A stretch of DNA of 64,000 nt from a virus. The stretch is from positions 107,523 to 171,522 of the IMG/VR virus record IMGVR_UViG_3300027754_000041; one strand, given 5' to 3'. A program made the translations under genes and the position numbers. The notes below the pieces were generated by a model. It saw only the letters and a list, made by a program, of their open reading frames with translations. It was not told the DNA's origin and made no database searches. Below, in pieces: positions 1-64,000 of the stretch (positions within the stretch are counted from its first letter, which is position 1; each line of letters opens with the position of its first letter).

Positions 1-120
1 TGAAATGGATTCACTTAATACGTCTCCATGACCCTTGTCATCAAAAATCAAACTTTTAGCTTGACCAACGTTTGGGGCGCGAACTATATGTGTTTTAGTA
101 ATAACAAAATTCTTCTTCAT
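1..120 (-). CDS. N-terminal part of an unidentified tail/baseplate gene (runs off the window)
   Basis: An ATG at 120-118 opens a frame of 40 codons that continues past the window edge. It starts MKKNFVITKTHIVRAPNVGQ and continues with a Leu-Ile-Phe-Asp-Asp-stretch. It follows the baseplate J-like gene by 18 bases in the same direction, so it probably belongs to the baseplate operon. Too little is present to assign a family. No membrane segment or signal peptide is visible in the part shown. Confidence 0.6.
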   Translation of the reverse strand, partial: MKKNFVITKTHIVRAPNVGQAKSLIFDDKGHGDVLSESIS

Positions 121-138
121 GACCCGACCTATTCTAGG

Positions 139-1305
139 CTAATAATTTGATGTTCCCATTATAACAGAATAAATAGAAACTGCACCAGATGTAGCATATA
201 TTTTATCACTTGCTGGAGTATAATCCTTTACCGGTATTTCTTTACCGCTTGCATTGAAAGAATTGATTGTAACATATTTTATGTAATCAGATGACAATCT
301 TATCTGTCTTTCTATTTCAGCAACAGATACAGTATCCCCTATCGTCATAGAATTTAAATATCTTTGAACAAACAGTTTAGCCTGATTATTAATCCCAGCA
401 ACAAAAGATGAAGAAGCGCTAGAAGATAGGGTCAAGGTTGCAGATACATTAACCGCTGCCTTCTCTGCTATTCTTATGTTAAATCTAACGCCTACTGGCT
501 TTATAGATAAAATTGTATTGTAAACCATCTCTGGCATAGTTTTTATTTCTGCAGAAGATTCTGGAACAATTATAACGTCACAAGAGCCAAGCCCAAAAGA
601 AGATTCTCTAAGCCTAACATCTCTAACGCCATTTAATCCTAGCACAGAAAATCTGACTGCTTCGACCGTACCGGATGAACGAGTTTTTAATGCAGCTATT
701 ATTCTTCTTCTGTAATTATCGTCAGACTCAGAGTTAAATATTGCATATACTTCCTTGGCGTTAAAGCAGGATATGATTACTCCAGGTGGGGCTATGACGT
801 TGTGTCTGGTCAAAGAGCCAATAGATGCAGTATATGTATTATCTGTGAAATCTGGAATAACTAAACCATAGGCTTTTGTATTTGATGCTGGTATGATTGT
901 ATCGCCATTTAATTTATACTTATATTGACGAGTTACATAACTGTCAACATTGGCATATACCATTGTGCCTTTAGGAATAACTATATCTACGCTGTATGGT
1001 TTTTGGATACTAAACTCTATGTTAAATGATTGCCTTTCAGCGGCTGCGCTATTGCTTATATCCTTTCTTTTGACCCCATATAATTCACCAATTTTATCTA
1101 AGTTAAAACCCGAGGCGGTTGTTAGCCCCCCCTGCTGCAGGGTAAAAGACAGGGATGAATACAGGTCAGCTATTTCGGTCCCTATTGCGTCAGCAAAAGC
1201 TTTAGCAACAGAACCTGGTTGGACTGATGTGATACCAGCATTTTTTTTCAAAGACTCTAAAATAGAGTTAATTATTTCTGATTTATCTTTTGAACCGTAT
1301 ATCAC
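139..1305 (-). CDS. Baseplate J-like wedge protein
   Basis: The 388-residue protein carries the N-terminal signature of the baseplate J family (Mu gp47/T4 gp6-like): a stretch around residues 30-80 with PGS-A-AFADAIG, repeated Leu/Tyr helices, GFNLDKIGELYGVKR, then a region of beta strands. In the family this protein forms the wedge ring that joins the baseplate hub to the fibres. The start is GTG at 1305, chosen because a GAGGT ribosome site lies about 5 bases upstream. The gene follows the gp25-like gene by 7 bases, the usual order in contractile tail operons. Family assignment is from motif memory, not a search. Confidence 0.85.
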   Translation of the reverse strand: MIYGSKDKSEIINSILESLKKNAGITSVQPGSVAKAFADAIGTEIADLYSSLSFTLQQGGLTTASGFNLDKIGELYGVKRKDISNSAAAERQSFNIEFSIQKPYSVDIVIPKGTMVYANVDSYVTRQYKYKLNGDTIIPASNTKAYGLVIPDFTDNTYTASIGSLTRHNVIAPPGVIISCFNAKEVYAIFNSESDDNYRRRIIAALKTRSSGTVEAVRFSVLGLNGVRDVRLRESSFGLGSCDVIIVPESSAEIKTMPEMVYNTILSIKPVGVRFNIRIAEKAAVNVSATLTLSSSASSSFVAGINNQAKLFVQRYLNSMTIGDTVSVAEIERQIRLSSDYIKYVTINSFNASGKEIPVKDYTPASDKIYATSGAVSIYSVIMGTSNY

Positions 1306-1312
1306 TATAACC

Positions 1313-1687
1313 TCACAAACTCTGTGTAACAGATAGTACTACTGGCTCATTGCCACTCGACATTATATGGACATCAAATCTTATACTATCGGGGCCAGTA
1401 GGAACAGCTGTAATCTGTATATTTCTTCCCTGGAATATTCCCTCTCTCTCTAGGGCCTGACGTATCAGTCTACTGCCAAGATCACCAGTTTGAGGGTTTT
1501 GAGGCATACCATAAAGTATGGATAAATCTGTACCAAGACTTGGATAAACAAAAAAATCTCCAGGCTCAGTCATTAACCTGATATATATCTGCTGGACATC
1601 ATCTGACAAGGATGAATTAGTTGTTGAGATATCCCTGGTACCGTCCACCAGTAAATCGCCAGACATTGTTAAATATAGATCAGACAT
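1313..1687 (-). CDS. gp25/GpW-like baseplate wedge protein
   Basis: About 124 residues. It has the gp25-like pattern: an internal ...DISTTNSSLSDDVQQIYIRLMTEPGDFFVYPSLG stretch (start of family domain), YGMP, then an ALEREGIF-like helix and beta strands ending PVVLSVTQSL. gp25-like proteins are lysozyme-fold parts of the inner baseplate and sheath-initiation complex. The frame is also open to an ATG at 1735, but the ATG at 1687 (MSDLYL) gives the normal family length and an 8-base overlap with the upstream gene's end, so I prefer it. The ribosome site is weak for either start, so the start is uncertain. Confidence 0.8.
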   Translation of the reverse strand: MSDLYLTMSGDLLVDGTRDISTTNSSLSDDVQQIYIRLMTEPGDFFVYPSLGTDLSILYGMPQNPQTGDLGSRLIRQALEREGIFQGRNIQITAVPTGPDSIRFDVHIMSSGNEPVVLSVTQSL

Positions 1688-2318
1688 TTTTATCTTTATC
1701 AGCCTTTTCTTTAGCTTGTTCATTTGTATAGCCATTTTTCATTAACTCTACAGCATACTGCATATACTCATTGGTGTGGTCCTTTAAGATATTATTAAAG
1801 AAAGACATCTGATCTGGGTTTAAACCTTCAGTGGAAATTGAAGAGGTGTACTTTTGATCATTGCTGCTTTGCTGCGAACCAAAACCATATTCCTCATTTA
1901 TAGTAAGAGATTTTTGAACTTCTTTCTCCTTTATATCTGCAAGTTTTCCAAGGTAATGGTATGCTTCATTTTGTGCGGAATGAATATTTTTAGGGTTTAT
2001 CTTTACTAAAGTTGGTTGTGAATAGTCTGAAGCTGCATAATTAAAATTAAATTCGTTCCACCTTAACCCATCTTCCCCGCAAAAAAATCTAACCTTTTCA
2101 GCAAAAAATGAAATGGTGTTACTACTGGCACTTATGACTATCCCTACGCCCGGGGCAGCAAAAATCTCTATGTCGCCCTCATCATTAAGCCTTAAGAAGG
2201 AGCTGGTATCTGGATGGGTAAGCCCAACTTCTCTTTGTGAAAATTGGCTCCTCCTATTAAGCTCGGTATCTACTGGAAAGCTGGAAACCGGCTGCGTTGG
2301 ATCTGGTGTGTTTTGCAT
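1680..2318 (-). CDS. Unidentified baseplate-associated protein
   Basis: 212 residues between the spike-like OB protein and gp25. The N-terminus is polar. Residues ~40-85 are beta-rich with alternating hydrophobics (FLRLNDEGDIEIFAAPG, then IVISASS and FFAEKVRFF). The C-terminal third is charged and probably helical, ending in a Lys/Asp-rich tail. I do not recognise a family. The pattern of a short beta repeat followed by a helix would fit a spike-tip or hub adaptor, but that is inference from position only. It overlaps the gp25-like gene by 8 bases and is separated from the upstream gene by 2 bases, so translation is probably coupled. Confidence 0.7.
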   Translation of the reverse strand: MQNTPDPTQPVSSFPVDTELNRRSQFSQREVGLTHPDTSSFLRLNDEGDIEIFAAPGVGIVISASSNTISFFAEKVRFFCGEDGLRWNEFNFNYAASDYSQPTLVKINPKNIHSAQNEAYHYLGKLADIKEKEVQKSLTINEEYGFGSQQSSNDQKYTSSISTEGLNPDQMSFFNNILKDHTNEYMQYAVELMKNGYTNEQAKEKADKDKNV

Positions 2319-2320
2319 AT

Positions 2321-2689
2321 TTATCTAGCCATAAACTTTGGTATACCTGTATTCACAACGTAATTATGTAAAAAATTTGATCCAACATTATTTTCCTCGA
2401 AATAGCTTACCACATATGCATTGTTTTCGTTATCATCTCTAAAACCTACAAGACAACGCGTACCAGGTGCTGGGGCTACATTTTGTATACCCATAGAAGA
2501 TGGGCATGGAACGTTGTTTACAATATTGCCAATTTCTCCAGAAAATGCGTCGTCTAAAATAATAGTTGCTGAATTATTTTTTTTATCAAATTGCATTATA
2601 AGACCAGGGCGCATCTTGCTTTGGCGCATTTTTGATGCGTCAATTTGATTTTGAATTTTATTATCAAATTTTGGATATTTTATAGTCAT
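2321..2689 (-). CDS. Small OB-fold spike/hub protein (gp5 N-terminal/gp45-like)
   Basis: 122 residues. A PGLIMQFDKKNNSATIILDD strand pair, VPCPSS, then APAPGTRCLVGFRDDNENNAYVVSYFEE follows the pattern of the OB-fold domain of phage baseplate spike proteins (gp5 N-terminal domain, Mu gp45). In that family the domain connects the hub to the membrane-piercing spike. No beta-helical spike region follows, so the tip is probably another protein. An AGGAG ribosome site lies 6-7 bases before the ATG at 2689. It lies directly after the wall hydrolase, consistent with a puncturing device. Confidence 0.6.
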   Translation of the reverse strand: MTIKYPKFDNKIQNQIDASKMRQSKMRPGLIMQFDKKNNSATIILDDAFSGEIGNIVNNVPCPSSMGIQNVAPAPGTRCLVGFRDDNENNAYVVSYFEENNVGSNFLHNYVVNTGIPKFMAR

Positions 2690-2699
2690 AAATTTCTCC

Positions 2700-3830
2700 T
2701 TAGATTAACCAATTGTCATCACGGTCTATTTCGCGTGAAGCTGTAAATACCCCATTTTTCCAACTACCATAGTGTATCCCCAGTATAACCTCTTCATTAG
2801 CCCATGCTTCTAATTTAAATTTTTCTGAATGATCTGCGTCAGCGAACTTATACCATGTCGAATCACTCCTTGGGACATTGTTTAATACCCAAGATTTAAG
2901 ATCATCTGGTTTGTTTCCAGCTTTTACATAAACATCTTTTGCTATAGAATATTTTACACCAGATATGAACCCATCCTTCAAAAAACCTTCACCCCAAGCG
3001 CGGAATACATAGTCATCTACTGTTGTTTGATAATTTTTTCTACCTATTTTAGCCCTTAAAACTCTCATTTGATTTGCAGGTATAAAAGCATTCTGATCAA
3101 ATCCAGCTAAAAGCTCAACTTGGTTTGCAGTTGCTCCCCTTCTTAGAATTTCTTCTCTTATTTTATCAGCAGTTAGGCTATCGTTAGCTTTATCGGACAA
3201 AGCTAATTTCCAATTTTTTGTAGTGTATGGAGATGGCAATATTAGGTCCACATCTAAGTCACTACCTTCTGTGAGTTTTGACGTACCTATTTGTAAGAGA
3301 CCATAGAATCCATATTGGTTTATAGCCCTTGGCCTATAGCTTGATTCCCTTTGGCATACGGCTGTAAATATAGCTGAAACTTCAGGGGAAAAATTCCCAT
3401 ACTCTACCAGTAGGGTGTATACTTCCATGGGTGTTAATGCATCGTTTGAAGTATAGACCTTTTTTAAATTTGACAAATCCGAGTTAGATCCTCCGCCTGG
3501 ATTTTGATACCCCATATAAGAAGTATTCGTTGGTGCTGTACCGACAGGAATCGCGGATAAAGATCCAGATTCATCTACATAAATTCCTCCTCTTTCAGGA
3601 GAAAAACTCATATGTATATGATCCTTGTGGCCTGTATCTGTTAGGAATATTTTTACATATTTTAAATTAGAATAATTTTCACTGATTTTAGAACCCGATC
3701 CTTGTTTATTATTTTCATAATCTAAGCTAACAAACTTATTTATGACTATAGAATCTGGAAGCAAATGTTCTGGAGCGACACTTAACTTTTTGAGTAATAA
3801 ATCTAATTGTTTTTTATACTCTACAACACC
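2700..3830 (-). CDS. Tail lysin, downstream part: LAS-peptidase C-terminal half plus lytic transglycosylase domain
   Basis: This frame has no good start of its own: the first start-like codon is TTG at 3764, while coding potential continues upstream to a stop at 3839. It begins with the second half of a zinc peptidase (His401, His404, His406 in GHKDHIHMSF, fused numbering). An SLT-type lytic transglycosylase domain follows, with the catalytic Glu495 in QRESSYRPRAIN and the downstream GFYGLLQIG motif. Joined by a +1 shift to the frame 3814-4830, it gives a ~709-residue two-enzyme tail lysin. In the virion such a protein would locally cut the peptidoglycan during DNA injection. Together with the OB-fold gene it forms a cell-wall-piercing module. 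The alternative is two separate proteins, which would leave the peptidase without half its metal site. Confidence 0.75.
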   Translation of the reverse strand, partial: GVVEYKKQLDLLLKKLSVAPEHLLPDSIVINKFVSLDYENNKQGSGSKISENYSNLKYVKIFLTDTGHKDHIHMSFSPERGGIYVDESGSLSAIPVGTAPTNTSYMGYQNPGGGSNSDLSNLKKVYTSNDALTPMEVYTLLVEYGNFSPEVSAIFTAVCQRESSYRPRAINQYGFYGLLQIGTSKLTEGSDLDVDLILPSPYTTKNWKLALSDKANDSLTADKIREEILRRGATANQVELLAGFDQNAFIPANQMRVLRAKIGRKNYQTTVDDYVFRAWGEGFLKDGFISGVKYSIAKDVYVKAGNKPDDLKSWVLNNVPRSDSTWYKFADADHSEKFKLEAWANEEVILGIHYGSWKNGVFTASREIDRDDNWLI

Positions 3831-4830
3831 GAGAATTTATATTCCCTGAAGATTCACCCTTGATGCTAATTTTATTTATATCAAAAGCTCTACCAAAAAC
3901 GTGGTCCGTAACTGAATTACCAGACTTAAGCGGCGTAAGATTAGTACCCTGGACAGTATCATCATCACCCCTATAGGATGAACCAAAACCACCAGACATA
4001 GCAAGAGGTAATCCATTCGTGTCACTTGCTAAAAATATTAAGCATTCTATAAGCGCTGCAGATATGTAGGCCTTTTGTGAATCAGCTTTTATTAAATCAC
4101 CAGGTATTGCGTTGCTAGCCGATGAAACACCAGGAAAAATTGTTGAAGTATTATATGTCAAATTAATTAGACTATTATTAATATCAAAATCAAAACCAGA
4201 TTGCAATGTACCACTATCAGCTATGTCCATTGCTGTTTTTAATTTTTCCCCTCTAGAAATATAAGCTTTTTTTTCTACATCAGTTAAACCAGATACAATT
4301 GCAATAGCCTTAGAACCTGCGCTGGTTACTCCAGATTTTCCAGTTTCTGTATTAGGAGAATGCCCTGCACCATTATCTGTCTGACCGTATTTAGTGTTCA
4401 TTAAATCTTGTAATCCAGTTATCAAATCCTGATTATATTGTTTCCCCAAACTGCTGCCAGCTATTATCTTCAATGCTGCTGCTTGTCCTGTCAAAACTAT
4501 TGGGTTTCCATCTTGATCTAAATTTGTTGAATCTAGAACTTTAAGTTTATCTCCGTCTGCCCCCAATATACTACTGCTTAGACTCTGAAGACTTTCCCTG
4601 GTTGTAGACAATCTATATGTGCTGCTGTATATCCCACTAGCCAAAAGGTCTTTGCCGCTAGCTGAAGAAACCAAATCAGATGTAGTTAGAGTCTGGCCAG
4701 TGTATCCCCTTTCTGCTGCTGAAGTACCAGTTATATTTATTCCATTTTTAGGAACTATATTTTCATATACAGCATTAGCTATGCTAGCGGAATCTTGTAA
4801 GCTGTCAATAGAAAAATTAAAATGTGCCAT
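3814..4830 (-). CDS. Tail lysin, upstream part: N-terminal region and first half of an M15/LAS-like zinc peptidase
   Basis: 338 residues ending abruptly at TAA 3816-3814. Most is Ser/Gly/Asn-rich and of unknown fold. The end carries SVTDHVFGRAFDINK, matching the SxxxH...GxAxD metal-binding signature of M15-type D,D-peptidases (His310, Asp317). The matching downstream HxxHxH motif is absent from this frame but present ~85 residues on in the +1 frame. The last five residues (RCCRV) look non-native. The ATG at 4830 overlaps the stop of the giant upstream gene (TAATG). See the frameshift entry at 3825-3837. If translation stops here, a truncated protein without peptidase activity would be made. 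Confidence 0.8.
   Translation of the reverse strand: MAHFNFSIDSLQDSASIANAVYENIVPKNGINITGTSAAERGYTGQTLTTSDLVSSASGKDLLASGIYSSTYRLSTTRESLQSLSSSILGADGDKLKVLDSTNLDQDGNPIVLTGQAAALKIIAGSSLGKQYNQDLITGLQDLMNTKYGQTDNGAGHSPNTETGKSGVTSAGSKAIAIVSGLTDVEKKAYISRGEKLKTAMDIADSGTLQSGFDFDINNSLINLTYNTSTIFPGVSSASNAIPGDLIKADSQKAYISAALIECLIFLASDTNGLPLAMSGGFGSSYRGDDDTVQGTNLTPLKSGNSVTDHVFGRAFDINKISIKGESSGNINSRCCRV
3825..3837 (-). other. Putative CGG-dependent +1 frameshift site (lysin)
   Basis: The transcript reads AAT TCT CGG TGT TGT in the upstream frame. Skipping the C at 3831 gives AAT TCT (C) GGT GTT GTA GAG, which continues into the frame encoding the rest of the peptidase. The two frames overlap only between 3836 (after an in-frame stop) and 3814, so the shift must occur there. 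CGG at 3831-3829 is the only in-frame CGG I found in this gene. The window contains no homopolymer, which argues against a simple sequencing indel. Confidence 0.55.
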
Positions 4831-7800
4831 TATGATCCACTCTTTACGCTAACCGTCTGTTGAGATGATTGAATAACTGATTCAGATTCAGTCAATAAAT
4901 CATGGGTATACACCGTAGTACCATAATTTCTGGCTATCAATTCCCAGTTCAATGTGGTTGGAGTACCATCGTCATAGTACTCATCCCATAAAATTAATGG
5001 CCATTTTGAAGAAGTAATATATAATTGCCTAAGTCTCATTAATTCAACTAGTATAGAAAATACTCTAGAAATTTCTTTCTTGTCTGGGTTCGCAGATATG
5101 GCGTTAATCATAGGTTGATATGTTAAATCCGGATCTATAGTATCGACTATTTTTGATGCAATTTTATCGTATATTCTAGAATAATGTATACCGAATACAT
5201 CTTCTTTCGCATCAAACATTTCAGCAAATTTTACAGACACCCCAGCACTATCAAATTTGTTTTCTCTAAAGAACTCAAATACTTTTTGCATTATTCCATC
5301 TAAGGATCCCTGTGTAGTGTTATAAAATATAACACCTAAGGTTCTTGCATATCTATCTTTTAAAAACTCTGCTGTATTATTTATTGTATTTGGTTCAAAA
5401 TCTGCTTCTGTTTCTAGTTTTCCAGTCACTCTAGATTGCTTTACTCTTACCACAAAAGTTTTATTTTCTAGTGCTGTTTTTACAAATTGTGTTGCCATCA
5501 TTCCGGGGCTACCAAAATCTTCTACTACTAGATCATTACCTGGCACTACTTGTTTGAAATAGGTTCCTTTACCAATATTTGGAAATACTTTTTTGTTAGG
5601 TATCAAAGTTATTTTATCTTCTAGTGCCAATTCATAGAGGGCTCTACCTTGTGCGTCACTTATTTCATATGTAAAATAATTCAATACACTTTGGCTATAG
5701 GTTGGATCTATTACCGATGAAGACAATACTGTTGCACCTACAACATCAAATGAAGCACCCACATTTGTTACGGTTACCTTATCGCCCGCTACTCTTACTC
5801 CATCGATTTTTGACTCTGGAGTTAAAGTATTTTGCGCCGCTTTATATAAAGCAAAGCCTTCAGTATCGTACTTAATCGCAGTCCCATCAGCATAGGTGTC
5901 CTGTGTCCCTGTCAGAAGAGTTGCATAATATTTGTTATTAATATATCTTATATTTGTTCCGATAATGGATCCAGTTTTTAGAGCTGTATTAGTAAAACCT
6001 ATTTGGATTTTTTCAGAAACGTTTATTCCATCAAGACGAACCGTAAAAGTTACATCTGGATTTAAGATGTCCTCAACTATTATTGTGTCACCGTCTGTTA
6101 CACCAGAATTATCAAAACCACTACCCTTTTTCAGGGTGCATAAAACTTTGAAGAATGGTTCAAAAGTTGTTTTATCTGGCCCTAAACCAGAAAGCCCCAA
6201 AACTTGTGCATGGACTAAAGCATTTTCGTAGCTTACATATCTTACAAAATTATTAGTATCCTTTTCAGACCAACCCATACTCTTCATTAAGTCATTGGTC
6301 CTAATATATTGATACCCATCAGGGCTAAGTGTCTTCGTCCTAACTCCTAATATCCCAGGTAACAATGATATGCTATGGTATCTGCCTACAACCATACCTT
6401 GGTTATAAGACAAACCAGCTTCCATTGGCTGACCATTTCTGGTTAAATATTGGATATAGCATCCGTGTTGATCTAGAAGTTTATCCCTAACCCAACTCCA
6501 AGCTTTCCATACTAGCGGACCAGCAATGATTGCTGCACCAGCGATAATCGGGGCAGCGCCTACTCCAGCCACAGTACCCGCAGCTACTGCAGCAGCTCCG
6601 CTTATACCAGCTGACACAGCACCACCAGTAGCTACAGCCATTCCAGCAGTTCCCGCAATAACCGCAGCTATATTGCCTCCAGTAATCTGACCATTATTAC
6701 CATTTACCTGAGCTTGCATTCTTATTTGATTACCTAAACCAGTATTTGTCATACCCGATGCCGTAACATTGGCTATAACATCTTTTGTCAAAGCGGAAGA
6801 ACCACCAGTAAACTGCATACCACCCATCATTTGAGGTGTTAAAGAGTTGCCAAGCGCGTCTAGAGATATTTCATCGCCCATTGTTATACCAGAGTTACCA
6901 GCTCTTATGGAATCTAAATAGATTCTTGTATCATTTCTTATAGTTTGCACATTCAGCCAAGAATGTAGCCAAGATGTCATAAACCATTTTGCAGGATCAT
7001 TTACTGTGACTAATGCATTAGGGGTTATCGAAGTTACAAAACCTAGCTCTGGAGTAAAATGATGTATGACTTGTTCGACTTCAAACATTCCATACATTCT
7101 TTCATATACATCGGCAAGATAAACTAGGTCGTAAGGTCTAATATCTGGGTTGCCTATAACTATTATTTCACCACCGTATATATCTTTTACAGATTCTTTC
7201 AAATGACTTAAGGCAATTCTCTTAGCACTAAGTTCATCTGGTGCTCCAGTTAAATTCTTTGATATTCCTCTGCCAGTTTCAAATGGATGCAGTAGTGGAT
7301 GCAAAAAACCAAAGAACCCATTACCGACTACATTGTCGAAGTATATTCCAGTTTCCACTGTAGCTTCTACTTGTCGATCAGCTGGAGCACCCTTGTCAAG
7401 TGCAACTGTAACTGGAGATTTGCCATCTGACACTGCTGTTATCGTAGTCGCAACGCCAGAGCTTTCTTGTATCCTATTAGATAGGATATGGGAGAACGAA
7501 CTAAGATAATGTATTCTTTGAAAAGGTTCCCTAATTTCTATAACAGGTTCAGCGTACTCCCTAGTGAACGGGTTATCAACTGCTCGCAAAAGACTGCCAG
7601 GCCTACCCATAGAATAAAATATTGAATCATTTAAAGCTTTATTTAATATGTTTGCTTCTCTTGCAAGTATAGAACTCTGAGAAAGACCATACCCTGTTTG
7701 CAGCATATTTAGCTTAAACATCTGGAACAGAGCAGATAAGCTATCAGTTACGGCATTAAAAACTTGTCCTATACTTTGTTGATAAAAATCGCCCAAAGAA

Positions 7801-10800
7801 GTTAGACCCTTACTTACTAAGTTAGTTGAACTATTACCTTCACCTTTATTCTTGTATAATAATTGTATAAATTGTGATTTGTCTTTAGCGTACGTGTTAC
7901 CAGGAAAGATAAAAGCTTGGAAGATTGGGTTAACTGGTTTAAAAGACCAGATGGTTTCTACTTTTGCATCTACAAAAATTTTTCTATCTGGCTTCAAAAC
8001 AAGCCAAGCTCTTGCGTATGGATCAGACCAAAGACTTTGCCTGAATAAACCAACTACATATAAAAATAAAGCTTTTGGATTTGTAATACTTTCAAAAAGA
8101 TTCTTATCTTTACTATTTTCGACTGCAGCGGCAGCAGCTTGAGAACGCTCTATGGCTCTTGCGCGTGCAGCTAAATTTTTTTCACTCTCATAAGTGTTAG
8201 CTGCTTTTACTGGACTAAAATTTATTTGTATTTGAAATAGATTTTCTTTTAATGCTCTTATCTTATCTATCGTAAGTGCATTAAAGTAATTAATTAATCC
8301 ACCCTGTTCTATTGGTGCATCTATTAAGTTCGCTCTTGCATATTCTACAGCTTTATTTTGGGCTGGCGTAACTGCATCCCCGAAAAGTAAACTAAATTCA
8401 TCTATCGCATTACCTACACCGCCAGTAGGATGATCTGCTGTTCCTCCAGTTTTAGTTGTTGTATAACCAAATTTCTTAAAAGATTCATAATCTTCTGGAA
8501 TAGCGTCAGGAGAAAATATCTTTTGGATTTCTGGGGGAAAAATTTCTTCACTGTCTGGATCCATTGCCAACGTTGCAAAAAATATATCTTTGACAGATTG
8601 TTCGGTATGATAGCTAAATCTAAATTCATCCCAAATTTGCTGAGCTTGAGAAAGTGTTCTGCCGTTGCCTGCTATAACAGAAACTAACGGATCAAAATTT
8701 TCATCGTAAAATCTTCTAGCATCTACGGATGTAGAATCGGTGGCACTATACACCGATGCAAAGTGTACACGAGCATTGTTGCCGTAATCTATCATTTTAC
8801 CATCTTCTGCCGCTAAAAGCCCTCTACCATATTCGACGGTCATATCAGCGTATTTTTTGGTTGCAATCTGGTCGTAATAATCACGATAATTACCGCCTTG
8901 AGAACCAGAGTCAGCAGAAGGGGCTGTAAATTCATTTAGAATATTAGTACCCATACCAGGTTGGAGTAAATTTTCATCCTCTTCATAATAACCGGGTATA
9001 ACCTGGGTTGAAGTACCACCATTTCCATCTGTTATAACAACTACTACTTCTTCCTTAAATACTAACGATATATCAAATGACCCAAAACCTATAATAAAAT
9101 CTTTTGAATCATCTTTAGCAAGGTTGTTAGTAATTTTTTGGTCAGAAGTATATGCAACCCCTAAAGGAATAGTGTTAGGTACAAATGCAAAATGGCATTC
9201 TTGTATATCTGGAGTTATCGCATAACCCGGATTACCACCACCTGCATCATTACTGTAATTACCTTTTTCATCTAAGCCGCGGTTAGGTGTCGTTAATACC
9301 CCAAGATAGTATGCAGCATCGGGTGAAACAACTGCGGACAAATTTCTCTCTTCATAATCAGGACCAAAACTATCGCTTTTTGGCCTTGATGCTTCTTTAG
9401 TGTCATTCTTCCCCCACATAAAATATGCCGGTTTACAAACTACAGCTGAACCCCTGCCGCTATCACCATTTGGATTATAGACTAAAATGTGTTGATTTTT
9501 ATAATCTTGCGCAGTTCCTATTAGTTCTGACTCATCACCATCAAAGTAATACTTTTTGAAACTACTAATAACCGAAGTATCTTTTGTACTTATATTGTAT
9601 GGCCATCTCATAGCTATATGAAATTGCTCATCTATTTCATTTTCAGGAAATTTCCATTCAGAGTATGGTTTCCACATACTATTATTTTTGAATTCAAATA
9701 TATCAGGTACAACACCGCTAGAGGGAACTTCCGGGAAAGGCATTTTAACCGTGATAATATCTGGGAATACTCCATCTATGGGATTAGTGCTAAAGTCCAA
9801 TGGATTACCTAAGAGTTCTGAAACCATTACACCAGAAATTCCTTTTTCTGATTGGAAAGATATGTCTAATGACAATAGTTGATTGAACTCTGCTCCATAA
9901 ACTTTTTCAATTTTTTTTCCTATAAAATTTTTGTTATCAGATTTATATTCACCAGAAGCTCCGCTATCACCAGACAATTGTGAATATTGGAAAGAATAAT
10001 TTTCCAGAGATAATTGGTCTTCTACTCTTGAAGCAAAGAACGGAAATCTAAATCTTGCTGGCAATTGAGGTATCTGCCAATGCCTGTCCTTGGAGTTTAC
10101 AGATGAGCTAACCTGCTCCGAGCCAACAGGCAAGTGGAATCCGACTCCCACATTACCTTTTAATGTTGGAAGTTTTGCAACGGGTATTCCTTTATCGTCT
10201 AATGCAATTTGAGCTTTTTTTGAATTAAGATTAATTAACTTTCCCTTTAATTGTTTGGATGTGTTGAAGATACCGGTAGACAAAAGCTGTGATTCAGTAG
10301 AAGCAGAAAGACCAGCAATTGGTTCCGTACTCTTGAGGAATGCTTCTGCATCTGCATATGGTGTAATATTCTTATTCATTTCTGTAATTATATTTAAAAG
10401 ATCAAAATCAGGACTATTTATTTGTGGTGGAATTATCCCCAATTCTTCGGCCTTGTCATCTCCAGGGTAACCAGTAGTTATTGGGATAACTCCAGAGGTG
10501 TATAACCAATGAGGTTTACCATAGAACACGGTTGACCTATCTTCAAATGGCCTAACAGCAACAATATAATTAGGCAATAACCTTGCGCAAGTCTGAAAGA
10601 GTTCCCACACAGTTCTCATGTATGTTTGGGCCCTAAACGATACCTCATCGAACCCCGGCATGTCGTCGTCTGAATTTGCGGAAACTAAACCTAAAGTTCT
10701 AAAAATATTATTTCCACCTCTACCACTCAAAACTCCTAGTAAGCCTACACCGATACCAATGGTCGCAGTTACGGGACCACCAGCTATAGCCATAGTCGCC

Positions 10801-13800
10801 CCTATCCCACCTAGAGATAAGTTTTTGGTTAGAGTAGCAGAGCCAGTTGGATCTCGTACGGTACCACCACTAGCTGATTGCTCTACTACTTGTGATGATC
10901 CAGGAACACCAGAATCCAACTTTACCATTAAATTATTCCATGATCTATCTGATAATCTACTTAAATAATCTAGTCTTGGGTTTGGTTGATTTTCTGGCGT
11001 TATTGAAGCAACACTTGTCCACCCGTCGCCAAGGTCACCACCAAGGAATTGGGCTATCCCTGTACCATTTCCTGGATATATATTTCTTTTAAATATTTCC
11101 ATATCTCTTTGTGCAGAAAAATTTGCCCAAAGTTGACCCATCAAAGAAGCTACTGGATACCTAAAATCTTGGCCAACACCAACTGATTGTAGAGCATACT
11201 TTGCTATCGTCCCACCACTTAATTCGTTTGCCGCTTTGTGAGCATCTGCTATTCCATCTACCCTTTTATAATGTTGTGCTTCTTCGCGAGGTGTCATAGG
11301 TTGATATAACATTGAACCAAAATGTCTTATACCGAATTTATTTTCAGAAAAAACTAATCCCCTATTAGCGTTGGCTATACCCTCTTTGAATCTAGACGAA
11401 CCCATAGATAATAATCTAACCATTAAATCTCTTGGTTCAGATAACCATAAGCCTGTATTAATACCACCATCTATTTTGCCACTGTCACCTTTTTTATTTG
11501 TAGAATTTGCCATAGCTCCAAGCTCTATCGCGTCTGACTGAGCTGTGATTGTTATTATCTCGCCGTATTCTACTTGGGTTATTGTCCCATTAAATAACGT
11601 TTGCAAGCTGTTAGGGTTAGAGCCATAACCCCCTCTTAAATGGACTCTGACACCTGGCTTTAAAACTATGTTTTCAATATTTACAGTATATTCATTTTTC
11701 ATATTGCCAAGAATATTTCTTGCCTTGTTTAATGTATTGTCTAATATACTTGCTGTTTGGCTACCAAGAAATGTACTTGCAACTTGAGAATCTGGACCAA
11801 AGATGTCAGTAGACGCTGCCTTATTTAATTTTGAATAAAGATTAGAAACTCTAAATATAAAAGTATCACCAAGTAAATCCTCGGAAGATACAACAGAAAA
11901 ATCTATTATTGATTGCAAACCATAAAAATTATCAAATAGTTTAACTCCAGCAAAGAAGCCACCTTCGTCTATAAGCCAAAGCATATAGGTGGGGAATGCT
12001 CTAATCATTCTACCTGAAAGATCTCTATAGGAAGTATCAACCAACATTTTTTCCCAATGACTGTTAACTGATGTTGGAGGAGAAGAATTTTTTGAGGAGA
12101 ATTCTGGTCCACCATTATCTCCGTGAGATATACAACTACCATACCCAGAAAGAGGTGTTAGTGATGGTATAGCCGAATTTGTTGTTCCATGTGCTGGGTT
12201 CATGTGTTCATCTATACTAGATGGGACTAACTGCATACTCCTTGTATCTTTGTCTACTTTTACCCCATCAATAGTTAAGTAAAATCTTCCCTCTTTCTCT
12301 AAATCCACATAGCCAAAATTGACACCATAGGCCGTAGTAAGCATTGCGGGTATTTTTCCTGGATCATTTGGATCTTTTATTGGCATCATGTGTATCTGAT
12401 GATGCGCCGGAAAATCTTCTGGCATAAAGCTAACTTCGGTTTCCCCAGGTACACTGTATTCTCCCTCTAGAGCTGATTGAAGTTGGTCAAAAACTTGTTG
12501 ACCACTAGATTTAAGATCGCCGACTTGAAAGCCTGCCGAAACAACATTAGTTATATCTATATTGCCGCTAGTTGGATCTTCTATAAATTCTAAATAATCT
12601 GTTAAAACTCCTTGGGCGACCTTGTAATCCACATCAGTCCCATTACCTTGTGCGTACTGGCTAAATGTTTTCATAAATAAAATATAATCTATATTATTTT
12701 CATTTATCCAAGCAGCAATGCCATTGAGTTTGTTTTTCTTAACTTCTTCATTGTTAATATTATCCCAATTTCTTAAAAAATCAGGAAGATAACTTTTTAT
12801 TTTTTCTTCTTGGACAGCTAACGCTTTAGAAGATGATGTAGGAATGTCTATCTTTTGAGATTGAGTTTTAATATTATTAACAACATCTTTATCAAACATT
12901 TCAAAACTTCTGAAATAAAAATCAGGATCTAGATTACCAACTATTTCATTTGAACTATTTTTTACGTCCAATGGTAGATCAGGATACGCATTAAACGAAC
13001 CCCACAATTGTTTAATTCTTAAAAATGGATTTCTTTTAGCTGCAAAATTATCTATAAAATCTTGCTGTAATTGGGAACTCATTTTTTCCCTTGTTTGCTG
13101 GAAGACATCAAAGTCCATTAATGTTATATTCACCTCGTAGGCATGAGGATAATCTGGTATTGTAGATATAGAATAGTTGGATGGTATAACATATTTTATA
13201 CCAGACAATGCTGTTATTATATTTTTTATTCCTATAAAACCTAGAACACCTCCCGCATGTTCTAGTCTTGCTAAAGAATTTACATGGTCAAATACTTTTT
13301 TTATTTTGGCCAGTTCCATTTCGCCTTTGACAATCATTGATATATTTATGAAAGAATCTTTTCCACCTATATGCTGATAGGTCGGCTCATCTTGCATCTG
13401 TAATTGTAACTTAGCTAAATTATTTCCAAATGATACACTGACACCTTTTACCGTAACATACTTGGGGTCAAGATCCACTTTCATCATTGGGACTTCCCAC
13501 TCCCTAAATTGGAAAGCTCCGGATTTAGCTCTTGCAGCTTCCATCAAAGCTTGTATCGGCCCACTATTAAAAAATCTTTCATAAGCCAATACGCTAAAGA
13601 CATCTGAAACTTCTTTTTTTGCTTGGTTCTTAATATCTTGATATCTTGGAGTTCCTTCAGACCCTTCTACGGGCAAATTTACTCCCTCAGCTTTTGCTCT
13701 TTTATCCGCAAGCGTTGATATTGTATGATCTAAATAAGCCGTCGAACTTTTTGATATCCTCTTTATATAATCTTTAGCGGCTGAAAGAGTACCTTCAAAC

Positions 13801-16313
13801 ATTTCACCGTTAACCCTATATGTGCTTGTCCCACTTGTACCCGGTGTTGAAGTAGAATTCATGTCTTGAAGATATTTTTTTTCTGCAGCTGCTAAGGATT
13901 TATTTTCTATCATAAATACCTTAACTAAATAATCATAAATCTTTTTTTGAGAATCATTTCCAGAAACACCAGTAGTTAATATATCCATTGAATCTTTTAA
14001 TATACTTTTTATGTTTCTATTGTATTGACCGCTTGAAGATAGATCGTAAGTATTGGCAAGTGTGATACCGTAATCTGCAGCTTTATTTACGTCGATACCA
14101 AAATAGCCTAATATTTGAGAGAAAAAATCTAAGCCGGCTTGAGAATTTATTAGCTCTTCATTATCTCTTCTAAAAGAACTAGTATCGGGAAGAAATATTT
14201 TAGTTTGTGATTCTACTGGAATATAAAAAGTTATATTATTTCCATCAGTCCATTCATTAATGACATTTGCATTTAGCCTATCTTGATTATAGGATAGATC
14301 AAGGGTTTCATTAAATTTATTGTTGCCGAGCGCCGGTATCTTTAATTTAGCTTTTTCAGGCAGATTATCAACACCCTTTACATCTGTTGTCTTAAGTAAG
14401 AAGTCACCATTAACATAACTATTAATTGAATTAGCAGCCTTGCCCATATACTGCCTATACTTACCCCAATGTATTGCTTGATTAAAATCACTTATCATAG
14501 GCAATAATGGTTTATGATTAAAGTTCAGCAACTCTATATCTACCGCTAATGCAAAAGGGAAATTGGGTACAGTTTGTATTTGCATACCAGAAAGAGCAAC
14601 TGCCGTGATACCGTGAACACTATTTAGGTAACTATTCCTAATAGGTAAAAATGGTGAATACTTAAATGCTGCTACCAAACCTCTAAGAGAAGAAAGAAAT
14701 TTATCTATTTTGTTATCTGTATCACCAGATGCAGAAAAATCTATTACAAAATTATCCTTTAAAACTATTTTGGAAGCATCTTCTATTGATATACCCCAAA
14801 TCTCTTCATAGTTAGGAAAAAACAATCTTAAAGTTATAGAAGTTTCTTTAAAGCCAGAGTTGAATTTTGGAGTGTTCTTTTGCCTTAACGCACCACCGGT
14901 TAAACTACCAGTTTTAAAAGCTGTATTTACGTTTATTGACAATGGTGGAATGTAAAAATTTGCTGCGCCTAACCTAAGATGAAAAATATCTGGAGTTTTT
15001 GGAGACACACTTTCTCTGTATGGAGAATTATCTAATATTTCTTTTATTTGCTTAGAAGTATTATTAAAATCAGCGGCAAGTTCAAAAACATCTTGGAAAT
15101 TTCCAGCTGCATCTGGCCTTACACCAAATGCTGATTGCAAACTTTTCTTAAAATCTTCATAGCTATTTATTGTATCTTCTCCGCCGCCGCCTCTTCCCTC
15201 GTTTGAGTAATCCGCAGACGCCGCTAAAGCATCAAAAAAGAATGTTACAATTGAAGGAAAATACATATTTATAGTAGATAAAAGAATAGGGTCTCTAGAA
15301 ACATTAGCGACCACGAATCCGAGTTGATCTAACCAACCAAGATCTTCCATAGGGTTTAAGTAGGTAATCGCAGATTCTTTTACTGCGTCTTCGGATGCCA
15401 TTCTTCTTTTAGCAAATTCGGCTATTTGTCCTGCGTAGGTTGCAAGAGTTAAAAGGCCAGATTGTTTTATCTTTGAAAAGATCGCTTCAAACTGCTTAGA
15501 GTCCAAATTTCCTGGAGATAAAGCTGGGGTAACATTAATTACATTTGGATTAAATATGGAATAAACTTTTGTCCATTCTGCCATAGATGTAGATCCATCT
15601 GGCAATACTGAACCAAATATTAAATTTCTATTCCATTCTCCAGCCTGTGGATAAATTTTTTCAAATAATTCGTTTAGATAAACAGCGTTTCCTGGGTCGA
15701 CATTATTTGGATCGGTTGATTTCTCAAATTCTTCAGATATAAGAACTAGCTCTTCTTTTGCAATAGCACTTAATTGTGATGCAGTTAATGAATTGATACT
15801 GGTCTTATATTTTTTCCATATCGATAATCTCTTGAATAAAGCTTCACCAGCTATATTTATTGCTGGATAATCTGTACTTAAAGTAAAATTTGGTTTTGTT
15901 GGCTGCCCAAGCCAAGTGTTATAAAAATATTGTCTTAATTCTTTTTCTGTTTTTTTATCTCCTGATTGTGCTTGATAATCAATTAAAACCTGGGGACTTA
16001 TCAAGCTTATAGATTGCCTAGATGAATACACCCAGTAATTAATACCGAGCCCGTTAGCCCAAACTGAAAAAGCATCTTTTTCATCAAAAACTATAGAATC
16101 AATAGGAGTTCCATCTAAGTTTTTTTCACCAGAAACACTAGATGGTAAGATCCCCGCAGAAAAAAAATCAATTAATTTATAGAAATGTTCTTTATCGGCT
16201 TTTTCAGATTCCGGATTAAGAAAATTTATAATTTGATCAAGATTTGGTAAACCCACCAAATAGACTAAGTAATCTATTGCCTTTTGATTGATTACTGTTT
16301 TACTAGAAGCCAT
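4830..16313 (-). CDS. Giant multidomain baseplate hub-like protein with a staphylococcal-nuclease-like domain
   Basis: 3827 residues, exceptionally long for a baseplate protein. Approximate regions: 445-510 and 940-1000, two related-looking beta domains of tail-protein type; 1540-1600, VKPGVRVHLRGGYG then LFNGTITQVEYGEIITIT, as in gpD/gp27-like hub proteins; 1830-1860, a Gly/Ala-rich hydrophobic stretch; 3044-3110, GNPDIRPYDLVYLADV followed by FEVEQVIHHF, as in XkdQ/hub C-terminal domains; 3208-3271, a second Ala/Gly-rich hydrophobic stretch. 3400-3690 resembles staphylococcal nuclease: DGDTI, then TFTVRLDGINVSEK, ATQFVKTALEN, DRYARTLGVIFY. The usual second Asp of the nuclease site is Asn (GIN for GID), so activity is doubtful. 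I infer that several hub proteins are fused in one chain. The ATG at 16313 is clear. The hydrophobic stretches might insert in the host membrane. Confidence 0.75.
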   Translation of the reverse strand: MASSKTVINQKAIDYLVYLVGLPNLDQIINFLNPESEKADKEHFYKLIDFFSAGILPSSVSGEKNLDGTPIDSIVFDEKDAFSVWANGLGINYWVYSSRQSISLISPQVLIDYQAQSGDKKTEKELRQYFYNTWLGQPTKPNFTLSTDYPAINIAGEALFKRLSIWKKYKTSINSLTASQLSAIAKEELVLISEEFEKSTDPNNVDPGNAVYLNELFEKIYPQAGEWNRNLIFGSVLPDGSTSMAEWTKVYSIFNPNVINVTPALSPGNLDSKQFEAIFSKIKQSGLLTLATYAGQIAEFAKRRMASEDAVKESAITYLNPMEDLGWLDQLGFVVANVSRDPILLSTINMYFPSIVTFFFDALAASADYSNEGRGGGGEDTINSYEDFKKSLQSAFGVRPDAAGNFQDVFELAADFNNTSKQIKEILDNSPYRESVSPKTPDIFHLRLGAANFYIPPLSINVNTAFKTGSLTGGALRQKNTPKFNSGFKETSITLRLFFPNYEEIWGISIEDASKIVLKDNFVIDFSASGDTDNKIDKFLSSLRGLVAAFKYSPFLPIRNSYLNSVHGITAVALSGMQIQTVPNFPFALAVDIELLNFNHKPLLPMISDFNQAIHWGKYRQYMGKAANSINSYVNGDFLLKTTDVKGVDNLPEKAKLKIPALGNNKFNETLDLSYNQDRLNANVINEWTDGNNITFYIPVESQTKIFLPDTSSFRRDNEELINSQAGLDFFSQILGYFGIDVNKAADYGITLANTYDLSSSGQYNRNIKSILKDSMDILTTGVSGNDSQKKIYDYLVKVFMIENKSLAAAEKKYLQDMNSTSTPGTSGTSTYRVNGEMFEGTLSAAKDYIKRISKSSTAYLDHTISTLADKRAKAEGVNLPVEGSEGTPRYQDIKNQAKKEVSDVFSVLAYERFFNSGPIQALMEAARAKSGAFQFREWEVPMMKVDLDPKYVTVKGVSVSFGNNLAKLQLQMQDEPTYQHIGGKDSFINISMIVKGEMELAKIKKVFDHVNSLARLEHAGGVLGFIGIKNIITALSGIKYVIPSNYSISTIPDYPHAYEVNITLMDFDVFQQTREKMSSQLQQDFIDNFAAKRNPFLRIKQLWGSFNAYPDLPLDVKNSSNEIVGNLDPDFYFRSFEMFDKDVVNNIKTQSQKIDIPTSSSKALAVQEEKIKSYLPDFLRNWDNINNEEVKKNKLNGIAAWINENNIDYILFMKTFSQYAQGNGTDVDYKVAQGVLTDYLEFIEDPTSGNIDITNVVSAGFQVGDLKSSGQQVFDQLQSALEGEYSVPGETEVSFMPEDFPAHHQIHMMPIKDPNDPGKIPAMLTTAYGVNFGYVDLEKEGRFYLTIDGVKVDKDTRSMQLVPSSIDEHMNPAHGTTNSAIPSLTPLSGYGSCISHGDNGGPEFSSKNSSPPTSVNSHWEKMLVDTSYRDLSGRMIRAFPTYMLWLIDEGGFFAGVKLFDNFYGLQSIIDFSVVSSEDLLGDTFIFRVSNLYSKLNKAASTDIFGPDSQVASTFLGSQTASILDNTLNKARNILGNMKNEYTVNIENIVLKPGVRVHLRGGYGSNPNSLQTLFNGTITQVEYGEIITITAQSDAIELGAMANSTNKKGDSGKIDGGINTGLWLSEPRDLMVRLLSMGSSRFKEGIANANRGLVFSENKFGIRHFGSMLYQPMTPREEAQHYKRVDGIADAHKAANELSGGTIAKYALQSVGVGQDFRYPVASLMGQLWANFSAQRDMEIFKRNIYPGNGTGIAQFLGGDLGDGWTSVASITPENQPNPRLDYLSRLSDRSWNNLMVKLDSGVPGSSQVVEQSASGGTVRDPTGSATLTKNLSLGGIGATMAIAGGPVTATIGIGVGLLGVLSGRGGNNIFRTLGLVSANSDDDMPGFDEVSFRAQTYMRTVWELFQTCARLLPNYIVAVRPFEDRSTVFYGKPHWLYTSGVIPITTGYPGDDKAEELGIIPPQINSPDFDLLNIITEMNKNITPYADAEAFLKSTEPIAGLSASTESQLLSTGIFNTSKQLKGKLINLNSKKAQIALDDKGIPVAKLPTLKGNVGVGFHLPVGSEQVSSSVNSKDRHWQIPQLPARFRFPFFASRVEDQLSLENYSFQYSQLSGDSGASGEYKSDNKNFIGKKIEKVYGAEFNQLLSLDISFQSEKGISGVMVSELLGNPLDFSTNPIDGVFPDIITVKMPFPEVPSSGVVPDIFEFKNNSMWKPYSEWKFPENEIDEQFHIAMRWPYNISTKDTSVISSFKKYYFDGDESELIGTAQDYKNQHILVYNPNGDSGRGSAVVCKPAYFMWGKNDTKEASRPKSDSFGPDYEERNLSAVVSPDAAYYLGVLTTPNRGLDEKGNYSNDAGGGNPGYAITPDIQECHFAFVPNTIPLGVAYTSDQKITNNLAKDDSKDFIIGFGSFDISLVFKEEVVVVITDGNGGTSTQVIPGYYEEDENLLQPGMGTNILNEFTAPSADSGSQGGNYRDYYDQIATKKYADMTVEYGRGLLAAEDGKMIDYGNNARVHFASVYSATDSTSVDARRFYDENFDPLVSVIAGNGRTLSQAQQIWDEFRFSYHTEQSVKDIFFATLAMDPDSEEIFPPEIQKIFSPDAIPEDYESFKKFGYTTTKTGGTADHPTGGVGNAIDEFSLLFGDAVTPAQNKAVEYARANLIDAPIEQGGLINYFNALTIDKIRALKENLFQIQINFSPVKAANTYESEKNLAARARAIERSQAAAAAVENSKDKNLFESITNPKALFLYVVGLFRQSLWSDPYARAWLVLKPDRKIFVDAKVETIWSFKPVNPIFQAFIFPGNTYAKDKSQFIQLLYKNKGEGNSSTNLVSKGLTSLGDFYQQSIGQVFNAVTDSLSALFQMFKLNMLQTGYGLSQSSILAREANILNKALNDSIFYSMGRPGSLLRAVDNPFTREYAEPVIEIREPFQRIHYLSSFSHILSNRIQESSGVATTITAVSDGKSPVTVALDKGAPADRQVEATVETGIYFDNVVGNGFFGFLHPLLHPFETGRGISKNLTGAPDELSAKRIALSHLKESVKDIYGGEIIVIGNPDIRPYDLVYLADVYERMYGMFEVEQVIHHFTPELGFVTSITPNALVTVNDPAKWFMTSWLHSWLNVQTIRNDTRIYLDSIRAGNSGITMGDEISLDALGNSLTPQMMGGMQFTGGSSALTKDVIANVTASGMTNTGLGNQIRMQAQVNGNNGQITGGNIAAVIAGTAGMAVATGGAVSAGISGAAAVAAGTVAGVGAAPIIAGAAIIAGPLVWKAWSWVRDKLLDQHGCYIQYLTRNGQPMEAGLSYNQGMVVGRYHSISLLPGILGVRTKTLSPDGYQYIRTNDLMKSMGWSEKDTNNFVRYVSYENALVHAQVLGLSGLGPDKTTFEPFFKVLCTLKKGSGFDNSGVTDGDTIIVEDILNPDVTFTVRLDGINVSEKIQIGFTNTALKTGSIIGTNIRYINNKYYATLLTGTQDTYADGTAIKYDTEGFALYKAAQNTLTPESKIDGVRVAGDKVTVTNVGASFDVVGATVLSSSVIDPTYSQSVLNYFTYEISDAQGRALYELALEDKITLIPNKKVFPNIGKGTYFKQVVPGNDLVVEDFGSPGMMATQFVKTALENKTFVVRVKQSRVTGKLETEADFEPNTINNTAEFLKDRYARTLGVIFYNTTQGSLDGIMQKVFEFFRENKFDSAGVSVKFAEMFDAKEDVFGIHYSRIYDKIASKIVDTIDPDLTYQPMINAISANPDKKEISRVFSILVELMRLRQLYITSSKWPLILWDEYYDDGTPTTLNWELIARNYGTTVYTHDLLTESESVIQSSQQTVSVKSGS

Positions 16314-16322
16314 AGTGCACCA

Positions 16323-16775
16323 TTACATTTTGTTAATTTTTGACATTGCTTGGATTCTACTTGAAGAAGAATCCTTTTGGGTAATGCCACTATAGTTATC
16401 CATTCTACCATTTGAATTAAAATTTGTAAAATTACTTTTAACAAAAGGGCTACCATGGCTAGCATAAGATTCTGTATACCTGGCTTGCTGAAATTTCCTA
16501 TTTGAATATCCAGTATTATTCATCTCCAAACGAGTAGTATTCCCGTCCATCAAGCCTTCTCTTGAGCCTCTATGCTTTTGAGGTTTACTTAAATTTTTCT
16601 TTGAGTTTAAAGATACATTTTTTGCGCCTATCGCATCCTGTGTATTCTTATTACCTTTGCTTGAAGCTACTTGAGCGGCATACTTGTTGGACGCAGCGAC
16701 TCGGGGAGAAGTATCCTTTGTTTTTGACGCGGCTTCTTTAAGGTTTTTATTTTGTTTGTTAGCACCGAAGATCAT
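16323..16775 (-). CDS. Unidentified small basic tail protein
   Basis: 150 residues rich in Lys, Asn, Ser and Arg, with no clear globular core: it starts MIFGANKQNKNLKEAASKTK and ends with a polar tail (ISRIQAMSKINKM-like). It appears disordered and strongly basic. It sits between two very large tail genes with 8-9 base spacings, so it is co-translated with them. A role as a scaffold, linker or assembly factor of the tail tip is possible from position alone. I recognise no family. It is not broken: start and stop are both clean and codon use matches its neighbours. Confidence 0.65.
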   Translation of the reverse strand: MIFGANKQNKNLKEAASKTKDTSPRVAASNKYAAQVASSKGNKNTQDAIGAKNVSLNSKKNLSKPQKHRGSREGLMDGNTTRLEMNNTGYSNRKFQQARYTESYASHGSPFVKSNFTNFNSNGRMDNYSGITQKDSSSSRIQAMSKINKM

Positions 16776-16783
16776 ATTTCGCC

Positions 16784-19700
16784 TTAGAATGAACTAGCTA
16801 CTTCTTGGTATGGGTTTCTTCCCAATTGAGGTGTTCTACGGTACATAGTAGTGTTGGTATTGAATTTTCCTAAGCCCATCGCATTTTTCCTAAAGTCTTC
16901 TACACTACCTCTATCCCCAAATAAATTAACTTTATAATTTATTCCAGGGTTATAACTCATAGTGCCAATCTGAGGGAGTTCAGCCATTCTTTGTGGATAA
17001 TTTTCTTCATATGCGGAACCTCCCGGTAGAAGTGCTGGACCCTGCATCTGCTCTGGTGTTCTATCACTAAAATGTTGGTATGCAAAGCTTGCTACAACAA
17101 GGGCACCAATCCCTAAAGCGGTATTCTTAAATGTTTTATTTTCATTAAATAATTGTTTTAAACTTCCATCTTTTATAAAATTGGATAGTCTAGTAAAAGT
17201 ACCTTTATTAGCTACTACATTTTCCCCAGATAATACCCTCTCTATATCTTCTGCCACTTTTCCTGAGCTACTAACTGTTGATGCTGGTTGTACTTGAGTA
17301 AACTCTGCGCCTGTTTTATATTCTTCCTGTAAATTTTCATAGTTAAAATTTGATCTTATTGCATCTATTCTTTCTCTATTTGTTGCTCTTGCCGCAGATA
17401 CATTGGCCGCACCACCAAAATGGCTTTCTAGTATTTTTTCATCCTCAGATAAAAGTGCTAAAATATCTAAATCCTTTGTAGTTGGAAGTGCTGAATTTAA
17501 GCGAAATGCTTCTGCGGATCTTTTTTCTATCTCGTCAATTGGGCCTGTGCCTATATCGTCTATAGTACCTTTTAAATCATCTCTAATTTTTTCATAAAAA
17601 TCATATCTTCTTTTTGTGCGAGCAGCATTAAACATTTCGGATACCGAACCCTCAGATGTACCATATCTCAATTCATCATATAATAAAGTTGAGCTACTTT
17701 GATGAGCTCTTTTTTCCATGGTGTTAATCATCTGCTCCATAGAAACTCCTGCCCTTCTTGCACCTTCTTGGATATCAGAAAATGCTGCTTCACCCCTTTG
17801 CATCTTTCTTAAATCTAGGTCTATACGATCAATCTCAGGTAAAGCACTTTCGCCAAAATTTGCTATCCTAGAAATTTCCTCATTATGTTTAGCTATCAAA
17901 TAGTCAGCTACTCTACCTGAGCCCTCATCATACTGATGCCTCAGCAGCGTCGAGTCTAGTAAGTTACCTCTATTGTATAGCCTTTTGGTTGCTGCCATTA
18001 CAGAAGCAGCCCTTAAACCCTCTGCGCTTATTGCGGAAGATCCAGCATAAGCGTGGCTGGCATTAGCACCAAAATATTTTATTAAGCTTGCAGAAATCTT
18101 TTCGGAATCATCAGAAGCACGCAAGCTATCTAATACTTCTTTAAATATAGATTTATCTTGAGCTGTACCTTCTATCGAGCCTATTATCGCATCTTGGAAT
18201 AGCTTTGCATCTGCTTGATGTAATCTTGTACCAAGTAACATTTCATCTATTTTTGGCAAATATCTTTCCAGAAAACCTGTTGCATCTTCTCCATTCGCAA
18301 TCATCTGATTTGCCACTTCTCTGACTATTGCATGCTCTGTTCCAATTCTCATTCCCAAATTTCTTATTCCCTGCTCTCCTACATTGGAAATAGGATTTCC
18401 TTCTAAATTAGATATTAATTTAAGCGCCTGTGCTGGGTCAAAGCTGCTTACAGCAGATATATTCATAGCCTTAATTGAACTTGTAGTTATGTCGAATTGA
18501 TGAAATGCTCCAGAAGCATTTTTGGAAAAGTCAATAGCTGTTTCCTGTGCGAATAGGCCAGTTCTAATATTTAATATTTTTTGTATATTACTATCTTGTC
18601 CGCCAATTTTATACAATTCTTCTATTAAATCTTCTGTTTGATTCATTTTAGAACCGATAAGCATAGTTCTATTTACGTATCTTCCCAATAAATCGCCCTC
18701 TGCACTTTGAGCAACGTTAAACATTTTTGCGAAAGTAGACTCCTGGAGTAGACCACCTAATAAATTGTCTCCTCTGTTTGCTTGTATTAATCTATTTAAT
18801 TCAACAATATTTCTGCTTTCTGCCGCCTTAAGCAATTGAGAATGTAAAGTGGTATCAATTGCATTAGTGTAATCAGAGGTTTTTAATAAGTCTGTAAATT
18901 CATCTAATATTAAAAACCCATCTCCCGTTTTTTTGCTTTCATCAGTGAAGATCTTATATATGCTCTCTCTAGTGTACTGACCAGTCCCTTGAAGCTCGGA
19001 ACCTTCACGTTCCATTTGCCTTAGAATCCTCCTATTATGAGAACCGGTAACTCCTGTTGCATCTGGGTTTAGGTGGCGTAACCCCATGCCACCTTTGCTC
19101 TTTGAAGAATCGTATATTTGTAATATTAATTCTTCTGCGCTTTCGCTATTAAGGTTTGTGTATTTTTTTTCATTCCACAATACGTCAAACAATTCATCTA
19201 TTTCTGACGATTGATTGTTTGTTTTATATTCATTAAATAAATTTTTGAAATTTTTATCACCAAAATAAGATCTTAAAGTATCTTCATCCAAAATTGCTTT
19301 TGCATAAATAGATTCTTGGGGTCCAGAAGGCTGCCTATACATTCCAAACACCAATCTTTTTTTTCCATTAACCGCCTTATCATTATATGTCATTATTTTA
19401 GTTAAAACTTTATCGTCTAAGTCGAAGCCACCAAGTGATTGATAGAATTTATCAACCATACCAGGACCAAACAATACTCTGCCATCATTAACCCTAAAGT
19501 TCATTAACTCAGAAGTAATGTCACCTCCATTTTCCCCGACAAAATCGACCTGTCCCATAGCTGAAAATGGTTGAGATTGACCACCAAGGTTCGCAGAAGC
19601 CTCACTGGATACTGCAAATCTTTTTACATCTGGAAGTCGAGGCATATACTGATCGATACCCTTTTTACTTTGGACCCTATACATCTCAGAGGCATGCAAA

Positions 19701-21208
19701 CTGGCTATCATATTCATCATTCTTGGTGAATCTCTTGGGCTTATTCCAGATTGATGCATTTCAAGAATTTGTTTTGCAAAATCCCTGTTCCTCATAGAAG
19801 CCTCAGACATATAGGATGGAAGCCATTCGGATTCATTGTTGTAAACTGTGTTTCTTAACATGCTTTTTATATCTGATGGTAGCGTACCATTCTCTATGTG
19901 ACCCCTAAATTCATTCATCATACTATTTGAATAGGCTCTAATATTCTCCATATCCTCTGGCGTAGAAAATATTTCACCCAAAAAAGATGTTGACACAGCG
20001 TCTGCATAAACGCCTGAAGAATTAGAACCAAGTCCACTTATAACTAATCCATTAAATTTAATACCTAAATCAGATTTTATAGCTTCCTCGTCATAGATGC
20101 CGGCAAAACTACTGAATATCCCTCTTGCTCCCCCTCTGCCTAATTTATCAAAATCCGTAAAGTAAGCTGCCGATTTAAACTGCTCTTCGCCCATGCCTCC
20201 TCTTAAAGAAACTTGATATAAATTATTTGCATTATCTAAAATATCAGATTGACCAGTCAATTCGTAAAGTTGTTCTTTTAATTTATTTGCATCAGCCAAC
20301 GATGGAGCTACCCCCGTAGAGCCACCACTTATCTGATACTGCAATTTTTCAATTTCTAATTTTATCTGATTTTTTTTATACTTTAATATATTAATATTAT
20401 GTGGAGAAATACCATCAAATTCTTTTCTAATACCTTTTACAACTTTTTCTATTGATTGGTATTCATCACTACTTAATTTTTTTCCAAGTTCTTCAAGAAG
20501 TTCTTTTGAGCTACTTGATGATTCTATGATAGCTCTTACATCTGGTCTAGATAAAATGTCGATTGCATCTTGGCCACCTATATTTTTTATTGTATTTCCT
20601 ATTTCTATATCACTACCTAAAAGTTCATCTATTAAATTGTATTGTTTCCCATTATGGATTTTTTGATATTCACCATTTTGACCCACCCTAGCTTCCAAGC
20701 CCAAATGTTTTTTTAAATAATCTATTCCAGAATCTACTCTTAATATACCGTCTTCCATTTTTGTGCCCCCAAAAGAACCTATAATATCTGATTCAGTAAT
20801 GGTCACATCTCTTTCTGAAAAAAAAGCTCTTAAACGTTTTGGAAGTTTGTTTACAAAATCTGACATCTCTCCTGCACTTAACTTATCCTGCAGTTTGTCT
20901 ACATTCAAAATTCCGCCACCTAATATACGAGTCATCATATTAATCTGAGCTGAAGTTAGATTTTTTTCTTCACCAGAAATTAATGCCTTCATGGCTACAA
21001 ACGTTCCATTTTCCGAGTCGATTATTGGTATAAATCCAATGCCACTTTTCTGCAGCTGCTTGGCGGCCTCCGCTGCATTTTGGCCTGATGAAGCTTTTAC
21101 TGAAATCACTTGGAAGCTTAAGCTACTAGCGTCTAAGCCTCCTAAGCCTATTCTATTTAAGTTACTCTTTTGTGTCGCAGTAGCACCACTAAATGCATCT
21201 TGTATCCC
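16784..21208 (-). CDS. Very large tail protein, downstream part (main body, ~1474 residues)
   Basis: The conventional ORF could start only at GTG 21109, but the frame is open and looks coding back to 21211 (a polar Gln/Asp/Ala/Phe stretch, then NRIGLGGLDASSLSFQV). It therefore probably continues the 21189-21506 frame after a +1 shift at 21209, giving ~1573 residues in all. The protein is helix-rich and mostly hydrophilic, with charged repeated Ser/Asp/Glu stretches. Near the C-terminus there is one hydrophobic segment (TALGIGALVVASFAYQHF) that could cross a membrane, followed by a Pro/Gly-rich tail. I do not recognise a family. Its position after the tape-measure candidate suggests an internal tail or tail-tip protein. 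Alternatively, the two ORFs are separate genes. Confidence 0.7.
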   Translation of the reverse strand, partial: GIQDAFSGATATQKSNLNRIGLGGLDASSLSFQVISVKASSGQNAAEAAKQLQKSGIGFIPIIDSENGTFVAMKALISGEEKNLTSAQINMMTRILGGGILNVDKLQDKLSAGEMSDFVNKLPKRLRAFFSERDVTITESDIIGSFGGTKMEDGILRVDSGIDYLKKHLGLEARVGQNGEYQKIHNGKQYNLIDELLGSDIEIGNTIKNIGGQDAIDILSRPDVRAIIESSSSSKELLEELGKKLSSDEYQSIEKVVKGIRKEFDGISPHNINILKYKKNQIKLEIEKLQYQISGGSTGVAPSLADANKLKEQLYELTGQSDILDNANNLYQVSLRGGMGEEQFKSAAYFTDFDKLGRGGARGIFSSFAGIYDEEAIKSDLGIKFNGLVISGLGSNSSGVYADAVSTSFLGEIFSTPEDMENIRAYSNSMMNEFRGHIENGTLPSDIKSMLRNTVYNNESEWLPSYMSEASMRNRDFAKQILEMHQSGISPRDSPRMMNMIASLHASEMYRVQSKKGIDQYMPRLPDVKRFAVSSEASANLGGQSQPFSAMGQVDFVGENGGDITSELMNFRVNDGRVLFGPGMVDKFYQSLGGFDLDDKVLTKIMTYNDKAVNGKKRLVFGMYRQPSGPQESIYAKAILDEDTLRSYFGDKNFKNLFNEYKTNNQSSEIDELFDVLWNEKKYTNLNSESAEELILQIYDSSKSKGGMGLRHLNPDATGVTGSHNRRILRQMEREGSELQGTGQYTRESIYKIFTDESKKTGDGFLILDEFTDLLKTSDYTNAIDTTLHSQLLKAAESRNIVELNRLIQANRGDNLLGGLLQESTFAKMFNVAQSAEGDLLGRYVNRTMLIGSKMNQTEDLIEELYKIGGQDSNIQKILNIRTGLFAQETAIDFSKNASGAFHQFDITTSSIKAMNISAVSSFDPAQALKLISNLEGNPISNVGEQGIRNLGMRIGTEHAIVREVANQMIANGEDATGFLERYLPKIDEMLLGTRLHQADAKLFQDAIIGSIEGTAQDKSIFKEVLDSLRASDDSEKISASLIKYFGANASHAYAGSSAISAEGLRAASVMAATKRLYNRGNLLDSTLLRHQYDEGSGRVADYLIAKHNEEISRIANFGESALPEIDRIDLDLRKMQRGEAAFSDIQEGARRAGVSMEQMINTMEKRAHQSSSTLLYDELRYGTSEGSVSEMFNAARTKRRYDFYEKIRDDLKGTIDDIGTGPIDEIEKRSAEAFRLNSALPTTKDLDILALLSEDEKILESHFGGAANVSAARATNRERIDAIRSNFNYENLQEEYKTGAEFTQVQPASTVSSSGKVAEDIERVLSGENVVANKGTFTRLSNFIKDGSLKQLFNENKTFKNTALGIGALVVASFAYQHFSDRTPEQMQGPALLPGGSAYEENYPQRMAELPQIGTMSYNPGINYKVNLFGDRGSVEDFRKNAMGLGKFNTNTTMYRRTPQLGRNPYQEVASSF

Positions 21209-21506
21209 GGCTTAATATTGGTGCGACTTGTGCGAACCTCGCATTGTATGCGGCAGTTCCTGGTATAGATGCATCTTTAGATATTGTATTAAAATTAGTT
21301 AGAAGAACGCTTCCTACTTCTACAAAAGCTTCTTCAATAGTTTTATGTTTCTTACCAGTAATATTAGAAATGTATGAAATTATTCCGTTAGCATCTTGGT
21401 CTATTCTTACTCCACCAGCTCTACCTGTTTCAGTCGAAAGCAAAGAACTTTGCGCAGCAAAAAGTCTTTTTTTAGGATCAGACCAAATTTTATTTACATC
21501 TACCAT
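21189..21506 (-). CDS. Large tail protein, upstream part (105-residue frame)
   Basis: Starts at ATG 21506, overlapping the stop of the tape-measure-like gene (TAATG). It reads MVDVNKIWSDPKKRLFAAQSS and continues as a compact helix/strand domain with NGIISYISNITGKKHKTIEE. After APILS the frame runs through CGG and stops after RDTRCI. The last six residues are probably read only when the frameshift fails. The two expected products are a 105-residue short protein and a ~1573-residue fusion. This resembles the geometry of tail genes that make a short and a long form by frameshifting, though those are normally -1 shifts in the chaperone genes. No known domain is recognised. Confidence 0.75.
   Translation of the reverse strand: MVDVNKIWSDPKKRLFAAQSSLLSTETGRAGGVRIDQDANGIISYISNITGKKHKTIEEAFVEVGSVLLTNFNTISKDASIPGTAAYNARFAQVAPILSRDTRCI
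21201..21215 (-). other. Putative CGG-dependent +1 frameshift site (large tail protein)
   Basis: The transcript reads TTA AGC CGG GAT ACA and reaches a stop five codons on. Skipping the C at 21209 gives TTA AGC (C) GGG ATA CAA GAT, which enters the long downstream frame. Frame overlap is limited to 21211-21189. As at the lysin site, a Ser codon precedes CGG and the shift yields Ser-Gly. This CGG (21209-21207) is the only in-frame one I found in either of the two joined frames. Confidence 0.55.
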
Positions 21507-24500
21507 TATCTAACTCCAGCCGATATATCAATGCCGCTAGAACCAAATGGATTCATTACTGGTGTTACTGTCCCAGATACACCAGAACCATTTAGGAGAC
21601 TTCTAAGCTTCTGTAAAATATTTCCCTTATCTTCTTGTTTAGAAAATTGTGGAAAAGATGGATTAGACAAATTAGCTTCTCGCAGCTGTTGAGGATAGTA
21701 ACCCATTTGAGACATTTCAAGACCCATATTTTGACCTATTTTTATTTTTACATGATCCATATTAGTACTAGGATTCCATCCTTCCCAATCCATATCTGGC
21801 AGTTCATGCTTGGCGAAATATTCGCCCAGATCTGGTTTGTCCTCTACCGGCATGCCCCAAGCTGCCTCATATATTCTTCTTTCCAATCTTCCAGAAGTAG
21901 ACAATATAGCTTTGCGTTCAGACTCTGGGGCATTAATCATTTCCGCAAAATGTTCTCTTTTTCTTTTTGGTATTGCAAGACTTAAAGTATCTATTGGTGC
22001 ACCATAAATATCTGCCCCATACATAGTCCTTTTAGCTGCTTGAGTATACTGATTGGCATCCATCCCGTTGCCCGATTGCTTAGCCATAGAAGCCAGCCTA
22101 GAATACTTAACATAAGTTAACATATCTGAATATTCTTCTAAAGCTAATTCCTTCTTTCTAGTCTTTGGAATATACCTTTCACCTGTTATCTTTTCTTTTA
22201 TATTTGATATTAAAGAAGAAGATAAACCAACAGCTGCACCAACACCACCAGATAATGCTTTTGCCCTTGGAGTCCTACCTAAGGTGCTACCAATAAATGA
22301 TAACATACCTGCTGCTGTTATCGGATTTCTATCTGACGCCTTTTGAATCATTGGCTTTATGAAACTTTCATAAGGTTTTTGCCATTCAGGAAAAGTTGAA
22401 CCATAAACATTTCGTCTTTCCCAATCTTCTTGAGCTGTACGCCTTTGAAGAAATTTAGTATTAAATAATGTATCTCTATGTGCTAAATATTCCATGGTTC
22501 TTCCAGCATTATATTTAGCGCTAGATAAACCCATTTCAGATGCCGTTTTGTCCTTATACTTATAGGGACTAAATTCATATTTTTTTGTAGTTTCAGCTAA
22601 TCTAGCTCTTATTTCTCCTACCTTTATTCTTTGATCTGGTGATAAATTTTGAGAATCTATTGATGAATTTATTTTCTTAAATTGATCCGAATACGGCGCA
22701 ACATCAGCCAGTATACTTAGCTGATCAAGTAATCCATACTTACCAGTAGAATCAGAATTAAGATTATGCAATCTCTCATATCCTACTCCAGGCAATCTTA
22801 GCTCACCTTCTTGCACCTTAGTGAAAGGATCGCCCCTTTGGAAGTCCGTAAAATATTCTGCCCCCGGCAAAAATGGATATTGCTGCCCCATAGTATTTTT
22901 TATTGGGTTGATATAATCTATACCAGTTCTTTCTTTAGGAATAAATCTTCTAACTATTTCAGAAAATTCTAAGTTGCCTAACGCACCTTGTGCAGGTAAG
23001 GGAACATCTCCTGCTCCACCTAGATTCAAATCCCAAAAAGCTCTGCTACTCCCATATGCTTTACTTGATGATTGTAAAGTTGATCTATTAGGTTGAAAAT
23101 CTTTTTTACCAAAACCAAATTTTTCTCTAAGACTAGAAAAACCAAATCCATATATACCGGCCATTTCCTGTGCCCTATAACCAAATTCTCCCAACTGCAT
23201 AGACCCACTAATTGGTGCACCAGCAGCAACAATAGGCGGTGACATTATCCCACGCTGTTTAGTTGGGCCATACGCCATTTCAGCTAAAGGGCCATTTAAC
23301 CCAGCGATAGATCCCTGAGTTAATACTGATGCAGTGTTGCGCGGATTACCAGCTGCACTGCTATATCCTGCGTTTATACCAGATATTGCACCGTTACTAA
23401 AACCTCCACCCCCTGAACCACCGCCAAACCCAGATGAACCGCCCCCTATAGCACCACCGATGTAAGCAGAGCTGTCGTATGCGCCAGATTGACCGACACT
23501 CACATAATTAGACAGACCCTGAGTTAATTCATCAGCATGCATCATCTTTTGTGGCTTTAGTATTCTACCCAAGGTAGCATTCAAAGCTGGTACAGCTGGA
23601 CCAAATGGGCCAGTAAAATATTCACCAGTTACAGGATATGGTCTATCTTGATAATGTTTTCTTTCAAATCTATATGGGTCTAATGGTCTAAGTGGAGATA
23701 TGTCATTGTAGTATAAGAATTTTTCCATTGGGCTTCCATAGGTATCTGAGGTAAACATTGCCCCAGCCTCTAACCTCTTATACCAAGAAGGCCTATAATA
23801 ATTTACTTTTCCACCTTTAAACGGAGTGTTACCAAGAGGCCAAAAACGCCCTTGCCTTATCGGCACCATACCTTCTGTTAACTGCTCTTTCTTTTGCTCA
23901 AATGTCATTCCTCCTGGAGTAATCCCAGAAACAATTGATCTAGCTTCGACTAATCCACGAGCAGCTTTTGTCGTAAAAAATGGAGAATATATTCTTTGCC
24001 CGTTTTCGTCTTTACCATTGGCAGCTCCACCTATTGTTCTGTCTACTGTAAGTGCGGTAACGCCTGCTGCATACAGCGGCAATACCCTCTTGCCAACCAT
24101 TCCCCTCATGTATAAGTCTAGGGGACCTTTATATTTGCTAACGTCTAATTGCCCGCCCAATGTTCCAAAGTATCTATTTAATCTTTCTACACCTTGAGAC
24201 ACAGCTGTTGAACCAGTAGAATAGTTTGAAGGGTCTTTATAAGTCCCTATACCCAAAGCACTCTTTAATGCCCCAAAAGGATTCTTGTCAAATGCTGTCC
24301 CAAATGTAGGTGCAAAAGTTATTTTTTGACCAGAACCAAATGGATCTACACCTAAACTATTTGTTGTATGTGGAGCTGTACCAAAAATCTTTTTGCCAAA
24401 AGGAACCAAGGAGGAAAAAGGTTTTCTAACACCAGTATTAATTGAGGCAATTGTTCCCTTTGTAAATGGTTCAAAAAGTTTTTTTGCACCGGCGCCAGTA

Positions 24501-27500
24501 GTTGAACTTAATCTTTCCATCAATTCTGTTACTGCTGCCCTAGAATTTTCTATAGATGCAGCACTCTGCTTATATGTGGTAAATGCGCTTAAATTAAATA
24601 GTGTTGATAAAGCTGCGGCTTGTGCTTCTGCGAATTTTGAAGCTGGTAAAGTTTTCTTTAATTGCTGAAGAACACTCTGTATATTAATGAACATCTCATT
24701 AACACCAGATCCACCATTACTTAACGCTGCATTTGTTTGCGAAACATATCTAAATATTTCATTTTTTAATTCATCGACACGAGTAGTAATTGTGGAAGAT
24801 TTTGCGCTGAGCTCAGACATTCCAGCTGCATCTGATTTTAGAATATTTTGTATTCTAGAATATGATTTTGTTATAAAACTTGAATCAAGACCTTTAGCTT
24901 TAGCTTGCGCTTTAAGCATCGGAATCATGTTGCCTAGTTGCTGAGCATACTCTTTAGCTTGTTGTGGAGTTTTGATAGAAGAAATTCTGCCCAATCCAGC
25001 AATACCAAATGTTTCTGGCATGCTAGTTTCCAGCTGTGCCATAATTCTATCGTCAAATCCGTAACCAAAAGTGCTTCTTTCAAATGATTCAACGCTTCGC
25101 AAAATTTGGGATTCATCATATAAATTACTTGGTTTCCCTAAATCATCCACCAAAGAATACTTGCCGTCAACTTTATCTAATCTAACCGATTTTCTTTGGC
25201 CACCTTCTTTTATTAAAACTTCTTCCCCACTCAATAAACGTGAAGTAACACTAGGGTTGTTTATGTCATAAGATCTTTTTCTAAATCTGGAAAATAAATT
25301 TAATAAAGAGTTTGGTTGTTCTGCGTCGACATCCATTGCCCCCTTAAATCTTCTAAGTTTACTTGAGCCAATTTCACCTATATCAGTAACTGATTCGCCA
25401 CTCAATCCAGAAGCAAAACGAGCCTGCCTGCTAAGCATTTCCATACTCTGAGTTGGCAAGGGTCTATATGTACCCTTTAGTGTTTTGCCTGAAATTTCAC
25501 CAGATTGACTGTCAGTAAAGTATGAAGTTATTTTTCCTTTTGTACCACGAGTGCTGTGCCACATGTGGAAGTCTGCAGTACTTCCGCTCAATTCACCAAA
25601 AGGCTGGACAGTCATACCTGGGGAGTATTGAAGCGGTCCCGCTTTTTTCATTTGAGCAAATGATCTATATCCAAACATGTCTGCTGGATTAATTTTAATT
25701 ATAGGTACTTGTAACTCGCTAGCAAAAAAATTAGCTACTTTAGAAAAGGTTGTTTTTACGGCACTGAAGTCTAAGACTTGTCCACTTTTACTTTGATATA
25801 CGCCGCCTAATTTGTTGAATCCTATAGATCTAGAAACAGGATCCGACACCGCCATTCTTCCAGCAAGACCACCTATTATTTCCTGCTCTCTCTGTGGAAG
25901 ATATTTAAAATTTCCCCTTTCTATCGCTTCGCTTATTAACACGGGCCTTATGCCAAAGATATTTGAATTACCTTCAAATATACCTGAAGTCATTTTTTTA
26001 TTTCTTACCAAAAATGATCTTAAATCATTGAAGTTATATGGGTCTAGACCTCTATTGACTAATCCAGATCTGATCAGATCATTAGATACTAAACCTCCAC
26101 CAGCTTTATTTAATGGTATACCAAGAGATTGTGCTGTTTTTCTTTGTAAGAATTCTTTTTTTGCGCTGGTAAGGGGACCAACAAAATCTTGATAAGCTGC
26201 TTTTTGTGGTTTTAACAACGTAGAAGCAATATCAACCATATCATTTCTGGCAAATGAATTCCATTGATTGCCAATTTTTGTTGCAAGTGATTTCTTAAAT
26301 TCTCTACTTGTGAAATATGTATTGGTTTCTTCAACTATATTTTGAAAAAACTTTCCGGGTGTTTGACCATCATTTTTTGCTAATTCAAAAAAATTATTAT
26401 TGAATTCTTTTCCACCTTTTATATTTCTAAATCTTTCTAAAATTCCCTCAAAGTATTCGTCTCCATCTTTATGTATTCCTGTTTTTCCAAGTGATACACT
26501 ATTGCTTGGATGAGTTTGGGAGCCTGGAGCGTTTGTTCTTAATTGCGTTACAAAATTATTTGCTTCTTTTTCGTCTATTCCTTTTGCAATTAATCTTCTA
26601 GATAAAAGTTGTCTATACTCTTTATTTTGTTGTCCTATAAAAAATTCTGATTTAGAAAAACTTTTATCGCCAGGACCACCAGCTCCTAAAATAGAAACTT
26701 GACTGGCAAAGCTTGACAATCTACTTGAATACTGAGATTGTATTTTTTGCATTGCAGCTATAACACTCTCGGCATGGTTGCCAGGGGAACTGGCAGCTAG
26801 TAATCTTCCATGAGCAATAGAGTTACCTAATGCATCATAGGCTTCCCCAAAGACTCTGAATTGTTGACGCCCTGTTCTAATACCTGAACTCAAACCCCTT
26901 AAAGCTGGAATGGAATCAACTAAACCAGCTTTATCATTTACGCCAAATGCAAGGGCTTTGGCATAGATGGTGGCTCTTTTTAGTCCTGGGTCTTTTGACG
27001 CAGCAGAAGCCCTGTACGCAGCTGTGGCGCCATGCCTAGCATCGTATAGTGCTTGGACTATCTTAGGTTGCTCATCAGCACCCATAGCTTTAGCGGCACT
27101 AGTAAAAGCCCCTGAAGTTTGTGCGGCCTTCTTAAGGAAAGCATTACCTGCGGTTGTTGCATCATGGCCAACCTCGGAAAGAATATCAGTAAGATCTAGA
27201 TAGCCTTTAGCTACCTTTTGTTTTAAGGGACTCAGACTTGACAGGGAATTCATTGAATACTGGAAGGTATTAAGTGAGCTCTTAGCCGCATTTACAGTGC
27301 CACCTAAAATCTCACCTGGCAGCACCATTGTAGCAATGTTGTTTACTGAAGTTTTTACAAAATCAGTTAATACGTCTGCTGGATTATACCAGTTTACTTT
27401 TTTTCTTTTATCATTATTTCCAAATAGTGGATCAGTTACAGCTTTTTGTGCACCATATAATGCTGGAAGTTCATAGGGCATTCTTCTTCCAGCCCTAATC

Positions 27501-28021
27501 ATCCTTTGTTGCATTTCTTCTTTAAATGACCAGATTGATGCCGGCTCGTTAGTTAAACCCCTTCCTGCTTGTTGGAGTTCATTTTTTGTAAAAGAATAAC
27601 CAAAATTTTCAAAAGTAGAATGAGCACGACCCATGTAGCCGGTAGTTAATTCATCACCAATTTTATATACTAATTTTTCGTAAGGATCATTTACGCCATC
27701 AATTGCCCTTTTAACACCCTGCAAGGCATCAAGATGTTTCCTAACATCTATCATGTCTTTTATTAAAGATGTACTACCGTGCGTTTGGATTTTTTCAGCT
27801 AATTTTAAGCCACCTTTTCGGAGCATAGTTGCGCCAACACCAGCAACTAAAACAGTTGTACCCATGTGCGCAAAAAAGCGCATGACTGGATGCCCATTTA
27901 GGGCTTTACTTACTACTCCGCTATCTTGAGATATACCTTCTGTTTCGCCGTCACCAACAGGTATGTCACGAGATGATATACCATTACCAAGACTCTGTAA
28001 TGGCCCACGATCTCTTATCAA
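21506..28021 (-). CDS. Tape-measure candidate (2171 residues)
   Basis: It lies directly downstream of the two chaperone-like genes, the usual place of the tape measure, and is one of the longest genes here. Start is TTG at 28021, supported by a GGAG site 6 bases upstream and a stop just before. Residues ~47-68 are hydrophobic (MRFFAHMGTTVLVAGVGATML), a possible membrane segment. The body is helical and Lys/Ser/Gln-rich. Around residue 1500-1540 there is a Gly/Ser-rich linker, preceded by an aromatic-rich stretch (YYRPSWYKRL, DPYRFERKHY). In tape-measure proteins length sets tail length. I saw no wall hydrolase motif in it. The 1573- or 3827-residue neighbours are the alternatives for this role. 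Confidence 0.6.
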   Translation of the reverse strand: MIRDRGPLQSLGNGISSRDIPVGDGETEGISQDSGVVSKALNGHPVMRFFAHMGTTVLVAGVGATMLRKGGLKLAEKIQTHGSTSLIKDMIDVRKHLDALQGVKRAIDGVNDPYEKLVYKIGDELTTGYMGRAHSTFENFGYSFTKNELQQAGRGLTNEPASIWSFKEEMQQRMIRAGRRMPYELPALYGAQKAVTDPLFGNNDKRKKVNWYNPADVLTDFVKTSVNNIATMVLPGEILGGTVNAAKSSLNTFQYSMNSLSSLSPLKQKVAKGYLDLTDILSEVGHDATTAGNAFLKKAAQTSGAFTSAAKAMGADEQPKIVQALYDARHGATAAYRASAASKDPGLKRATIYAKALAFGVNDKAGLVDSIPALRGLSSGIRTGRQQFRVFGEAYDALGNSIAHGRLLAASSPGNHAESVIAAMQKIQSQYSSRLSSFASQVSILGAGGPGDKSFSKSEFFIGQQNKEYRQLLSRRLIAKGIDEKEANNFVTQLRTNAPGSQTHPSNSVSLGKTGIHKDGDEYFEGILERFRNIKGGKEFNNNFFELAKNDGQTPGKFFQNIVEETNTYFTSREFKKSLATKIGNQWNSFARNDMVDIASTLLKPQKAAYQDFVGPLTSAKKEFLQRKTAQSLGIPLNKAGGGLVSNDLIRSGLVNRGLDPYNFNDLRSFLVRNKKMTSGIFEGNSNIFGIRPVLISEAIERGNFKYLPQREQEIIGGLAGRMAVSDPVSRSIGFNKLGGVYQSKSGQVLDFSAVKTTFSKVANFFASELQVPIIKINPADMFGYRSFAQMKKAGPLQYSPGMTVQPFGELSGSTADFHMWHSTRGTKGKITSYFTDSQSGEISGKTLKGTYRPLPTQSMEMLSRQARFASGLSGESVTDIGEIGSSKLRRFKGAMDVDAEQPNSLLNLFSRFRKRSYDINNPSVTSRLLSGEEVLIKEGGQRKSVRLDKVDGKYSLVDDLGKPSNLYDESQILRSVESFERSTFGYGFDDRIMAQLETSMPETFGIAGLGRISSIKTPQQAKEYAQQLGNMIPMLKAQAKAKGLDSSFITKSYSRIQNILKSDAAGMSELSAKSSTITTRVDELKNEIFRYVSQTNAALSNGGSGVNEMFINIQSVLQQLKKTLPASKFAEAQAAALSTLFNLSAFTTYKQSAASIENSRAAVTELMERLSSTTGAGAKKLFEPFTKGTIASINTGVRKPFSSLVPFGKKIFGTAPHTTNSLGVDPFGSGQKITFAPTFGTAFDKNPFGALKSALGIGTYKDPSNYSTGSTAVSQGVERLNRYFGTLGGQLDVSKYKGPLDLYMRGMVGKRVLPLYAAGVTALTVDRTIGGAANGKDENGQRIYSPFFTTKAARGLVEARSIVSGITPGGMTFEQKKEQLTEGMVPIRQGRFWPLGNTPFKGGKVNYYRPSWYKRLEAGAMFTSDTYGSPMEKFLYYNDISPLRPLDPYRFERKHYQDRPYPVTGEYFTGPFGPAVPALNATLGRILKPQKMMHADELTQGLSNYVSVGQSGAYDSSAYIGGAIGGGSSGFGGGSGGGGFSNGAISGINAGYSSAAGNPRNTASVLTQGSIAGLNGPLAEMAYGPTKQRGIMSPPIVAAGAPISGSMQLGEFGYRAQEMAGIYGFGFSSLREKFGFGKKDFQPNRSTLQSSSKAYGSSRAFWDLNLGGAGDVPLPAQGALGNLEFSEIVRRFIPKERTGIDYINPIKNTMGQQYPFLPGAEYFTDFQRGDPFTKVQEGELRLPGVGYERLHNLNSDSTGKYGLLDQLSILADVAPYSDQFKKINSSIDSQNLSPDQRIKVGEIRARLAETTKKYEFSPYKYKDKTASEMGLSSAKYNAGRTMEYLAHRDTLFNTKFLQRRTAQEDWERRNVYGSTFPEWQKPYESFIKPMIQKASDRNPITAAGMLSFIGSTLGRTPRAKALSGGVGAAVGLSSSLISNIKEKITGERYIPKTRKKELALEEYSDMLTYVKYSRLASMAKQSGNGMDANQYTQAAKRTMYGADIYGAPIDTLSLAIPKRKREHFAEMINAPESERKAILSTSGRLERRIYEAAWGMPVEDKPDLGEYFAKHELPDMDWEGWNPSTNMDHVKIKIGQNMGLEMSQMGYYPQQLREANLSNPSFPQFSKQEDKGNILQKLRSLLNGSGVSGTVTPVMNPFGSSGIDISAGVR

Positions 28022-28033
28022 AATATTCTCCTA

Positions 28034-28660
28034 CTACTTCATGCCCCATAGCTTTTGAGCGATAGGATCCTGATAGGCTGCTTCACCTGGTTTTTTAGAC
28101 AGATTATGTCTTGCTTCACTTGTTCTTTCCTTTAGAATTTCTTCTTCCGGATCAATCAATTGCAGGTTAATATTGCTAGGTTCTACGCCATTTATGCTTT
28201 GCTGAATTTCTATAATCTTTTCAGATAAAGCAACGTTTTCTGCCAATTGAGAAAAGGTCATCTTGTCTAAATCGCCAGGACTGTATGCATGTATAGTAGC
28301 GAGCACAAAGGCCTTCATTAAGCTTCTTACTTCATTGGCTTTTTCCCTTTTGCCCTCAAGTATATCTTTAGCTATCTTAGCTGAATAGAAGCCAGAGACA
28401 TCTACCACCTGCTGGGACAGGGATGATATCAATCCAGGAGATAAAGAATTCACATCAAAATCGCTAGGGTAAACAACCGCAGCTGCCAATATGACATCCT
28501 CTACATCAGCAGAAGAGTGGTCTTGCGAATTCTTATATTCTACAATTTTATCGTATTCTTCGAATGTTAATTCCCTAAAAAAGATATCTTTACTTTTTAC
28601 ATTAATACTAAATATAGAACCATATCTTTTTTTTAGTTCATATAATTGTTCTGGATCCAT
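28034..28660 (-). CDS. Tail assembly chaperone-like protein 2
   Basis: 208 residues from ATG 28660 (MDPEQLYELKK); a TTG six bases upstream is in frame but unlikely. Residues ~30-95 (RELTFEEYDKIVEY, then PGLISSLSQQVVDVSGF) match the corresponding region of the upstream gene product (RVLSRLEYKTLVKKM, PSLISQEVLEASGF), so the two are paralogues. The C-terminus is charged (LKERTSEARHNLSKKPGEAA) and ends with a short hydrophobic motif. Position between tube-like genes and the tape-measure candidate fits a tail assembly chaperone. Unlike the lambda G/GT pair, the two are separate genes with a 6-base gap and no slippery sequence that I can see. Confidence 0.6.
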   Translation of the reverse strand: MDPEQLYELKKRYGSIFSINVKSKDIFFRELTFEEYDKIVEYKNSQDHSSADVEDVILAAAVVYPSDFDVNSLSPGLISSLSQQVVDVSGFYSAKIAKDILEGKREKANEVRSLMKAFVLATIHAYSPGDLDKMTFSQLAENVALSEKIIEIQQSINGVEPSNINLQLIDPEEEILKERTSEARHNLSKKPGEAAYQDPIAQKLWGMK

Positions 28661-28666
28661 ATTCAA

Positions 28667-29170
28667 TTACAGTTGTCTCACCTCAAGAGCAACAAAACCG
28701 GATGCCTCTAAGACTTCTTGAGAAATTAGAGAAGGAACTCCAGCCATAATACCTGCAGTATTATTCTTGTCATACGGAGGATACAGCGTGCAAATTTCTG
28801 CAATTGCTTCCTCATTCCACATATTAGCTTCGGCAGATGAAAGCTGCCCAGCTTGTACTAACTGTTCCATTTTTTTCACCAAAGTTTTGTATTCAAGTCT
28901 TGATAAAACACGCCAAACAATGTGCTTATCAAATGACAACGAAGTTACATAAACTTCACCATGGATTTTCTTCCACTCTTTTATCATGCCCGCATTAGGG
29001 CCGCCATCCCAAATTTCTTGGGAATCTTCCAGGTCTTCGATAGAAGTTGATTCCTCGATTACCGGTTCATCTAGCTCTATGCTGCGAGAGACTTCGACTA
29101 CTTCGTCAATGCCTATTTCTTTTGCTAATTCTTCATTGTTTGAAATGGTAACTTTTCTTTGACTAGCCAT
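28667..29170 (-). CDS. Tail assembly chaperone-like protein 1
   Basis: 167 residues with an acidic N-terminus (VEVSRSIELDEPVIEESTS), then a helical domain shared with the next gene (RVLSRLEYKTLVKK... PSLISQEVLEASGF). The family of small acidic proteins in front of the tape measure normally coats it before the tube polymerises. A strong AGGAG site precedes the ATG, and a sigma70-like promoter lies 36-64 bases upstream, so this gene may begin the tape-measure transcript. Function is inferred from position and paralogy. Confidence 0.6.
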   Translation of the reverse strand: MASQRKVTISNNEELAKEIGIDEVVEVSRSIELDEPVIEESTSIEDLEDSQEIWDGGPNAGMIKEWKKIHGEVYVTSLSFDKHIVWRVLSRLEYKTLVKKMEQLVQAGQLSSAEANMWNEEAIAEICTLYPPYDKNNTAGIMAGVPSLISQEVLEASGFVALEVRQL

Positions 29171-29205
29171 AATTTCTCCTAATAATAAAACTTAGATCAC
29201 TGTAC

Positions 29206-29234
29206 ATTCTACACTAGATATTATATATAATCAA
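29206..29234 (-). promoter_or_regulatory. Sigma70-like promoter before the chaperone/tape-measure genes
   Basis: On the minus strand TTGATT (29234-29229) and TAGAAT (29211-29206) are separated by exactly 17 bases. The -35 matches 4 of 6 and the -10 matches 5 of 6 bacterial consensus positions. It lies in a 66-base gap between two tail genes, and the ribosome site and ATG follow downstream at the expected distance. Confidence 0.5.
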
Positions 29235-29236
29235 CT

Positions 29237-30142
29237 TTATATGTTTAAATTATTTGCTGAAGCAGTAGATGTTGCTGTAGCTGTTTTTGAATCAGAAGCA
29301 TTTGTGGGTGTTTGTGTCTTTATGAAACCTAAATTAACTTCTGAGAAATATAGGTCCCTAGCTATAAATTGATAATTTTCTACAACTGCTTGACCACCCG
29401 GGACAAAAGATGTAGTCATACCAAGCAATTGGACTTCTTGCAATATTACCTTCATAGCATTAGTTTCTTTGCCAAATCTCACCAACCTATCATTGACATC
29501 TGACGCAATCATTCTATCAAGATTGTCATTAATTACATTTGTAGTCCCAGAAAAATCCCTAGGGCTCAAAGATGCCTCTTGAGCACCATACAGAATTACG
29601 AAGTTGAAAGGGGGGTGAGCACTAAAAATATTATGACCAGAATCTATTACTTCCTTCTTCATGGGGTCTGAGGTGAGCCTATCTAATTGGCTATAGGACC
29701 AATACTTTTGTATATTTTTTTCATCTTCTGGGGATTCCATTTTAGATCTTAGGGGAGAAACAACACCAGTACCACCCGATTGTGGGGTTGGATTTTTAGA
29801 TCTTACGTCTGTAGCTTTTTTTATTAGATCTGTCATTCTACTTGGATACCTACTAAACAATGTAAACTCACCACTGATTATTCTTGTACCATATAAAATC
29901 GAGTCATAATTATATGACCAAAAACCATAGATCGGTTGCTTCTCTTGCTTAATGGCATATGCGAATGAACCTATATCTAATTCATCCTCTGGTTCAAATA
30001 ATCCATCCATATAAACTTTAATATCTTCACCTGAGAAATAATAATCATAATAATTACTAAATCTAGAATCTATATCTGTTCCATTGGAAGTGCCAGACCA
30101 AACTGTATCTAAATCAGATAGCGGGTTAAATCTATCAACCAT
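29237..30142 (-). CDS. Tail tube-like protein 3 (divergent)
   Basis: 301 residues. The N-terminus contains YYFSGEDIKVYMDGLF followed by IGSFAYAIKQEKQPIYGF and a GTRIISGEFTLFSRYPS stretch, aligning with FSGAD..., GxxxxxSxxREKxPIYxMG and GKRGIAGSLIFMVF of the two neighbouring tube-like proteins. The core beta domain is shared, but the protein is longer, with a variable middle and a Thr/Ser/Ala-rich C-terminal tail. It overlaps the upstream paralogue by 8 bases. A likely role is a specialised tube or cap ring at one end of the tail, but I cannot tell which. Confidence 0.55.
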   Translation of the reverse strand: MVDRFNPLSDLDTVWSGTSNGTDIDSRFSNYYDYYFSGEDIKVYMDGLFEPEDELDIGSFAYAIKQEKQPIYGFWSYNYDSILYGTRIISGEFTLFSRYPSRMTDLIKKATDVRSKNPTPQSGGTGVVSPLRSKMESPEDEKNIQKYWSYSQLDRLTSDPMKKEVIDSGHNIFSAHPPFNFVILYGAQEASLSPRDFSGTTNVINDNLDRMIASDVNDRLVRFGKETNAMKVILQEVQLLGMTTSFVPGGQAVVENYQFIARDLYFSEVNLGFIKTQTPTNASDSKTATATSTASANNLNI

Positions 30143-30878
30143 TTATTACTCTATCCGTAATAAAATTGCTATACATAGCCGTGACTGTTTCTCCATTATC
30201 CGTATCACCAAAAATATTTCTATTTATATTTAAGATATTATCAGATTGTTCTTTAGTCGTATTGCCATATTGTTCTTTTTCATTTGCCATATGAACCATT
30301 GGTTGAATTCCCCTAGCCATAAAAGTATATGTTTGTTCAGTTATCAAGTCGTCGATAGACATCGTTTGACCTTCGTCAACTATAGTTATACCATATATTT
30401 TCATCTTAGATGCATTTCCGTATTCATTGAAGAATGTCAATACTACATCAAATGGTGGCAACATGTCTGCTAAAGGAGCAAAAAAACCATTACTTCTTGC
30501 AAGATAATCTCTATATTGTTTAATCTTATAAAAAGCATATTCGTTAAACACAGTAAAAATTAAAGATCCAGCTATTGTTCTGCCACCCTTTATAAACGCT
30601 CTAACATTAGAGTGCCCCAGTGTTCTAACCGGACTGTTCTCCCTATGTATAGAATAGGATATAGTTTGTAATTCACCTATATCTATAACATCTCCTGCGG
30701 AAGTCACCTTTCCATCTGGGCCCATTATAGGTGGGATAATCATTGTGGCAATTGTGTCAGCACCAGAAAATGACATGTTGCTTAAAGCAGATTCCATATC
30801 ATAGGATGCGGTATAACCTGTATTTGGATTAACCGAAGAAAGTCCTTGGGTGTAAGCTGTGTTTGTTATATTTTCCAT
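30135..30878 (-). CDS. Tail tube-like protein 2
   Basis: 247 residues, paralogous to the 30958-31659 product: FSGADTIATMI, then ISYSIHRENSPVRTLGHSN, GGRTIAGSLIFTVF, then a PPFDVVLTFFNEYGNASKMKIYGITIVDEG block and DLITEQTYTFMARGIQPM. These blocks are conserved in order in the major tube candidate (PPFDITVTFVNEYGQAAVRSIYGVELLNEG, ETMTYVARELGPM). It is separated from the major tube gene by an inverted repeat (30904-30937), so it may be expressed at lower level. Confidence 0.65.
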   Translation of the reverse strand: MENITNTAYTQGLSSVNPNTGYTASYDMESALSNMSFSGADTIATMIIPPIMGPDGKVTSAGDVIDIGELQTISYSIHRENSPVRTLGHSNVRAFIKGGRTIAGSLIFTVFNEYAFYKIKQYRDYLARSNGFFAPLADMLPPFDVVLTFFNEYGNASKMKIYGITIVDEGQTMSIDDLITEQTYTFMARGIQPMVHMANEKEQYGNTTKEQSDNILNINRNIFGDTDNGETVTAMYSNFITDRVING

Positions 30879-30903
30879 AACTACCTAACTGTTCCCTAAA
30901 TGA

Positions 30904-30937
30904 AGAATGCATGAGAGATAAATCCCTCATGCATTCT
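30904..30937 (-). terminator. Strong inverted repeat after the major tail tube gene
   Basis: A perfect 12-base inverted repeat with a 10-base loop (arms 30904-30915 and 30926-30937). The loop is A/T-rich. Only a short, interrupted run of T follows on the minus strand, so it may be a partial terminator or an RNA stability hairpin. It sits between the abundant tube gene and its paralogue. Confidence 0.5.
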
Positions 30938-30957
30938 CAAATAACTTTTAATACAAC

Positions 30958-31659
30958 TTATGGACGGATGATACCAGTATTCATATTTGCGTTCTTCAAT
31001 GCATCTGCGCTAACTATATCGCTTAATTTCATTGAGCTATCTGAAGTTGGATCAACCTTGATGGAATACATAGGACCCAATTCTCTGGCTACGTATGTCA
31101 TCGTTTCTTCCACGACGATATCATCCATCGAAGCGCCAGAACCTTCATTCAAAAGTTCAACGCCATAGATAGATCTTACCGCTGCTTGTCCATATTCGTT
31201 AACAAATGTTACCGTAATGTCGAATGGTGGGATTTGGTCAGCGTAGTATGGTGTCTTTTGCACAATGTCTTTAGTATATCCATTACCATCTTTGATACCT
31301 GGTATTCCTCTGCCAACAGCTTGTGCGCCATCTCCAGGAAGAGTATTATGAGCTCTAGTGAAGAATTTTTGGCTAGTAGCTGCTGAACTAGCATTCTTAT
31401 CTAACATGGTGTAAAGTGCTGGACGATCAAAAACCATGAATATTAATGATCCTGCGATGCCACGCTTTCCTCTTGAGAAAGATCTTGGGTTTGGTGAACC
31501 CATCGTATAGATGGGAGCTTTTTCTCTTGTTACGGAAAAAGTGATACCCGAAAGGGCACCAATTTCTACTCCGCCAAAAGTAGCAACAATATCTGCACCT
31601 GAAAAAGTAGTGTAAGTATTGAGGTATTTATTTACTGGTGTGTAATCTCCTGAGGCCAT
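30958..31659 (-). CDS. Major tail tube protein candidate
   Basis: 233 residues, directly after the tail sheath gene, the standard place for the tube protein. Blocks seen: FSGADIVATFGGVEIGALSG, VTREKAPIYTMGSPNPRSFS, GKRGIAGSLIFMVFDRPAL, PPFDITVTFVNEYG, ETMTYVARELGPMYS. The beta-rich pattern suits a ring-forming tube subunit. A GGAGG ribosome site precedes ATG 31659, and the inverted repeat downstream would favour stable, high-level expression. Two paralogues follow. The family is inferred from order plus the paralogue set; no named tube motif was verified. Confidence 0.7.
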   Translation of the reverse strand: MASGDYTPVNKYLNTYTTFSGADIVATFGGVEIGALSGITFSVTREKAPIYTMGSPNPRSFSRGKRGIAGSLIFMVFDRPALYTMLDKNASSAATSQKFFTRAHNTLPGDGAQAVGRGIPGIKDGNGYTKDIVQKTPYYADQIPPFDITVTFVNEYGQAAVRSIYGVELLNEGSGASMDDIVVEETMTYVARELGPMYSIKVDPTSDSSMKLSDIVSADALKNANMNTGIIRP

Positions 31660-31681
31660 ATGTCACCCTCCAATCGGTATA

Positions 31682-32953
31682 TTATATGTTAATGGCTAAT
31701 TGTACCTGTATCGAACTAAGTTCAAATGCAGGTGTTAATACGAGGTCAATAATCGCCAAGTTATCTACTGGAACATATGTGACATTAAAATCACTTTCCA
31801 ACAAGGCACCTTTTAGTTGCATTCCTCGTAAAGCTGAAGAAATCGCTGTTTCCATTGAATTTCTGACTTGTATAGTCGATGGTTCACCAATAAATCTTTG
31901 GCAAACTTGACGGATCAATTGTCCGGCTTCATCAACAATTCTCTTGGTGGACAATCTTAAGTAATCAGAATTGTCTGCAGCGAATGTAACTGCACTACCA
32001 AAGACTGCAATCTTGTTAAAGTTTAGAACAACTGAGTTTAACCCTGCTGCACTTATAGCTTGTTGCTGTGTTCTTGTTGGGGCATAACGCACGCCCTGTA
32101 CATTGTAAAGAGCCTTATTGGTTATACCAGTGTATGAAGGTGTTCTCGTAATTGCTGCAGCTAATGACGCTGCACCATTTGAATAACCATAATCTACAGT
32201 ACCAGAACTTGTGGTAGTTGAATAACCAACAGGCTTAACTTCAGCTACGACTATAGTCACATATGAACCAATAACCTTGGTCAAAGCATTATTCCTATCT
32301 GCAAGACCACCAAGTGAATGACTACCATCAAGATGTGATGCAACTTGTGTTGCAGTCATTGACTCTCTAGTGCCAGAAGAATATGGCTTGACACCCATAA
32401 CTGCAACACAAGGATTAGTATTCTCAGCTATTTCTTTAACCTTCAAACCAACTTTGTATGCCCAGTTATTTGCTGTTGTAGCACTGTTGTTTGCATGGAA
32501 GCAATATTCATCAGCGTTAGGTGTTGCACCAGTAGTGCCATCCCAATCCACTGAATTACCACCTCTACCCCAAGGGACAATAACATCTGGTATTGCAGCT
32601 TCAGCTGCAGCAAAAGCGGCATCAAAAACTGATCCGCCAAAATTTGCGCTAGTTACAGCACCCGTGGTATGGTTCCATTGTGTATCTAGAGGAAGTGGGA
32701 CTAGGTGGATTCTATCTGCACCTGCAGTAATCAATTCAATAAAAGCTTTATGAAGATCTGAACCTTCACCAAAGGCTGTTATTACATCTTTTTCAGTTGT
32801 TGCTTGGACAACATCAAGATCGGATACATTACCTGTTCCATCTGCATTGTTTCTTTTAGCAATTGCCACAACTCTTGGTCCCGCTGGGATATCTTGTCTG
32901 GAAACGCTATAGAAACGATCCCTGATTAATGTTGTTACGCCTGGTACAGCCAT
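31682..32953 (-). CDS. Tail sheath protein
   Basis: 423 residues with sheath features: N-terminal MAVPGVTTLIRDR, DIPAGPRVVAIAKR, AFGEGSDLHKAFIELITAGADRIHLVPL, an alpha/beta domain (AAIPDVIVPWG), and a C-terminal domain with GVRYAPTRTQQ, FNKIAVFGSAVTF, LSTKRIVDEAGQLIRQVCQRFIGEP, then VTYVPVDNLAIIDLVLTPAFELSSIQVQLAI. It would form the contractile cylinder around the tube. A GGAGG ribosome site precedes the ATG, and a TATAAT box lies ~70 bases upstream. The second sheath-like gene at 33820-35694 is more divergent. Confidence 0.85.
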   Translation of the reverse strand: MAVPGVTTLIRDRFYSVSRQDIPAGPRVVAIAKRNNADGTGNVSDLDVVQATTEKDVITAFGEGSDLHKAFIELITAGADRIHLVPLPLDTQWNHTTGAVTSANFGGSVFDAAFAAAEAAIPDVIVPWGRGGNSVDWDGTTGATPNADEYCFHANNSATTANNWAYKVGLKVKEIAENTNPCVAVMGVKPYSSGTRESMTATQVASHLDGSHSLGGLADRNNALTKVIGSYVTIVVAEVKPVGYSTTTSSGTVDYGYSNGAASLAAAITRTPSYTGITNKALYNVQGVRYAPTRTQQQAISAAGLNSVVLNFNKIAVFGSAVTFAADNSDYLRLSTKRIVDEAGQLIRQVCQRFIGEPSTIQVRNSMETAISSALRGMQLKGALLESDFNVTYVPVDNLAIIDLVLTPAFELSSIQVQLAINI

Positions 32954-33021
32954 GTTATTTTCAACCTCCGACAGAATAAGTCTTGTGATATAGTAACAAC
33001 AAAGTTATAAAAATAACTATG

Positions 33022-33050
33022 ATTATAGTTTATCGGGACTTTTTAATATA
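33022..33050 (-). promoter_or_regulatory. Possible promoter of the sheath gene
   Basis: Within the 100-base gap upstream of the sheath gene the minus strand has a perfect TATAAT (33027-33022). Seventeen bases further upstream is TATATT (33050-33045), a poor -35 match. Only the -10 element is convincing. The gap is AT-rich, so chance is possible. Confidence 0.35.
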
Positions 33051-33053
33051 TGT

Positions 33054-33818
33054 TTATTGAGATGGGGTAGCTGTATTCTGTAAATCTGTATAATTGACAG
33101 AAATATTCTGATAATTAGGAGTTGCATTTTGCAGCAGTTCGACCTCATAGGCCATATATTGCCTTACATCTATTGCTATCTTATCTATGGTCTCCGATTG
33201 AGCTGCAAAAGTCTTTTCCGTAGTAAGCATATAGGTTACGGTTCTTTTGTTAAGATCTTTTTGGTCTCTATTTACCTCAGAGTCAGATAACCTTCTAGAG
33301 TATACAAGCTCCGAAGCTCCTATCTTTTTAAAGATAGGAGTATATTCCAGCATAAAGTCCTCAAAAGCTTCTATTAAAGATTCAACCAGATATGCGTTGT
33401 CGTGATCATCACAGATCGAAGATGGGTCTTGACCGTAAGATACTCCAACTGGAGTTATGGCTGTAAAGGAAACAATATTTTGGAATCTTTGGCCATAAAC
33501 ATAAATATTATCATTGGTGATTTGCCTCATCCTAGGCTTAGGTTCTACGGAATGAGCTTTTCTTAATTCTAAAGAATATACTATGATTGCGCTAGTATTA
33601 TCATATGAACCAGTATCTGGATTATACCAAGTAAAAGCATTATCGCCACTAGATGTAGCTTTTATCGGATAATTAGGATGACCATTTTCCCATAATGATT
33701 TAACTGCAGCTATAAATTCTAGGTATGTTAAATTACCTTGAGCTTGCGAACTAACAGCCGTTCCGCGCGAATCAATAGCCGTTCCGAACTTCGGCATATC
33801 GAAAGGTAATTGAGCCAT
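33054..33818 (-). CDS. Tail terminator/completion-like protein
   Basis: 254 residues located between the two sheath-like genes. It contains VYGQRFQNIVSFTAIT, then CDDHDNAYLVESLIEAFEDFMLEYTPIFKKIGASELVYSRRLSDSEVNRD, and KRTVTYMLTTEKTF. A mixed alpha/beta core with a long helix is compatible with tail terminator or neck proteins, which cap the tube and sheath at the head end. I do not recognise a specific family and rest the call on gene order only. The ATG at 33818 lies one base after the upstream gene's stop. The C-terminal ~40 residues are polar and probably flexible. Confidence 0.5.
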   Translation of the reverse strand: MAQLPFDMPKFGTAIDSRGTAVSSQAQGNLTYLEFIAAVKSLWENGHPNYPIKATSSGDNAFTWYNPDTGSYDNTSAIIVYSLELRKAHSVEPKPRMRQITNDNIYVYGQRFQNIVSFTAITPVGVSYGQDPSSICDDHDNAYLVESLIEAFEDFMLEYTPIFKKIGASELVYSRRLSDSEVNRDQKDLNKRTVTYMLTTEKTFAAQSETIDKIAIDVRQYMAYEVELLQNATPNYQNISVNYTDLQNTATPSQ

Positions 33819-33819
33819 G

Positions 33820-35694
33820 TTACGCCGCCGGTCCAGCTGATAATGATAAATTAATTCTCTTTAAACCCAAAGAAGAAGTAAGATTAATATAAAATATTAT
33901 AGCACCTTTTTCGTTTGTTGCTTCCTCAGCTTTAAATTCAAAATCAACTAATGTACCATTACTCTTTAATAATTTTAACATATTGATAACATTTGATACT
34001 ACTCTATCATAACCAAATTTCCCCAATGAATCTTGGCTATAAGCTTCGACCTGACTTATTACATATGATGTAAGTCTCATTTGTGGAATTTTAGAAAATG
34101 TTGAATTAAGACTAGACAAAGTGTAATCGCTAGTTAAATATACTTCATAGACATTACCTCTGCGAGATTTAACTCCCCTAAATGCTGTATTGATTCCTAA
34201 AATATCTAATCTTCTTAAATCAGAAGAACTCAAATCGGCGCCGTACAAAGACATTGCTCCCGGTATTCTCTTCCTGGTTAAGCCCATGTTTAAATCTGAT
34301 TTAACTATCATACCAGCAACTGCTGCAGATAAAGAACCGGTATATGTTGCATCTATTTGTGAATGTGAAAATAATGCTTCACCGTATACCGGCATAACAT
34401 ACCTACCTATATCGGAAGCTATCTGAGCTCCATTATTTGTATATGTAGTGTATTTAGTGGATAAATATTTATTATTTTCAATTAAAGTTATATCGTCAGG
34501 ACTTATACCATTACCTCTGGTCCCCATGATGCCAATCTGCACATAGCCAGTTTCGTTATGGAAATCATTACAATAGTGAACAAGTTGGGAAAGAAAATCT
34601 ACTCCACCAGTTTTTATAAAAGAGACTTCTAATGGAACTACAACATCTATAAAATCCAAGTCCTTTATAACGGTGTATGTGGAACAGAGTCTTTCGTAAT
34701 ATTTTTCATAAAAAGTTTTTGCAATAGAGTTTGAACCAAGAAATAAATATCCATTATTTCTATCATTAACATTAGCTACATATTCTGACATAGGTGCGAC
34801 TGCACAAATAAATATACTTCTTGCGCCAGCACCATAGGCATCAAAGACGCCTCTAAGTAGCGGGCTATTTTTATCTGCGGATAATAAATCAATCGCATTT
34901 TGCATAGAGGATATTTTAACTGGATTATTAAGTTCTAATCCATCAGCATGACCTAGTAATAAAATTGATTGAATATTACTTTGATTTAAATCATCATAAG
35001 AAGGCTTGTATGTTATCGAAGCAGATTTGTTTCCAAATGATTTAGAAGCTGATAGATTGTAAATACTATCTTTTAATTCAAATTGTACTTTTGCACTTAA
35101 AGAATTACCTGATATGAATGTGCTAGCAATAACGGTATATATACCACTAAACAAAGTGCTTTCAGCTTCTATATTTTGCGGTACAGTGTAATGGAATATA
35201 AATTCTGAACTTCCATTTCTAGTTATATATGCATTAGGGCTTGTTAGTTGAGTGGTTTGTAAATAGGAAATTGGTGATAATATATTTGCACCAAATTCGT
35301 CTACACCCCTATACACTGAAACTGTAACGTCAGATCCGCTAGCTATTGGATCGTAAGATATTCCGCTATTTAAAAGAGATTTGTTTACAGTTACCACCCC
35401 TGAAGTAACTGCAGATACACTATCTGATTCTATGGTTCTATAAGAAAAAGTTGTTAAACTAGGAATTTCATATACTGTATGTAAACCATTAAACTTAGTA
35501 TTAACACCAGAAATTGTTACAGCTTGGCCAATTGAAAAACCGTGGCTAGAAGAAGTTGTTATTGTTGCCTTACTTGCAGTTATTTCAGTTCTAGAAATAT
35601 TTTTACTAACTATTGAAGTTACCAATGACTCTCTTACATCTGGGATAAAAGTAAATTTAAACTGTAAACTTTGCCCCTTACTAACAATCAACAC
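33820..35694 (-). CDS. Second tail-sheath-like protein with an N-terminal beta insertion
   Basis: 624 residues from GTG 35694. Residues ~35-95 form a beta module (SSHGFSIGQAVTISGVNTKF, then HTVYEIPSLTTFSY) like the short beta domain often labelled FCCH-like in phage structural proteins. The C-terminal half has sheath-like order: LRGVFDAYGAGARSIFICAVAP, GYVQIGIMGTRG, SLSAAVAGMIVKSDLNMG, ITRKRIPGA-type core, GVKSRRGNVYEVYL and SYVISQVEAYSQDSLGKFGYD. It is longer and more divergent than 31682-32953. It could build the neck-end or baseplate-end ring of the sheath. Confidence 0.6.
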   Translation of the reverse strand: MLIVSKGQSLQFKFTFIPDVRESLVTSIVSKNISRTEITASKATITTSSSHGFSIGQAVTISGVNTKFNGLHTVYEIPSLTTFSYRTIESDSVSAVTSGVVTVNKSLLNSGISYDPIASGSDVTVSVYRGVDEFGANILSPISYLQTTQLTSPNAYITRNGSSEFIFHYTVPQNIEAESTLFSGIYTVIASTFISGNSLSAKVQFELKDSIYNLSASKSFGNKSASITYKPSYDDLNQSNIQSILLLGHADGLELNNPVKISSMQNAIDLLSADKNSPLLRGVFDAYGAGARSIFICAVAPMSEYVANVNDRNNGYLFLGSNSIAKTFYEKYYERLCSTYTVIKDLDFIDVVVPLEVSFIKTGGVDFLSQLVHYCNDFHNETGYVQIGIMGTRGNGISPDDITLIENNKYLSTKYTTYTNNGAQIASDIGRYVMPVYGEALFSHSQIDATYTGSLSAAVAGMIVKSDLNMGLTRKRIPGAMSLYGADLSSSDLRRLDILGINTAFRGVKSRRGNVYEVYLTSDYTLSSLNSTFSKIPQMRLTSYVISQVEAYSQDSLGKFGYDRVVSNVINMLKLLKSNGTLVDFEFKAEEATNEKGAIIFYINLTSSLGLKRINLSLSAGPAA

Positions 35695-35695
35695 T

Positions 35696-36070
35696 TTAAA
35701 CCTGTTTTTCTCTAGTAGCTCCGACTGTCCAAAATATTATCTTTCCGCCTTTTCCCCTCATAGGCGAACTTGTATCAATTACATATATTGTATATTTGTT
35801 AGCAATATTAGGTATCATTTCATATATTCTATCACCCTCACCTGGATTGACCAAAGATTCAAAATAATATATTACATTAGAATTAACTGCTATACCTTCA
35901 GTTTCCTCTTGAGCGGAACGCGCATTAGTCATGCCTCCAGGGAAAACACTTCTGGTGGTAACCTGCTCTAATGTATTTTCGTAATTGCCATTAAGTGTTT
36001 TTCTTTGAAGTAGAACATTGTACCCCCATTGTTTTAACTTTTTTGAAAAACTTTTTTGTAGATCAATCAT
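35696..36070 (-). CDS. Neck/connector-like small protein
   Basis: 124 residues from ATG 36070, which overlaps the upstream stop by 8 bases (ATGATTGA); an earlier in-frame ATG at 36103 lies inside the upstream gene and is less likely. The N-terminus (MIDLQKSFSKKLKQWGYNVLL) is helical, and the rest is beta-rich (YYFESLVNPGEGDRIYEMIP, TIYVIDTSSPMRGKGGKIIFWTVGATR). A small beta-barrel with this pattern fits head-tail closure or stopper proteins, which sit next to the sheath genes in other myophages. This is inference from size and context. Confidence 0.5.
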   Translation of the reverse strand: MIDLQKSFSKKLKQWGYNVLLQRKTLNGNYENTLEQVTTRSVFPGGMTNARSAQEETEGIAVNSNVIYYFESLVNPGEGDRIYEMIPNIANKYTIYVIDTSSPMRGKGGKIIFWTVGATREKQV

Positions 36071-36962
36071 AATTATGCAGACCCCTCTTAGGTATAGGAT
36101 CATTGGTCAAGGCAGCTTTTCTACTAGATCCATATATATCTCTTTCTGTAAGATATGTAGTTCTTCCGGTATCTGGATCTATATAGTTCCTGGAATTGAC
36201 AATTGGTAAATTTGGAAGACCTTTTGGTTGCATTCCTTTTGGACCAGTTTTTGCAGCTAACATTTCTTTTCTATATGCTGCTGCTAATTGGCACCAAGTT
36301 ACTGCGTTACCCCTGTTTATGCTAGCTCTTGGAAAATTTCTTGCAGTTACAGTTAGGTCACCCAACTGCACAGACATATCATCATCGCCACCATAACTAT
36401 AAGTTTTACTGAGATCGCATGCACAAGCTGCTTTTATGTATTCTAAAGAAACAAAATTAATACCAGAAGATGGATTTGATTCATTAAAACCATACACCTC
36501 TTTAACTTCAGTAGAATGATAATGCACAAGTTCGCCTATTTCCAGCAATGATGCTTCTGGATAGTAGGCTTTTAATTCTTCCGGATTCAAGAATAATGGA
36601 TCTACGTCGGCTGCAAAATTCACTATTTGGTCTGACTTTAAAGTTATAACTGGCTTATATTCATCAGTGGAAGTGCTAACGTATAATTGCTGATTTACGG
36701 TTATAGATGTTCCACCAGAAATATTCCCGATAAAAACTATCTTATAAGTATCAGGTACAGTTGGCGTAAAATCATAGTAATATTCAGATGCTGTCAACAT
36801 GGTAGCAGAAGTGGATATTATTTGTGTGTTATCAGATTTTAATATAGACACACTTACGCCAATTGGTGCTACGGCGATTTGCAAGCCAGTAGCATTATCT
36901 ACGTCAACAAATTTTACCTTAATTCTTACCCTATCATTTACTAATACGGTGTTTATAGACAT
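36063..36962 (-). CDS. Putative head-tail connector/neck protein with Ig-like N-terminus
   Basis: The start is taken as ATG 36962 (MSINTVLVNDRVRIKVKF) because a GTGGAG site lies 6 bases upstream; the frame is open to 37004. About 299 residues. Residues ~5-110 look like an Ig-like beta domain (RVRIKVKFVDVD, YYDFTPTVPDTYKIVFIG). The C-terminal part is helical (PEELKAYYPEASLLEIGELVHYH, NAVTWCQLAAAYRKEMLAAK) and ends in a charged tail. A helical adaptor fold would suit a head-tail connector, but I recognise no family motif. Position next to the short connector-like gene supports a neck role. Confidence 0.5.
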   Translation of the reverse strand: MSINTVLVNDRVRIKVKFVDVDNATGLQIAVAPIGVSVSILKSDNTQIISTSATMLTASEYYYDFTPTVPDTYKIVFIGNISGGTSITVNQQLYVSTSTDEYKPVITLKSDQIVNFAADVDPLFLNPEELKAYYPEASLLEIGELVHYHSTEVKEVYGFNESNPSSGINFVSLEYIKAACACDLSKTYSYGGDDDMSVQLGDLTVTARNFPRASINRGNAVTWCQLAAAYRKEMLAAKTGPKGMQPKGLPNLPIVNSRNYIDPDTGRTTYLTERDIYGSSRKAALTNDPIPKRGLHNYD

Positions 36963-37067
36963 AGTCGCTCCACTTGGGTATTCCAATAGTTTAAATAGTA
37001 ACAAAACCTACGGTATAATAGATACTTCTGCGCAAGCATTATTGTTAGTGTATATGTTTAAATAGTA

Positions 37068-37367
37068 TTAAGAAATACTACTGCTTATTATCGATACCTC
37101 GGCATTAGCGTTTATTGATATTACCTGAGCTGATGAGATAGCTGCCACATCCTTATCCAGCACCGTTATAGAGATGACGCCATCTGGACTAGTGTCTAAA
37201 CTTAATATGCCAATTGTTGTATAATTAGAATAATCTTCATTAGAAGAATAAAATATTGTTACATTATTTAATATAATTGGGCTTGAGAGACTACTGGCAT
37301 ATATTACCAGTGCCCCATTATATGTAATATTTGGAGAATTATATGCTATTGCTTCTCCGTATTTCAT
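37068..37367 (-). CDS. Small beta-rich protein of unknown function
   Basis: 99 residues, almost all beta strand and Ser/Ile/Tyr-rich: TYNGALVIYASSLSSPIILNN, then YTTIGILSLDTSPDGVISITVL and a Ser-rich C-terminus. It has its own AAAGGAC ribosome site and is flanked by 93- and 105-base gaps. A minor virion decoration or neck-fibre subunit is possible but unproven. Start and stop are clean and codon use resembles the tail genes. Confidence 0.55.
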   Translation of the reverse strand: MKYGEAIAYNSPNITYNGALVIYASSLSSPIILNNVTIFYSSNEDYSNYTTIGILSLDTSPDGVISITVLDKDVAAISSAQVISINANAEVSIISSSIS

Positions 37368-37460
37368 GTTTGTCCTTTAATTTCCGCCCTAATGGAATAG
37401 TAACAATTTAAATTCCAAACTAGCATCTTTATGCAAATATCAGCCAACGAGAATAAGGAC

Positions 37461-38081
37461 TCATACGAAATTGTCACCAACAACCCATACAACTAAAGAC
37501 TTCCTTACTCCCTTAATCATTGGTGTCACTCTATGAAAAACATAAGACGGAAAAACAACGGCAGAACCCTGCCCCATGTTTATTTTGATTGCTTTGCTCT
37601 CACCGTTTATATTTAATTCAAAGTCTCCACCTTGGAAACTTGTTTCATCAGACAACAAAATAGACAAACTCAATTTTCTTGTCAACATAATATCTGAAAT
37701 GCTTTTCGTATTTTCAGATTTGTCGCCAAAAATCAAATCTGTATGCCAATCATATTTGTCCTGTGTTATAGAGTTATATTCTGCATATTGGATGAACTCG
37801 TAACCAACTAGGTTCATTCTAAAAAATGCTGAATTAACACTTTGAATAAAATGATTAACTTTTTCAAAAATCCACTGATTATTGTCTTTTGGAAACAAAA
37901 AACTATTTTTTGATTTTCTTACATCAATTAGGTTATTAGAGAAATTAACAGAAGGTTTTACTTTTGTTGTTTCATTACACAACTTGACAATTTGTTCACA
38001 TTCTTCTTTCGTGAATACTAATTCCGAAAACACATGAGACCAAGATTGAACATGATTTGTTAATCCCTGATTTAACAGCAT
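37461..38081 (-). CDS. 2-oxoglutarate/Fe(II)-dependent dioxygenase (prolyl hydroxylase-like)
   Basis: 206 residues with the complete metal and cosubstrate signature: His113 and Asp115 in YDWHTD, distal His183 in PSYVFHRVTP, and Arg193 in the GVRKSLVVW stretch, plus FQGGDFEL and GSAVVFPS, typical of PKHD/prolyl-4-hydroxylase proteins. The reaction hydroxylates a target side chain using O2 and 2-oxoglutarate. Such genes are common in aquatic T4-like phages. A GGGAGG ribosome site precedes ATG 38081. A collagen-like fibre (56914-57219) in the same window makes proline hydroxylation of a fibre a possible substrate, which is inference. Confidence 0.85.
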   Translation of the reverse strand: MLLNQGLTNHVQSWSHVFSELVFTKEECEQIVKLCNETTKVKPSVNFSNNLIDVRKSKNSFLFPKDNNQWIFEKVNHFIQSVNSAFFRMNLVGYEFIQYAEYNSITQDKYDWHTDLIFGDKSENTKSISDIMLTRKLSLSILLSDETSFQGGDFELNINGESKAIKINMGQGSAVVFPSYVFHRVTPMIKGVRKSLVVWVVGDNFV

Positions 38082-38103
38082 AGGAAACTACCTCCCTTGT
38101 TTA

Positions 38104-38457
38104 TTAATCAGTATACAACACCCATTCTTGATTTGTTTCGTTCCACCAGTAATTACCATTGGGTTTCGGTATTGGTGCCTCCCAATCATGGTTTTCGTCT
38201 AATATCCATGATGCAAAAGGCGACCACGCTACAAACACATCCGAAATAGAGTCGTAGGTGAATCCAACATAAGGGTACTGCTTACGAAAATTATTGTTAT
38301 ATGAGCATTGTTTCCAATCTCCCTCAAAGCCAAGCGAACTAATATACGCTTGTCCAACTGGTTCACTTGCAGGAAAAGTTCCACCACCACAATTATCGTT
38401 TGCAACTACGAGTATGTTCGTTACAACATTATTTTCTACGAGTGCAAAATGTGCCAT
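38104..38457 (-). CDS. Fibre-associated small protein (aquatic-phage family)
   Basis: 117 residues with the pattern MAHFALVENNVVTNILVVAN, WKQCSYNNNFRKQYPYVGFTYD, DVFVAWSPFASWILDENHDWEAPIPKP. This small family is known from cyanophages and other aquatic T4-like phages next to tail fibre genes, and its function is not established. A paralogue lies at 41106-41456, about 50% similar in the same blocks. The stop is followed by the oxygenase gene; the start overlaps the end of the glycine-rich gene (stop at 38457). Confidence 0.75.
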   Translation of the reverse strand: MAHFALVENNVVTNILVVANDNCGGGTFPASEPVGQAYISSLGFEGDWKQCSYNNNFRKQYPYVGFTYDSISDVFVAWSPFASWILDENHDWEAPIPKPNGNYWWNETNQEWVLYTD

Positions 38458-39530
38458 TACAGTGTAAAACTTCCTGATCCAGTAAATCTATAAACATGAT
38501 AACCACCAACGTTTGAGTATGTTGCTCCGCTGTTTGTAGTGGCTTGGTTATAAGTGTTTGACCAATAGACCTCTACAGCACCACTACCGCCACCACCGTT
38601 GCCTCCATTTCCAGGCGGCCCACCTCCTCCACCATAACCAGTGTTTGCACCACCAGTACTACCAGCACCTCCACCACCACCACCTGCATAATAAACAGTG
38701 TTGTTTACTCCGTATGCACCAGCACCACCACCTGAGCGACCACCAGCGCCACCTATTCCACCGCCACCACCTGCACCTCCTGGGCCGCCTGAACCACCAT
38801 TATTTCCAGTTACACCATCTCCACTACCAGCACCACCACCACTTCCACCACCGTCATATGAGCCACCACCACCCGATGCTCCACTGTTTCCAGCGCCATT
38901 ATTTGTTCCACCACTTCCACCACCACCCGAACTAGGTGCGCCAGTCAAAGATGATGTTCCACCTGCTCCAGCAACACCTGCTGTATAGGTGCTACCAAGA
39001 GTCATAGATATACCCGAACCACTGCGATAGCCACCTGCACCACCGCCACCACCAGTAGAACTAGGGCCGTATTGAGGTGTACCAGCACCGCCTGAACCTC
39101 CACCACCGACAATGACATAAGAATAACTTGGTGCAGGATTACTGGTTATAAATGAATATACACTTGAAGCGGCTCCAGCACCAACACCGTTCACAGCCTT
39201 CAAATATAGAGTGTAGTTTGTGCCACCAGTTAAACCACTAACTGTTATTGGTGATGTTGCATCGGCTGGACTCAAAGCGGTATATGTAACATTATCAAGC
39301 GAATACTGGTAGTTTGTAATTGCATCACCACCATTGTCTGATGGTGCAGTAAAAGAAACAGCAACAGTTGTTGTCGCTGGTACTCCGCTCAATCCAGTTG
39401 GGGCGTTAGGAACAGAAACTCCAGCCCACAAAGATTGTATATTTCCACTAGACGAACGCCCAGAGCGAGGTGCAAGAGCACCACCGCTAACGGATTTACC
39501 ACCTGAAGTGTTGCGTGAAATCTTAGCCAT
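38457..39530 (-). CDS. Glycine-rich adhesin with fibronectin type III domain
   Basis: 357 residues. After an N-terminal ~30-residue basic/Ser segment, residues ~38-130 form a fibronectin type III domain (VPNAPTGLSGVPATTTVAVSF, DAITNYQYSLDNVTY, LTGGTNYTLYLKAVNG). The rest is poly-Gly-rich, ending in a short beta tail with YHVYRFTGSGSFTL. Glycine-rich sheets of the T2/S16 gp38 type form polyglycine II-like receptor-binding tips, which supports an adhesin role. It differs from the other glycine-rich genes here by the FN3 module and by its different C-terminal sequence. Confidence 0.7.
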   Translation of the reverse strand: MAKISRNTSGGKSVSGGALAPRSGRSSSGNIQSLWAGVSVPNAPTGLSGVPATTTVAVSFTAPSDNGGDAITNYQYSLDNVTYTALSPADATSPITVSGLTGGTNYTLYLKAVNGVGAGAASSVYSFITSNPAPSYSYVIVGGGGSGGAGTPQYGPSSTGGGGGAGGYRSGSGISMTLGSTYTAGVAGAGGTSSLTGAPSSGGGGSGGTNNGAGNSGASGGGGSYDGGGSGGGAGSGDGVTGNNGGSGGPGGAGGGGGIGGAGGRSGGGAGAYGVNNTVYYAGGGGGGAGSTGGANTGYGGGGGPPGNGGNGGGGSGAVEVYWSNTYNQATTNSGATYSNVGGYHVYRFTGSGSFTL

Positions 39531-39541
39531 CTACAACGACC

Positions 39542-39913
39542 TTACGCTGTTATGCGATTAACATACCCGTGAATTACAATAACGTTTGTTGTTGCAGCAA
39601 AAGCCTTAACAACCTTGGCGGTAGCGTTGCCCTGCAAGAGTAGACCCGGAACAATTAGGTAAAGACCATTCTCAGCCTTAACCGTGTATTCAATATTGCC
39701 ATCTGGTGCAGTTGCTTCGCCCCACTCAATTGTCAACTTTACATCTGATGCAGAAGTGTTTACTGCGTACAACCAGATTTCGTCAATGGTTGTTGCTGTT
39801 GCTGAAGCCGTGTGAACCGCTGTACCAGCGGTTGCCGTTGCCACAACTTTGATACCAAGACCTGTACCTGTGGTGCCTGCTGGTTGTAATGCTAGTTTGC
39901 TAAATGTTGCCAT
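39542..39913 (-). CDS. Short fibre/head-decoration-like protein (copy 1)
   Basis: 123 residues, MATFSKLALQPAGTTGTGLGI, with Ala/Thr-rich beta strands (EIWLYAVNTSASDVKLTIEWG, GLYLIVPGLLLQGNATAKVVKAF) and a C-terminal VNRITA. The same protein, clearly similar throughout, is encoded at 46969-47340. Related short beta proteins lie at 56505-56885, 61284-61619 and 62882-63214. They probably sit at the base of fibres. Function is inferred from location only. Confidence 0.7.
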   Translation of the reverse strand: MATFSKLALQPAGTTGTGLGIKVVATATAGTAVHTASATATTIDEIWLYAVNTSASDVKLTIEWGEATAPDGNIEYTVKAENGLYLIVPGLLLQGNATAKVVKAFAATTNVIVIHGYVNRITA

Positions 39914-39925
39914 GTTGTTTGTCCT

Positions 39926-39994
39926 TTATCCGAATATTGAGCTAGCCAAAATACTTTGGTCGCTAGAAAAACCAGCAACATCATTGACCCACAT
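39926..39994 (-). pseudogene. C-terminal stub of the long repeat fibre
   Basis: A 22-codon frame (ATG 39994, TAA 39928-39926) encodes WVNDVAG then FSSDQSILASSIFG. The last 14 residues match the final 14 of the 47356-49182 fibre (FSSDQSVLASSIFG), and WVND also occurs in that protein. The rest of the gene is missing, so this looks like the remnant of a deleted second copy lying, as in the intact case, next to a copy of the short fibre protein. Confidence 0.65.
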
Positions 39995-40045
39995 TTATTT
40001 CTCTTTGCCTACAGGGTAATAGTAATACATAATAATGAGATTTCA

Positions 40046-41011
40046 TTAAGAAATAACCAAACTGCTAGACGAAGTAAATGTGTGAATTGTGTAACTTCCA
40101 CTAGTTGTAGAACTTCCACCAGTAATAGTTTTCCCTACAGCATCTGCTGTTAAATAACGGATAATAACAATTCCCGAACCACCTGCACCACCACTGGAAC
40201 TGTCAGAACCTCCACCACCACCTGAACCATAGTTTGCTGCGGCATTGCCGCCAGCCAAACCACCACCACCATCAGGATTACCGCCGTAACCAGCAATGGT
40301 CACATTGGTACCATTTACTGCAGTAGAACCATTGATGTTGCCGTTTCTTGAACCTGCACCGCCACCGCCTGCCCCACGAGTAATTGATGTACCAGTAATA
40401 GAACTTGCTATACCTGCACCGCCACGACCACCATATCCTCCACCCCAAGGAATGCCTGCGCCACCTGCACCACCACCACCACCATTCCAGGGGCCATCAC
40501 AGTTTCCACCAGCATAACCTTGCCCTGCGGTACCAACACTACCGTATGTATAGGCAGTTGTCCAAACACTACCATTCCATGCTGAAGATGCTCCACCACC
40601 AGAACCCCCAGTCGTACCAGATGAAGGATTATTTGAGGAACCACCATTACCCCCACCACCACCACCGAGAGAAACAACAAGATCAGCAATTGAAGAATTA
40701 TATCCTGCGGTTCCACTAGATGTAGAACCAAGACCAACGGTAATAGCATAGGTGCCAACATTAAGGGATAACGGTGATTCTAAAGTTCCACCACCACCAG
40801 TTGATTCTCCAGTTACGGACGAACGATATCCACCAGCGCCACCACCACCTGCAACACCATAACTTCCACCTGAACCTCCTGCGCCACCACCGCCAAGAAC
40901 AAGATATTGAATAGATATTGGAAACGTAGTTGTACCCAAACCCGCAAAAGCAGGGTTTACCCAAGACCCAATTTTTTTTCCGATACGACTTTTAGAACGA
41001 GAAATTCCCAT
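40046..41011 (-). CDS. Glycine-rich adhesin (group member 1)
   Basis: 321 residues: a short basic head (MGISRSKSRIGKKIGSW), then a GLGTTTFPISIQYLVLGGGG block shared with the group, a variable Gly/Ser/Asn-rich region with many GGGG stretches, and a C-terminal beta block (YLTADAVGKTIT, YTIHTFTSSSSL). The C-terminus diverges from the other copies. Receptor binding is inferred from the glycine-rich fold of phage adhesins; a hydrophobic core of repeated Gly-rich loops is visible only as composition. ATG 41011 overlaps the stop of an upstream remnant frame. Confidence 0.7.
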   Translation of the reverse strand: MGISRSKSRIGKKIGSWVNPAFAGLGTTTFPISIQYLVLGGGGAGGSGGSYGVAGGGGAGGYRSSVTGESTGGGGTLESPLSLNVGTYAITVGLGSTSSGTAGYNSSIADLVVSLGGGGGGNGGSSNNPSSGTTGGSGGGASSAWNGSVWTTAYTYGSVGTAGQGYAGGNCDGPWNGGGGGAGGAGIPWGGGYGGRGGAGIASSITGTSITRGAGGGGAGSRNGNINGSTAVNGTNVTIAGYGGNPDGGGGLAGGNAAANYGSGGGGGSDSSSGGAGGSGIVIIRYLTADAVGKTITGGSSTTSGSYTIHTFTSSSSLVIS

Positions 41012-41070
41012 TAGACCGTTATCGTTCCTTTTCCAGAAGTAAAAATGTAAACCTTGTAACCACTAAACAC
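41011..41070 (-). pseudogene. C-terminal stub of a glycine-rich adhesin
   Basis: In the frame ending TAA at 41013-41011 the sequence reads VFSGYKVYIFTSGKGTITV, matching the C-terminus of the intact copies (GYKVYTFTAGTGTVTV). No upstream coding region of the gene remains, so it is a stub. It sits directly in front of gene 40046-41011, with one-base overlap of stop and start. Confidence 0.6.
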
Positions 41071-41105
41071 ATTCTATAATAATTACTGTCATAACATATG
41101 TTATA

Positions 41106-41456
41106 TCAGTCTGGTAAACTCACTTCCTTCCAAGAAGTGGTTTCTTCATCCCAATAATAAAATCCTTCAGATGGTCTAGGTGTTGGGGCTTGCCAATCAT
41201 GGCTTGCATCCAACGACCAAGATGGGTAAGGTTGCGGGGCGATAAATACATCTGCCTCTTCATTATAAGTGAACCCAATACCCGCATATTGTTTGCGGAT
41301 ATTATTATTATAAGAAGTGCGTACACACTTTTGTCCACGGAACTCACCATAATACTGTTCCCAATCTGAGATGCTATCTACCACTTCATCCTCGTTGCGT
41401 CCAGTAATTACTTCGGTCACAATATTATTATTATCTAAAAATGCGTAATGTGCCAT
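41106..41456 (-). CDS. Fibre-associated small protein (aquatic-phage family), copy 2
   Basis: 116 residues from ATG 41456 (MAHYAFLDNNNIVTEVITG). An in-frame TTG at 41462 is less likely. It shares with 38104-38457 the blocks TSYNNNIRKQYAGIGFTYN, YPSWSLDASHDWQAP and a Trp-rich end. The family is common beside tail fibres of aquatic T4-like phages. A stub of a glycine-rich gene ends at 41459 just upstream. The downstream neighbour is also a stub, which suggests that the gene is a recombination remnant or an insertion point. Confidence 0.7.
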   Translation of the reverse strand: MAHYAFLDNNNIVTEVITGRNEDEVVDSISDWEQYYGEFRGQKCVRTSYNNNIRKQYAGIGFTYNEEADVFIAPQPYPSWSLDASHDWQAPTPRPSEGFYYWDEETTSWKEVSLPD

Positions 41457-41458
41457 TA

Positions 41459-41515
41459 TCAACTTACCTTTCCTGTATTTAAAATAAAAGTATAAACTTT
41501 GTAGCTACTAAATAT
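41459..41515 (-). pseudogene. C-terminal stub of a glycine-rich adhesin
   Basis: The frame ending TGA at 41461-41459 reads FSSYKVYTFILNTGKVS, similar to the GYKVYTFTAGTGTVSW ends of the intact genes. No other part of the gene remains in the 100-base gap, which is otherwise AT-rich with no other clear signal. Confidence 0.5.
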
Positions 41516-41567
41516 ATGATATAGTAATTCTTATTATACCATATGCTATATGTTTTTCATATTATAA

Positions 41568-42518
41568 TTATATAGTAATTGTTCCTGTTCCTGATGTAAA
41601 AGAATAAACCTTGTAACCTGCTGGAGTTGTTCTTGTGTAAGTTAAACCAGCACCGATGGTTGTTATATCGGGATTTGTGTCGGGGTAACGAATAATAACT
41701 ACTCCTGAACCACCATTGGCACCGTTACCCCAACCGTTACCGCCGCCGCCGCCGCCGCCTGAACCCGTATTTATTGTTCCAGTTGTTGCAGCAACAGTTT
41801 CAATGGCCGTGTTGTTTGTTGCGCCTGTTCCACCTCCGCCTGAACCACCAGCCGCACCAGCGCTACCGTAAGAACCCGCACCGCCTCCACCTGCACGGGT
41901 TACTGATGCCCCCGTTATTGATGATGCTACGCCACTACCCCCAACTGTTGGGTAATTATTTGTATAATCTTGGCCTTGACCTCCAGCGCCACCGCCACCA
42001 GTTCCACCGTGAGGCATTTGATAAGCCCCACCAGTCCAGTTTCCTCCACGATAACCTTGACCACTTATTCCTGTTCCACCAAGAGTTCCTGTACCACTAC
42101 CTAAGTTTCCTACTCCGCCACCAGAACCACCGTTTGAAGATGCGGCTCTTTCAGATGTGAAAGACGCATAAGCCGCTCCACCACCAGTAGAAGTAATAGA
42201 TGCAAATATTGAATCCGTTCCTGCGGTTCGTGTATTAGCAACACCTGAAGCACCAATTGTAATGGTATAGCCTGTTCCTATCGAAACATCCAATGATGAT
42301 TCGGCACCAGCCCCGCCGCCTGAAGTAGCACCACTCATATTAGTCCTGTAGCCTCCTGCCCCACCACCACCACCAGCAAAACCGCCCGCACCACCGCCAC
42401 CGCCTGCAATGACAAGATATTCAACAGGGATAATAAACAAGGTTGTACCCAAACCTGCACCAAAATTTATCCAAGAACTAATTTTTTTATTGGTTTCACT
42501 ACGGTTACGAACTCCCAT
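41568..42518 (-). CDS. Glycine-rich adhesin (group member 2)
   Basis: About 316 residues from ATG 42518 (an in-frame TTG at 42524 is less likely), overlapping the upstream stop (TAATG). N-terminal block NKKISSWINFGAGLGTTLF with IPVEYLVIAGGGGGAG, then Gly-rich variable core, then conserved VVIIRYPDTNPDITTIGAGL and GYKVYSFTSGTGTITI. The protein has the same two-end conserved, middle-variable plan as the five genes upstream. Role as receptor-binding fibre tip is inferred from this plan. Confidence 0.7.
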   Translation of the reverse strand: MGVRNRSETNKKISSWINFGAGLGTTLFIIPVEYLVIAGGGGGAGGFAGGGGGAGGYRTNMSGATSGGGAGAESSLDVSIGTGYTITIGASGVANTRTAGTDSIFASITSTGGGAAYASFTSERAASSNGGSGGGVGNLGSGTGTLGGTGISGQGYRGGNWTGGAYQMPHGGTGGGGAGGQGQDYTNNYPTVGGSGVASSITGASVTRAGGGGAGSYGSAGAAGGSGGGGTGATNNTAIETVAATTGTINTGSGGGGGGGNGWGNGANGGSGVVIIRYPDTNPDITTIGAGLTYTRTTPAGYKVYSFTSGTGTITI

Positions 42519-43441
42519 TACCAACTCACCGTTCCTGTTCCACCTGTAAATGTATATGTTTTGTATCCACCTGAAATAACTGGTCCCGAATATGAAAGTC
42601 CAGCACCGATGGATGTTAGGTTGTTAAATGTATCTGCATAACGAATTTTTACAATACCGCTACCGCCATTTGCACCTTGCGTACCATTTCCTGCACCACC
42701 ACCACCACCACCCGTGTTACCACCGCCAACACCACCAGCAGCACCAGCATCACCACCAGCACCACCACCATAACCTCCACCTTGACCGTAAAAAGCGCTA
42801 TATTTTGCATAACGAGAACCACCGCCACCGCCACCAGAGTAATCTCCGCCAGCACTAGAAGTTAAACCAGCACCACCATTTCCTGGTTGGTCGCCATATT
42901 GTGTACCAGCAGCACTTGCACCACCACCACCAGGACTACCAACAGGGTTGGTTCCTTGCGTACCTAATGTATAACTAGCACCATCCCAACCTTGTCCAGC
43001 ATAACCACTACCACCAGTGCTGCCGTTAAGGTTTGATGCACCACCGCCTGAACCACCTGAAGCACCGCCAAGTGACCAAGGTGCACCATAACCACCGCCA
43101 GAAGATGTTATTGAACCAAAAGTAGAATTCTCGCCTTGACCACCACCGCCTGAACCACCTCCTCCAACAGTAACCGTGTATGAAGTTCCTTGGCTAACAC
43201 TTAATGCAGATTCTGTCGCCGCTCCCCTACCCGAAGTATCTGAACCAATAGATGTGCGATAACCACCTGCGCCACCTCCGCCTCCAGACCAAGCGCCACC
43301 TCCGCCTCCACCTCCGCCTGCAACTACAAGAAATTGAACACTTGTAGGACCAAATGTTGTTGTACCCAAACCACCAAATTCACTATTCAACCAAGTACTA
43401 ACTTTTGTATTAGTTCTAGTACGTATACGAAAAATGCTCAT
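42518..43441 (-). CDS. Glycine-rich adhesin (group member 3)
   Basis: 307 residues. N-terminal block with NTKVSTWLNSEFGGLGTTTF and VQFLVVAGGGG, a long Gly-rich centre containing aromatic residues (YAKYSAFYGQGGG), and a C-terminus VKIRYADTFNNLTSIGAGL, GYKTYTFTGGTGTVSW. The stop overlaps the next start. The centre shares little sequence with its neighbours beyond composition, so the receptor-contacting part may differ between copies. Confidence 0.7.
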   Translation of the reverse strand: MSIFRIRTRTNTKVSTWLNSEFGGLGTTTFGPTSVQFLVVAGGGGGGGGAWSGGGGGAGGYRTSIGSDTSGRGAATESALSVSQGTSYTVTVGGGGSGGGGQGENSTFGSITSSGGGYGAPWSLGGASGGSGGGASNLNGSTGGSGYAGQGWDGASYTLGTQGTNPVGSPGGGGASAAGTQYGDQPGNGGAGLTSSAGGDYSGGGGGGSRYAKYSAFYGQGGGYGGGAGGDAGAAGGVGGGNTGGGGGGAGNGTQGANGGSGIVKIRYADTFNNLTSIGAGLSYSGPVISGGYKTYTFTGGTGTVSW

Positions 43442-44355
43442 TAGACTGTGACCGTTCCTGTTCCTGCTGTAAATGTATAAACCTTGTAACCTGCTGGAGT
43501 TGTTCTCGTATAGGTCAAACCAGCACTAATGGTTGTTAAATCGTTCCAAGTGTTTGGATATCGTAGAATTACGATACCTGAACCGCCTGTACCACCAGAT
43601 TTCCCACTACCATCATATCCACAACCTCCACCACCGCCACCAGTGTTTGCCGTGCCAGGACTTCCGTTTGATAAGAAACTTCCGTTTCCACCACCGCCAG
43701 CACCACCAGCACCACCATTACCACCTAATTCACTTGTCTGACCTCCGCCTCCGCCACCACCAGCGTAAGTTACAGAAGAACCTGAAATAGCAATTGAAAC
43801 CCCAGCACCACCGACACCACCACCAGGAGCACTAGTTGCATTTCCACCAACTGCTCCAGCACCACCGCCAGCACCAGCAGGAAAACCACCCATTTGCACA
43901 TGGCTTCCGCCGCCACGACCTTGGTTGAGAGTACCTGAACCAATTGGATAAGCGTTAGAAGGAGCGCCACCACTATCCTGTCCACCGCCACTACCACCAG
44001 TAGTACCGTTGTGACCCCCACCAGTAGAAGTTATAGAACTAAACACAGAATTTTGACCATTAACTCCCCCTGCACCACCACCACCAACCGTAACTGTATA
44101 AGAAGTTCCTGCAACAACAGCAAGTGCTGATTCCAAAGATCCACCACCGCCAGTAGTTGTAACGGTTGACCTTAGCCCCCCAGCACCTCCGCCTCCGCCA
44201 GATGAACCACCTCCACCACCTCCGCCACCAGCAACAACCAGATAATCAATAGTTGGTGTAACAAATACTGTTGTATCTAATCCAATACCATCGTTCATCC
44301 AAGTCCCAATTTGTGTGTTTGTCAACGTACGTTTTTCATAGAGTAAGTTACCCAT
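43441..44355 (-). CDS. Glycine-rich adhesin (group member 4)
   Basis: 304 residues starting at ATG 44355, which overlaps the stop of the upstream gene. The head (NTQIGTWMNDGIGLDTTVF) and TIDYLVVAGGGGGG resemble the neighbours. The centre has Gly, Ser and Asn with an insert PSNAYPIGSGTLNQ. The conserved end is IVILRYPNTWNDLTTISAGL and GYKVYTFTAGTGTVTV. As in the other members, no cysteine pairs or enzymatic motif are seen. Confidence 0.7.
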   Translation of the reverse strand: MGNLLYEKRTLTNTQIGTWMNDGIGLDTTVFVTPTIDYLVVAGGGGGGGGSSGGGGGAGGLRSTVTTTGGGGSLESALAVVAGTSYTVTVGGGGAGGVNGQNSVFSSITSTGGGHNGTTGGSGGGQDSGGAPSNAYPIGSGTLNQGRGGGSHVQMGGFPAGAGGGAGAVGGNATSAPGGGVGGAGVSIAISGSSVTYAGGGGGGGQTSELGGNGGAGGAGGGGNGSFLSNGSPGTANTGGGGGGCGYDGSGKSGGTGGSGIVILRYPNTWNDLTTISAGLTYTRTTPAGYKVYTFTAGTGTVTV

Positions 44356-45239
44356 TAGACCGTTACCGTTCCTGTTCCTGCAGTAAATGTATAAACTTTA
44401 TATCCTGTTGGTGTAGTTCTAGCGTAGGTAAGACCAGCACCAATGGTGGTTAAATCGGCGTATGTGTTGGGATAACGAATAATAACAATTCCCGAACCAC
44501 CGCCAGATGCGCCACCAGAACCAGCACCACCTTGCGTACCGCCACGAGAACCACCACCGCCACCAGTGTTTACTCCACCTGCAGTAGTTGAACCATAACC
44601 ACCATTACCACCACCACCAGTTCCACCAGAAGATGCTGATGGAGCAGGATTGCCCCAGTCAATGTTACGATAGCCAGAACCACCGCCACCACCAGCATAA
44701 TAAACAGAACCTGTACCCCTGATAGTATTTTCTGTTCCAGGACCACCGTTACCTGGCGAAGTGTTACCAGACCCGTTAACACCTACACCACCAGAACCAC
44801 CGCCACCGCCATTGATGTAGTTATTGTAGGGTGACCATGTTACCGCAGCACCACCTGCATAACCCTGCACTGGAGATGTACTTGGCGTATTTCCTGAACC
44901 ACCATTACCACCACCTGAACCACCATTGGCTCCAGCAGTACCACCACCAGCAGAAGTAGTAGTAAAACATGTAGAGGATGAACCATTGGTACTGGCACCA
45001 CCGCCACCGCCAACAGTTACCGTAAAAGTAGAAAGCAATGCTGAATCATTAGTTCCTGTACGATAACCGCCAGCACCACCACCGCCACTATCGGTAGCAC
45101 CGCCACCGCCACCTGCAACAACCATAAACTCAATAGGAACAGGAAAAGCAGTTGAGCCCAAACCACCAAAAACACTATTCAACCAAGTACCAATATTAGT
45201 ATTGTTTAGCGAACGGGAATCATAGAATAAGTTACCCAT
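44355..45239 (-). CDS. Glycine-rich adhesin (group member 5)
   Basis: About 294 residues from ATG 45239. N-terminal MGNLFYDSRSLNNTNIGTWL matches the group member 4 head (MGNLLYEKRTLTNTQIGTWM), so these two are the closest pair. Gly/Ser/Asn-rich centre, with an SPYNNYINGGGG loop containing aromatic residues. The end is IVIIRYPNTYADLTTIGAGL and GYKVYTFTAGTGTVTV. The pair suggests a recent duplication. Confidence 0.7.
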   Translation of the reverse strand: MGNLFYDSRSLNNTNIGTWLNSVFGGLGSTAFPVPIEFMVVAGGGGGATDSGGGGAGGYRTGTNDSALLSTFTVTVGGGGGASTNGSSSTCFTTTSAGGGTAGANGGSGGGNGGSGNTPSTSPVQGYAGGAAVTWSPYNNYINGGGGGSGGVGVNGSGNTSPGNGGPGTENTIRGTGSVYYAGGGGGSGYRNIDWGNPAPSASSGGTGGGGNGGYGSTTAGGVNTGGGGGSRGGTQGGAGSGGASGGGSGIVIIRYPNTYADLTTIGAGLTYARTTPTGYKVYTFTAGTGTVTV

Positions 45240-46126
45240 TACCAACTCACCGTTCCTGTTCCTGCTGTAAATGTATAAACCCTATAACCAGCACGACTTA
45301 CAGTGCTTACGGAATATGTCAATCCAGCGTCAATAGAAACAGGTACGGGAAGTGAATCTGGATAAGCAACAATTACTACACCAGAACCACCACCACCACC
45401 AAGAACACCGCAATTATTCGTTATTCCTCCTGCACCACCGCCACCACCACCAGTGTTCGTGGATCCTGCGTTTGCGCTGCTGCATCCAGAGTTGGCATCA
45501 CCACCACCTCCGTTGCCCCCAGCGCCACCAACACCAGTACTATGTCCTCCACCACCACCACCGCCTGCACGAAATACGGCAGAACCAGTTATGGAGGAAG
45601 AAACTCCCGATCCACCATTTCCACCTGCACTACCATTGCCTCCCGCTCCGCTCGCTCCAGCACCACCACCTCCGCCAGCATTCATACCTGAAGCAGTACC
45701 ACCGCTATTCCCTTGTCCTGCTGTTCCACCCGCACCACCACCACCAGAACGCCCTCCTCCTCCGCCAGAACCTCCACCCCCTGCTGCACCATTATCTCCA
45801 CCACCATTACCACCACCAAATGCTGTGAATCCAAATGCAACAGAGGATAAACCTGCTGTTGGGGTAAATCCAGTAGTACCGCTAGCACCACCAGCACCAA
45901 CAGTAACAGTGTAAGCAGTTCCACTTGCAGTCGCAAAAGTTCCAGTAAGCATTCCACCAGCACCACCGCCTCCGCCACCAGCCCAAACACCACCACCACC
46001 GCCACCACCAACAACAAGGTAATCAACAGCAGGGGCAAAAGTAGTTGTACCCAAACCACCAAAACCATTATTCAACCAAGACCCAACTTGTCTACCAATA
46101 CGATTGCGAGCACGAGCATTAGACAT
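45239..46126 (-). CDS. Glycine-rich adhesin (group member 6)
   Basis: 295 residues. Head MSNARARNRIGRQVGSWLNN is more basic. The domain AVDYLVVGGGGGGG is followed by a centre of almost pure Gly/Ser/Ala with little aromatic content. The end is VVIVAYPDSLPVPVSIDAGL and GYRVYTFTAGTGTVSW. The high Gly content of the centre is the greatest of the group. ATG at 46126 overlaps the upstream stop. Confidence 0.7.
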   Translation of the reverse strand: MSNARARNRIGRQVGSWLNNGFGGLGTTTFAPAVDYLVVGGGGGGGVWAGGGGGGAGGMLTGTFATASGTAYTVTVGAGGASGTTGFTPTAGLSSVAFGFTAFGGGNGGGDNGAAGGGGSGGGGGRSGGGGAGGTAGQGNSGGTASGMNAGGGGGAGASGAGGNGSAGGNGGSGVSSSITGSAVFRAGGGGGGGHSTGVGGAGGNGGGGDANSGCSSANAGSTNTGGGGGGAGGITNNCGVLGGGGGSGVVIVAYPDSLPVPVSIDAGLTYSVSTVSRAGYRVYTFTAGTGTVSW

Positions 46127-46959
46127 TAGACAGTCACCGTTCCTGTTCCTGCAGTAAAAGAATAAATCTTATAACCACCAGTTACTGTTCTAGTATAACT
46201 AAGTCCAACGCTAATAGAAGTCAAATCAGCATAACTATCGGCATAACGAATAATCACAATGCCAGAGCCGCCTGACTGGCTACTTGCTCCGCCACCGCCA
46301 CCGGTGTTTCCACCTCCAGTACTACCACCGTTATGACCTTTGCCGCCATAGGCATAAGTTACTGATGCGCCAGAAGCAGAACTAGTTCTTCCAGAACCAC
46401 CAGAATAAGGGTCGCTGTTAGAACCAGTTGAACCCGCTCCCCCACCACCAGCACCAGCACCATCGGTGCCGTTTGCACCATTGTGACCTTGACCCGCCGT
46501 ACCAGAACCGCCAGGATACCCACCACTGTTCCCACCCCCACCCCCACCAGAACCACCAGAAGAACCAGCGTTAGGCGCTTGATTCAAACTTCCGCCTTGA
46601 CCACCTCCGGTTGAGGTAATTGAACCGAATACAGAGTTGGCACCATTGCTACCAGAACTGCTACCGCCAGTTCCTCCTGCACCAACAGTAACCGTATATG
46701 CAACCCCACCAGTAACACTGAGGGCTGATTCTAATGTTCCTGGAGTACCGCCACTCAATTCTCCAGTAATAGAACTACGATAACCACCACCACCACCACC
46801 AGAACCACGACCACCATCGGTGGAAATTCCACCACCTCCACCACCGGCAACAACAAGATACCCAATAGTTGGTGTAAAAAATGTTGTTGTTCCTAAACCT
46901 GTACCAACCCAAGCACCAACGCCTGTATTTGTTCTGAAACGAAGACCCAATGAAGACAT
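46126..46959 (-). CDS. Glycine-rich adhesin (group member 7)
   Basis: 277 residues, shortest of the run. The head MSSLGLRFRTNTGVGAWVGTG is followed by the TIGYLVVAGGGGGG block, Gly/Ser/Asn centre with VFGSITSTGGGQGGS, and end IVIIRYADSYADLTSISVGL and GYKIYSFTAGTGTVTV. It is the first adhesin gene after the short fibre protein 46969-47340 in the direction of transcription. Confidence 0.7.
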   Translation of the reverse strand: MSSLGLRFRTNTGVGAWVGTGLGTTTFFTPTIGYLVVAGGGGGGISTDGGRGSGGGGGGYRSSITGELSGGTPGTLESALSVTGGVAYTVTVGAGGTGGSSSGSNGANSVFGSITSTGGGQGGSLNQAPNAGSSGGSGGGGGGNSGGYPGGSGTAGQGHNGANGTDGAGAGGGGAGSTGSNSDPYSGGSGRTSSASGASVTYAYGGKGHNGGSTGGGNTGGGGGASSQSGGSGIVIIRYADSYADLTSISVGLSYTRTVTGGYKIYSFTAGTGTVTV

Positions 46960-46968
46960 TGGAGTAAA

Positions 46969-47340
46969 CTACGCTGCTATACGGTTGACATATCCAAAAA
47001 TCGAGATTTGATTAGCTGTACCAGCAAACGCTCTTATAATTTTGGCTGAAGCATTGCCTTGAACCAAAAGACCAGCAACTACAAGAACCAAACCGTTTTG
47101 TGCTGTCAAAGTTTGCTTAATCACATCTTTAGGTGCTGTTACACCACCATACTCAATTGTTAAAAGAATAGAAGCCGAATGGTTATTATATGCATACAAC
47201 CAAACCTCATCCAACGTAGTTGCAGTAGCAGACGCTGTATGGATTGTTGTACCTGCTGTAGCTGTAGCAGCTACCAAGATACCCAAACCGTCACCTGTCG
47301 TGCCTGCTGGTTGTAATGCTAATTTACTAAATGTTGCCAT
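46969..47340 (-). CDS. Short fibre/head-decoration-like protein (copy 2)
   Basis: 123 residues, highly similar over its whole length to the 39542-39913 product: the same MATFSKLALQPAGTTG start, DEVWLYAYNNHSASILLTIEYG for DEIWLYAVNTSASDVKLTIEWG, GLVLVVAGLLVQGNASAKIIRAF and a VNRIAA end. It lies between the long repeat fibre and the glycine-rich genes. Together with the fibre stub at 39926 it shows that a fibre-plus-small-protein pair was duplicated. Confidence 0.7.
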   Translation of the reverse strand: MATFSKLALQPAGTTGDGLGILVAATATAGTTIHTASATATTLDEVWLYAYNNHSASILLTIEYGGVTAPKDVIKQTLTAQNGLVLVVAGLLVQGNASAKIIRAFAGTANQISIFGYVNRIAA

Positions 47341-47355
47341 ATTTTTTCTCCTATG

Positions 47356-49182
47356 TTATCCGAATATTGAGCTAGCCAAAACTGATTGGTCTGAACTGAA
47401 ATCTACCGCAACTCCAGCAACTGCCGTGGTAACGAATGCCGTAGTAGCAACTGCTGTTGTATTATTGTTAGCACTTTGTGTTGTAGCAATTGTACCCGTT
47501 GGAAGAGTTGGAGTCCCCGTAAAAGTTGGGCTTGCAAGATTTGCTTTGAGGGCATCTGCCGCATCAACATAAGCCGTTGTAGCAACTGCTGTGGTGTTAT
47601 TAGCAGCAGTCTGTGTTGTGGCAATCGTTCCAGTAGGCAAGGTTGGAGTTCCCGTGAAGGTTGGACTTGCAAGATTTGCTTTGAGGTTGTCTGCTGTCGT
47701 AACAAATGCCGTTGTAGCAACTTTCGTTGTGCTATCAGCAGCACTTTGTGTGGTTGCGATTGTCCCTGTAGGGAGAGTTGGAGTCCCCGTAAAAGTTGGG
47801 CTTGCAAGATTTGCTTTTAGGGCATCTGCCGTATCAACATATGCCGTTGTAGCCACTGCCGTGGAGTTGTTGGCGGCAGTTTGGGTTGTAGCAATTGTCC
47901 CAGTTGGGAGGGTAGGCGTACCAGTAAATGTTGGTGAAGCCAATGCCGCAATTACAGTGGTGTTAACTGCTACTGTTGGCGTGGCGCCTTCACCTGAGTT
48001 ATTGGTGAGTGTTACACCAGTACCAGCAACCAATGATGTTACATAGGAACCAGTTGTGTCGGTACCAAGATCAATAGCATCATTTACCCACGCTGTGCCG
48101 TTCCACTTAAGGAATTGACCGCTGGCAACAGACGTAATTGTTACATCCGCAACATCGTCAAGTGACGTAATAGTTGCTCCACCAACTGCTGTGGTAACAA
48201 ATGCCGTTGTGGCTATTTGTGTCGTGTTAGTTCCACCAGCCGCAGTTGGTGCTAATGGTGTTCCGGTCAGCGATGGAGAGGCGAGTGGGGCGAAACCCGA
48301 AATTGATGCACCAGAAGGAATTGTTACCGTGCCAGTAAATGTTGGAGACGCCAATGGAGTTATTGTATTATAGGTTGATCCATCATTTGTGAATTCCCAT
48401 ACGTCACTACTTTCATTCCAGCGTAATTGAACCGCAGCAGAATCTCCACGCATAATTCGGACTCCAGCGTTTTCTGTTGGAGAACCAGTAGTAAAATTAC
48501 TGTTTAAGTCAATAAGATTATCAGCAAGACTGATTGTTTCGCTGTTAACAGTCGTAGTTGTTCCACTTATCGTTAAGTTTCCACCAACAACAAGGTTGCC
48601 ACTTACTTCTGCACTGTCGTTAATGTAAACTTTTCCTGTTCCATTTGCAGTTATAGATAGATCTGTATTTGTTGTTTTGCTACTAATTGTATCAGTATTT
48701 ATTGCGCCGCCAAATGTAACCGCATTACCATCAGCACTTGTGATGTTTGTTGCTGCTTGGATAACTAAAGGACCCTTAATATTAACAACACCAGTTCCTG
48801 TTGGATCTAGTTCAATGTTACCACTTCCGCTTGTTCTTAACCCTAGGTTATTATCAATCGTGGCACTAACAATAATTACTCCTGATTCATCTTGGAGAAC
48901 CTTCTGTCCGTTAACATATAGAGATCCTGGACCAACAAAGATATCTTTCCACACATTATCGACAGCACCTAGGGTATATGTATTGCTCGTAGCTGGGACA
49001 ATATTTCCTGAGGCAACAGAAGTAATGTTAAGTCTACCAGTTAAAGATATATTACCAACGACTGTACCGGCAGAGTTTTTGAATTCTGCCAACGGAGCAG
49101 TTGCTCCAGACGCTGCCTTGATTACAAAAGATTCATCGTATACGGTAATTTCAGGTGCGGTTTCAACTCTTAAGCGGGCCAT
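47356..49182 (-). CDS. Long repeat tail fibre
   Basis: 608 residues. Residues ~1-170 are a beta-rich shaft base with ...SGNIVPATSNTYTLGAVDNVWKDIF-type repeats. A middle SETISLADNLIDLNSNFTTGSPTENAG block is shared with the 61621-62889 fibre. The C-terminal part holds about five repeats of ~45 residues starting [20 protein letters not shown], typical of phage long fibre shafts. The end FSSDQSVLASSIFG reappears in the stub at 39926. A clear AGGAG ribosome site precedes the ATG at 49182. This is the first gene transcribed in this adhesin block, downstream of the glycosyltransferase gene. Confidence 0.8.
   Translation of the reverse strand: MARLRVETAPEITVYDESFVIKAASGATAPLAEFKNSAGTVVGNISLTGRLNITSVASGNIVPATSNTYTLGAVDNVWKDIFVGPGSLYVNGQKVLQDESGVIIVSATIDNNLGLRTSGSGNIELDPTGTGVVNIKGPLVIQAATNITSADGNAVTFGGAINTDTISSKTTNTDLSITANGTGKVYINDSAEVSGNLVVGGNLTISGTTTTVNSETISLADNLIDLNSNFTTGSPTENAGVRIMRGDSAAVQLRWNESSDVWEFTNDGSTYNTITPLASPTFTGTVTIPSGASISGFAPLASPSLTGTPLAPTAAGGTNTTQIATTAFVTTAVGGATITSLDDVADVTITSVASGQFLKWNGTAWVNDAIDLGTDTTGSYVTSLVAGTGVTLTNNSGEGATPTVAVNTTVIAALASPTFTGTPTLPTGTIATTQTAANNSTAVATTAYVDTADALKANLASPTFTGTPTLPTGTIATTQSAADSTTKVATTAFVTTADNLKANLASPTFTGTPTLPTGTIATTQTAANNTTAVATTAYVDAADALKANLASPTFTGTPTLPTGTIATTQSANNNTTAVATTAFVTTAVAGVAVDFSSDQSVLASSIFG
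47430..47945 (-). repeat. Tandem ~135-base repeats in the long fibre
   Basis: Several near-identical ~135-base units, each encoding about 45 residues of the [19 protein letters not shown] type. The DNA is close to identical between units, so the copy number could change by slippage or recombination. The 3' end of each unit carries a variable TAYVD/TAFVT stretch. Confidence 0.8.
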
Positions 49183-49241
49183 ATTACTCCTAATTCTAGA
49201 CTAAAAACAACTATGCTTATAGTAATGCATGAATTAAAAAG

Positions 49242-50048
49242 TTATTGTGTTATTCTCTTTAAATAATCTAACATTTTACCGGTATATTTAATGCGGCCAA
49301 AATGAGTTAAATTGATAGTTGGATCAACCCAAATCTTTCCACCCATCTTTTGCCAGTAGCGGCAGAAGCCATAATCTTCAGATAAGAATCTGCCATCGTC
49401 ATCTACATACGAGTTGAACAGAGCGTAAGCATTTTCTACTTCATTGCCGGACAAAGCGCCTGTATCATCTTTATATTTTAATTTTTTATACTTCTTAAAC
49501 ATCTTATCAAATACTTGGCGCTTAATAACCATGAAACCAGTTCCAGCTTCATAGCATTCAATTGCTCCGTTATCAATATTTAATTCTTTTTCGCCGGGCT
49601 TAGTTAAATGAACTACATATCTAGTAGAGAACTCCATTAGATCACTAGCTGGAAGATCCGCTTGTGCGGCTTCTTTTACTTTATCCCAATTAATTTCCTT
49701 AATTGGATATGATGCGGTCATCACATCTTTATCATGCCACAAAAGTTTTATAATAGCTTCTTTGTCGAATTGAAGATCAGCATCTATAAATACCATGTGG
49801 GTAAAATCTGGACTACCCATAAACTTGGCAGCAAGGTTGTTTCTTGCGCGATTGATCAAAGAATCAGATATTGTACAGACTGAGTACTTTAAACCTATTT
49901 CCTTGAAATAAAGACAAGCTTGCAAAAAGCTCATCATAAAAGGTTCTGTTACGTGTGAGTCGTAACATGGAAGGGCAAAGAAAACATTCCATTCTTGGAG
50001 TTTTTCTTTAGGAATTGTTATGTTGATTTGTTTTTCGTCTACAGGCAT
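49242..50048 (-). CDS. Glycosyltransferase (GT-A type)
   Basis: 268 residues. FFALPCYDSHVTEPFMMSFLQ, SLINRARNNLAAKF, and THMVFIDADLQFDKEAIIKLL give a GT-A fold with the metal/nucleotide-sugar DxD motif (IDADLQ). ...FLSEDYGFCRYWQKMGGKIWVDPTINLTHFG supplies the acceptor region. It is a paralogue of the plus-strand gene 50854-51525. It could glycosylate virion fibres or host surface sugars. An extended -10 lies only 6 bases before the ATG, so the messenger may start at or near the start codon (leaderless). Confidence 0.8.
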   Translation of the reverse strand: MPVDEKQINITIPKEKLQEWNVFFALPCYDSHVTEPFMMSFLQACLYFKEIGLKYSVCTISDSLINRARNNLAAKFMGSPDFTHMVFIDADLQFDKEAIIKLLWHDKDVMTASYPIKEINWDKVKEAAQADLPASDLMEFSTRYVVHLTKPGEKELNIDNGAIECYEAGTGFMVIKRQVFDKMFKKYKKLKYKDDTGALSGNEVENAYALFNSYVDDDGRFLSEDYGFCRYWQKMGGKIWVDPTINLTHFGRIKYTGKMLDYLKRITQ

Positions 50049-50054
50049 AGAAAT

Positions 50055-50063
50055 ATTATATCA
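50055..50063 (-). promoter_or_regulatory. Extended -10 promoter element for the minus-strand glycosyltransferase
   Basis: Minus strand TGATATAAT gives a TGn extended -10 (50063-50055). Initiation 6-7 bases downstream would be at or next to the ATG at 50048, so the transcript would be leaderless or nearly so. No ribosome site precedes this start. Confidence 0.45.
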
Positions 50064-50088
50064 CAAACAACGCCAATATTGCTACTTA

Positions 50089-50097
50089 TGCTATAAT
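50089..50097 (+). promoter_or_regulatory. Extended -10 promoter element for the plus-strand sugar genes
   Basis: Plus strand TGCTATAAT gives a perfect extended -10 (TGn-TATAAT) at 50089-50097, in a back-to-back arrangement with the minus-strand element 26 bases away. It would drive the three plus-strand genes. Confidence 0.5.
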
Positions 50098-50140
50098 AGT
50101 ATTATCTATAAAAAATGAACAAACAAAGGGCTAAAAAGGA

Positions 50141-50179
50141 ATGAAAAATTATGCATTTATGGCAGGATTGCCATATTAA
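50141..50179 (+). other. 12-residue leader ORF (possible remnant of a lost gene)
   Basis: After an AAAAAGGA site, ATG 50141 encodes a 12-residue peptide ending MAGLPY, with TAA overlapping the ATG of the glycosyltransferase (TAATG at 50177-50181). It resembles the start of sulfotransferase-type proteins, where AGLP precedes RSGST, so it may be a truncated 5' end of a replaced gene that now provides translational coupling. Short length makes this uncertain. Confidence 0.35.
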
Positions 50180-50844
50180 TGTCTATTCCCGTCTTGATTA
50201 TTCCTGTCCTTAACAGATTTGACCTTCTTGAGCAATGTATTCAGTCAATTGATTATCCGATAGACAATTTGCTGATTATTGACAACAGCAACTCCTACAT
50301 TTTGCCTGATGGACTATATGCGGGAAGCGTTCAGGTTTTAAACATGCCAGCCAATATGGGGGCTGCTGGTTCATGGAATCTGGGAATAAAGTGTTTTCCA
50401 CATTCACCGTACTGGGTTATTGGCTCAAACGATACACACTGGAATTCTGGCGCATTGTTGAAGATGGAAGAATCTAGTAGCGAAAATAGACTTGTCCTAT
50501 CCACAGAGGGATGGAACACATTTTCCGTTGGTTCTGAGGTTGTTAAAAGGGTTGGATTGTTTGATGAAAATTATCATCCCGCATACTACGAAGATGGCGA
50601 CTACGCGGAAAGAATGAAGAAGTTGGGGGTTCAGGATTGGTTGGTGGGTTCTGAAGTTGACGTTAATTGTCTTGGCGCCTCAACGACCCTCCACAGCAAC
50701 CAAAAGTTTGAGGAATTAAACAAAGTTACCAATGAATCAAACTATCAATACTTTTCAAGGAAAAATTCTTCCGATAATGAATTCTCTCTAGAATACCAAT
50801 ATCAGTTACAACGCAGAATAGACAACGAATGGCTTAAGGACTAG
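50179..50844 (+). CDS. Glycosyltransferase family 2-like protein
   Basis: 221 residues, PVLIIPVLNRFDLLEQCIQSI with LLIIDNSNS and MPANMGAAGSWNLGI, the N-terminal GT-A pattern of family 2. The usual DxD is not obvious, and the motif corresponding to it reads SND. ...FDENYHPAYYEDGDYAERMKKLG carries the ED-type acceptor motif. It would transfer a sugar from a nucleotide donor. It is on the plus strand, starts by coupling from the leader ORF, and is 9 bases from the next gene. Confidence 0.75.
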   Translation: MSIPVLIIPVLNRFDLLEQCIQSIDYPIDNLLIIDNSNSYILPDGLYAGSVQVLNMPANMGAAGSWNLGIKCFPHSPYWVIGSNDTHWNSGALLKMEESSSENRLVLSTEGWNTFSVGSEVVKRVGLFDENYHPAYYEDGDYAERMKKLGVQDWLVGSEVDVNCLGASTTLHSNQKFEELNKVTNESNYQYFSRKNSSDNEFSLEYQYQLQRRIDNEWLKD

Positions 50845-50853
50845 GATAAAACA

Positions 50854-51525
50854 ATGGACAAACCGCATTTCAACGTAGTATTTGCAACACCGGGAGCAGG
50901 AATGACACCGGGATATGTGCGCAGTCTGCTCAAAACAACATACTTCCTCACCCAACAAGGGTTGACATGGAACTTTATGACCGAGTACTCCTCGCTTGTC
51001 GCCCACGCACGAGAAAAAACGATTGGTGGAACTGGATATCAAGACCGCAGCAACAGACAGCCAGGAAAAGGTGAGTGGACATACGACAAAATTATGTGGA
51101 TTGACTCAGACATTGAATGGGAACCAGAAGACTGTTTCCGTTTACTTGAATCCGAAAAAACAATCATTTCTGGTTGCTACATGATGGAAACAGAAGAAGT
51201 AACCGTATATCCAGTTCCCCTAGGTAACCCACTACATAAGAATGACATACTTAAATTAAAAAAACCGTTCACCGTTCGTGGTGTCGGTTTCGGATTTCTT
51301 GCTGTTGGCGTCGGCGTTTTTGAAACCATGGAGCGTCCTTGGTTTTCCCAAGTTGAGGTTGAAGTTATGAATGAGGAAACTGGAGAGATGGAATACAAGT
51401 TTCCATTGATGGGTGAAGATTTGTCGTGGTGCGAAAAAGCGTACCGTATGGGTCACGAAATATGGGTTGACCCCCTTGTTCGTGTCACCCACCAAAAGAC
51501 AATGAAACTCGTCTGGCCGCAATGA
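50854..51525 (+). CDS. Glycosyltransferase (paralogue of 49242-50048)
   Basis: 223 residues: VFATPGAGMTPGYVRSL, KIMWIDSDIEWEPEDCFRLL (DxD in DSDIE), GVGFGFLAVGVGVFE, FPLMGEDLSWCEKAYRMGHEIWVDPLVRVTHQ. The pattern corresponds block by block to 49242-50048 (IDADLQ, GTGFMVIKRQVFD, FLSEDYGFCRYW, WVDPTINLTH). The two are on opposite strands and flank the divergent promoter region. The stop overlaps the next start (ATGA). Confidence 0.75.
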   Translation: MDKPHFNVVFATPGAGMTPGYVRSLLKTTYFLTQQGLTWNFMTEYSSLVAHAREKTIGGTGYQDRSNRQPGKGEWTYDKIMWIDSDIEWEPEDCFRLLESEKTIISGCYMMETEEVTVYPVPLGNPLHKNDILKLKKPFTVRGVGFGFLAVGVGVFETMERPWFSQVEVEVMNEETGEMEYKFPLMGEDLSWCEKAYRMGHEIWVDPLVRVTHQKTMKLVWPQ

Positions 51526-52436
51526 GTGAATACATGCCACCAATGGGGGGTAGTGACATCATGCTTAATGGGCTTTTGAGACATGTTGATGTTAACGCTT
51601 ACAATGTGAATATTATTAGTTCACGTTGCCAAGAAGACTTAATCAAAGACGGCAAGATAAACATTCTTTGGCAACATTTAAGTTACAACGAACCACTCAC
51701 CCAAGGCATGACAAACAAATTCTTTACAAGAGCAATTGATGCTTTTGTGTATGTGTCCCACTGGCAACATGAAAAGTTTAGGTATGTGTACCATATTCCA
51801 GTAAGTAATGCATTCGTAATCAAAAATGCTATTGAACCAATTGAATACATACCGCGTCAAAAGGGTGAGAAGATTCGCCTTATCTACACCTCTGCGCCAT
51901 TCCGTGGATTAAATGTTTTATTGGATGCTTTTGAGTTGCTTAATAGGGACGATATAGAACTGTATGTGTATTCGTCAACCATTGTGTACGGAACCAACTA
52001 CGACAATGTTCATAGCGAAATATATGAGCCGTTGTTTGAGCGTGCAAGAAACATGAAAAATGTTCACTACATGGGGTATGCAAAAAATACCGAGATTATT
52101 AAGGCTCTTCAGTCTTCCCATATTTTTGCTTATCCAACGATGTTTGAAGAAACATGCTGTTTGGCAATGATTGAGGCGGGCGCCGCTGGATGCAAAATGG
52201 TCTCACATAATCTTGGTGCGGTTTATGAAACTGGTTCGGAATTTGCCCGTCTTGTTCCTATACGCATAGAGGCAGATGAACTGGCATCGGAGTATGCGAA
52301 AGCGTTGAGTGAAGAAATAGATTCTTATTGGGAAAAGACTGATTTGCTGAAATGGCAATCAGATTTCTATAACAACTTTTATTCTTGGGACAAGCGAAAA
52401 GTAGAGTGGGAGACTCTGTTTTCTCGCCTTACCTAA
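51522..52436 (+). CDS. Glycosyltransferase family 4-like protein
   Basis: 304 residues: MPPMGGSDIMLNGLLRHVD, then INILWQHLSYN, FVYVSHWQHEKFRYVY, IRLIYTSAPFRGLNVLLDAF, VHYMGYAKNTEIIKALQSSHIFAYPTMFEETCCLAMIEAGAAGCKMVSHNLGAV. The EETCCLAMIEAGAAG segment matches the EX7E region of GT-B (family 4) enzymes. ATG 51522 overlaps the upstream TGA. Its end (WETLFSRLT) is repeated near 53232. The final bases overlap the 3' end of a minus-strand fibre stub. Confidence 0.8.
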   Translation: MSEYMPPMGGSDIMLNGLLRHVDVNAYNVNIISSRCQEDLIKDGKINILWQHLSYNEPLTQGMTNKFFTRAIDAFVYVSHWQHEKFRYVYHIPVSNAFVIKNAIEPIEYIPRQKGEKIRLIYTSAPFRGLNVLLDAFELLNRDDIELYVYSSTIVYGTNYDNVHSEIYEPLFERARNMKNVHYMGYAKNTEIIKALQSSHIFAYPTMFEETCCLAMIEAGAAGCKMVSHNLGAVYETGSEFARLVPIRIEADELASEYAKALSEEIDSYWEKTDLLKWQSDFYNNFYSWDKRKVEWETLFSRLT

Positions 52437-52491
52437 ATTTTACCCAGGCTTCGTACCCTGGTGGGGTTTCAACTTGGGGGGCTAGTATTTT
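52407..52491. repeat. Direct repeat copy A (~85 bases) flanking the methyltransferase
   Basis: This segment contains the last codons of the glycosyltransferase and a fibre C-terminus. It is repeated, with about ten differences, at 53233-53318 in the same orientation. It spans the end of one gene and the opposite-strand end of another, so the repeat is a copy of a gene junction. Confidence 0.75.
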
Positions 52492-52530
52492 ACCGAAGTT
52501 ACTTGGCGGCAGATATGCCGATTGTTGTCT
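52429..52530 (-). pseudogene. C-terminal stub of a beta-propeller fibre
   Basis: A frame ending TAA at 52431-52429 reads AYLPPSNFGKILAPQVETPP then GYEAWVKFR. The second half matches the end of the 53255-54346 protein (APQVETPTGYEAWVKIR). No ATG and no repeat units remain. It overlaps the glycosyltransferase 3' end by 8 bases, as the intact fibre does with the glycosyltransferase stub at copy B. Confidence 0.65.
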
Positions 52531-53187
52531 TTACTTGTAAACGCAGAGGATATAACTGTCGGAAACTACGTCTTCTTCTGTCGGCTCCATAGTTTCACGG
52601 TCCATGACTTTCCCGGGAACCAGAGACTGGAACACCTCGTATGTGTGTCCTCCTGCGGTCATGTACGCTTCGAGTTGGACAAGCGTTTGCTGCCAATCGT
52701 TCGCATGTGCGCCAGCGTCTTGAATGTCCTCAATGAGATACATTCCGCCAGTCTTAATCGCTGGGAAAAGCGCCTGAAATGTGGTGACGGTATTTGCATA
52801 GATGTGTGATGCGTCGTCAATGACTATATCAAACTCAACAGCGAAGGCTGCCTTTAGGGCATCAAATGATTCTGCAACTTCCTGGTCAACAACATGCGTG
52901 CTGATTTTGCCAGAATTAAATAATTGAGACTCTTTTTTGTCTGCACCGTAGATGTTCGCAGATGGGAATACCGAAGCCCAAGCGTTGAGGTCTGTGTGCT
53001 GAAGTTCATTTAAAAATAAACCAATTTCAAGAAAGTTGCTCACAGTCTTGCCGTCAAACAGGTGTGCGAATACCTTGTCGTATCCGTGCCCGGATGCCTT
53101 ATCTGAATACGAAGCATTCAGGGCGGTAGCGATTGTTGTTGAGAGTGCCTCGTCGAAGGCGTAGGTTCCGTGTAGTTTCATAGACAA
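52531..53187 (-). CDS. SAM-dependent methyltransferase (class I, O-methyltransferase-like)
   Basis: 218 residues: VSNFLEIGLFL supplies motif I, ANIYGADKKES the acidic loop, FDIVIDDASHIYANTV motif IV, and GGMYLIEDIQDAG motif V, as in macrocin/CmcI-type class I methyltransferases. It would methylate a sugar or small molecule, plausibly a glycan made by the neighbouring glycosyltransferases. It is inserted between two ~85-base direct repeats in the fibre region. It has no upstream neighbour on its strand, so it probably relies on read-through or its own promoter, which I could not identify. Higher GC than the tail genes. Confidence 0.8.
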   Translation of the reverse strand: MSMKLHGTYAFDEALSTTIATALNASYSDKASGHGYDKVFAHLFDGKTVSNFLEIGLFLNELQHTDLNAWASVFPSANIYGADKKESQLFNSGKISTHVVDQEVAESFDALKAAFAVEFDIVIDDASHIYANTVTTFQALFPAIKTGGMYLIEDIQDAGAHANDWQQTLVQLEAYMTAGGHTYEVFQSLVPGKVMDRETMEPTEEDVVSDSYILCVYK

Positions 53188-53232
53188 AATTGTAGCACGG
53201 AATGGTATCCGGAGTGTGAAATGTCCGGTAGG

Positions 53233-53318
53233 TGGGAAACTTTGTTTTCTCGCCTCACCTAATTTTCACCCAGGCTTCGTATCCTGTTGGGGTTTCAACT
53301 TGGGGGGCTTGTATTTGT
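53233..53318. repeat. Direct repeat copy B, with glycosyltransferase stub
   Basis: Copy of 52407-52491. On the plus strand the start reads WETLFSRLT followed by a stop near 53262, the last nine residues of the 51522-52436 protein, with no upstream gene. On the minus strand it is the real C-terminus of the propeller gene 53255-54346. The stub shows that the methyltransferase was added by duplication of this junction. Confidence 0.7.
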
Positions 53319-54346
53319 GTTCTTGCGAAATCTAGTGTTCTTAGTAAACCACTATTGCCAGCGATAACCGTGATGTTGTTGTTATTGGTGACAAAGCGAA
53401 TTGCAGTGCTATAACCAGATGTTCGTGTTGTCCAAGTTGCGGCATCGGTGGAAGTTCTTATTTGACCACCATCACCACCTGCAAACCAAAGATTATTGCC
53501 GTAGGCAACCCAGTTGATGGCTGTAGTACCAAAGTTTGGGGTTCTGGTTGTCCAGGTTATTGCATCCGTGGAGGTGCGGAGTTGACCAGTATTTCCACCA
53601 GCGACCCAAAGACTATTTCCGTAGGCAACCGAGTAGACGGCTGTAGTACCAAAGTTTGAGGTTCGTGTAGTCCAAGTTATGGCGTCAGTTGAGGTGCGGA
53701 GTTGACCAGTATTTCCACCAGCGACCCAAAGACTATTTCCGTAGGCGACGGAGTAGATGGCTGTAGTACCAAAGTTTGAGGTTCGTGTAGTCCAAGTTAT
53801 GGCGTCAGTTGAGGTGCGGAGTTGACCAGTATTTCCACCAGCGACCCAAAGATTATTGCCGTAAGCAACCAACATGATATCGGTTATACCGAAGTTTGAG
53901 GTTTGTGTGGTCCAAGTTATGGCATCGGTTGAAGTTCGGAGTTGACCAGTATTACCAGCAGCAACCCAAAGGCTGTTTCCGTAAGCGACCGTGTTGATAT
54001 CGGTAGTTGCGCCAAAGGCAGAGGTTTGTGTTGTCCAAGTTACGGCGTCGGTTGAAGTCCTCAGTCCACCAAGACCACCAACGGCGACCCAAAGATTATT
54101 ACCGTAAGCGACAGAATAAACGTTACTTGTACCAAAGTTGGCTGTTGCTGTAGTCCAAACTAAACCAGACAATATATCGTTTGGTGACAACGGATACAAC
54201 TTTCTAACAAGAGCGGCGGTTCTTGGTAAAATTTCTGTACTTTTAACCCATGATTTACCTAATATGTTTTTGTTTCCAATTGGCAAAATAGCATAAGCAC
54301 CAACAGACAGTTGACCACTTTTTATCTTTCCCACTCCGTTATTCAT
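53255..54346 (-). CDS. Beta-propeller-like repeat fibre 1
   Basis: About 363 residues from ATG 54346 (MNNGVGKIKSGQLS), overlapping the upstream TGA (ATGA). The ~60-residue head is followed by about seven ~40-residue repeats with pattern WTTxTSNFG, xINxVAYGNxLWVAGGNTGQLRTSTDAIT. Such repeats with conserved Trp, Gly and Asp resemble BNR/Kelch-type propeller blades. Two of the DNA repeats are nearly identical over about 90 bases. The end APQVETPTGYEAWVKIR is also in the stub at 52429. Likely a receptor-binding fibre; carbohydrate binding is inferred from fold only. Confidence 0.7.
   Translation of the reverse strand: MNNGVGKIKSGQLSVGAYAILPIGNKNILGKSWVKSTEILPRTAALVRKLYPLSPNDILSGLVWTTATANFGTSNVYSVAYGNNLWVAVGGLGGLRTSTDAVTWTTQTSAFGATTDINTVAYGNSLWVAAGNTGQLRTSTDAITWTTQTSNFGITDIMLVAYGNNLWVAGGNTGQLRTSTDAITWTTRTSNFGTTAIYSVAYGNSLWVAGGNTGQLRTSTDAITWTTRTSNFGTTAVYSVAYGNSLWVAGGNTGQLRTSTDAITWTTRTPNFGTTAINWVAYGNNLWFAGGDGGQIRTSTDAATWTTRTSGYSTAIRFVTNNNNITVIAGNSGLLRTLDFARTQIQAPQVETPTGYEAWVKIR
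53460..54120 (-). repeat. Tandem ~120-base propeller repeats
   Basis: Repeat units of ~120 bases. Bases 53641-53732 are identical to 53761-53852, and the 53581-53700 and 53701-53820 parts are nearly identical. Divergence increases toward the gene 5' end. The homogeneity points to recent expansion or conversion. Confidence 0.75.
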
Positions 54347-55404
54347 GATTTTACCCACATCCCAGTTTGTAATGGGATTGAATATTGGTTTAAAGAGGGA
54401 GAACGAATTTGACCACTCTCACCAGCAGCAACCCAGAGGCTGTTAGCGTAAACGACCGAGTTGATGCCTACTGTACCGAAGTTTGAGTTTTGGGTGGTCC
54501 AAGTCACGGCATCGGTTGAAGTTCTAAGTTGACCAGAAAGACCAGCGGCAACCCATAAGCTGTTTCCGTAAGCAACCGTGTAGATGGTTGTAGCACCAAA
54601 GTTTGAGGTTTGTGTAGTCCAAGTAGCAGCGTCGGTTGAGGTTCTTATTTGACCAGCAACACCAACAGCAACCCAGAGATTGTTCCCGTAGGCGACTTCG
54701 TTGATGATTGTGGTGCCGAAGTTTGAGGTTTGTGTAGTCCAAGTTATAGCGTCAGTGGAAGTACGAAGTTGACCAGCACTACCAGCAGCAACCCAAATGT
54801 TGTTGTCGTAGGCGACTTTGTTAATGGCTGAAGCACCGAAGTTTGAGGTTTGTGTAGTCCAAGTTACGGCGTCGGTTGAAGTTCTAAGTTGACCAGAAGC
54901 ACCACCAGCGACCCAAATGTTGTTGGCGTAGGCGACAGAGTTGATGGTTGTAGCACCAAAGTTTGAGGTTTGTGTAGTCCAAGTAGCAGCGTCTGTTGAA
55001 GTTCTCAATTGACCAGCAACACCAACAGCAACCCAGAGATTGTTCCCGTAGGCGACCGAATTTATGACTGTGAGATTACCAAAGTTTGATGTGCGAGTTG
55101 TCCAAGTTATTGCATCGGTTGAGGAACGAAGTGTTCCATAACCTCCGACAGCAACCCAAATGTTGTTGCCGTAGGCTACAGAGTAGATGATGTTAGTACC
55201 AAAGGTAGATGTTTGTGTTGTCCATACAAAATTCTTTAATTTCAACAACTTTTGACCAAAGTTTTTATTGATTCCTCGCTGATATAATTTTCTGTTAACC
55301 CCATCCAAAGATACCCAGCCAACTCCTGGGCTACCAGCAGATGCAATTACCTCGCCAGTAAAATATTTATCTGGCACCCTATTCCCAAATGTTCCTTTGT
55401 TCAT
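54343..55404 (-). CDS. Beta-propeller-like repeat fibre 2
   Basis: 353 residues, about eight ~40-residue repeats of the same WTTQTSNFG...VAYGNNLWVAVGxxGQLRTSTDA type as the neighbouring genes, with a unique ~55-residue head (MNKGTFGNRVPDKYFTGEVI) and a short different tail (YSIPLQTGMWVKS). ATG 55404 overlaps the upstream TGA. The head resembles the MNKGTF head of fibre 3, so the same attachment point is likely. The repeats differ mainly at residues after TSNFG and before VAYGN. Confidence 0.7.
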   Translation of the reverse strand: MNKGTFGNRVPDKYFTGEVIASAGSPGVGWVSLDGVNRKLYQRGINKNFGQKLLKLKNFVWTTQTSTFGTNIIYSVAYGNNIWVAVGGYGTLRSSTDAITWTTRTSNFGNLTVINSVAYGNNLWVAVGVAGQLRTSTDAATWTTQTSNFGATTINSVAYANNIWVAGGASGQLRTSTDAVTWTTQTSNFGASAINKVAYDNNIWVAAGSAGQLRTSTDAITWTTQTSNFGTTIINEVAYGNNLWVAVGVAGQIRTSTDAATWTTQTSNFGATTIYTVAYGNSLWVAAGLSGQLRTSTDAVTWTTQNSNFGTVGINSVVYANSLWVAAGESGQIRSPSLNQYSIPLQTGMWVKS

Positions 55405-56498
55405 GGCAGGACATATCCAATCGTGTTGGTAAATGAGTAACCACGAATACTTTGATTATTTATAGAAGTGCGAAGTTGACCTGCTTGACCACCAGCAACC
55501 CACAGGCTGTTTCCGTAAGCAACCGTATAGATGTCTGTAGTTGCACCAAAGGCGGAGGTTTGTGTAGTCCAAGTTATAGCGTCTGTGGAAGTTCTGAGTT
55601 GACCCGCACCACCAACAGCAACCCACAAGTTGCTGCCGTAACTGACCGAGTTGATGGTGGATACGCCGAAGTTTGATGTTTGTGTAGTCCATGTAACAGC
55701 GTCTGTTGAGGTTCTTATTTGACCACTATTGCCAGCAGCAACCCAAAGACCGTTGCCGTAAGCAACCGTGTTGACGTTGGTAGCACCAAACGGGTTTGAT
55801 GAGGCTTGTAAGTTTGTCCAACTTGTACCATTTGTAGAAGTTCTAAATGAACCAGCATTCCCAACAGCAACCCACACGTTATTCCCGTAGGCAACCGAGT
55901 TGATGGCGGTTACGCCGAGTGTATATCTTGTTGTCCAAGTAACAGCATCGGTTGAGGTTTTTAATTCAGCAGCAGCAGCAAGCCAAAAACCGTTGCCGAA
56001 GGTTACACAGTTGATACTTCCAGTACCGTAGGTTTGTGTGGTCCAAGTTATAGCATCAGTGGAAGTTCGGAGTGAATTAGAGCCAACAGCAACCCAAAGA
56101 TTGTTTCCGTAAGCAACCGAGTTGATGGCTGTAGCACCAAAGTTTGAGGTTTGTGTAGTCCAAGTCACGGCATCGGTTGAAGTTCTAAGTTGACCAGCAG
56201 CACCAACAGCAACCCAAAGACTGTTGCCATAAGCGACTTCGTTGATGTTTGAAATACCGAAGTTTGAGGTTTGTGTTACAAATGTTACAGGAGAACCAAA
56301 ATAACCCACGTACCTACGAGACAGTGTTGCACCAACAGGTTTATGCCTTGATGTTGGAGGTTTAAACCCAGGATAAAACTGTCTAATACTTTCTGGGTCA
56401 TCTTCCACTGGAACATAAGCAAAGCCATCTGCATTAAGCCCTTGTTCTACAACGCTGCGGCTATTTCTGCGTGTTCCGCTAAATGTGCCTTTATTCAT
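55401..56498 (-). CDS. Beta-propeller-like repeat fibre 3
   Basis: 365 residues: head MNKGTFSGTRRNSRSVVEQG with a Pro-rich linker (RQFYPGFKPPTSRHKPVG), then about eight repeats of the propeller type, several divergent (one reads FRTSTNGTSWTNLQASSNPFG), and a new C-terminus ending TIGYVLP. The stop overlaps the next start (ATGA at 55404). The most diverged repeats of the three propeller genes are here, so it is probably the oldest copy. Confidence 0.7.
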   Translation of the reverse strand: MNKGTFSGTRRNSRSVVEQGLNADGFAYVPVEDDPESIRQFYPGFKPPTSRHKPVGATLSRRYVGYFGSPVTFVTQTSNFGISNINEVAYGNSLWVAVGAAGQLRTSTDAVTWTTQTSNFGATAINSVAYGNNLWVAVGSNSLRTSTDAITWTTQTYGTGSINCVTFGNGFWLAAAAELKTSTDAVTWTTRYTLGVTAINSVAYGNNVWVAVGNAGSFRTSTNGTSWTNLQASSNPFGATNVNTVAYGNGLWVAAGNSGQIRTSTDAVTWTTQTSNFGVSTINSVSYGSNLWVAVGGAGQLRTSTDAITWTTQTSAFGATTDIYTVAYGNSLWVAGGQAGQLRTSINNQSIRGYSFTNTIGYVLP

Positions 56499-56504
56499 TT
56501 TCTC

Positions 56505-56885
56505 TTAGAAATCGCCGCCAAAGGCAAAAACATGGTATGTTTCCGTTGCATGGGTTGTTGCACGAAGAGAATACCCTGTCGGAATAACCAACGAGTTAAA
56601 CGTGAGTGTTGTATTAAACGAGTCCTGTGATGCTCCAGGGGTAATTGCTGTGGTCAAAACTTCTTGCAACAGGTAATACACTGAACCAGTGTAAATGAAC
56701 AAACGAACCACGTTTGATGTTGATGTACCTGCTGCTGTAATTGTTACTTCATCAATACGACTACCTGATGCGCCAGCGGTAAGTACTGTACCAACGTTTG
56801 TTGGTGCTGTTCTTGATGTGTCTGCTGTGCCGATTGATACTGCTGAACATCTTGGTGTTGCTGCGAATGCTGGTGCTGCTGCCAT
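56505..56885 (-). CDS. Short fibre-base protein (member of the small beta family)
   Basis: 126 residues: MAAAPAFAATPRCSAVSIGTAD, then RIDEVTITAAGTSTSNVVRLFIY, YYLLQEVLTTAITPGASQDSFN and a beta end (LRATTHATETYHVFAFGGDF). The pattern resembles the 39542 and 46969 proteins (DEIWLY..., LTIEWG..., LxxGN). It stands before the propeller genes in transcription order, as the other copies stand next to fibres. No enzymatic motif. It probably forms a base-of-fibre or head-decoration ring. Confidence 0.6.
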   Translation of the reverse strand: MAAAPAFAATPRCSAVSIGTADTSRTAPTNVGTVLTAGASGSRIDEVTITAAGTSTSNVVRLFIYTGSVYYLLQEVLTTAITPGASQDSFNTTLTFNSLVIPTGYSLRATTHATETYHVFAFGGDF

Positions 56886-56913
56886 GATTTATTTCTCCTA
56901 TTTTCTTTGTTGG

Positions 56914-57219
56914 TTATCTGTACATCATTGATTGAACTACTGGGTCGGAACCTGTTGCGCCTGTTGCACCTGTTGCACCTGTTGCACCTGTTGTTCCTGC
57001 GGGTCCTGTTGCACCTGTTGCACCTGTTGCACCTGCGGGTCCTGTTGCACCTGTTGCACCTGTTGCACCTGTCGCACCTGTCGGTCCAGAAGATCCTTGA
57101 AGGTTGGAGGTGGATACTCCTACGAGTGTCCATGACACACCATTATACAACCATGTCTTCCCAGCAGTTGTGAAGGTGTCATTTGTTGACGGTGAGTTAG
57201 GGAAATCTATAGCAGCCAT
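56914..57219 (-). CDS. Collagen-like short fibre
   Basis: 101 residues. N-terminal ~35 residues ([21 protein letters not shown] with a Trp/Tyr-rich end) match the head of the 57393 fibre ([18 protein letters not shown]), a probable attachment module. Residues ~45-90 are Gly-X-Y triplets ([19 protein letters not shown]), which form collagen-like triple helices in phage fibres. The C-terminus is short and polar. It has no trimerisation domain I can see. The 2-oxoglutarate oxygenase at 37461 might act on its Pro residues, but few are in the Y position. Confidence 0.75.
56945..57085 (-). repeat. Tandem 9/18-base collagen repeat
   Basis: Near-perfect direct repetition of CTGTTGCAC-type units on the plus strand, encoding Gly-Ala-Thr and Gly-Pro-Ala triplets. 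Such simple repeats can gain or lose units in frame without breaking the reading frame. Confidence 0.85.
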
Positions 57220-57393
57220 TTAACTATTATCCCATTCTTCGGCGGTGTTACCTTCAGCAACCCACGCTAGGTATTGCTGGTAATCAGAATTAGCAGGGTC
57301 TGGTGGGATGCAGGAACCGTCCGAAATACGCACAATAGAAAAATCAAACTGAATTGGTATCAACCCTTCCGTCTGCCTATAAATAGAATACAT
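57220..57393 (-). CDS. Small tail-fibre-associated protein, 57 residues
   Basis: ATG 57393 overlaps the stop of the upstream gene by one base (TAATG), and the frame ends at TAA 57222-57220. It reads [19 protein letters not shown], then [29 protein letters not shown]. The PANxDYxxYLAW-EGN signature occurs in small proteins next to phage fibres (XkdW-like and tail-fibre chaperone-like). It is too short for automatic detection but has a clean coupled start. Function is inferred from this pattern. Confidence 0.75.
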
Positions 57394-58778
57394 TACAACT
57401 CCGAACTCAAACTTAGTTGACGACCATTAATGGAAACATTCACTGCGTAACCGTCAGACATCCCAGAAAACCCAGGAAGGTTAAAAGTAATATAACTGTT
57501 AAAAAAACCAAGAACAGTTATTGAAGTACTGGTGGATGCGACAGCACCGTTGTGTCTCCATGCATAAGATGTCCCCGCCGCTAAAGTGGTAGTCGGTGAT
57601 GCACGCAAAGTAACAGGAAGTGGCAACGTAAATCTTGCTTCTGTTGTTCCGCTACCCAAACCAGCGCATACCGCATCTGTTGTAGTTTGGAAGTAACGCT
57701 GACATTTGGCAAGTGTTGTGCAAATGTCTTCAAACTCAAATGGTGTAGCAACAGAACCAACCTCAAGTTGAACACCAGTAATCTCAAAATAGTCGTTCGT
57801 GCCAGCAGTACCAGTTGGGGTCATATAAAAAGTTGAAGCAACTTCTGTAATTGTTGCACCTATAGCGACTGTTTGCGAATAACGAGCCCAAGTAGTAGTA
57901 ATTGCTTGAGTCGTGTTGATTGGAATTGTTTGCCCTGTATAACCACCACTGTATGGGTTTTGGTCTGTGCCAGTACCAGCAAATAATTGAACACCAAGCA
58001 AAGATGATGTTGGTGAATAGTTAGCACCTGCTCTAGCATAAAAAGATAAAGTAACAGTTTTGCCAACAAATGGAATTGTATTTACTGTTTCAAGTGCCTG
58101 ATAAATACCATAAGCCGTTGTACTTGTTTGTCCAGAGTTGCGTTGAAAACGCATACAGTATTGAATAAAAGGCAGATTAGTTGTGTCGTTTGTAGATTGG
58201 CGTGAAATAGTAGAGGCGGAAGCCGCTGCACTTGTAGCCCAACGGTCTGATAAGTAAACATTTGCTGCTGATGTAGCGATTGAAGTGCCACGCTGCCAAG
58301 TGGACATATTGCCGTTGATAATCGCATTACGATTAGACGTAACAGCCGTGGTCGCCGTAAGTTTAGAATCTAATTGTGTTTGGATGGCTGAGGTTACGCC
58401 GTCTACATACCCGATTTCGGTGTTGGAAACAGTACCAATAGAAGTTGTAGCGGGCAGAACTACTGTTCCCGTAAAAGTAGGGCTTGCGATGTTTGCTGGC
58501 GTATAGCCAATATTCGTAACAGCAGCACCAGAAGCGATTTTCCCTGCGGTCACATTGGCGTCAAGAATCTTTGCTGTTGTTACAGCATCGGAGGCAATTT
58601 TCCCTGCCGTTACGGAAAGGTTGTCAATCTTTGCTGTAGTAACACCTAAATCTGTTAATTGGCTGGTTGTAATTAACCCGCCCGTCATTTCCCAAACAGA
58701 ACCCGTCCATGTATATGTACGAGAACCTACGGTGTAGGTGTCGTTGGTAGCAGGGGAAGCAGGGAATGTAAATGCCAT
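57393..58778 (-). CDS. Tail fibre with repeat shaft and C-terminal carbohydrate-binding-like domain
   Basis: 461 residues. The [20 protein letters not shown] head resembles the collagen-like fibre head. The shaft has [25 protein letters not shown] repeats, then [18 protein letters not shown] globular end ([52 protein letters not shown]) matches the bacteriophage carbohydrate-binding-module-like domain common in fibres. ATG 58778 overlaps the stop of the upstream small gene. Confidence 0.75.
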
Positions 58779-58966
58779 TAGATACCCCCAAGTAGTAGTT
58801 GTGCTTCTTCAGCGGTGATACCTAGGCGGGTAAGTAATGCTTCACGGGCTACAGCACGGGATGCGGATTCATCGGCTTGTGCCTGCAATTCTGCTTGGTC
58901 GGCTGCAACCTGTGCAAGTTCTGCTTTGGTCATATCACGAACTTCATTACCAATTTGTATTTTCAT
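58778..58966 (-). CDS. Small coiled-coil protein (copy 1)
   Basis: 62 residues: MKIQIGNEVRDMTKAELAQV, then an Ala/Gln/Glu-rich helix (AADQAELQAQADESASRAVARE), then LLTRLGITAEEAQLLLGGI. It is clearly the paralogue of 59625-59819: same length, the VAREALLTxLGITAxEAQLLLGG end is nearly identical. A short coiled coil is predicted from the helix composition. Both copies sit immediately before a fibre-like protein, a typical place for a fibre assembly chaperone, which is inference. Confidence 0.75.
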   Translation of the reverse strand: MKIQIGNEVRDMTKAELAQVAADQAELQAQADESASRAVAREALLTRLGITAEEAQLLLGGI

Positions 58967-59625
58967 TACGACTCCACAATTCCATAGACACGATAAAACC
59001 CAGCGAATGATGCTCCACCTGTAATAAAAGTAAGACCATCATTTGCTTCGGCTGTGTAATAAACTCCACCAGCATTTATTGCTGCTGGAAAGTTGGAATC
59101 ATTACCTGCAACTCCAATAGCGTGAATAGCCGTTTTAGTTGATGCATTTGTTGGGTCAAATACTGTCATTGTCAAACCAAATGCTTCGCCGCTTACCCTT
59201 GCAGCAACATTCAATGCTGTTGCTCCATTAGATGCCGTCATGGTATTCGTATTGTTTGAACCAACACGATTGCTTCCACCATAATAACTTGCAGCAGTAC
59301 GAGGTGTTCCAGCATTATTAACACGAACCGTAATCTGAGCATCTGCACCGCTAGTTAATTGCAGTACAACTTGATAGGTTTTGTAAGTAGAAGTAAAGAC
59401 ACCGCTTGCCATGCTGACAGTTGTAACTGCACTAAAAGATGCGCCAGTTATGTAAACAAGTCCACCACTTTGAACGACCCAAGCAGAACCATTCCATACC
59501 AAAGTCTGTGACACAGTAGTGTCATAAATGGCTTGACCTGTGTACGGTGACGCAGGGCGAGTAGCCGTAGTACACACACCAGGCTTAATCAACGATTGCG
59601 CACCCAACACAGTAGACAACGGCAC
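58966..59625 (-). CDS. Fibre protein with FxxSTxxG head (copy A)
   Basis: 219 residues from GTG 59625, preceded by GGAGGT and overlapping the upstream stop (TAGTG). MPLSTVLGAQSLIKPGVCTTAT head, then RPASPYTGQAIYDTTVSQTLVWNGSAW, then a beta-rich C-terminal part with SFAGFYRVYGIVES. The same plan is seen in 59828-60454 (TRPTVPFDGQVISETDTDSLQVYKGSAW, VKVYGYANS). The head resembles the standard tail-fibre adapter seen in many Caudovirales. The pair probably come from a duplication. Confidence 0.65.
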   Translation of the reverse strand: MPLSTVLGAQSLIKPGVCTTATRPASPYTGQAIYDTTVSQTLVWNGSAWVVQSGGLVYITGASFSAVTTVSMASGVFTSTYKTYQVVLQLTSGADAQITVRVNNAGTPRTAASYYGGSNRVGSNNTNTMTASNGATALNVAARVSGEAFGLTMTVFDPTNASTKTAIHAIGVAGNDSNFPAAINAGGVYYTAEANDGLTFITGGASFAGFYRVYGIVES

Positions 59626-59819
59626 TACATACCTCCTAACAAAAGTTGTGCTTCATCAGCGGTGATACCTAGTTTTGTGAGCAACGCTTCACGGGCAACA
59701 GTGCGGGCTGCAAGAGCATCGGCTTGTGCTTGTGCCTCGGCTACCTGAGCGTCAATGGCGGCTGCTTCCTCAACGGTAGCGTCACGCACCACATCGTCTA
59801 TTTGGATTTTGTATGTCAT
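59625..59819 (-). CDS. Small coiled-coil protein (copy 2)
   Basis: 64 residues (MTYKIQIDDVVRDATVEEAA with an Ala/Gln/Asp helix, LARTVAREALLTKLGITADEAQLLL-type end). Paralogue of 58778-58966; the C-terminal 20 residues differ at only a few positions. Its stop overlaps the next GTG by one base. The gene order small protein, then fibre, is repeated in the copy-1 pair, so the whole two-gene unit was duplicated. Confidence 0.75.
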   Translation of the reverse strand: MTYKIQIDDVVRDATVEEAAAIDAQVAEAQAQADALAARTVAREALLTKLGITADEAQLLLGGM

Positions 59820-59827
59820 GTCATGTC

Positions 59828-60454
59828 CTAACTATTTGCATATCCATATACTTTGACAGTGCCACCAGTCCAAGTATGTCCGCCTGTTGTTGTTAATGTA
59901 AATGCAGTGTAAGAAGTTTGGTTTGACAATACGCCAACAAAATTACCATAAACAGTCAAGTAACGAACCGAACCCCTTACTTCTGTGGTTTCAGTCAAAA
60001 ATGGTGCAGTCACATCTATATTAGCAAATATTTGCTGAGTTTCGTATCCACCGATAGTGGCAAAACTGGTATCGGCTGATTGAGCCAGACCCAGTACGGT
60101 ATTACTAGCATAAGAACCATAAACAATAAATGAATAGTAACCACTTGTTGTTGAGCCAAATGTCATTTTCATCGCATTGTCAGAACTCGCACTACCACCA
60201 CTAACAATAATTTTGTAACTGTCGTAAGTTGCACTAAATGCGTTGGACACCGTGACGCTTGAAACTGCCGTACCGATAGTTGTAGAACTAATCAACACCA
60301 AACCACTGACTTGCCCCCACGCCGAACCTTTATACACCTGCAACGAATCGGTATCAGTCTCCGAAATAACTTGACCATCAAACGGAACCGTAGGTCGATT
60401 AGTTGACGTTGTAACCCCAGGTTTAATACCTTGTGTAGTAGCAGAAATTGTCAT
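59828..60454 (-). CDS. Fibre protein with FxxSTxxG head (copy B)
   Basis: 208 residues: MTISATTQGIKPGVTTSTNR head, PTVPFDGQVISETDTDSLQVYKGSAWGQVSGLVLI, then beta strands with VSNAFSATYDSYKIIVSG (as TYKTYQVVLQLTSG in copy A) and the end TWTGGTVKVYGYANS. Shared blocks with 58966-59625 identify them as paralogues. The ATG at 60454 overlaps the upstream gene by 4 bases. It could form a second type of fibre tip. Confidence 0.65.
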   Translation of the reverse strand: MTISATTQGIKPGVTTSTNRPTVPFDGQVISETDTDSLQVYKGSAWGQVSGLVLISSTTIGTAVSSVTVSNAFSATYDSYKIIVSGGSASSDNAMKMTFGSTTSGYYSFIVYGSYASNTVLGLAQSADTSFATIGGYETQQIFANIDVTAPFLTETTEVRGSVRYLTVYGNFVGVLSNQTSYTAFTLTTTGGHTWTGGTVKVYGYANS

Positions 60455-61284
60455 GCGATAACAAAACTTCCTGAAGATGTGTATTGATAGTAGGTATATC
60501 CACCACTCGTACCCGTGGTTGGACTACCAGTTGTGCTAATGGAAAAGCCAGCCGCAAGCGCAGTCACATATCTAATCACCACTACTCCCGAACCACCGTT
60601 ACCGCCGTTTGATATGCCAGTGCTACCACCACCGCCACCACCTCTATTTGCCGTGGCATTGCCGCCTGCCGTAGATGCGCCACTACCGCCGTTCCCTGCG
60701 TTTGTCCCCCCAGTACCACCAGTTGTGTTACCACCCCCACCACCACCACCAGAATAAGAAATAGATGTACCTGTGTAATCGTTAGTGCTTGCTGTGCCGC
60801 CTGCGCCACCAGTGTTTAATGCGCCATTGCCCCCAACCGAACTCTTACCGCCTCCACCACCACCGCCCGTATAGGTCGCCGTGCTACCACCAGCAAAACC
60901 TTCTCCAGAGGTTCCTGTACCACCAGAATAGACATCCGCTGCGCCACCACCACTAGCACCATTGGAACCAGCCAACATGCCACCGCCACCGCCACCGCCC
61001 GCAGATTGTGCCAAAAAGGTTGAGGCTGTTCCTGCAACACCATTGGTTCTAATAGTGGTTTGACCTGCACCACCAGTACCAACAGTTACGGTATAAGTAT
61101 CTTTGGGTATAACATACGAAAAAACCTTCATGCCACCCCCTCCTCCACCACCAGCGGCACCAGTGTTGTCAAACTTTCCACCGCCACCTCCACCGCCGAC
61201 AACCAATACATCAACAGCAAGAGAGTTAGGGGAGTAAACATAGTTTCTTAACCCCAAAACGCCGTAAGCAGAATCTAAACCCAT
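60451..61284 (-). CDS. Glycine-rich adhesin (isolated copy)
   Basis: 277 residues: MGLDSAYGVLGLRNYVYSPN, then VDVLVVGGGGGGG, a Gly/Ser/Asn centre (AGQTTIRTNGVAGTASTFLAQ), and end VVVIRYVTALAAGFSISTTG then YTYYQYTSSGSFVIA. It belongs to the glycine-rich group but lies apart from the 40-47 kb run and differs at both ends, so it is probably an old or separately acquired member. Confidence 0.7.
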   Translation of the reverse strand: MGLDSAYGVLGLRNYVYSPNSLAVDVLVVGGGGGGGKFDNTGAAGGGGGGGMKVFSYVIPKDTYTVTVGTGGAGQTTIRTNGVAGTASTFLAQSAGGGGGGGMLAGSNGASGGGAADVYSGGTGTSGEGFAGGSTATYTGGGGGGGKSSVGGNGALNTGGAGGTASTNDYTGTSISYSGGGGGGGNTTGGTGGTNAGNGGSGASTAGGNATANRGGGGGGSTGISNGGNGGSGVVVIRYVTALAAGFSISTTGSPTTGTSGGYTYYQYTSSGSFVIA

Positions 61285-61619
61285 CAGTTGGTCTTATCAA
61301 TTCCAACAATAGTCACATTCACCTTGCTGGCCGTATCCGACAAGCCCTGCAAAGTCTCAGTAGTCAACAACACCAAAGCCGTATCCCAAACCATCACATC
61401 GTTCGCACCAATTGGCAATGTAGACATAATACGGTTGGATGCCGTAGCCGCAGAACCAATCGCCAAAGTTACCGTACGGTCAACCGTATCTGTGTTGCAA
61501 ATGATGATTTGCTTGCAGATATAGGTATGGCCAGATGCCACTGTAACCAATGTTGTAGTAGAAGTACCTAATTGGGTTGGGGCACAAAGCCTCGCTTCTG
61601 CTCTATCTCCTGATGCCAT
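61284..61619 (-). CDS. Short fibre-base protein (small beta family)
   Basis: 111 residues from ATG 61619 (MASGDRAEARLCAPTQLGTS), which follows the upstream stop (TAA 61623-61621) by one base; an in-frame start upstream at 61631 is less likely. Beta strands YICKQIIICNTDTVDRTVTLAIG, MVWDTALVLLTTETLQGLS recall the pattern of 62882-63214 (IIKNINLCNTTSSNAVCSIHILVG). The stop overlaps the next ATG (ATGA). Likely fibre-base or decoration subunit. Confidence 0.65.
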   Translation of the reverse strand: MASGDRAEARLCAPTQLGTSTTTLVTVASGHTYICKQIIICNTDTVDRTVTLAIGSAATASNRIMSTLPIGANDVMVWDTALVLLTTETLQGLSDTASKVNVTIVGIDKTN

Positions 61620-61620
61620 A

Positions 61621-62889
61621 TTAACTCCCAATATCCATAATAATCAAAGCCGCATTTTTTGCGTCAGTCATAACATCTGAACTCACTGTTGCATTAATCC
61701 AGTTGCTACCATTCCATTGTAGCACTTGACCCGAACTTGCGCTAGTAATTGTTACATCACCAACATCATCCAAAATAGAAACGCTTGGAATTGCAGCCCA
61801 AGCCAGACCTGTAGAAGTTGAAGAGTTAGCTTTTAAGAAATAACCATCTGTTCCCACTGCAAGACGACCAACAGTATTGTCAGCAGTTCCTACAATTAAA
61901 TCACCTTTTGCATCAATCGTATTAAGAAGCGCATTGATTGGGACTGCACCAATTTCTGTCCACGCAGAACTATAATAAACATAAGTTCCGCCATTTCCAG
62001 AGTTAAACCATATTTGACCAGCTATAGGAGAAGATGGAGCCGTATCAGAGACCATTGCAGCCATACCCGAAGCACCGACTTCAACCCAGTAAGAATCATA
62101 ATAAACAAATGTTTGAGCAGTATCTGTTTTAAACCATAAAGCACCCGCCGCTGGTGAAACTGGGGCAGTTAACGAGTTAGTTGCACCACCACCAGAACCT
62201 AAATCATTATATGTTGAACCGTCATTAGTGAACTGCCATTTATCTGTTGTTTCATTCCAACGAATTGCAGTTGTTGATGACCCACCACGAAGAACTTCAA
62301 TACCCGCATTTTCTGTTGGAGTGCCAGTTATAAAATCTGAATTAAGCGTAATAATATTGTCAGCAATATTTAATGTTGCTGTGTTTACTGTTGTTGTTGT
62401 ACCGTTAACAGTTAAATTACCAGTAACTGTAAGATTATTAGAAATAGTTATGTTTGAAGCAAGAGCTGTTACACCAGCATTTGTGATGGTAACATCACCA
62501 GATAATGCTGTATAGGTTGGAACTCCAGTAGAGTTTGCCAAAACAATTTGAGCAGAAGTTCCAGAGGCTAGTTTTGTTAATGCAATAGCTGCAGCCGAGT
62601 TAATATCGGCATTGACAATTGTATTTGATGAGATCTGTATATTACCGTTTGCAGATGCTGTAAGATCCCCTGAAACAGTTACATATGTAGGAATACCTGT
62701 AGCATTTGCTAATACAACCTGACCAGAACTTCCAGAAGCAAGTTTTGAAAGATCAATTGCAGCAGAAGTTGAAACATCAGCATTAGCAATTGTGCCATCA
62801 GCAATCATGATGCTTGTAACTACACCAGTATCGCCAGTAGTTACAATTTGACCTGATTCAGATAAAGATTGATTTTGAAGATTAGGCAT
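61621..62889 (-). CDS. Tail fibre with repeat shaft
   Basis: 422 residues. Head MPNLQNQSLSESGQIVTTGD; ~residues 20-130 with repeated IANADVSTSAAIDLSKLASGSSGQ and INSAAAIALTKLASGTSAQ units; middle TLNIADNIITLNSDFITGTPTENAGIEVLRGGSSTTAIRWNETTDKWQFTNDGSTYN, which is shared with the long fibre 47356-49182; then two ~45-residue PSSPIAGQIWFNS/PVSPAAGALWFKT units and a C-terminal shaft. The shared middle makes it a paralogue of the long fibre. Attachment to the baseplate or neck is inferred. Confidence 0.75.
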   Translation of the reverse strand: MPNLQNQSLSESGQIVTTGDTGVVTSIMIADGTIANADVSTSAAIDLSKLASGSSGQVVLANATGIPTYVTVSGDLTASANGNIQISSNTIVNADINSAAAIALTKLASGTSAQIVLANSTGVPTYTALSGDVTITNAGVTALASNITISNNLTVTGNLTVNGTTTTVNTATLNIADNIITLNSDFITGTPTENAGIEVLRGGSSTTAIRWNETTDKWQFTNDGSTYNDLGSGGGATNSLTAPVSPAAGALWFKTDTAQTFVYYDSYWVEVGASGMAAMVSDTAPSSPIAGQIWFNSGNGGTYVYYSSAWTEIGAVPINALLNTIDAKGDLIVGTADNTVGRLAVGTDGYFLKANSSTSTGLAWAAIPSVSILDDVGDVTITSASSGQVLQWNGSNWINATVSSDVMTDAKNAALIIMDIGS

Positions 62890-63214
62890 ATTCTACACCG
62901 CTAATGGTAAATGTAACAGCATTTGCTGTAACTTGATCTACATAGATTTTACTATTAGCAGGTATAACTACTGATGTATTATAATACACAACATTATTTG
63001 CCAATACAGTAACATTGCTTATCACCTTGTTATTAGCCGCAGCTGTTGCTGCACCAACAAGAATGTGAATGCTACATACAGCATTGGAAGAAGTTGTATT
63101 GCAAAGATTAATATTTTTAATAATTGAATAATTACCAGAAACATTAGCTGTTGTGTAAGCATTTGTAGCCGTTCCACTGCCTATATAAAAACTTTTTGGC
63201 GTTAAATTAGCCAT
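62882..63214 (-). CDS. Short fibre-base protein (small beta family)
   Basis: 110 residues from ATG 63214 (MANLTPKSFYIGSGTATNAY), placed one base after the upstream stop; the frame is open to 63250 but the extra residues overlap the neighbour. Beta pattern NYSIIKNINLCNTTSSNAVCSIHILVG, SNVTVLANNVVYYNTSVVIPANSKIYVDQ. Resembles 61284-61619 in length and pattern. It probably caps or links fibre subunits. Confidence 0.65.
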   Translation of the reverse strand: MANLTPKSFYIGSGTATNAYTTANVSGNYSIIKNINLCNTTSSNAVCSIHILVGAATAAANNKVISNVTVLANNVVYYNTSVVIPANSKIYVDQVTANAVTFTISGVEYA

Positions 63215-63215
63215 A

Positions 63216-63557
63216 TTATACCCCCATCCAGACAAGAACTTCATTGTCATATGTCGTTGTATTCATATCTTGAATAACAGCTGCGTCAAGGACATGATCT
63301 ACAAATGAACCAGAAATGTGAGCATTGGCAACTGTTCCGTCATACCCTCTTTCAGAAACAGTAAGGGTATTGCTTGCTCTTGAAGAGATTAAAACTTTTT
63401 CTTCTGAAGTGTTACCACGATCCAAAACAATTACAAATGGGTTAGCACCAGATGGGTATGTTGAACCATCAACAACTGAAATTGAAGAAGCGCTATTGCT
63501 GATGTTGGCAGAAAGAGTTGTTCTCAAGACCGCACCGCTAAATTCTCTTCTCAGCAT
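63216..63557 (-). CDS. Small beta-rich structural protein
   Basis: 113 residues: MLRREFSGAVLRTTLSANIS, NSASSISVVDGSTYPSGAN, PFVIVLDRGNTSEEKVLISSRASNTLTVSERGYDGTVA, then HISGSFVDHVLDAAVIQDMN. The pattern STYPSG-PFVIVLDRGxxSEEKVLIxSRxxNTLTVxRGYDGT is widespread in phage virion proteins, usually near head or fibre genes. Function unknown. ATG 63557 has its own context. Confidence 0.75.
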   Translation of the reverse strand: MLRREFSGAVLRTTLSANISNSASSISVVDGSTYPSGANPFVIVLDRGNTSEEKVLISSRASNTLTVSERGYDGTVANAHISGSFVDHVLDAAVIQDMNTTTYDNEVLVWMGV

Positions 63558-63566
63558 ACTAATCTC

Positions 63567-63950
63567 CTAGTCAATGCTGATATCAAGATCGCCTGTTGCG
63601 ATTCTTAAAGTATCCCCAGCATCTGTTGTTTTGTTCGTTGTAAGGGTTCCCCACAATAATAAGTTCCCAGCCGTAAGCGCATCAAAAATACCAATAGCTA
63701 CAGTTGTAGCCGCAGGCATTCCTGCAAAGTCAATATTGCCAGTATTAGATGTTGTTCCGCTTGCCGCAGCAGAAAATGTAGCTGTTTGACGAGCATATGA
63801 GCCGCCAGTAACTTGAGTTCCACCACCAGCGTCTGTTGGAACAACGGTATAAAGCCCCACATAAACAGTGGTTGGCTTAGTATATGTGGCTGTGCCTAAG
63901 AAATGATCAAGTAATTTGTTCTCTAGATAGTCTGAAAGATTCCCTGCCAT
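63567..63950 (-). CDS. Phage tail fibre-associated structural protein
   Basis: 127 residues: MAGNLSDYLENKLLDHFLGT, TYTKPTTVYVGLYTVVPTDAGGGTQVTGGSYARQTATFSAA, NTGNIDFAGMPAATTVAIGIFD, LTTNKTTDAGDTLRIATGDLDISID. The whole pattern is a common small virion protein found in many tailed phages, often annotated as tail fibre or hypothetical. It precedes the 113-residue protein by 9 bases and probably forms the first unit of this transcript. Confidence 0.75.
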   Translation of the reverse strand: MAGNLSDYLENKLLDHFLGTATYTKPTTVYVGLYTVVPTDAGGGTQVTGGSYARQTATFSAAASGTTSNTGNIDFAGMPAATTVAIGIFDALTAGNLLLWGTLTTNKTTDAGDTLRIATGDLDISID

Positions 63951-63953
63951 AAA

Positions 63954-64000
63954 TTAGCCCTCCAAGTTATTATAATACATTTCCTTTTCTTCGTCATTAG
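63954..64000 (-). CDS. C-terminal end of an upstream gene (cut by window edge)
   Basis: The minus strand from 64000 reads an open frame ending NDEEKEMYYNNLEG then TAA at 63956-63954, four bases before the ATG of the next gene. A GGAGG run within the last codons provides the ribosome site of that gene. Too little remains to identify it. Confidence 0.6.
   Translation of the reverse strand, partial: NDEEKEMYYNNLEG

Follow-up and report, generated by a model that had tools for sequence, protein, structure and literature searches.

A phage moron is a single gene that has been inserted between two genes lying side by side in related phages. Genes are also exchanged in T4-type phages by promoter-stem-loop (PeSL) mediated shuffling, in which an early promoter and a stem-loop flank the exchanged gene (Arbiol 2010; Comeau 2014; both as cited in PMC4503421), and for the "ORFanage" of cyanophage S-PM2 an illegitimate acquisition of genes during concatemerisation has been proposed (PMC4503421). 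How, then, does a methyltransferase gene come to lie between a glycosyltransferase gene and a fibre gene that adjoin each other in related phages?

The locus described here was analysed in a stretch of 64,000 nucleotides (the window), corresponding to positions 107,523 to 171,522 of the 171.5-kb virus record IMGVR_UViG_3300027754_000041. As in a moron, one foreign gene, together with its own upstream region, separates two genes that are neighbours in relatives; unlike in a moron, the insert is bordered by duplicated ends of both neighbours, and the promoter-like and terminator-like sites found there are at chance level. The likeness to the PeSL cases lies in gene shuffling within the variable region of a large myovirus; the flanking repeat, however, is made of coding-gene ends and not of a regulatory element, and neither a promoter-stem-loop nor a promoter-like site was found at the insert borders. 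Across the ATG-start ORFs, a leaderless TANNNT promoter signal gave no clear peak. With S-PM2 the locus shares the proposed entry of foreign genes via illegitimate recombination, whereas the S-PM2 locus lost a whole ORF region in culture and here one gene was gained, with no loss seen. Neither a mobility gene nor terminal inverted repeats were found in the insert, which sets it apart from transposons, insertion sequences and homing elements. The case fits known phage gene gain by illegitimate recombination, of the moron or modular-exchange kind, as a clear and fairly ordinary example.

The duplicated gene junction

Three glycosyltransferase genes on the plus strand (GT221, GT223 and GT304) are followed by the methyltransferase gene (MT) and three fibre genes (FIB3, FIB2 and FIB1, in that order), all on the minus strand. 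The features of the locus, in window coordinates, are as follows.

50179..50844, plus strand: GT221, a GT2-type (rhamnosyl/galactosyl-like) glycosyltransferase (PF00535 weak; phrog_29879, 5e-34)
50845..50853: 9-nt slot just upstream of GT223, the position of the methyltransferase in relatives
50854..51525, plus strand: GT223, a predicted GT-A-fold glycosyltransferase (phrog_1574, listed as unknown function)
51522..52436, plus strand: GT304, a GT4-family glycosyltransferase (PF13692, 1.8e-10; PF00534)
52406-52490 (52401-52490 with gap): repeat copy A, functional GT304 end and truncated fibre-gene end
52491..52530: linker of 40 nt
52531..53181, minus strand: MT, 216-aa MycE/SpnK-like methyltransferase (ATG at 53181, upstream TTG at 53187)
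53182..53227, minus strand: MT 5′ flank, homologous as far as copy B to the MT-GT223 intergenic region of the related phage L017
53232-53316 (53228-53316 with gap): repeat copy B, truncated GT304 end and functional FIB3 end
53255..54358, minus strand: FIB3, a propeller-type fibre (kelch-like, 40-aa repeat; Kelch_6, 2.8e-6) with 120-nt repeats

Copies A and B form the direct repeat D14, which extends ungapped over 85 nt with 77 identical positions (91%), eight differences and a start-to-start spacing of 826 nt. Allowing one 1-nt gap lengthens it to 90 nt (self-BLAST E 6e-26), and the longest run of identical bases between the copies is 22 nt. Its 41-nt core occurs exactly twice in the window and in none of 100 shuffles, while the other pairs listed in the self-comparison of the record reach at most 84% identity and are found either in tandem-repeat and adhesin-type regions or where paralogous genes start. 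The fold z-score of the repeat is 0.31. A sequence-only reading of this DNA had proposed a repeat of about 85 bases carrying pieces of both neighbours; the repeat is real, the proposed coordinates are correct to within 1-2 nt, and translation on both strands bears out the content. On the plus strand both copies encode WETLFSRLT*, the stop-codon end of GT304, and on the minus strand both encode ...APQVETP(P/T)GYEAWVK(F/I)R*, the end of the convergent propeller fibre. As also claimed, the intact GT304 ends in copy A (which holds its last 30 nt) and the intact fibre gene in copy B, with the methyltransferase between them. GT304 and FIB3 are tail-to-tail genes whose stop codons overlap, 8 nt being common to both (52429-52436).

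The 40-nt linker has no match in this record or in the compared relatives, and its hairpin (52507-52520) is weak and not above shuffles. Its reading as a diverged fibre end was not accepted (fibre-like translation, P 0.08).

The AlphaFold model of GT223 (pLDDT 87) has STIV A197, COLGALT1, Mnn9 and the PBCV-1 capsid glycosyltransferase among its Foldseek matches, and by this structure prediction phrog_1574 is a GT-A-fold glycosyltransferase. Two divergent paralogues, 27% identical, lie near each other at 50854-51525 and 49242-50048.

The methyltransferase and its relatives

The MT profile matches MycE (HMM E 1.6e-17) over about 95 residues, and also the PDB entry 8ia9 (SpnK), a demethylmacrocin O-methyltransferase. 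The structure predicted from five sequences (pLDDT 83) retrieves MycE/SpnK enzymes first in Foldseek (E 2.6e-10; TM 0.61 on the query). The protein has a class I SAM fold with DD(G/A)SH and (V/I)IED metal/base motifs, and residues D123, H126, E151 and D152, invariant in five phage homologues, would align with D275, H278, E303 and D304 of MycE, numbered as the alignment position minus a 20-residue tag. In MycE itself, D275, H278 and D304 are active-site residues, and the two aspartates are magnesium ligands (PMC9275233). MT thus resembles the sugar O-methyltransferases MycE, SpnK, TylE and ThnM1 (PDB 3ssm and 8ia9; PMC9275233) in the sequence and fold of the catalytic domain, but it has 216 aa and no long N-terminal part, against a two-domain enzyme of about 400 aa, and it is a phage gene whereas the MycE type belongs to antibiotic pathways. 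Because of this short length, and because only about 95 residues align, MT is best described as working like MycE and not as a full member of its group.

Since its matches are to MycE and SpnK, MT probably O-methylates a glycan sugar and not DNA. The gene had been described as a modification cassette; the modification is most likely sugar O-methylation, and a DNA-modifying role was set aside, the best matches being sugar O-methyltransferases. With three adjacent glycosyltransferases and propeller fibres beside it, the target is most likely a sugar handled by the neighbouring glycosyltransferases, carried on the virion fibres or on a host surface glycan.

MT occurs together with GT223 and GT304 in four distinct IMG/VR phages: L014, L015 (the same as L016), L017 (the same as L019) and L018. 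In all four, MT is a minus-strand gene immediately upstream of GT223 and divergent from it, while GT304 lies tail-to-tail with the fibre gene with no gene between. Apart from MT, every gene of the present phage from GT221 past FIB1 to a 126-aa gene has its counterpart in L015. The corresponding slot of the present phage, 9 nt long, holds no remnant of a methyltransferase, and the 85-nt repeat has no match in the loci of the four relatives. GT304 and the fibre gene adjoin in these phages and in L040 and L043. Their stop codons overlap by 11 nt in L014 and L015 and by 14 nt in L040 and L043, but L017 and L018 have small gaps of 87 and 7 nt, so the overlap is not universal.

In L040, GT223 is preceded by an FkbM methyltransferase and separated from GT304 by a second class-I methyltransferase (3977-4648 and 5339-5863); the methylating partner of the same glycosyltransferase pair therefore differs between phages, which suggests that methyltransferases are exchanged at different slots.

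An insert between GT304 and FIB3 was seen in one genome only. The sequence-only reading had advised looking for an empty, single junction in related phages, and no close relative with one was found: an exact 20-mer and a degenerate fibre-tail pattern had no IMG/VR matches, the region had no nucleotide match in the phage record collection, and a profile search of genome contigs with MT found none.

MT shares 92.6% of its amino acids and 89.4% of its nucleotides with its L017 counterpart (dS 0.48, dN 0.037), against 69% identity for GT304 and 71% for GT223, whose silent sites are saturated. Its dN/dS of about 0.08 indicates purifying selection. Between L017 and L018 themselves, both glycosyltransferases are 93% alike and MT 86%, and the L015 methyltransferase is 49% identical to that of the window. 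The gene trees conflict. For GT223, the window groups with L015 and all tested alternatives are rejected, including a position inside L017/L018 (AU p 2e-5); for GT304, the same grouping is the best topology, others being accepted as well; for MT, the window falls within the L017/L018 group and a grouping with L015 is rejected (AU p 0.0003). An identity far above that of its neighbours, together with these conflicting trees, shows that MT was horizontally acquired; it is also relocated with respect to the slot that it occupies in relatives. The odd position of MT here points to transfer towards this phage. A purely vertical relocation is rejected by the gene trees.

Across the whole L017 genome only about 32 ORFs match, with a median of 55% aa identity, and MT is the top outlier. 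MT is not the sole recently shared piece: although L017 is otherwise distant, two segments of the record beyond the window (genome 47826-48430 and 42791-43031) are 84-85% identical to it in nucleotides.

Origin of the duplicated junction

Clear similarity to L017 runs from the MT stop codon (52530) to about 17 nt upstream of the MT start. Beyond that point, the L017 MT-GT223 intergenic region still gives a weaker ungapped match (18 of 30 positions; none of 20,000 shuffles was as good), which reaches as far as copy B, and the changeover there is a GTAG common to the GT304 end and the insert side. By this comparison, the imported stretch includes a donor-type upstream region up to copy B.

The region is rather likely to be the scar of one illegitimate (non-homologous) insertion made during recombination with another phage. 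In this lineage, the slot common to its relatives would have lost its methyltransferase or been without one, and MT with its upstream region would have come from a distantly related phage with an L017/L018-type gene, entering at the tail-to-tail GT304/FIB3 junction by template switching or, alternatively, by overlapping-end joining during replication-linked recombination. The junction would have been left about 54 nt past the GT304 stop, within the end of the fibre gene (52490), and re-entered about 30 nt upstream of that stop, so that some 90 nt of the junction were duplicated around the insert. Because the GT304 and FIB3 stop codons overlap, a simple insertion anywhere in the junction would change the end of one protein or of both; only one that duplicates the junction spares the two neighbours, which is why both are intact here. 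Selection would have kept an insertion that duplicated the junction and left both neighbour proteins whole, and from this one event we infer that selection explains the repeat. The suggestion that the gene was gained by an insertion with recombination and duplication of a junction is supported by the identity of MT (93% aa, dS 0.48) relative to its neighbours and by the conflicting trees. Counted against this model are the single genome, the failure to find a close relative with an empty GT304/FIB3 junction, the 40-nt linker and the gaps in L017 and L018. It also leaves unpredicted the 9% divergence of the copies, which may reflect either drift of the remnants since or descent from two parents.

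Descent from two parents is at the heart of a chimera followed by a deletion, which we consider possible but unlikely. An unequal crossover would have joined the recipient's GT304 and junction A to a donor's MT-GT223′-GT304′-junction B-FIB3, and a later deletion would have removed the redundant GT223′ together with most of GT304′; the glycosyltransferase tail in copy B and FIB3 would then be of donor origin. Such a route accounts for an MT-GT223 intergenic flank that runs straight into a GT304 tail, for the kept orientation of MT, and for the 9% divergence of the copies with its mostly silent changes (five of the eight differences are silent in every frame that they touch). However, it needs two illegitimate events where one suffices, and no donor with this junction was found in IMG/VR or the phage record collection. 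For the silent-change pattern, P is 0.03 if drift is wholly neutral and 0.24 if only the two remnants drift, which is not significant against simple drift; on this pattern the copies may come from one parent or from two.

The locus had also been read as a movable cassette, with the repeats as recombination sites for recurrent gain and loss of MT. Homologous exchange from one copy to the other would indeed take out 826 nt without damage to either flanking gene, and the type and slot of the methyltransferase vary around the glycosyltransferase core (L040 has the FkbM and second class-I enzymes instead). Yet the insert encodes no transposase, integrase or homing endonuclease, has no terminal inverted repeats, and contains MT as its only substantial gene; the repeat does not accompany MT at other sites, and the excised form was not seen at any locus compared. 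An active, excisable element is accordingly improbable. The reading had named conserved presence of the methyltransferase without repeats in all relatives as the observation that would count against it. The relatives do carry the gene without repeats, but at a different slot, which on these comparisons refutes the repeats as a device of movement and not the insertion itself. A further, quite speculative extension, to which we give similarly little credence, is that the duplicated junction acts as a built-in reset that lets the phage population alternate between surface glycan with and without methylation, overlapping tail-to-tail genes being landing sites that accept genes only with such resets; if so, exchange between the 85-nt copies would remove MT with both overlapping neighbours unharmed.

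It is more doubtful still that an in-lineage tandem duplication of MT-GT223-GT304-junction was followed by loss of the first MT and the second glycosyltransferase pair. This would yield the same order and the same repeat, and the relatives do have MT at the old slot, but the window has an MT of the L017/L018 group next to glycosyltransferases that favour L015, whose methyltransferase is only 49% identical. The gene trees contradict this route unless gene conversion replaced MT at a later time. Although the record is a single metagenomic contig, an assembly artefact joining pieces of two phages is scarcely credible, as no run of identical bases between the copies exceeds 22, the closest MT relative has a different neighbourhood, and mis-joining would hardly create a glycosyltransferase tail between MT and FIB3.

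The locus is an unusually legible footprint of the uptake of one foreign gene, from which one can make out the type of donor, the former and present slots and one breakpoint. It yields a testable rule, namely that insertions at overlapping-stop junctions should carry a duplicated junction, for which phage genomes can be scanned, and it points to the exchange of sugar-decorating enzymes beside receptor-binding fibres.

The surrounding accessory region

The virus record encodes a tail sheath and a DnaE-type polymerase whose nearest relatives are those of Streptomyces phages (38%), on which grounds the phage is possibly an actinobacterial myovirus. Its core-gene relatives G007, G012 and G013 are syntenic, with about 65-75% nucleotide identity over the core; direct sequence comparison found the GT304/MT/fibre block absent from all three. 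A stretch of 8.9 kb (window 50049-58965; genome 157.57-166.49 kb) is bordered by genes whose G012 homologues are 155 nt apart. This absence and this spacing suggest that the block of glycosyltransferase and fibre genes is an accessory island of 8.9 kb. G006, which is close to this phage in its core (99% in DNA polymerase), is represented by a 79-kb fragment and stops short of the locus.

Elsewhere in the window, positions 56914-57219 encode, on the minus strand, a collagen-like protein with GAT/GPA repeats. A long run of repeated modules with spacings of about 900 nt, rich in CCACCA-type codons, occupies 38600-46900; these modules are probably glycine-rich adhesin-like proteins encoded on the minus strand.
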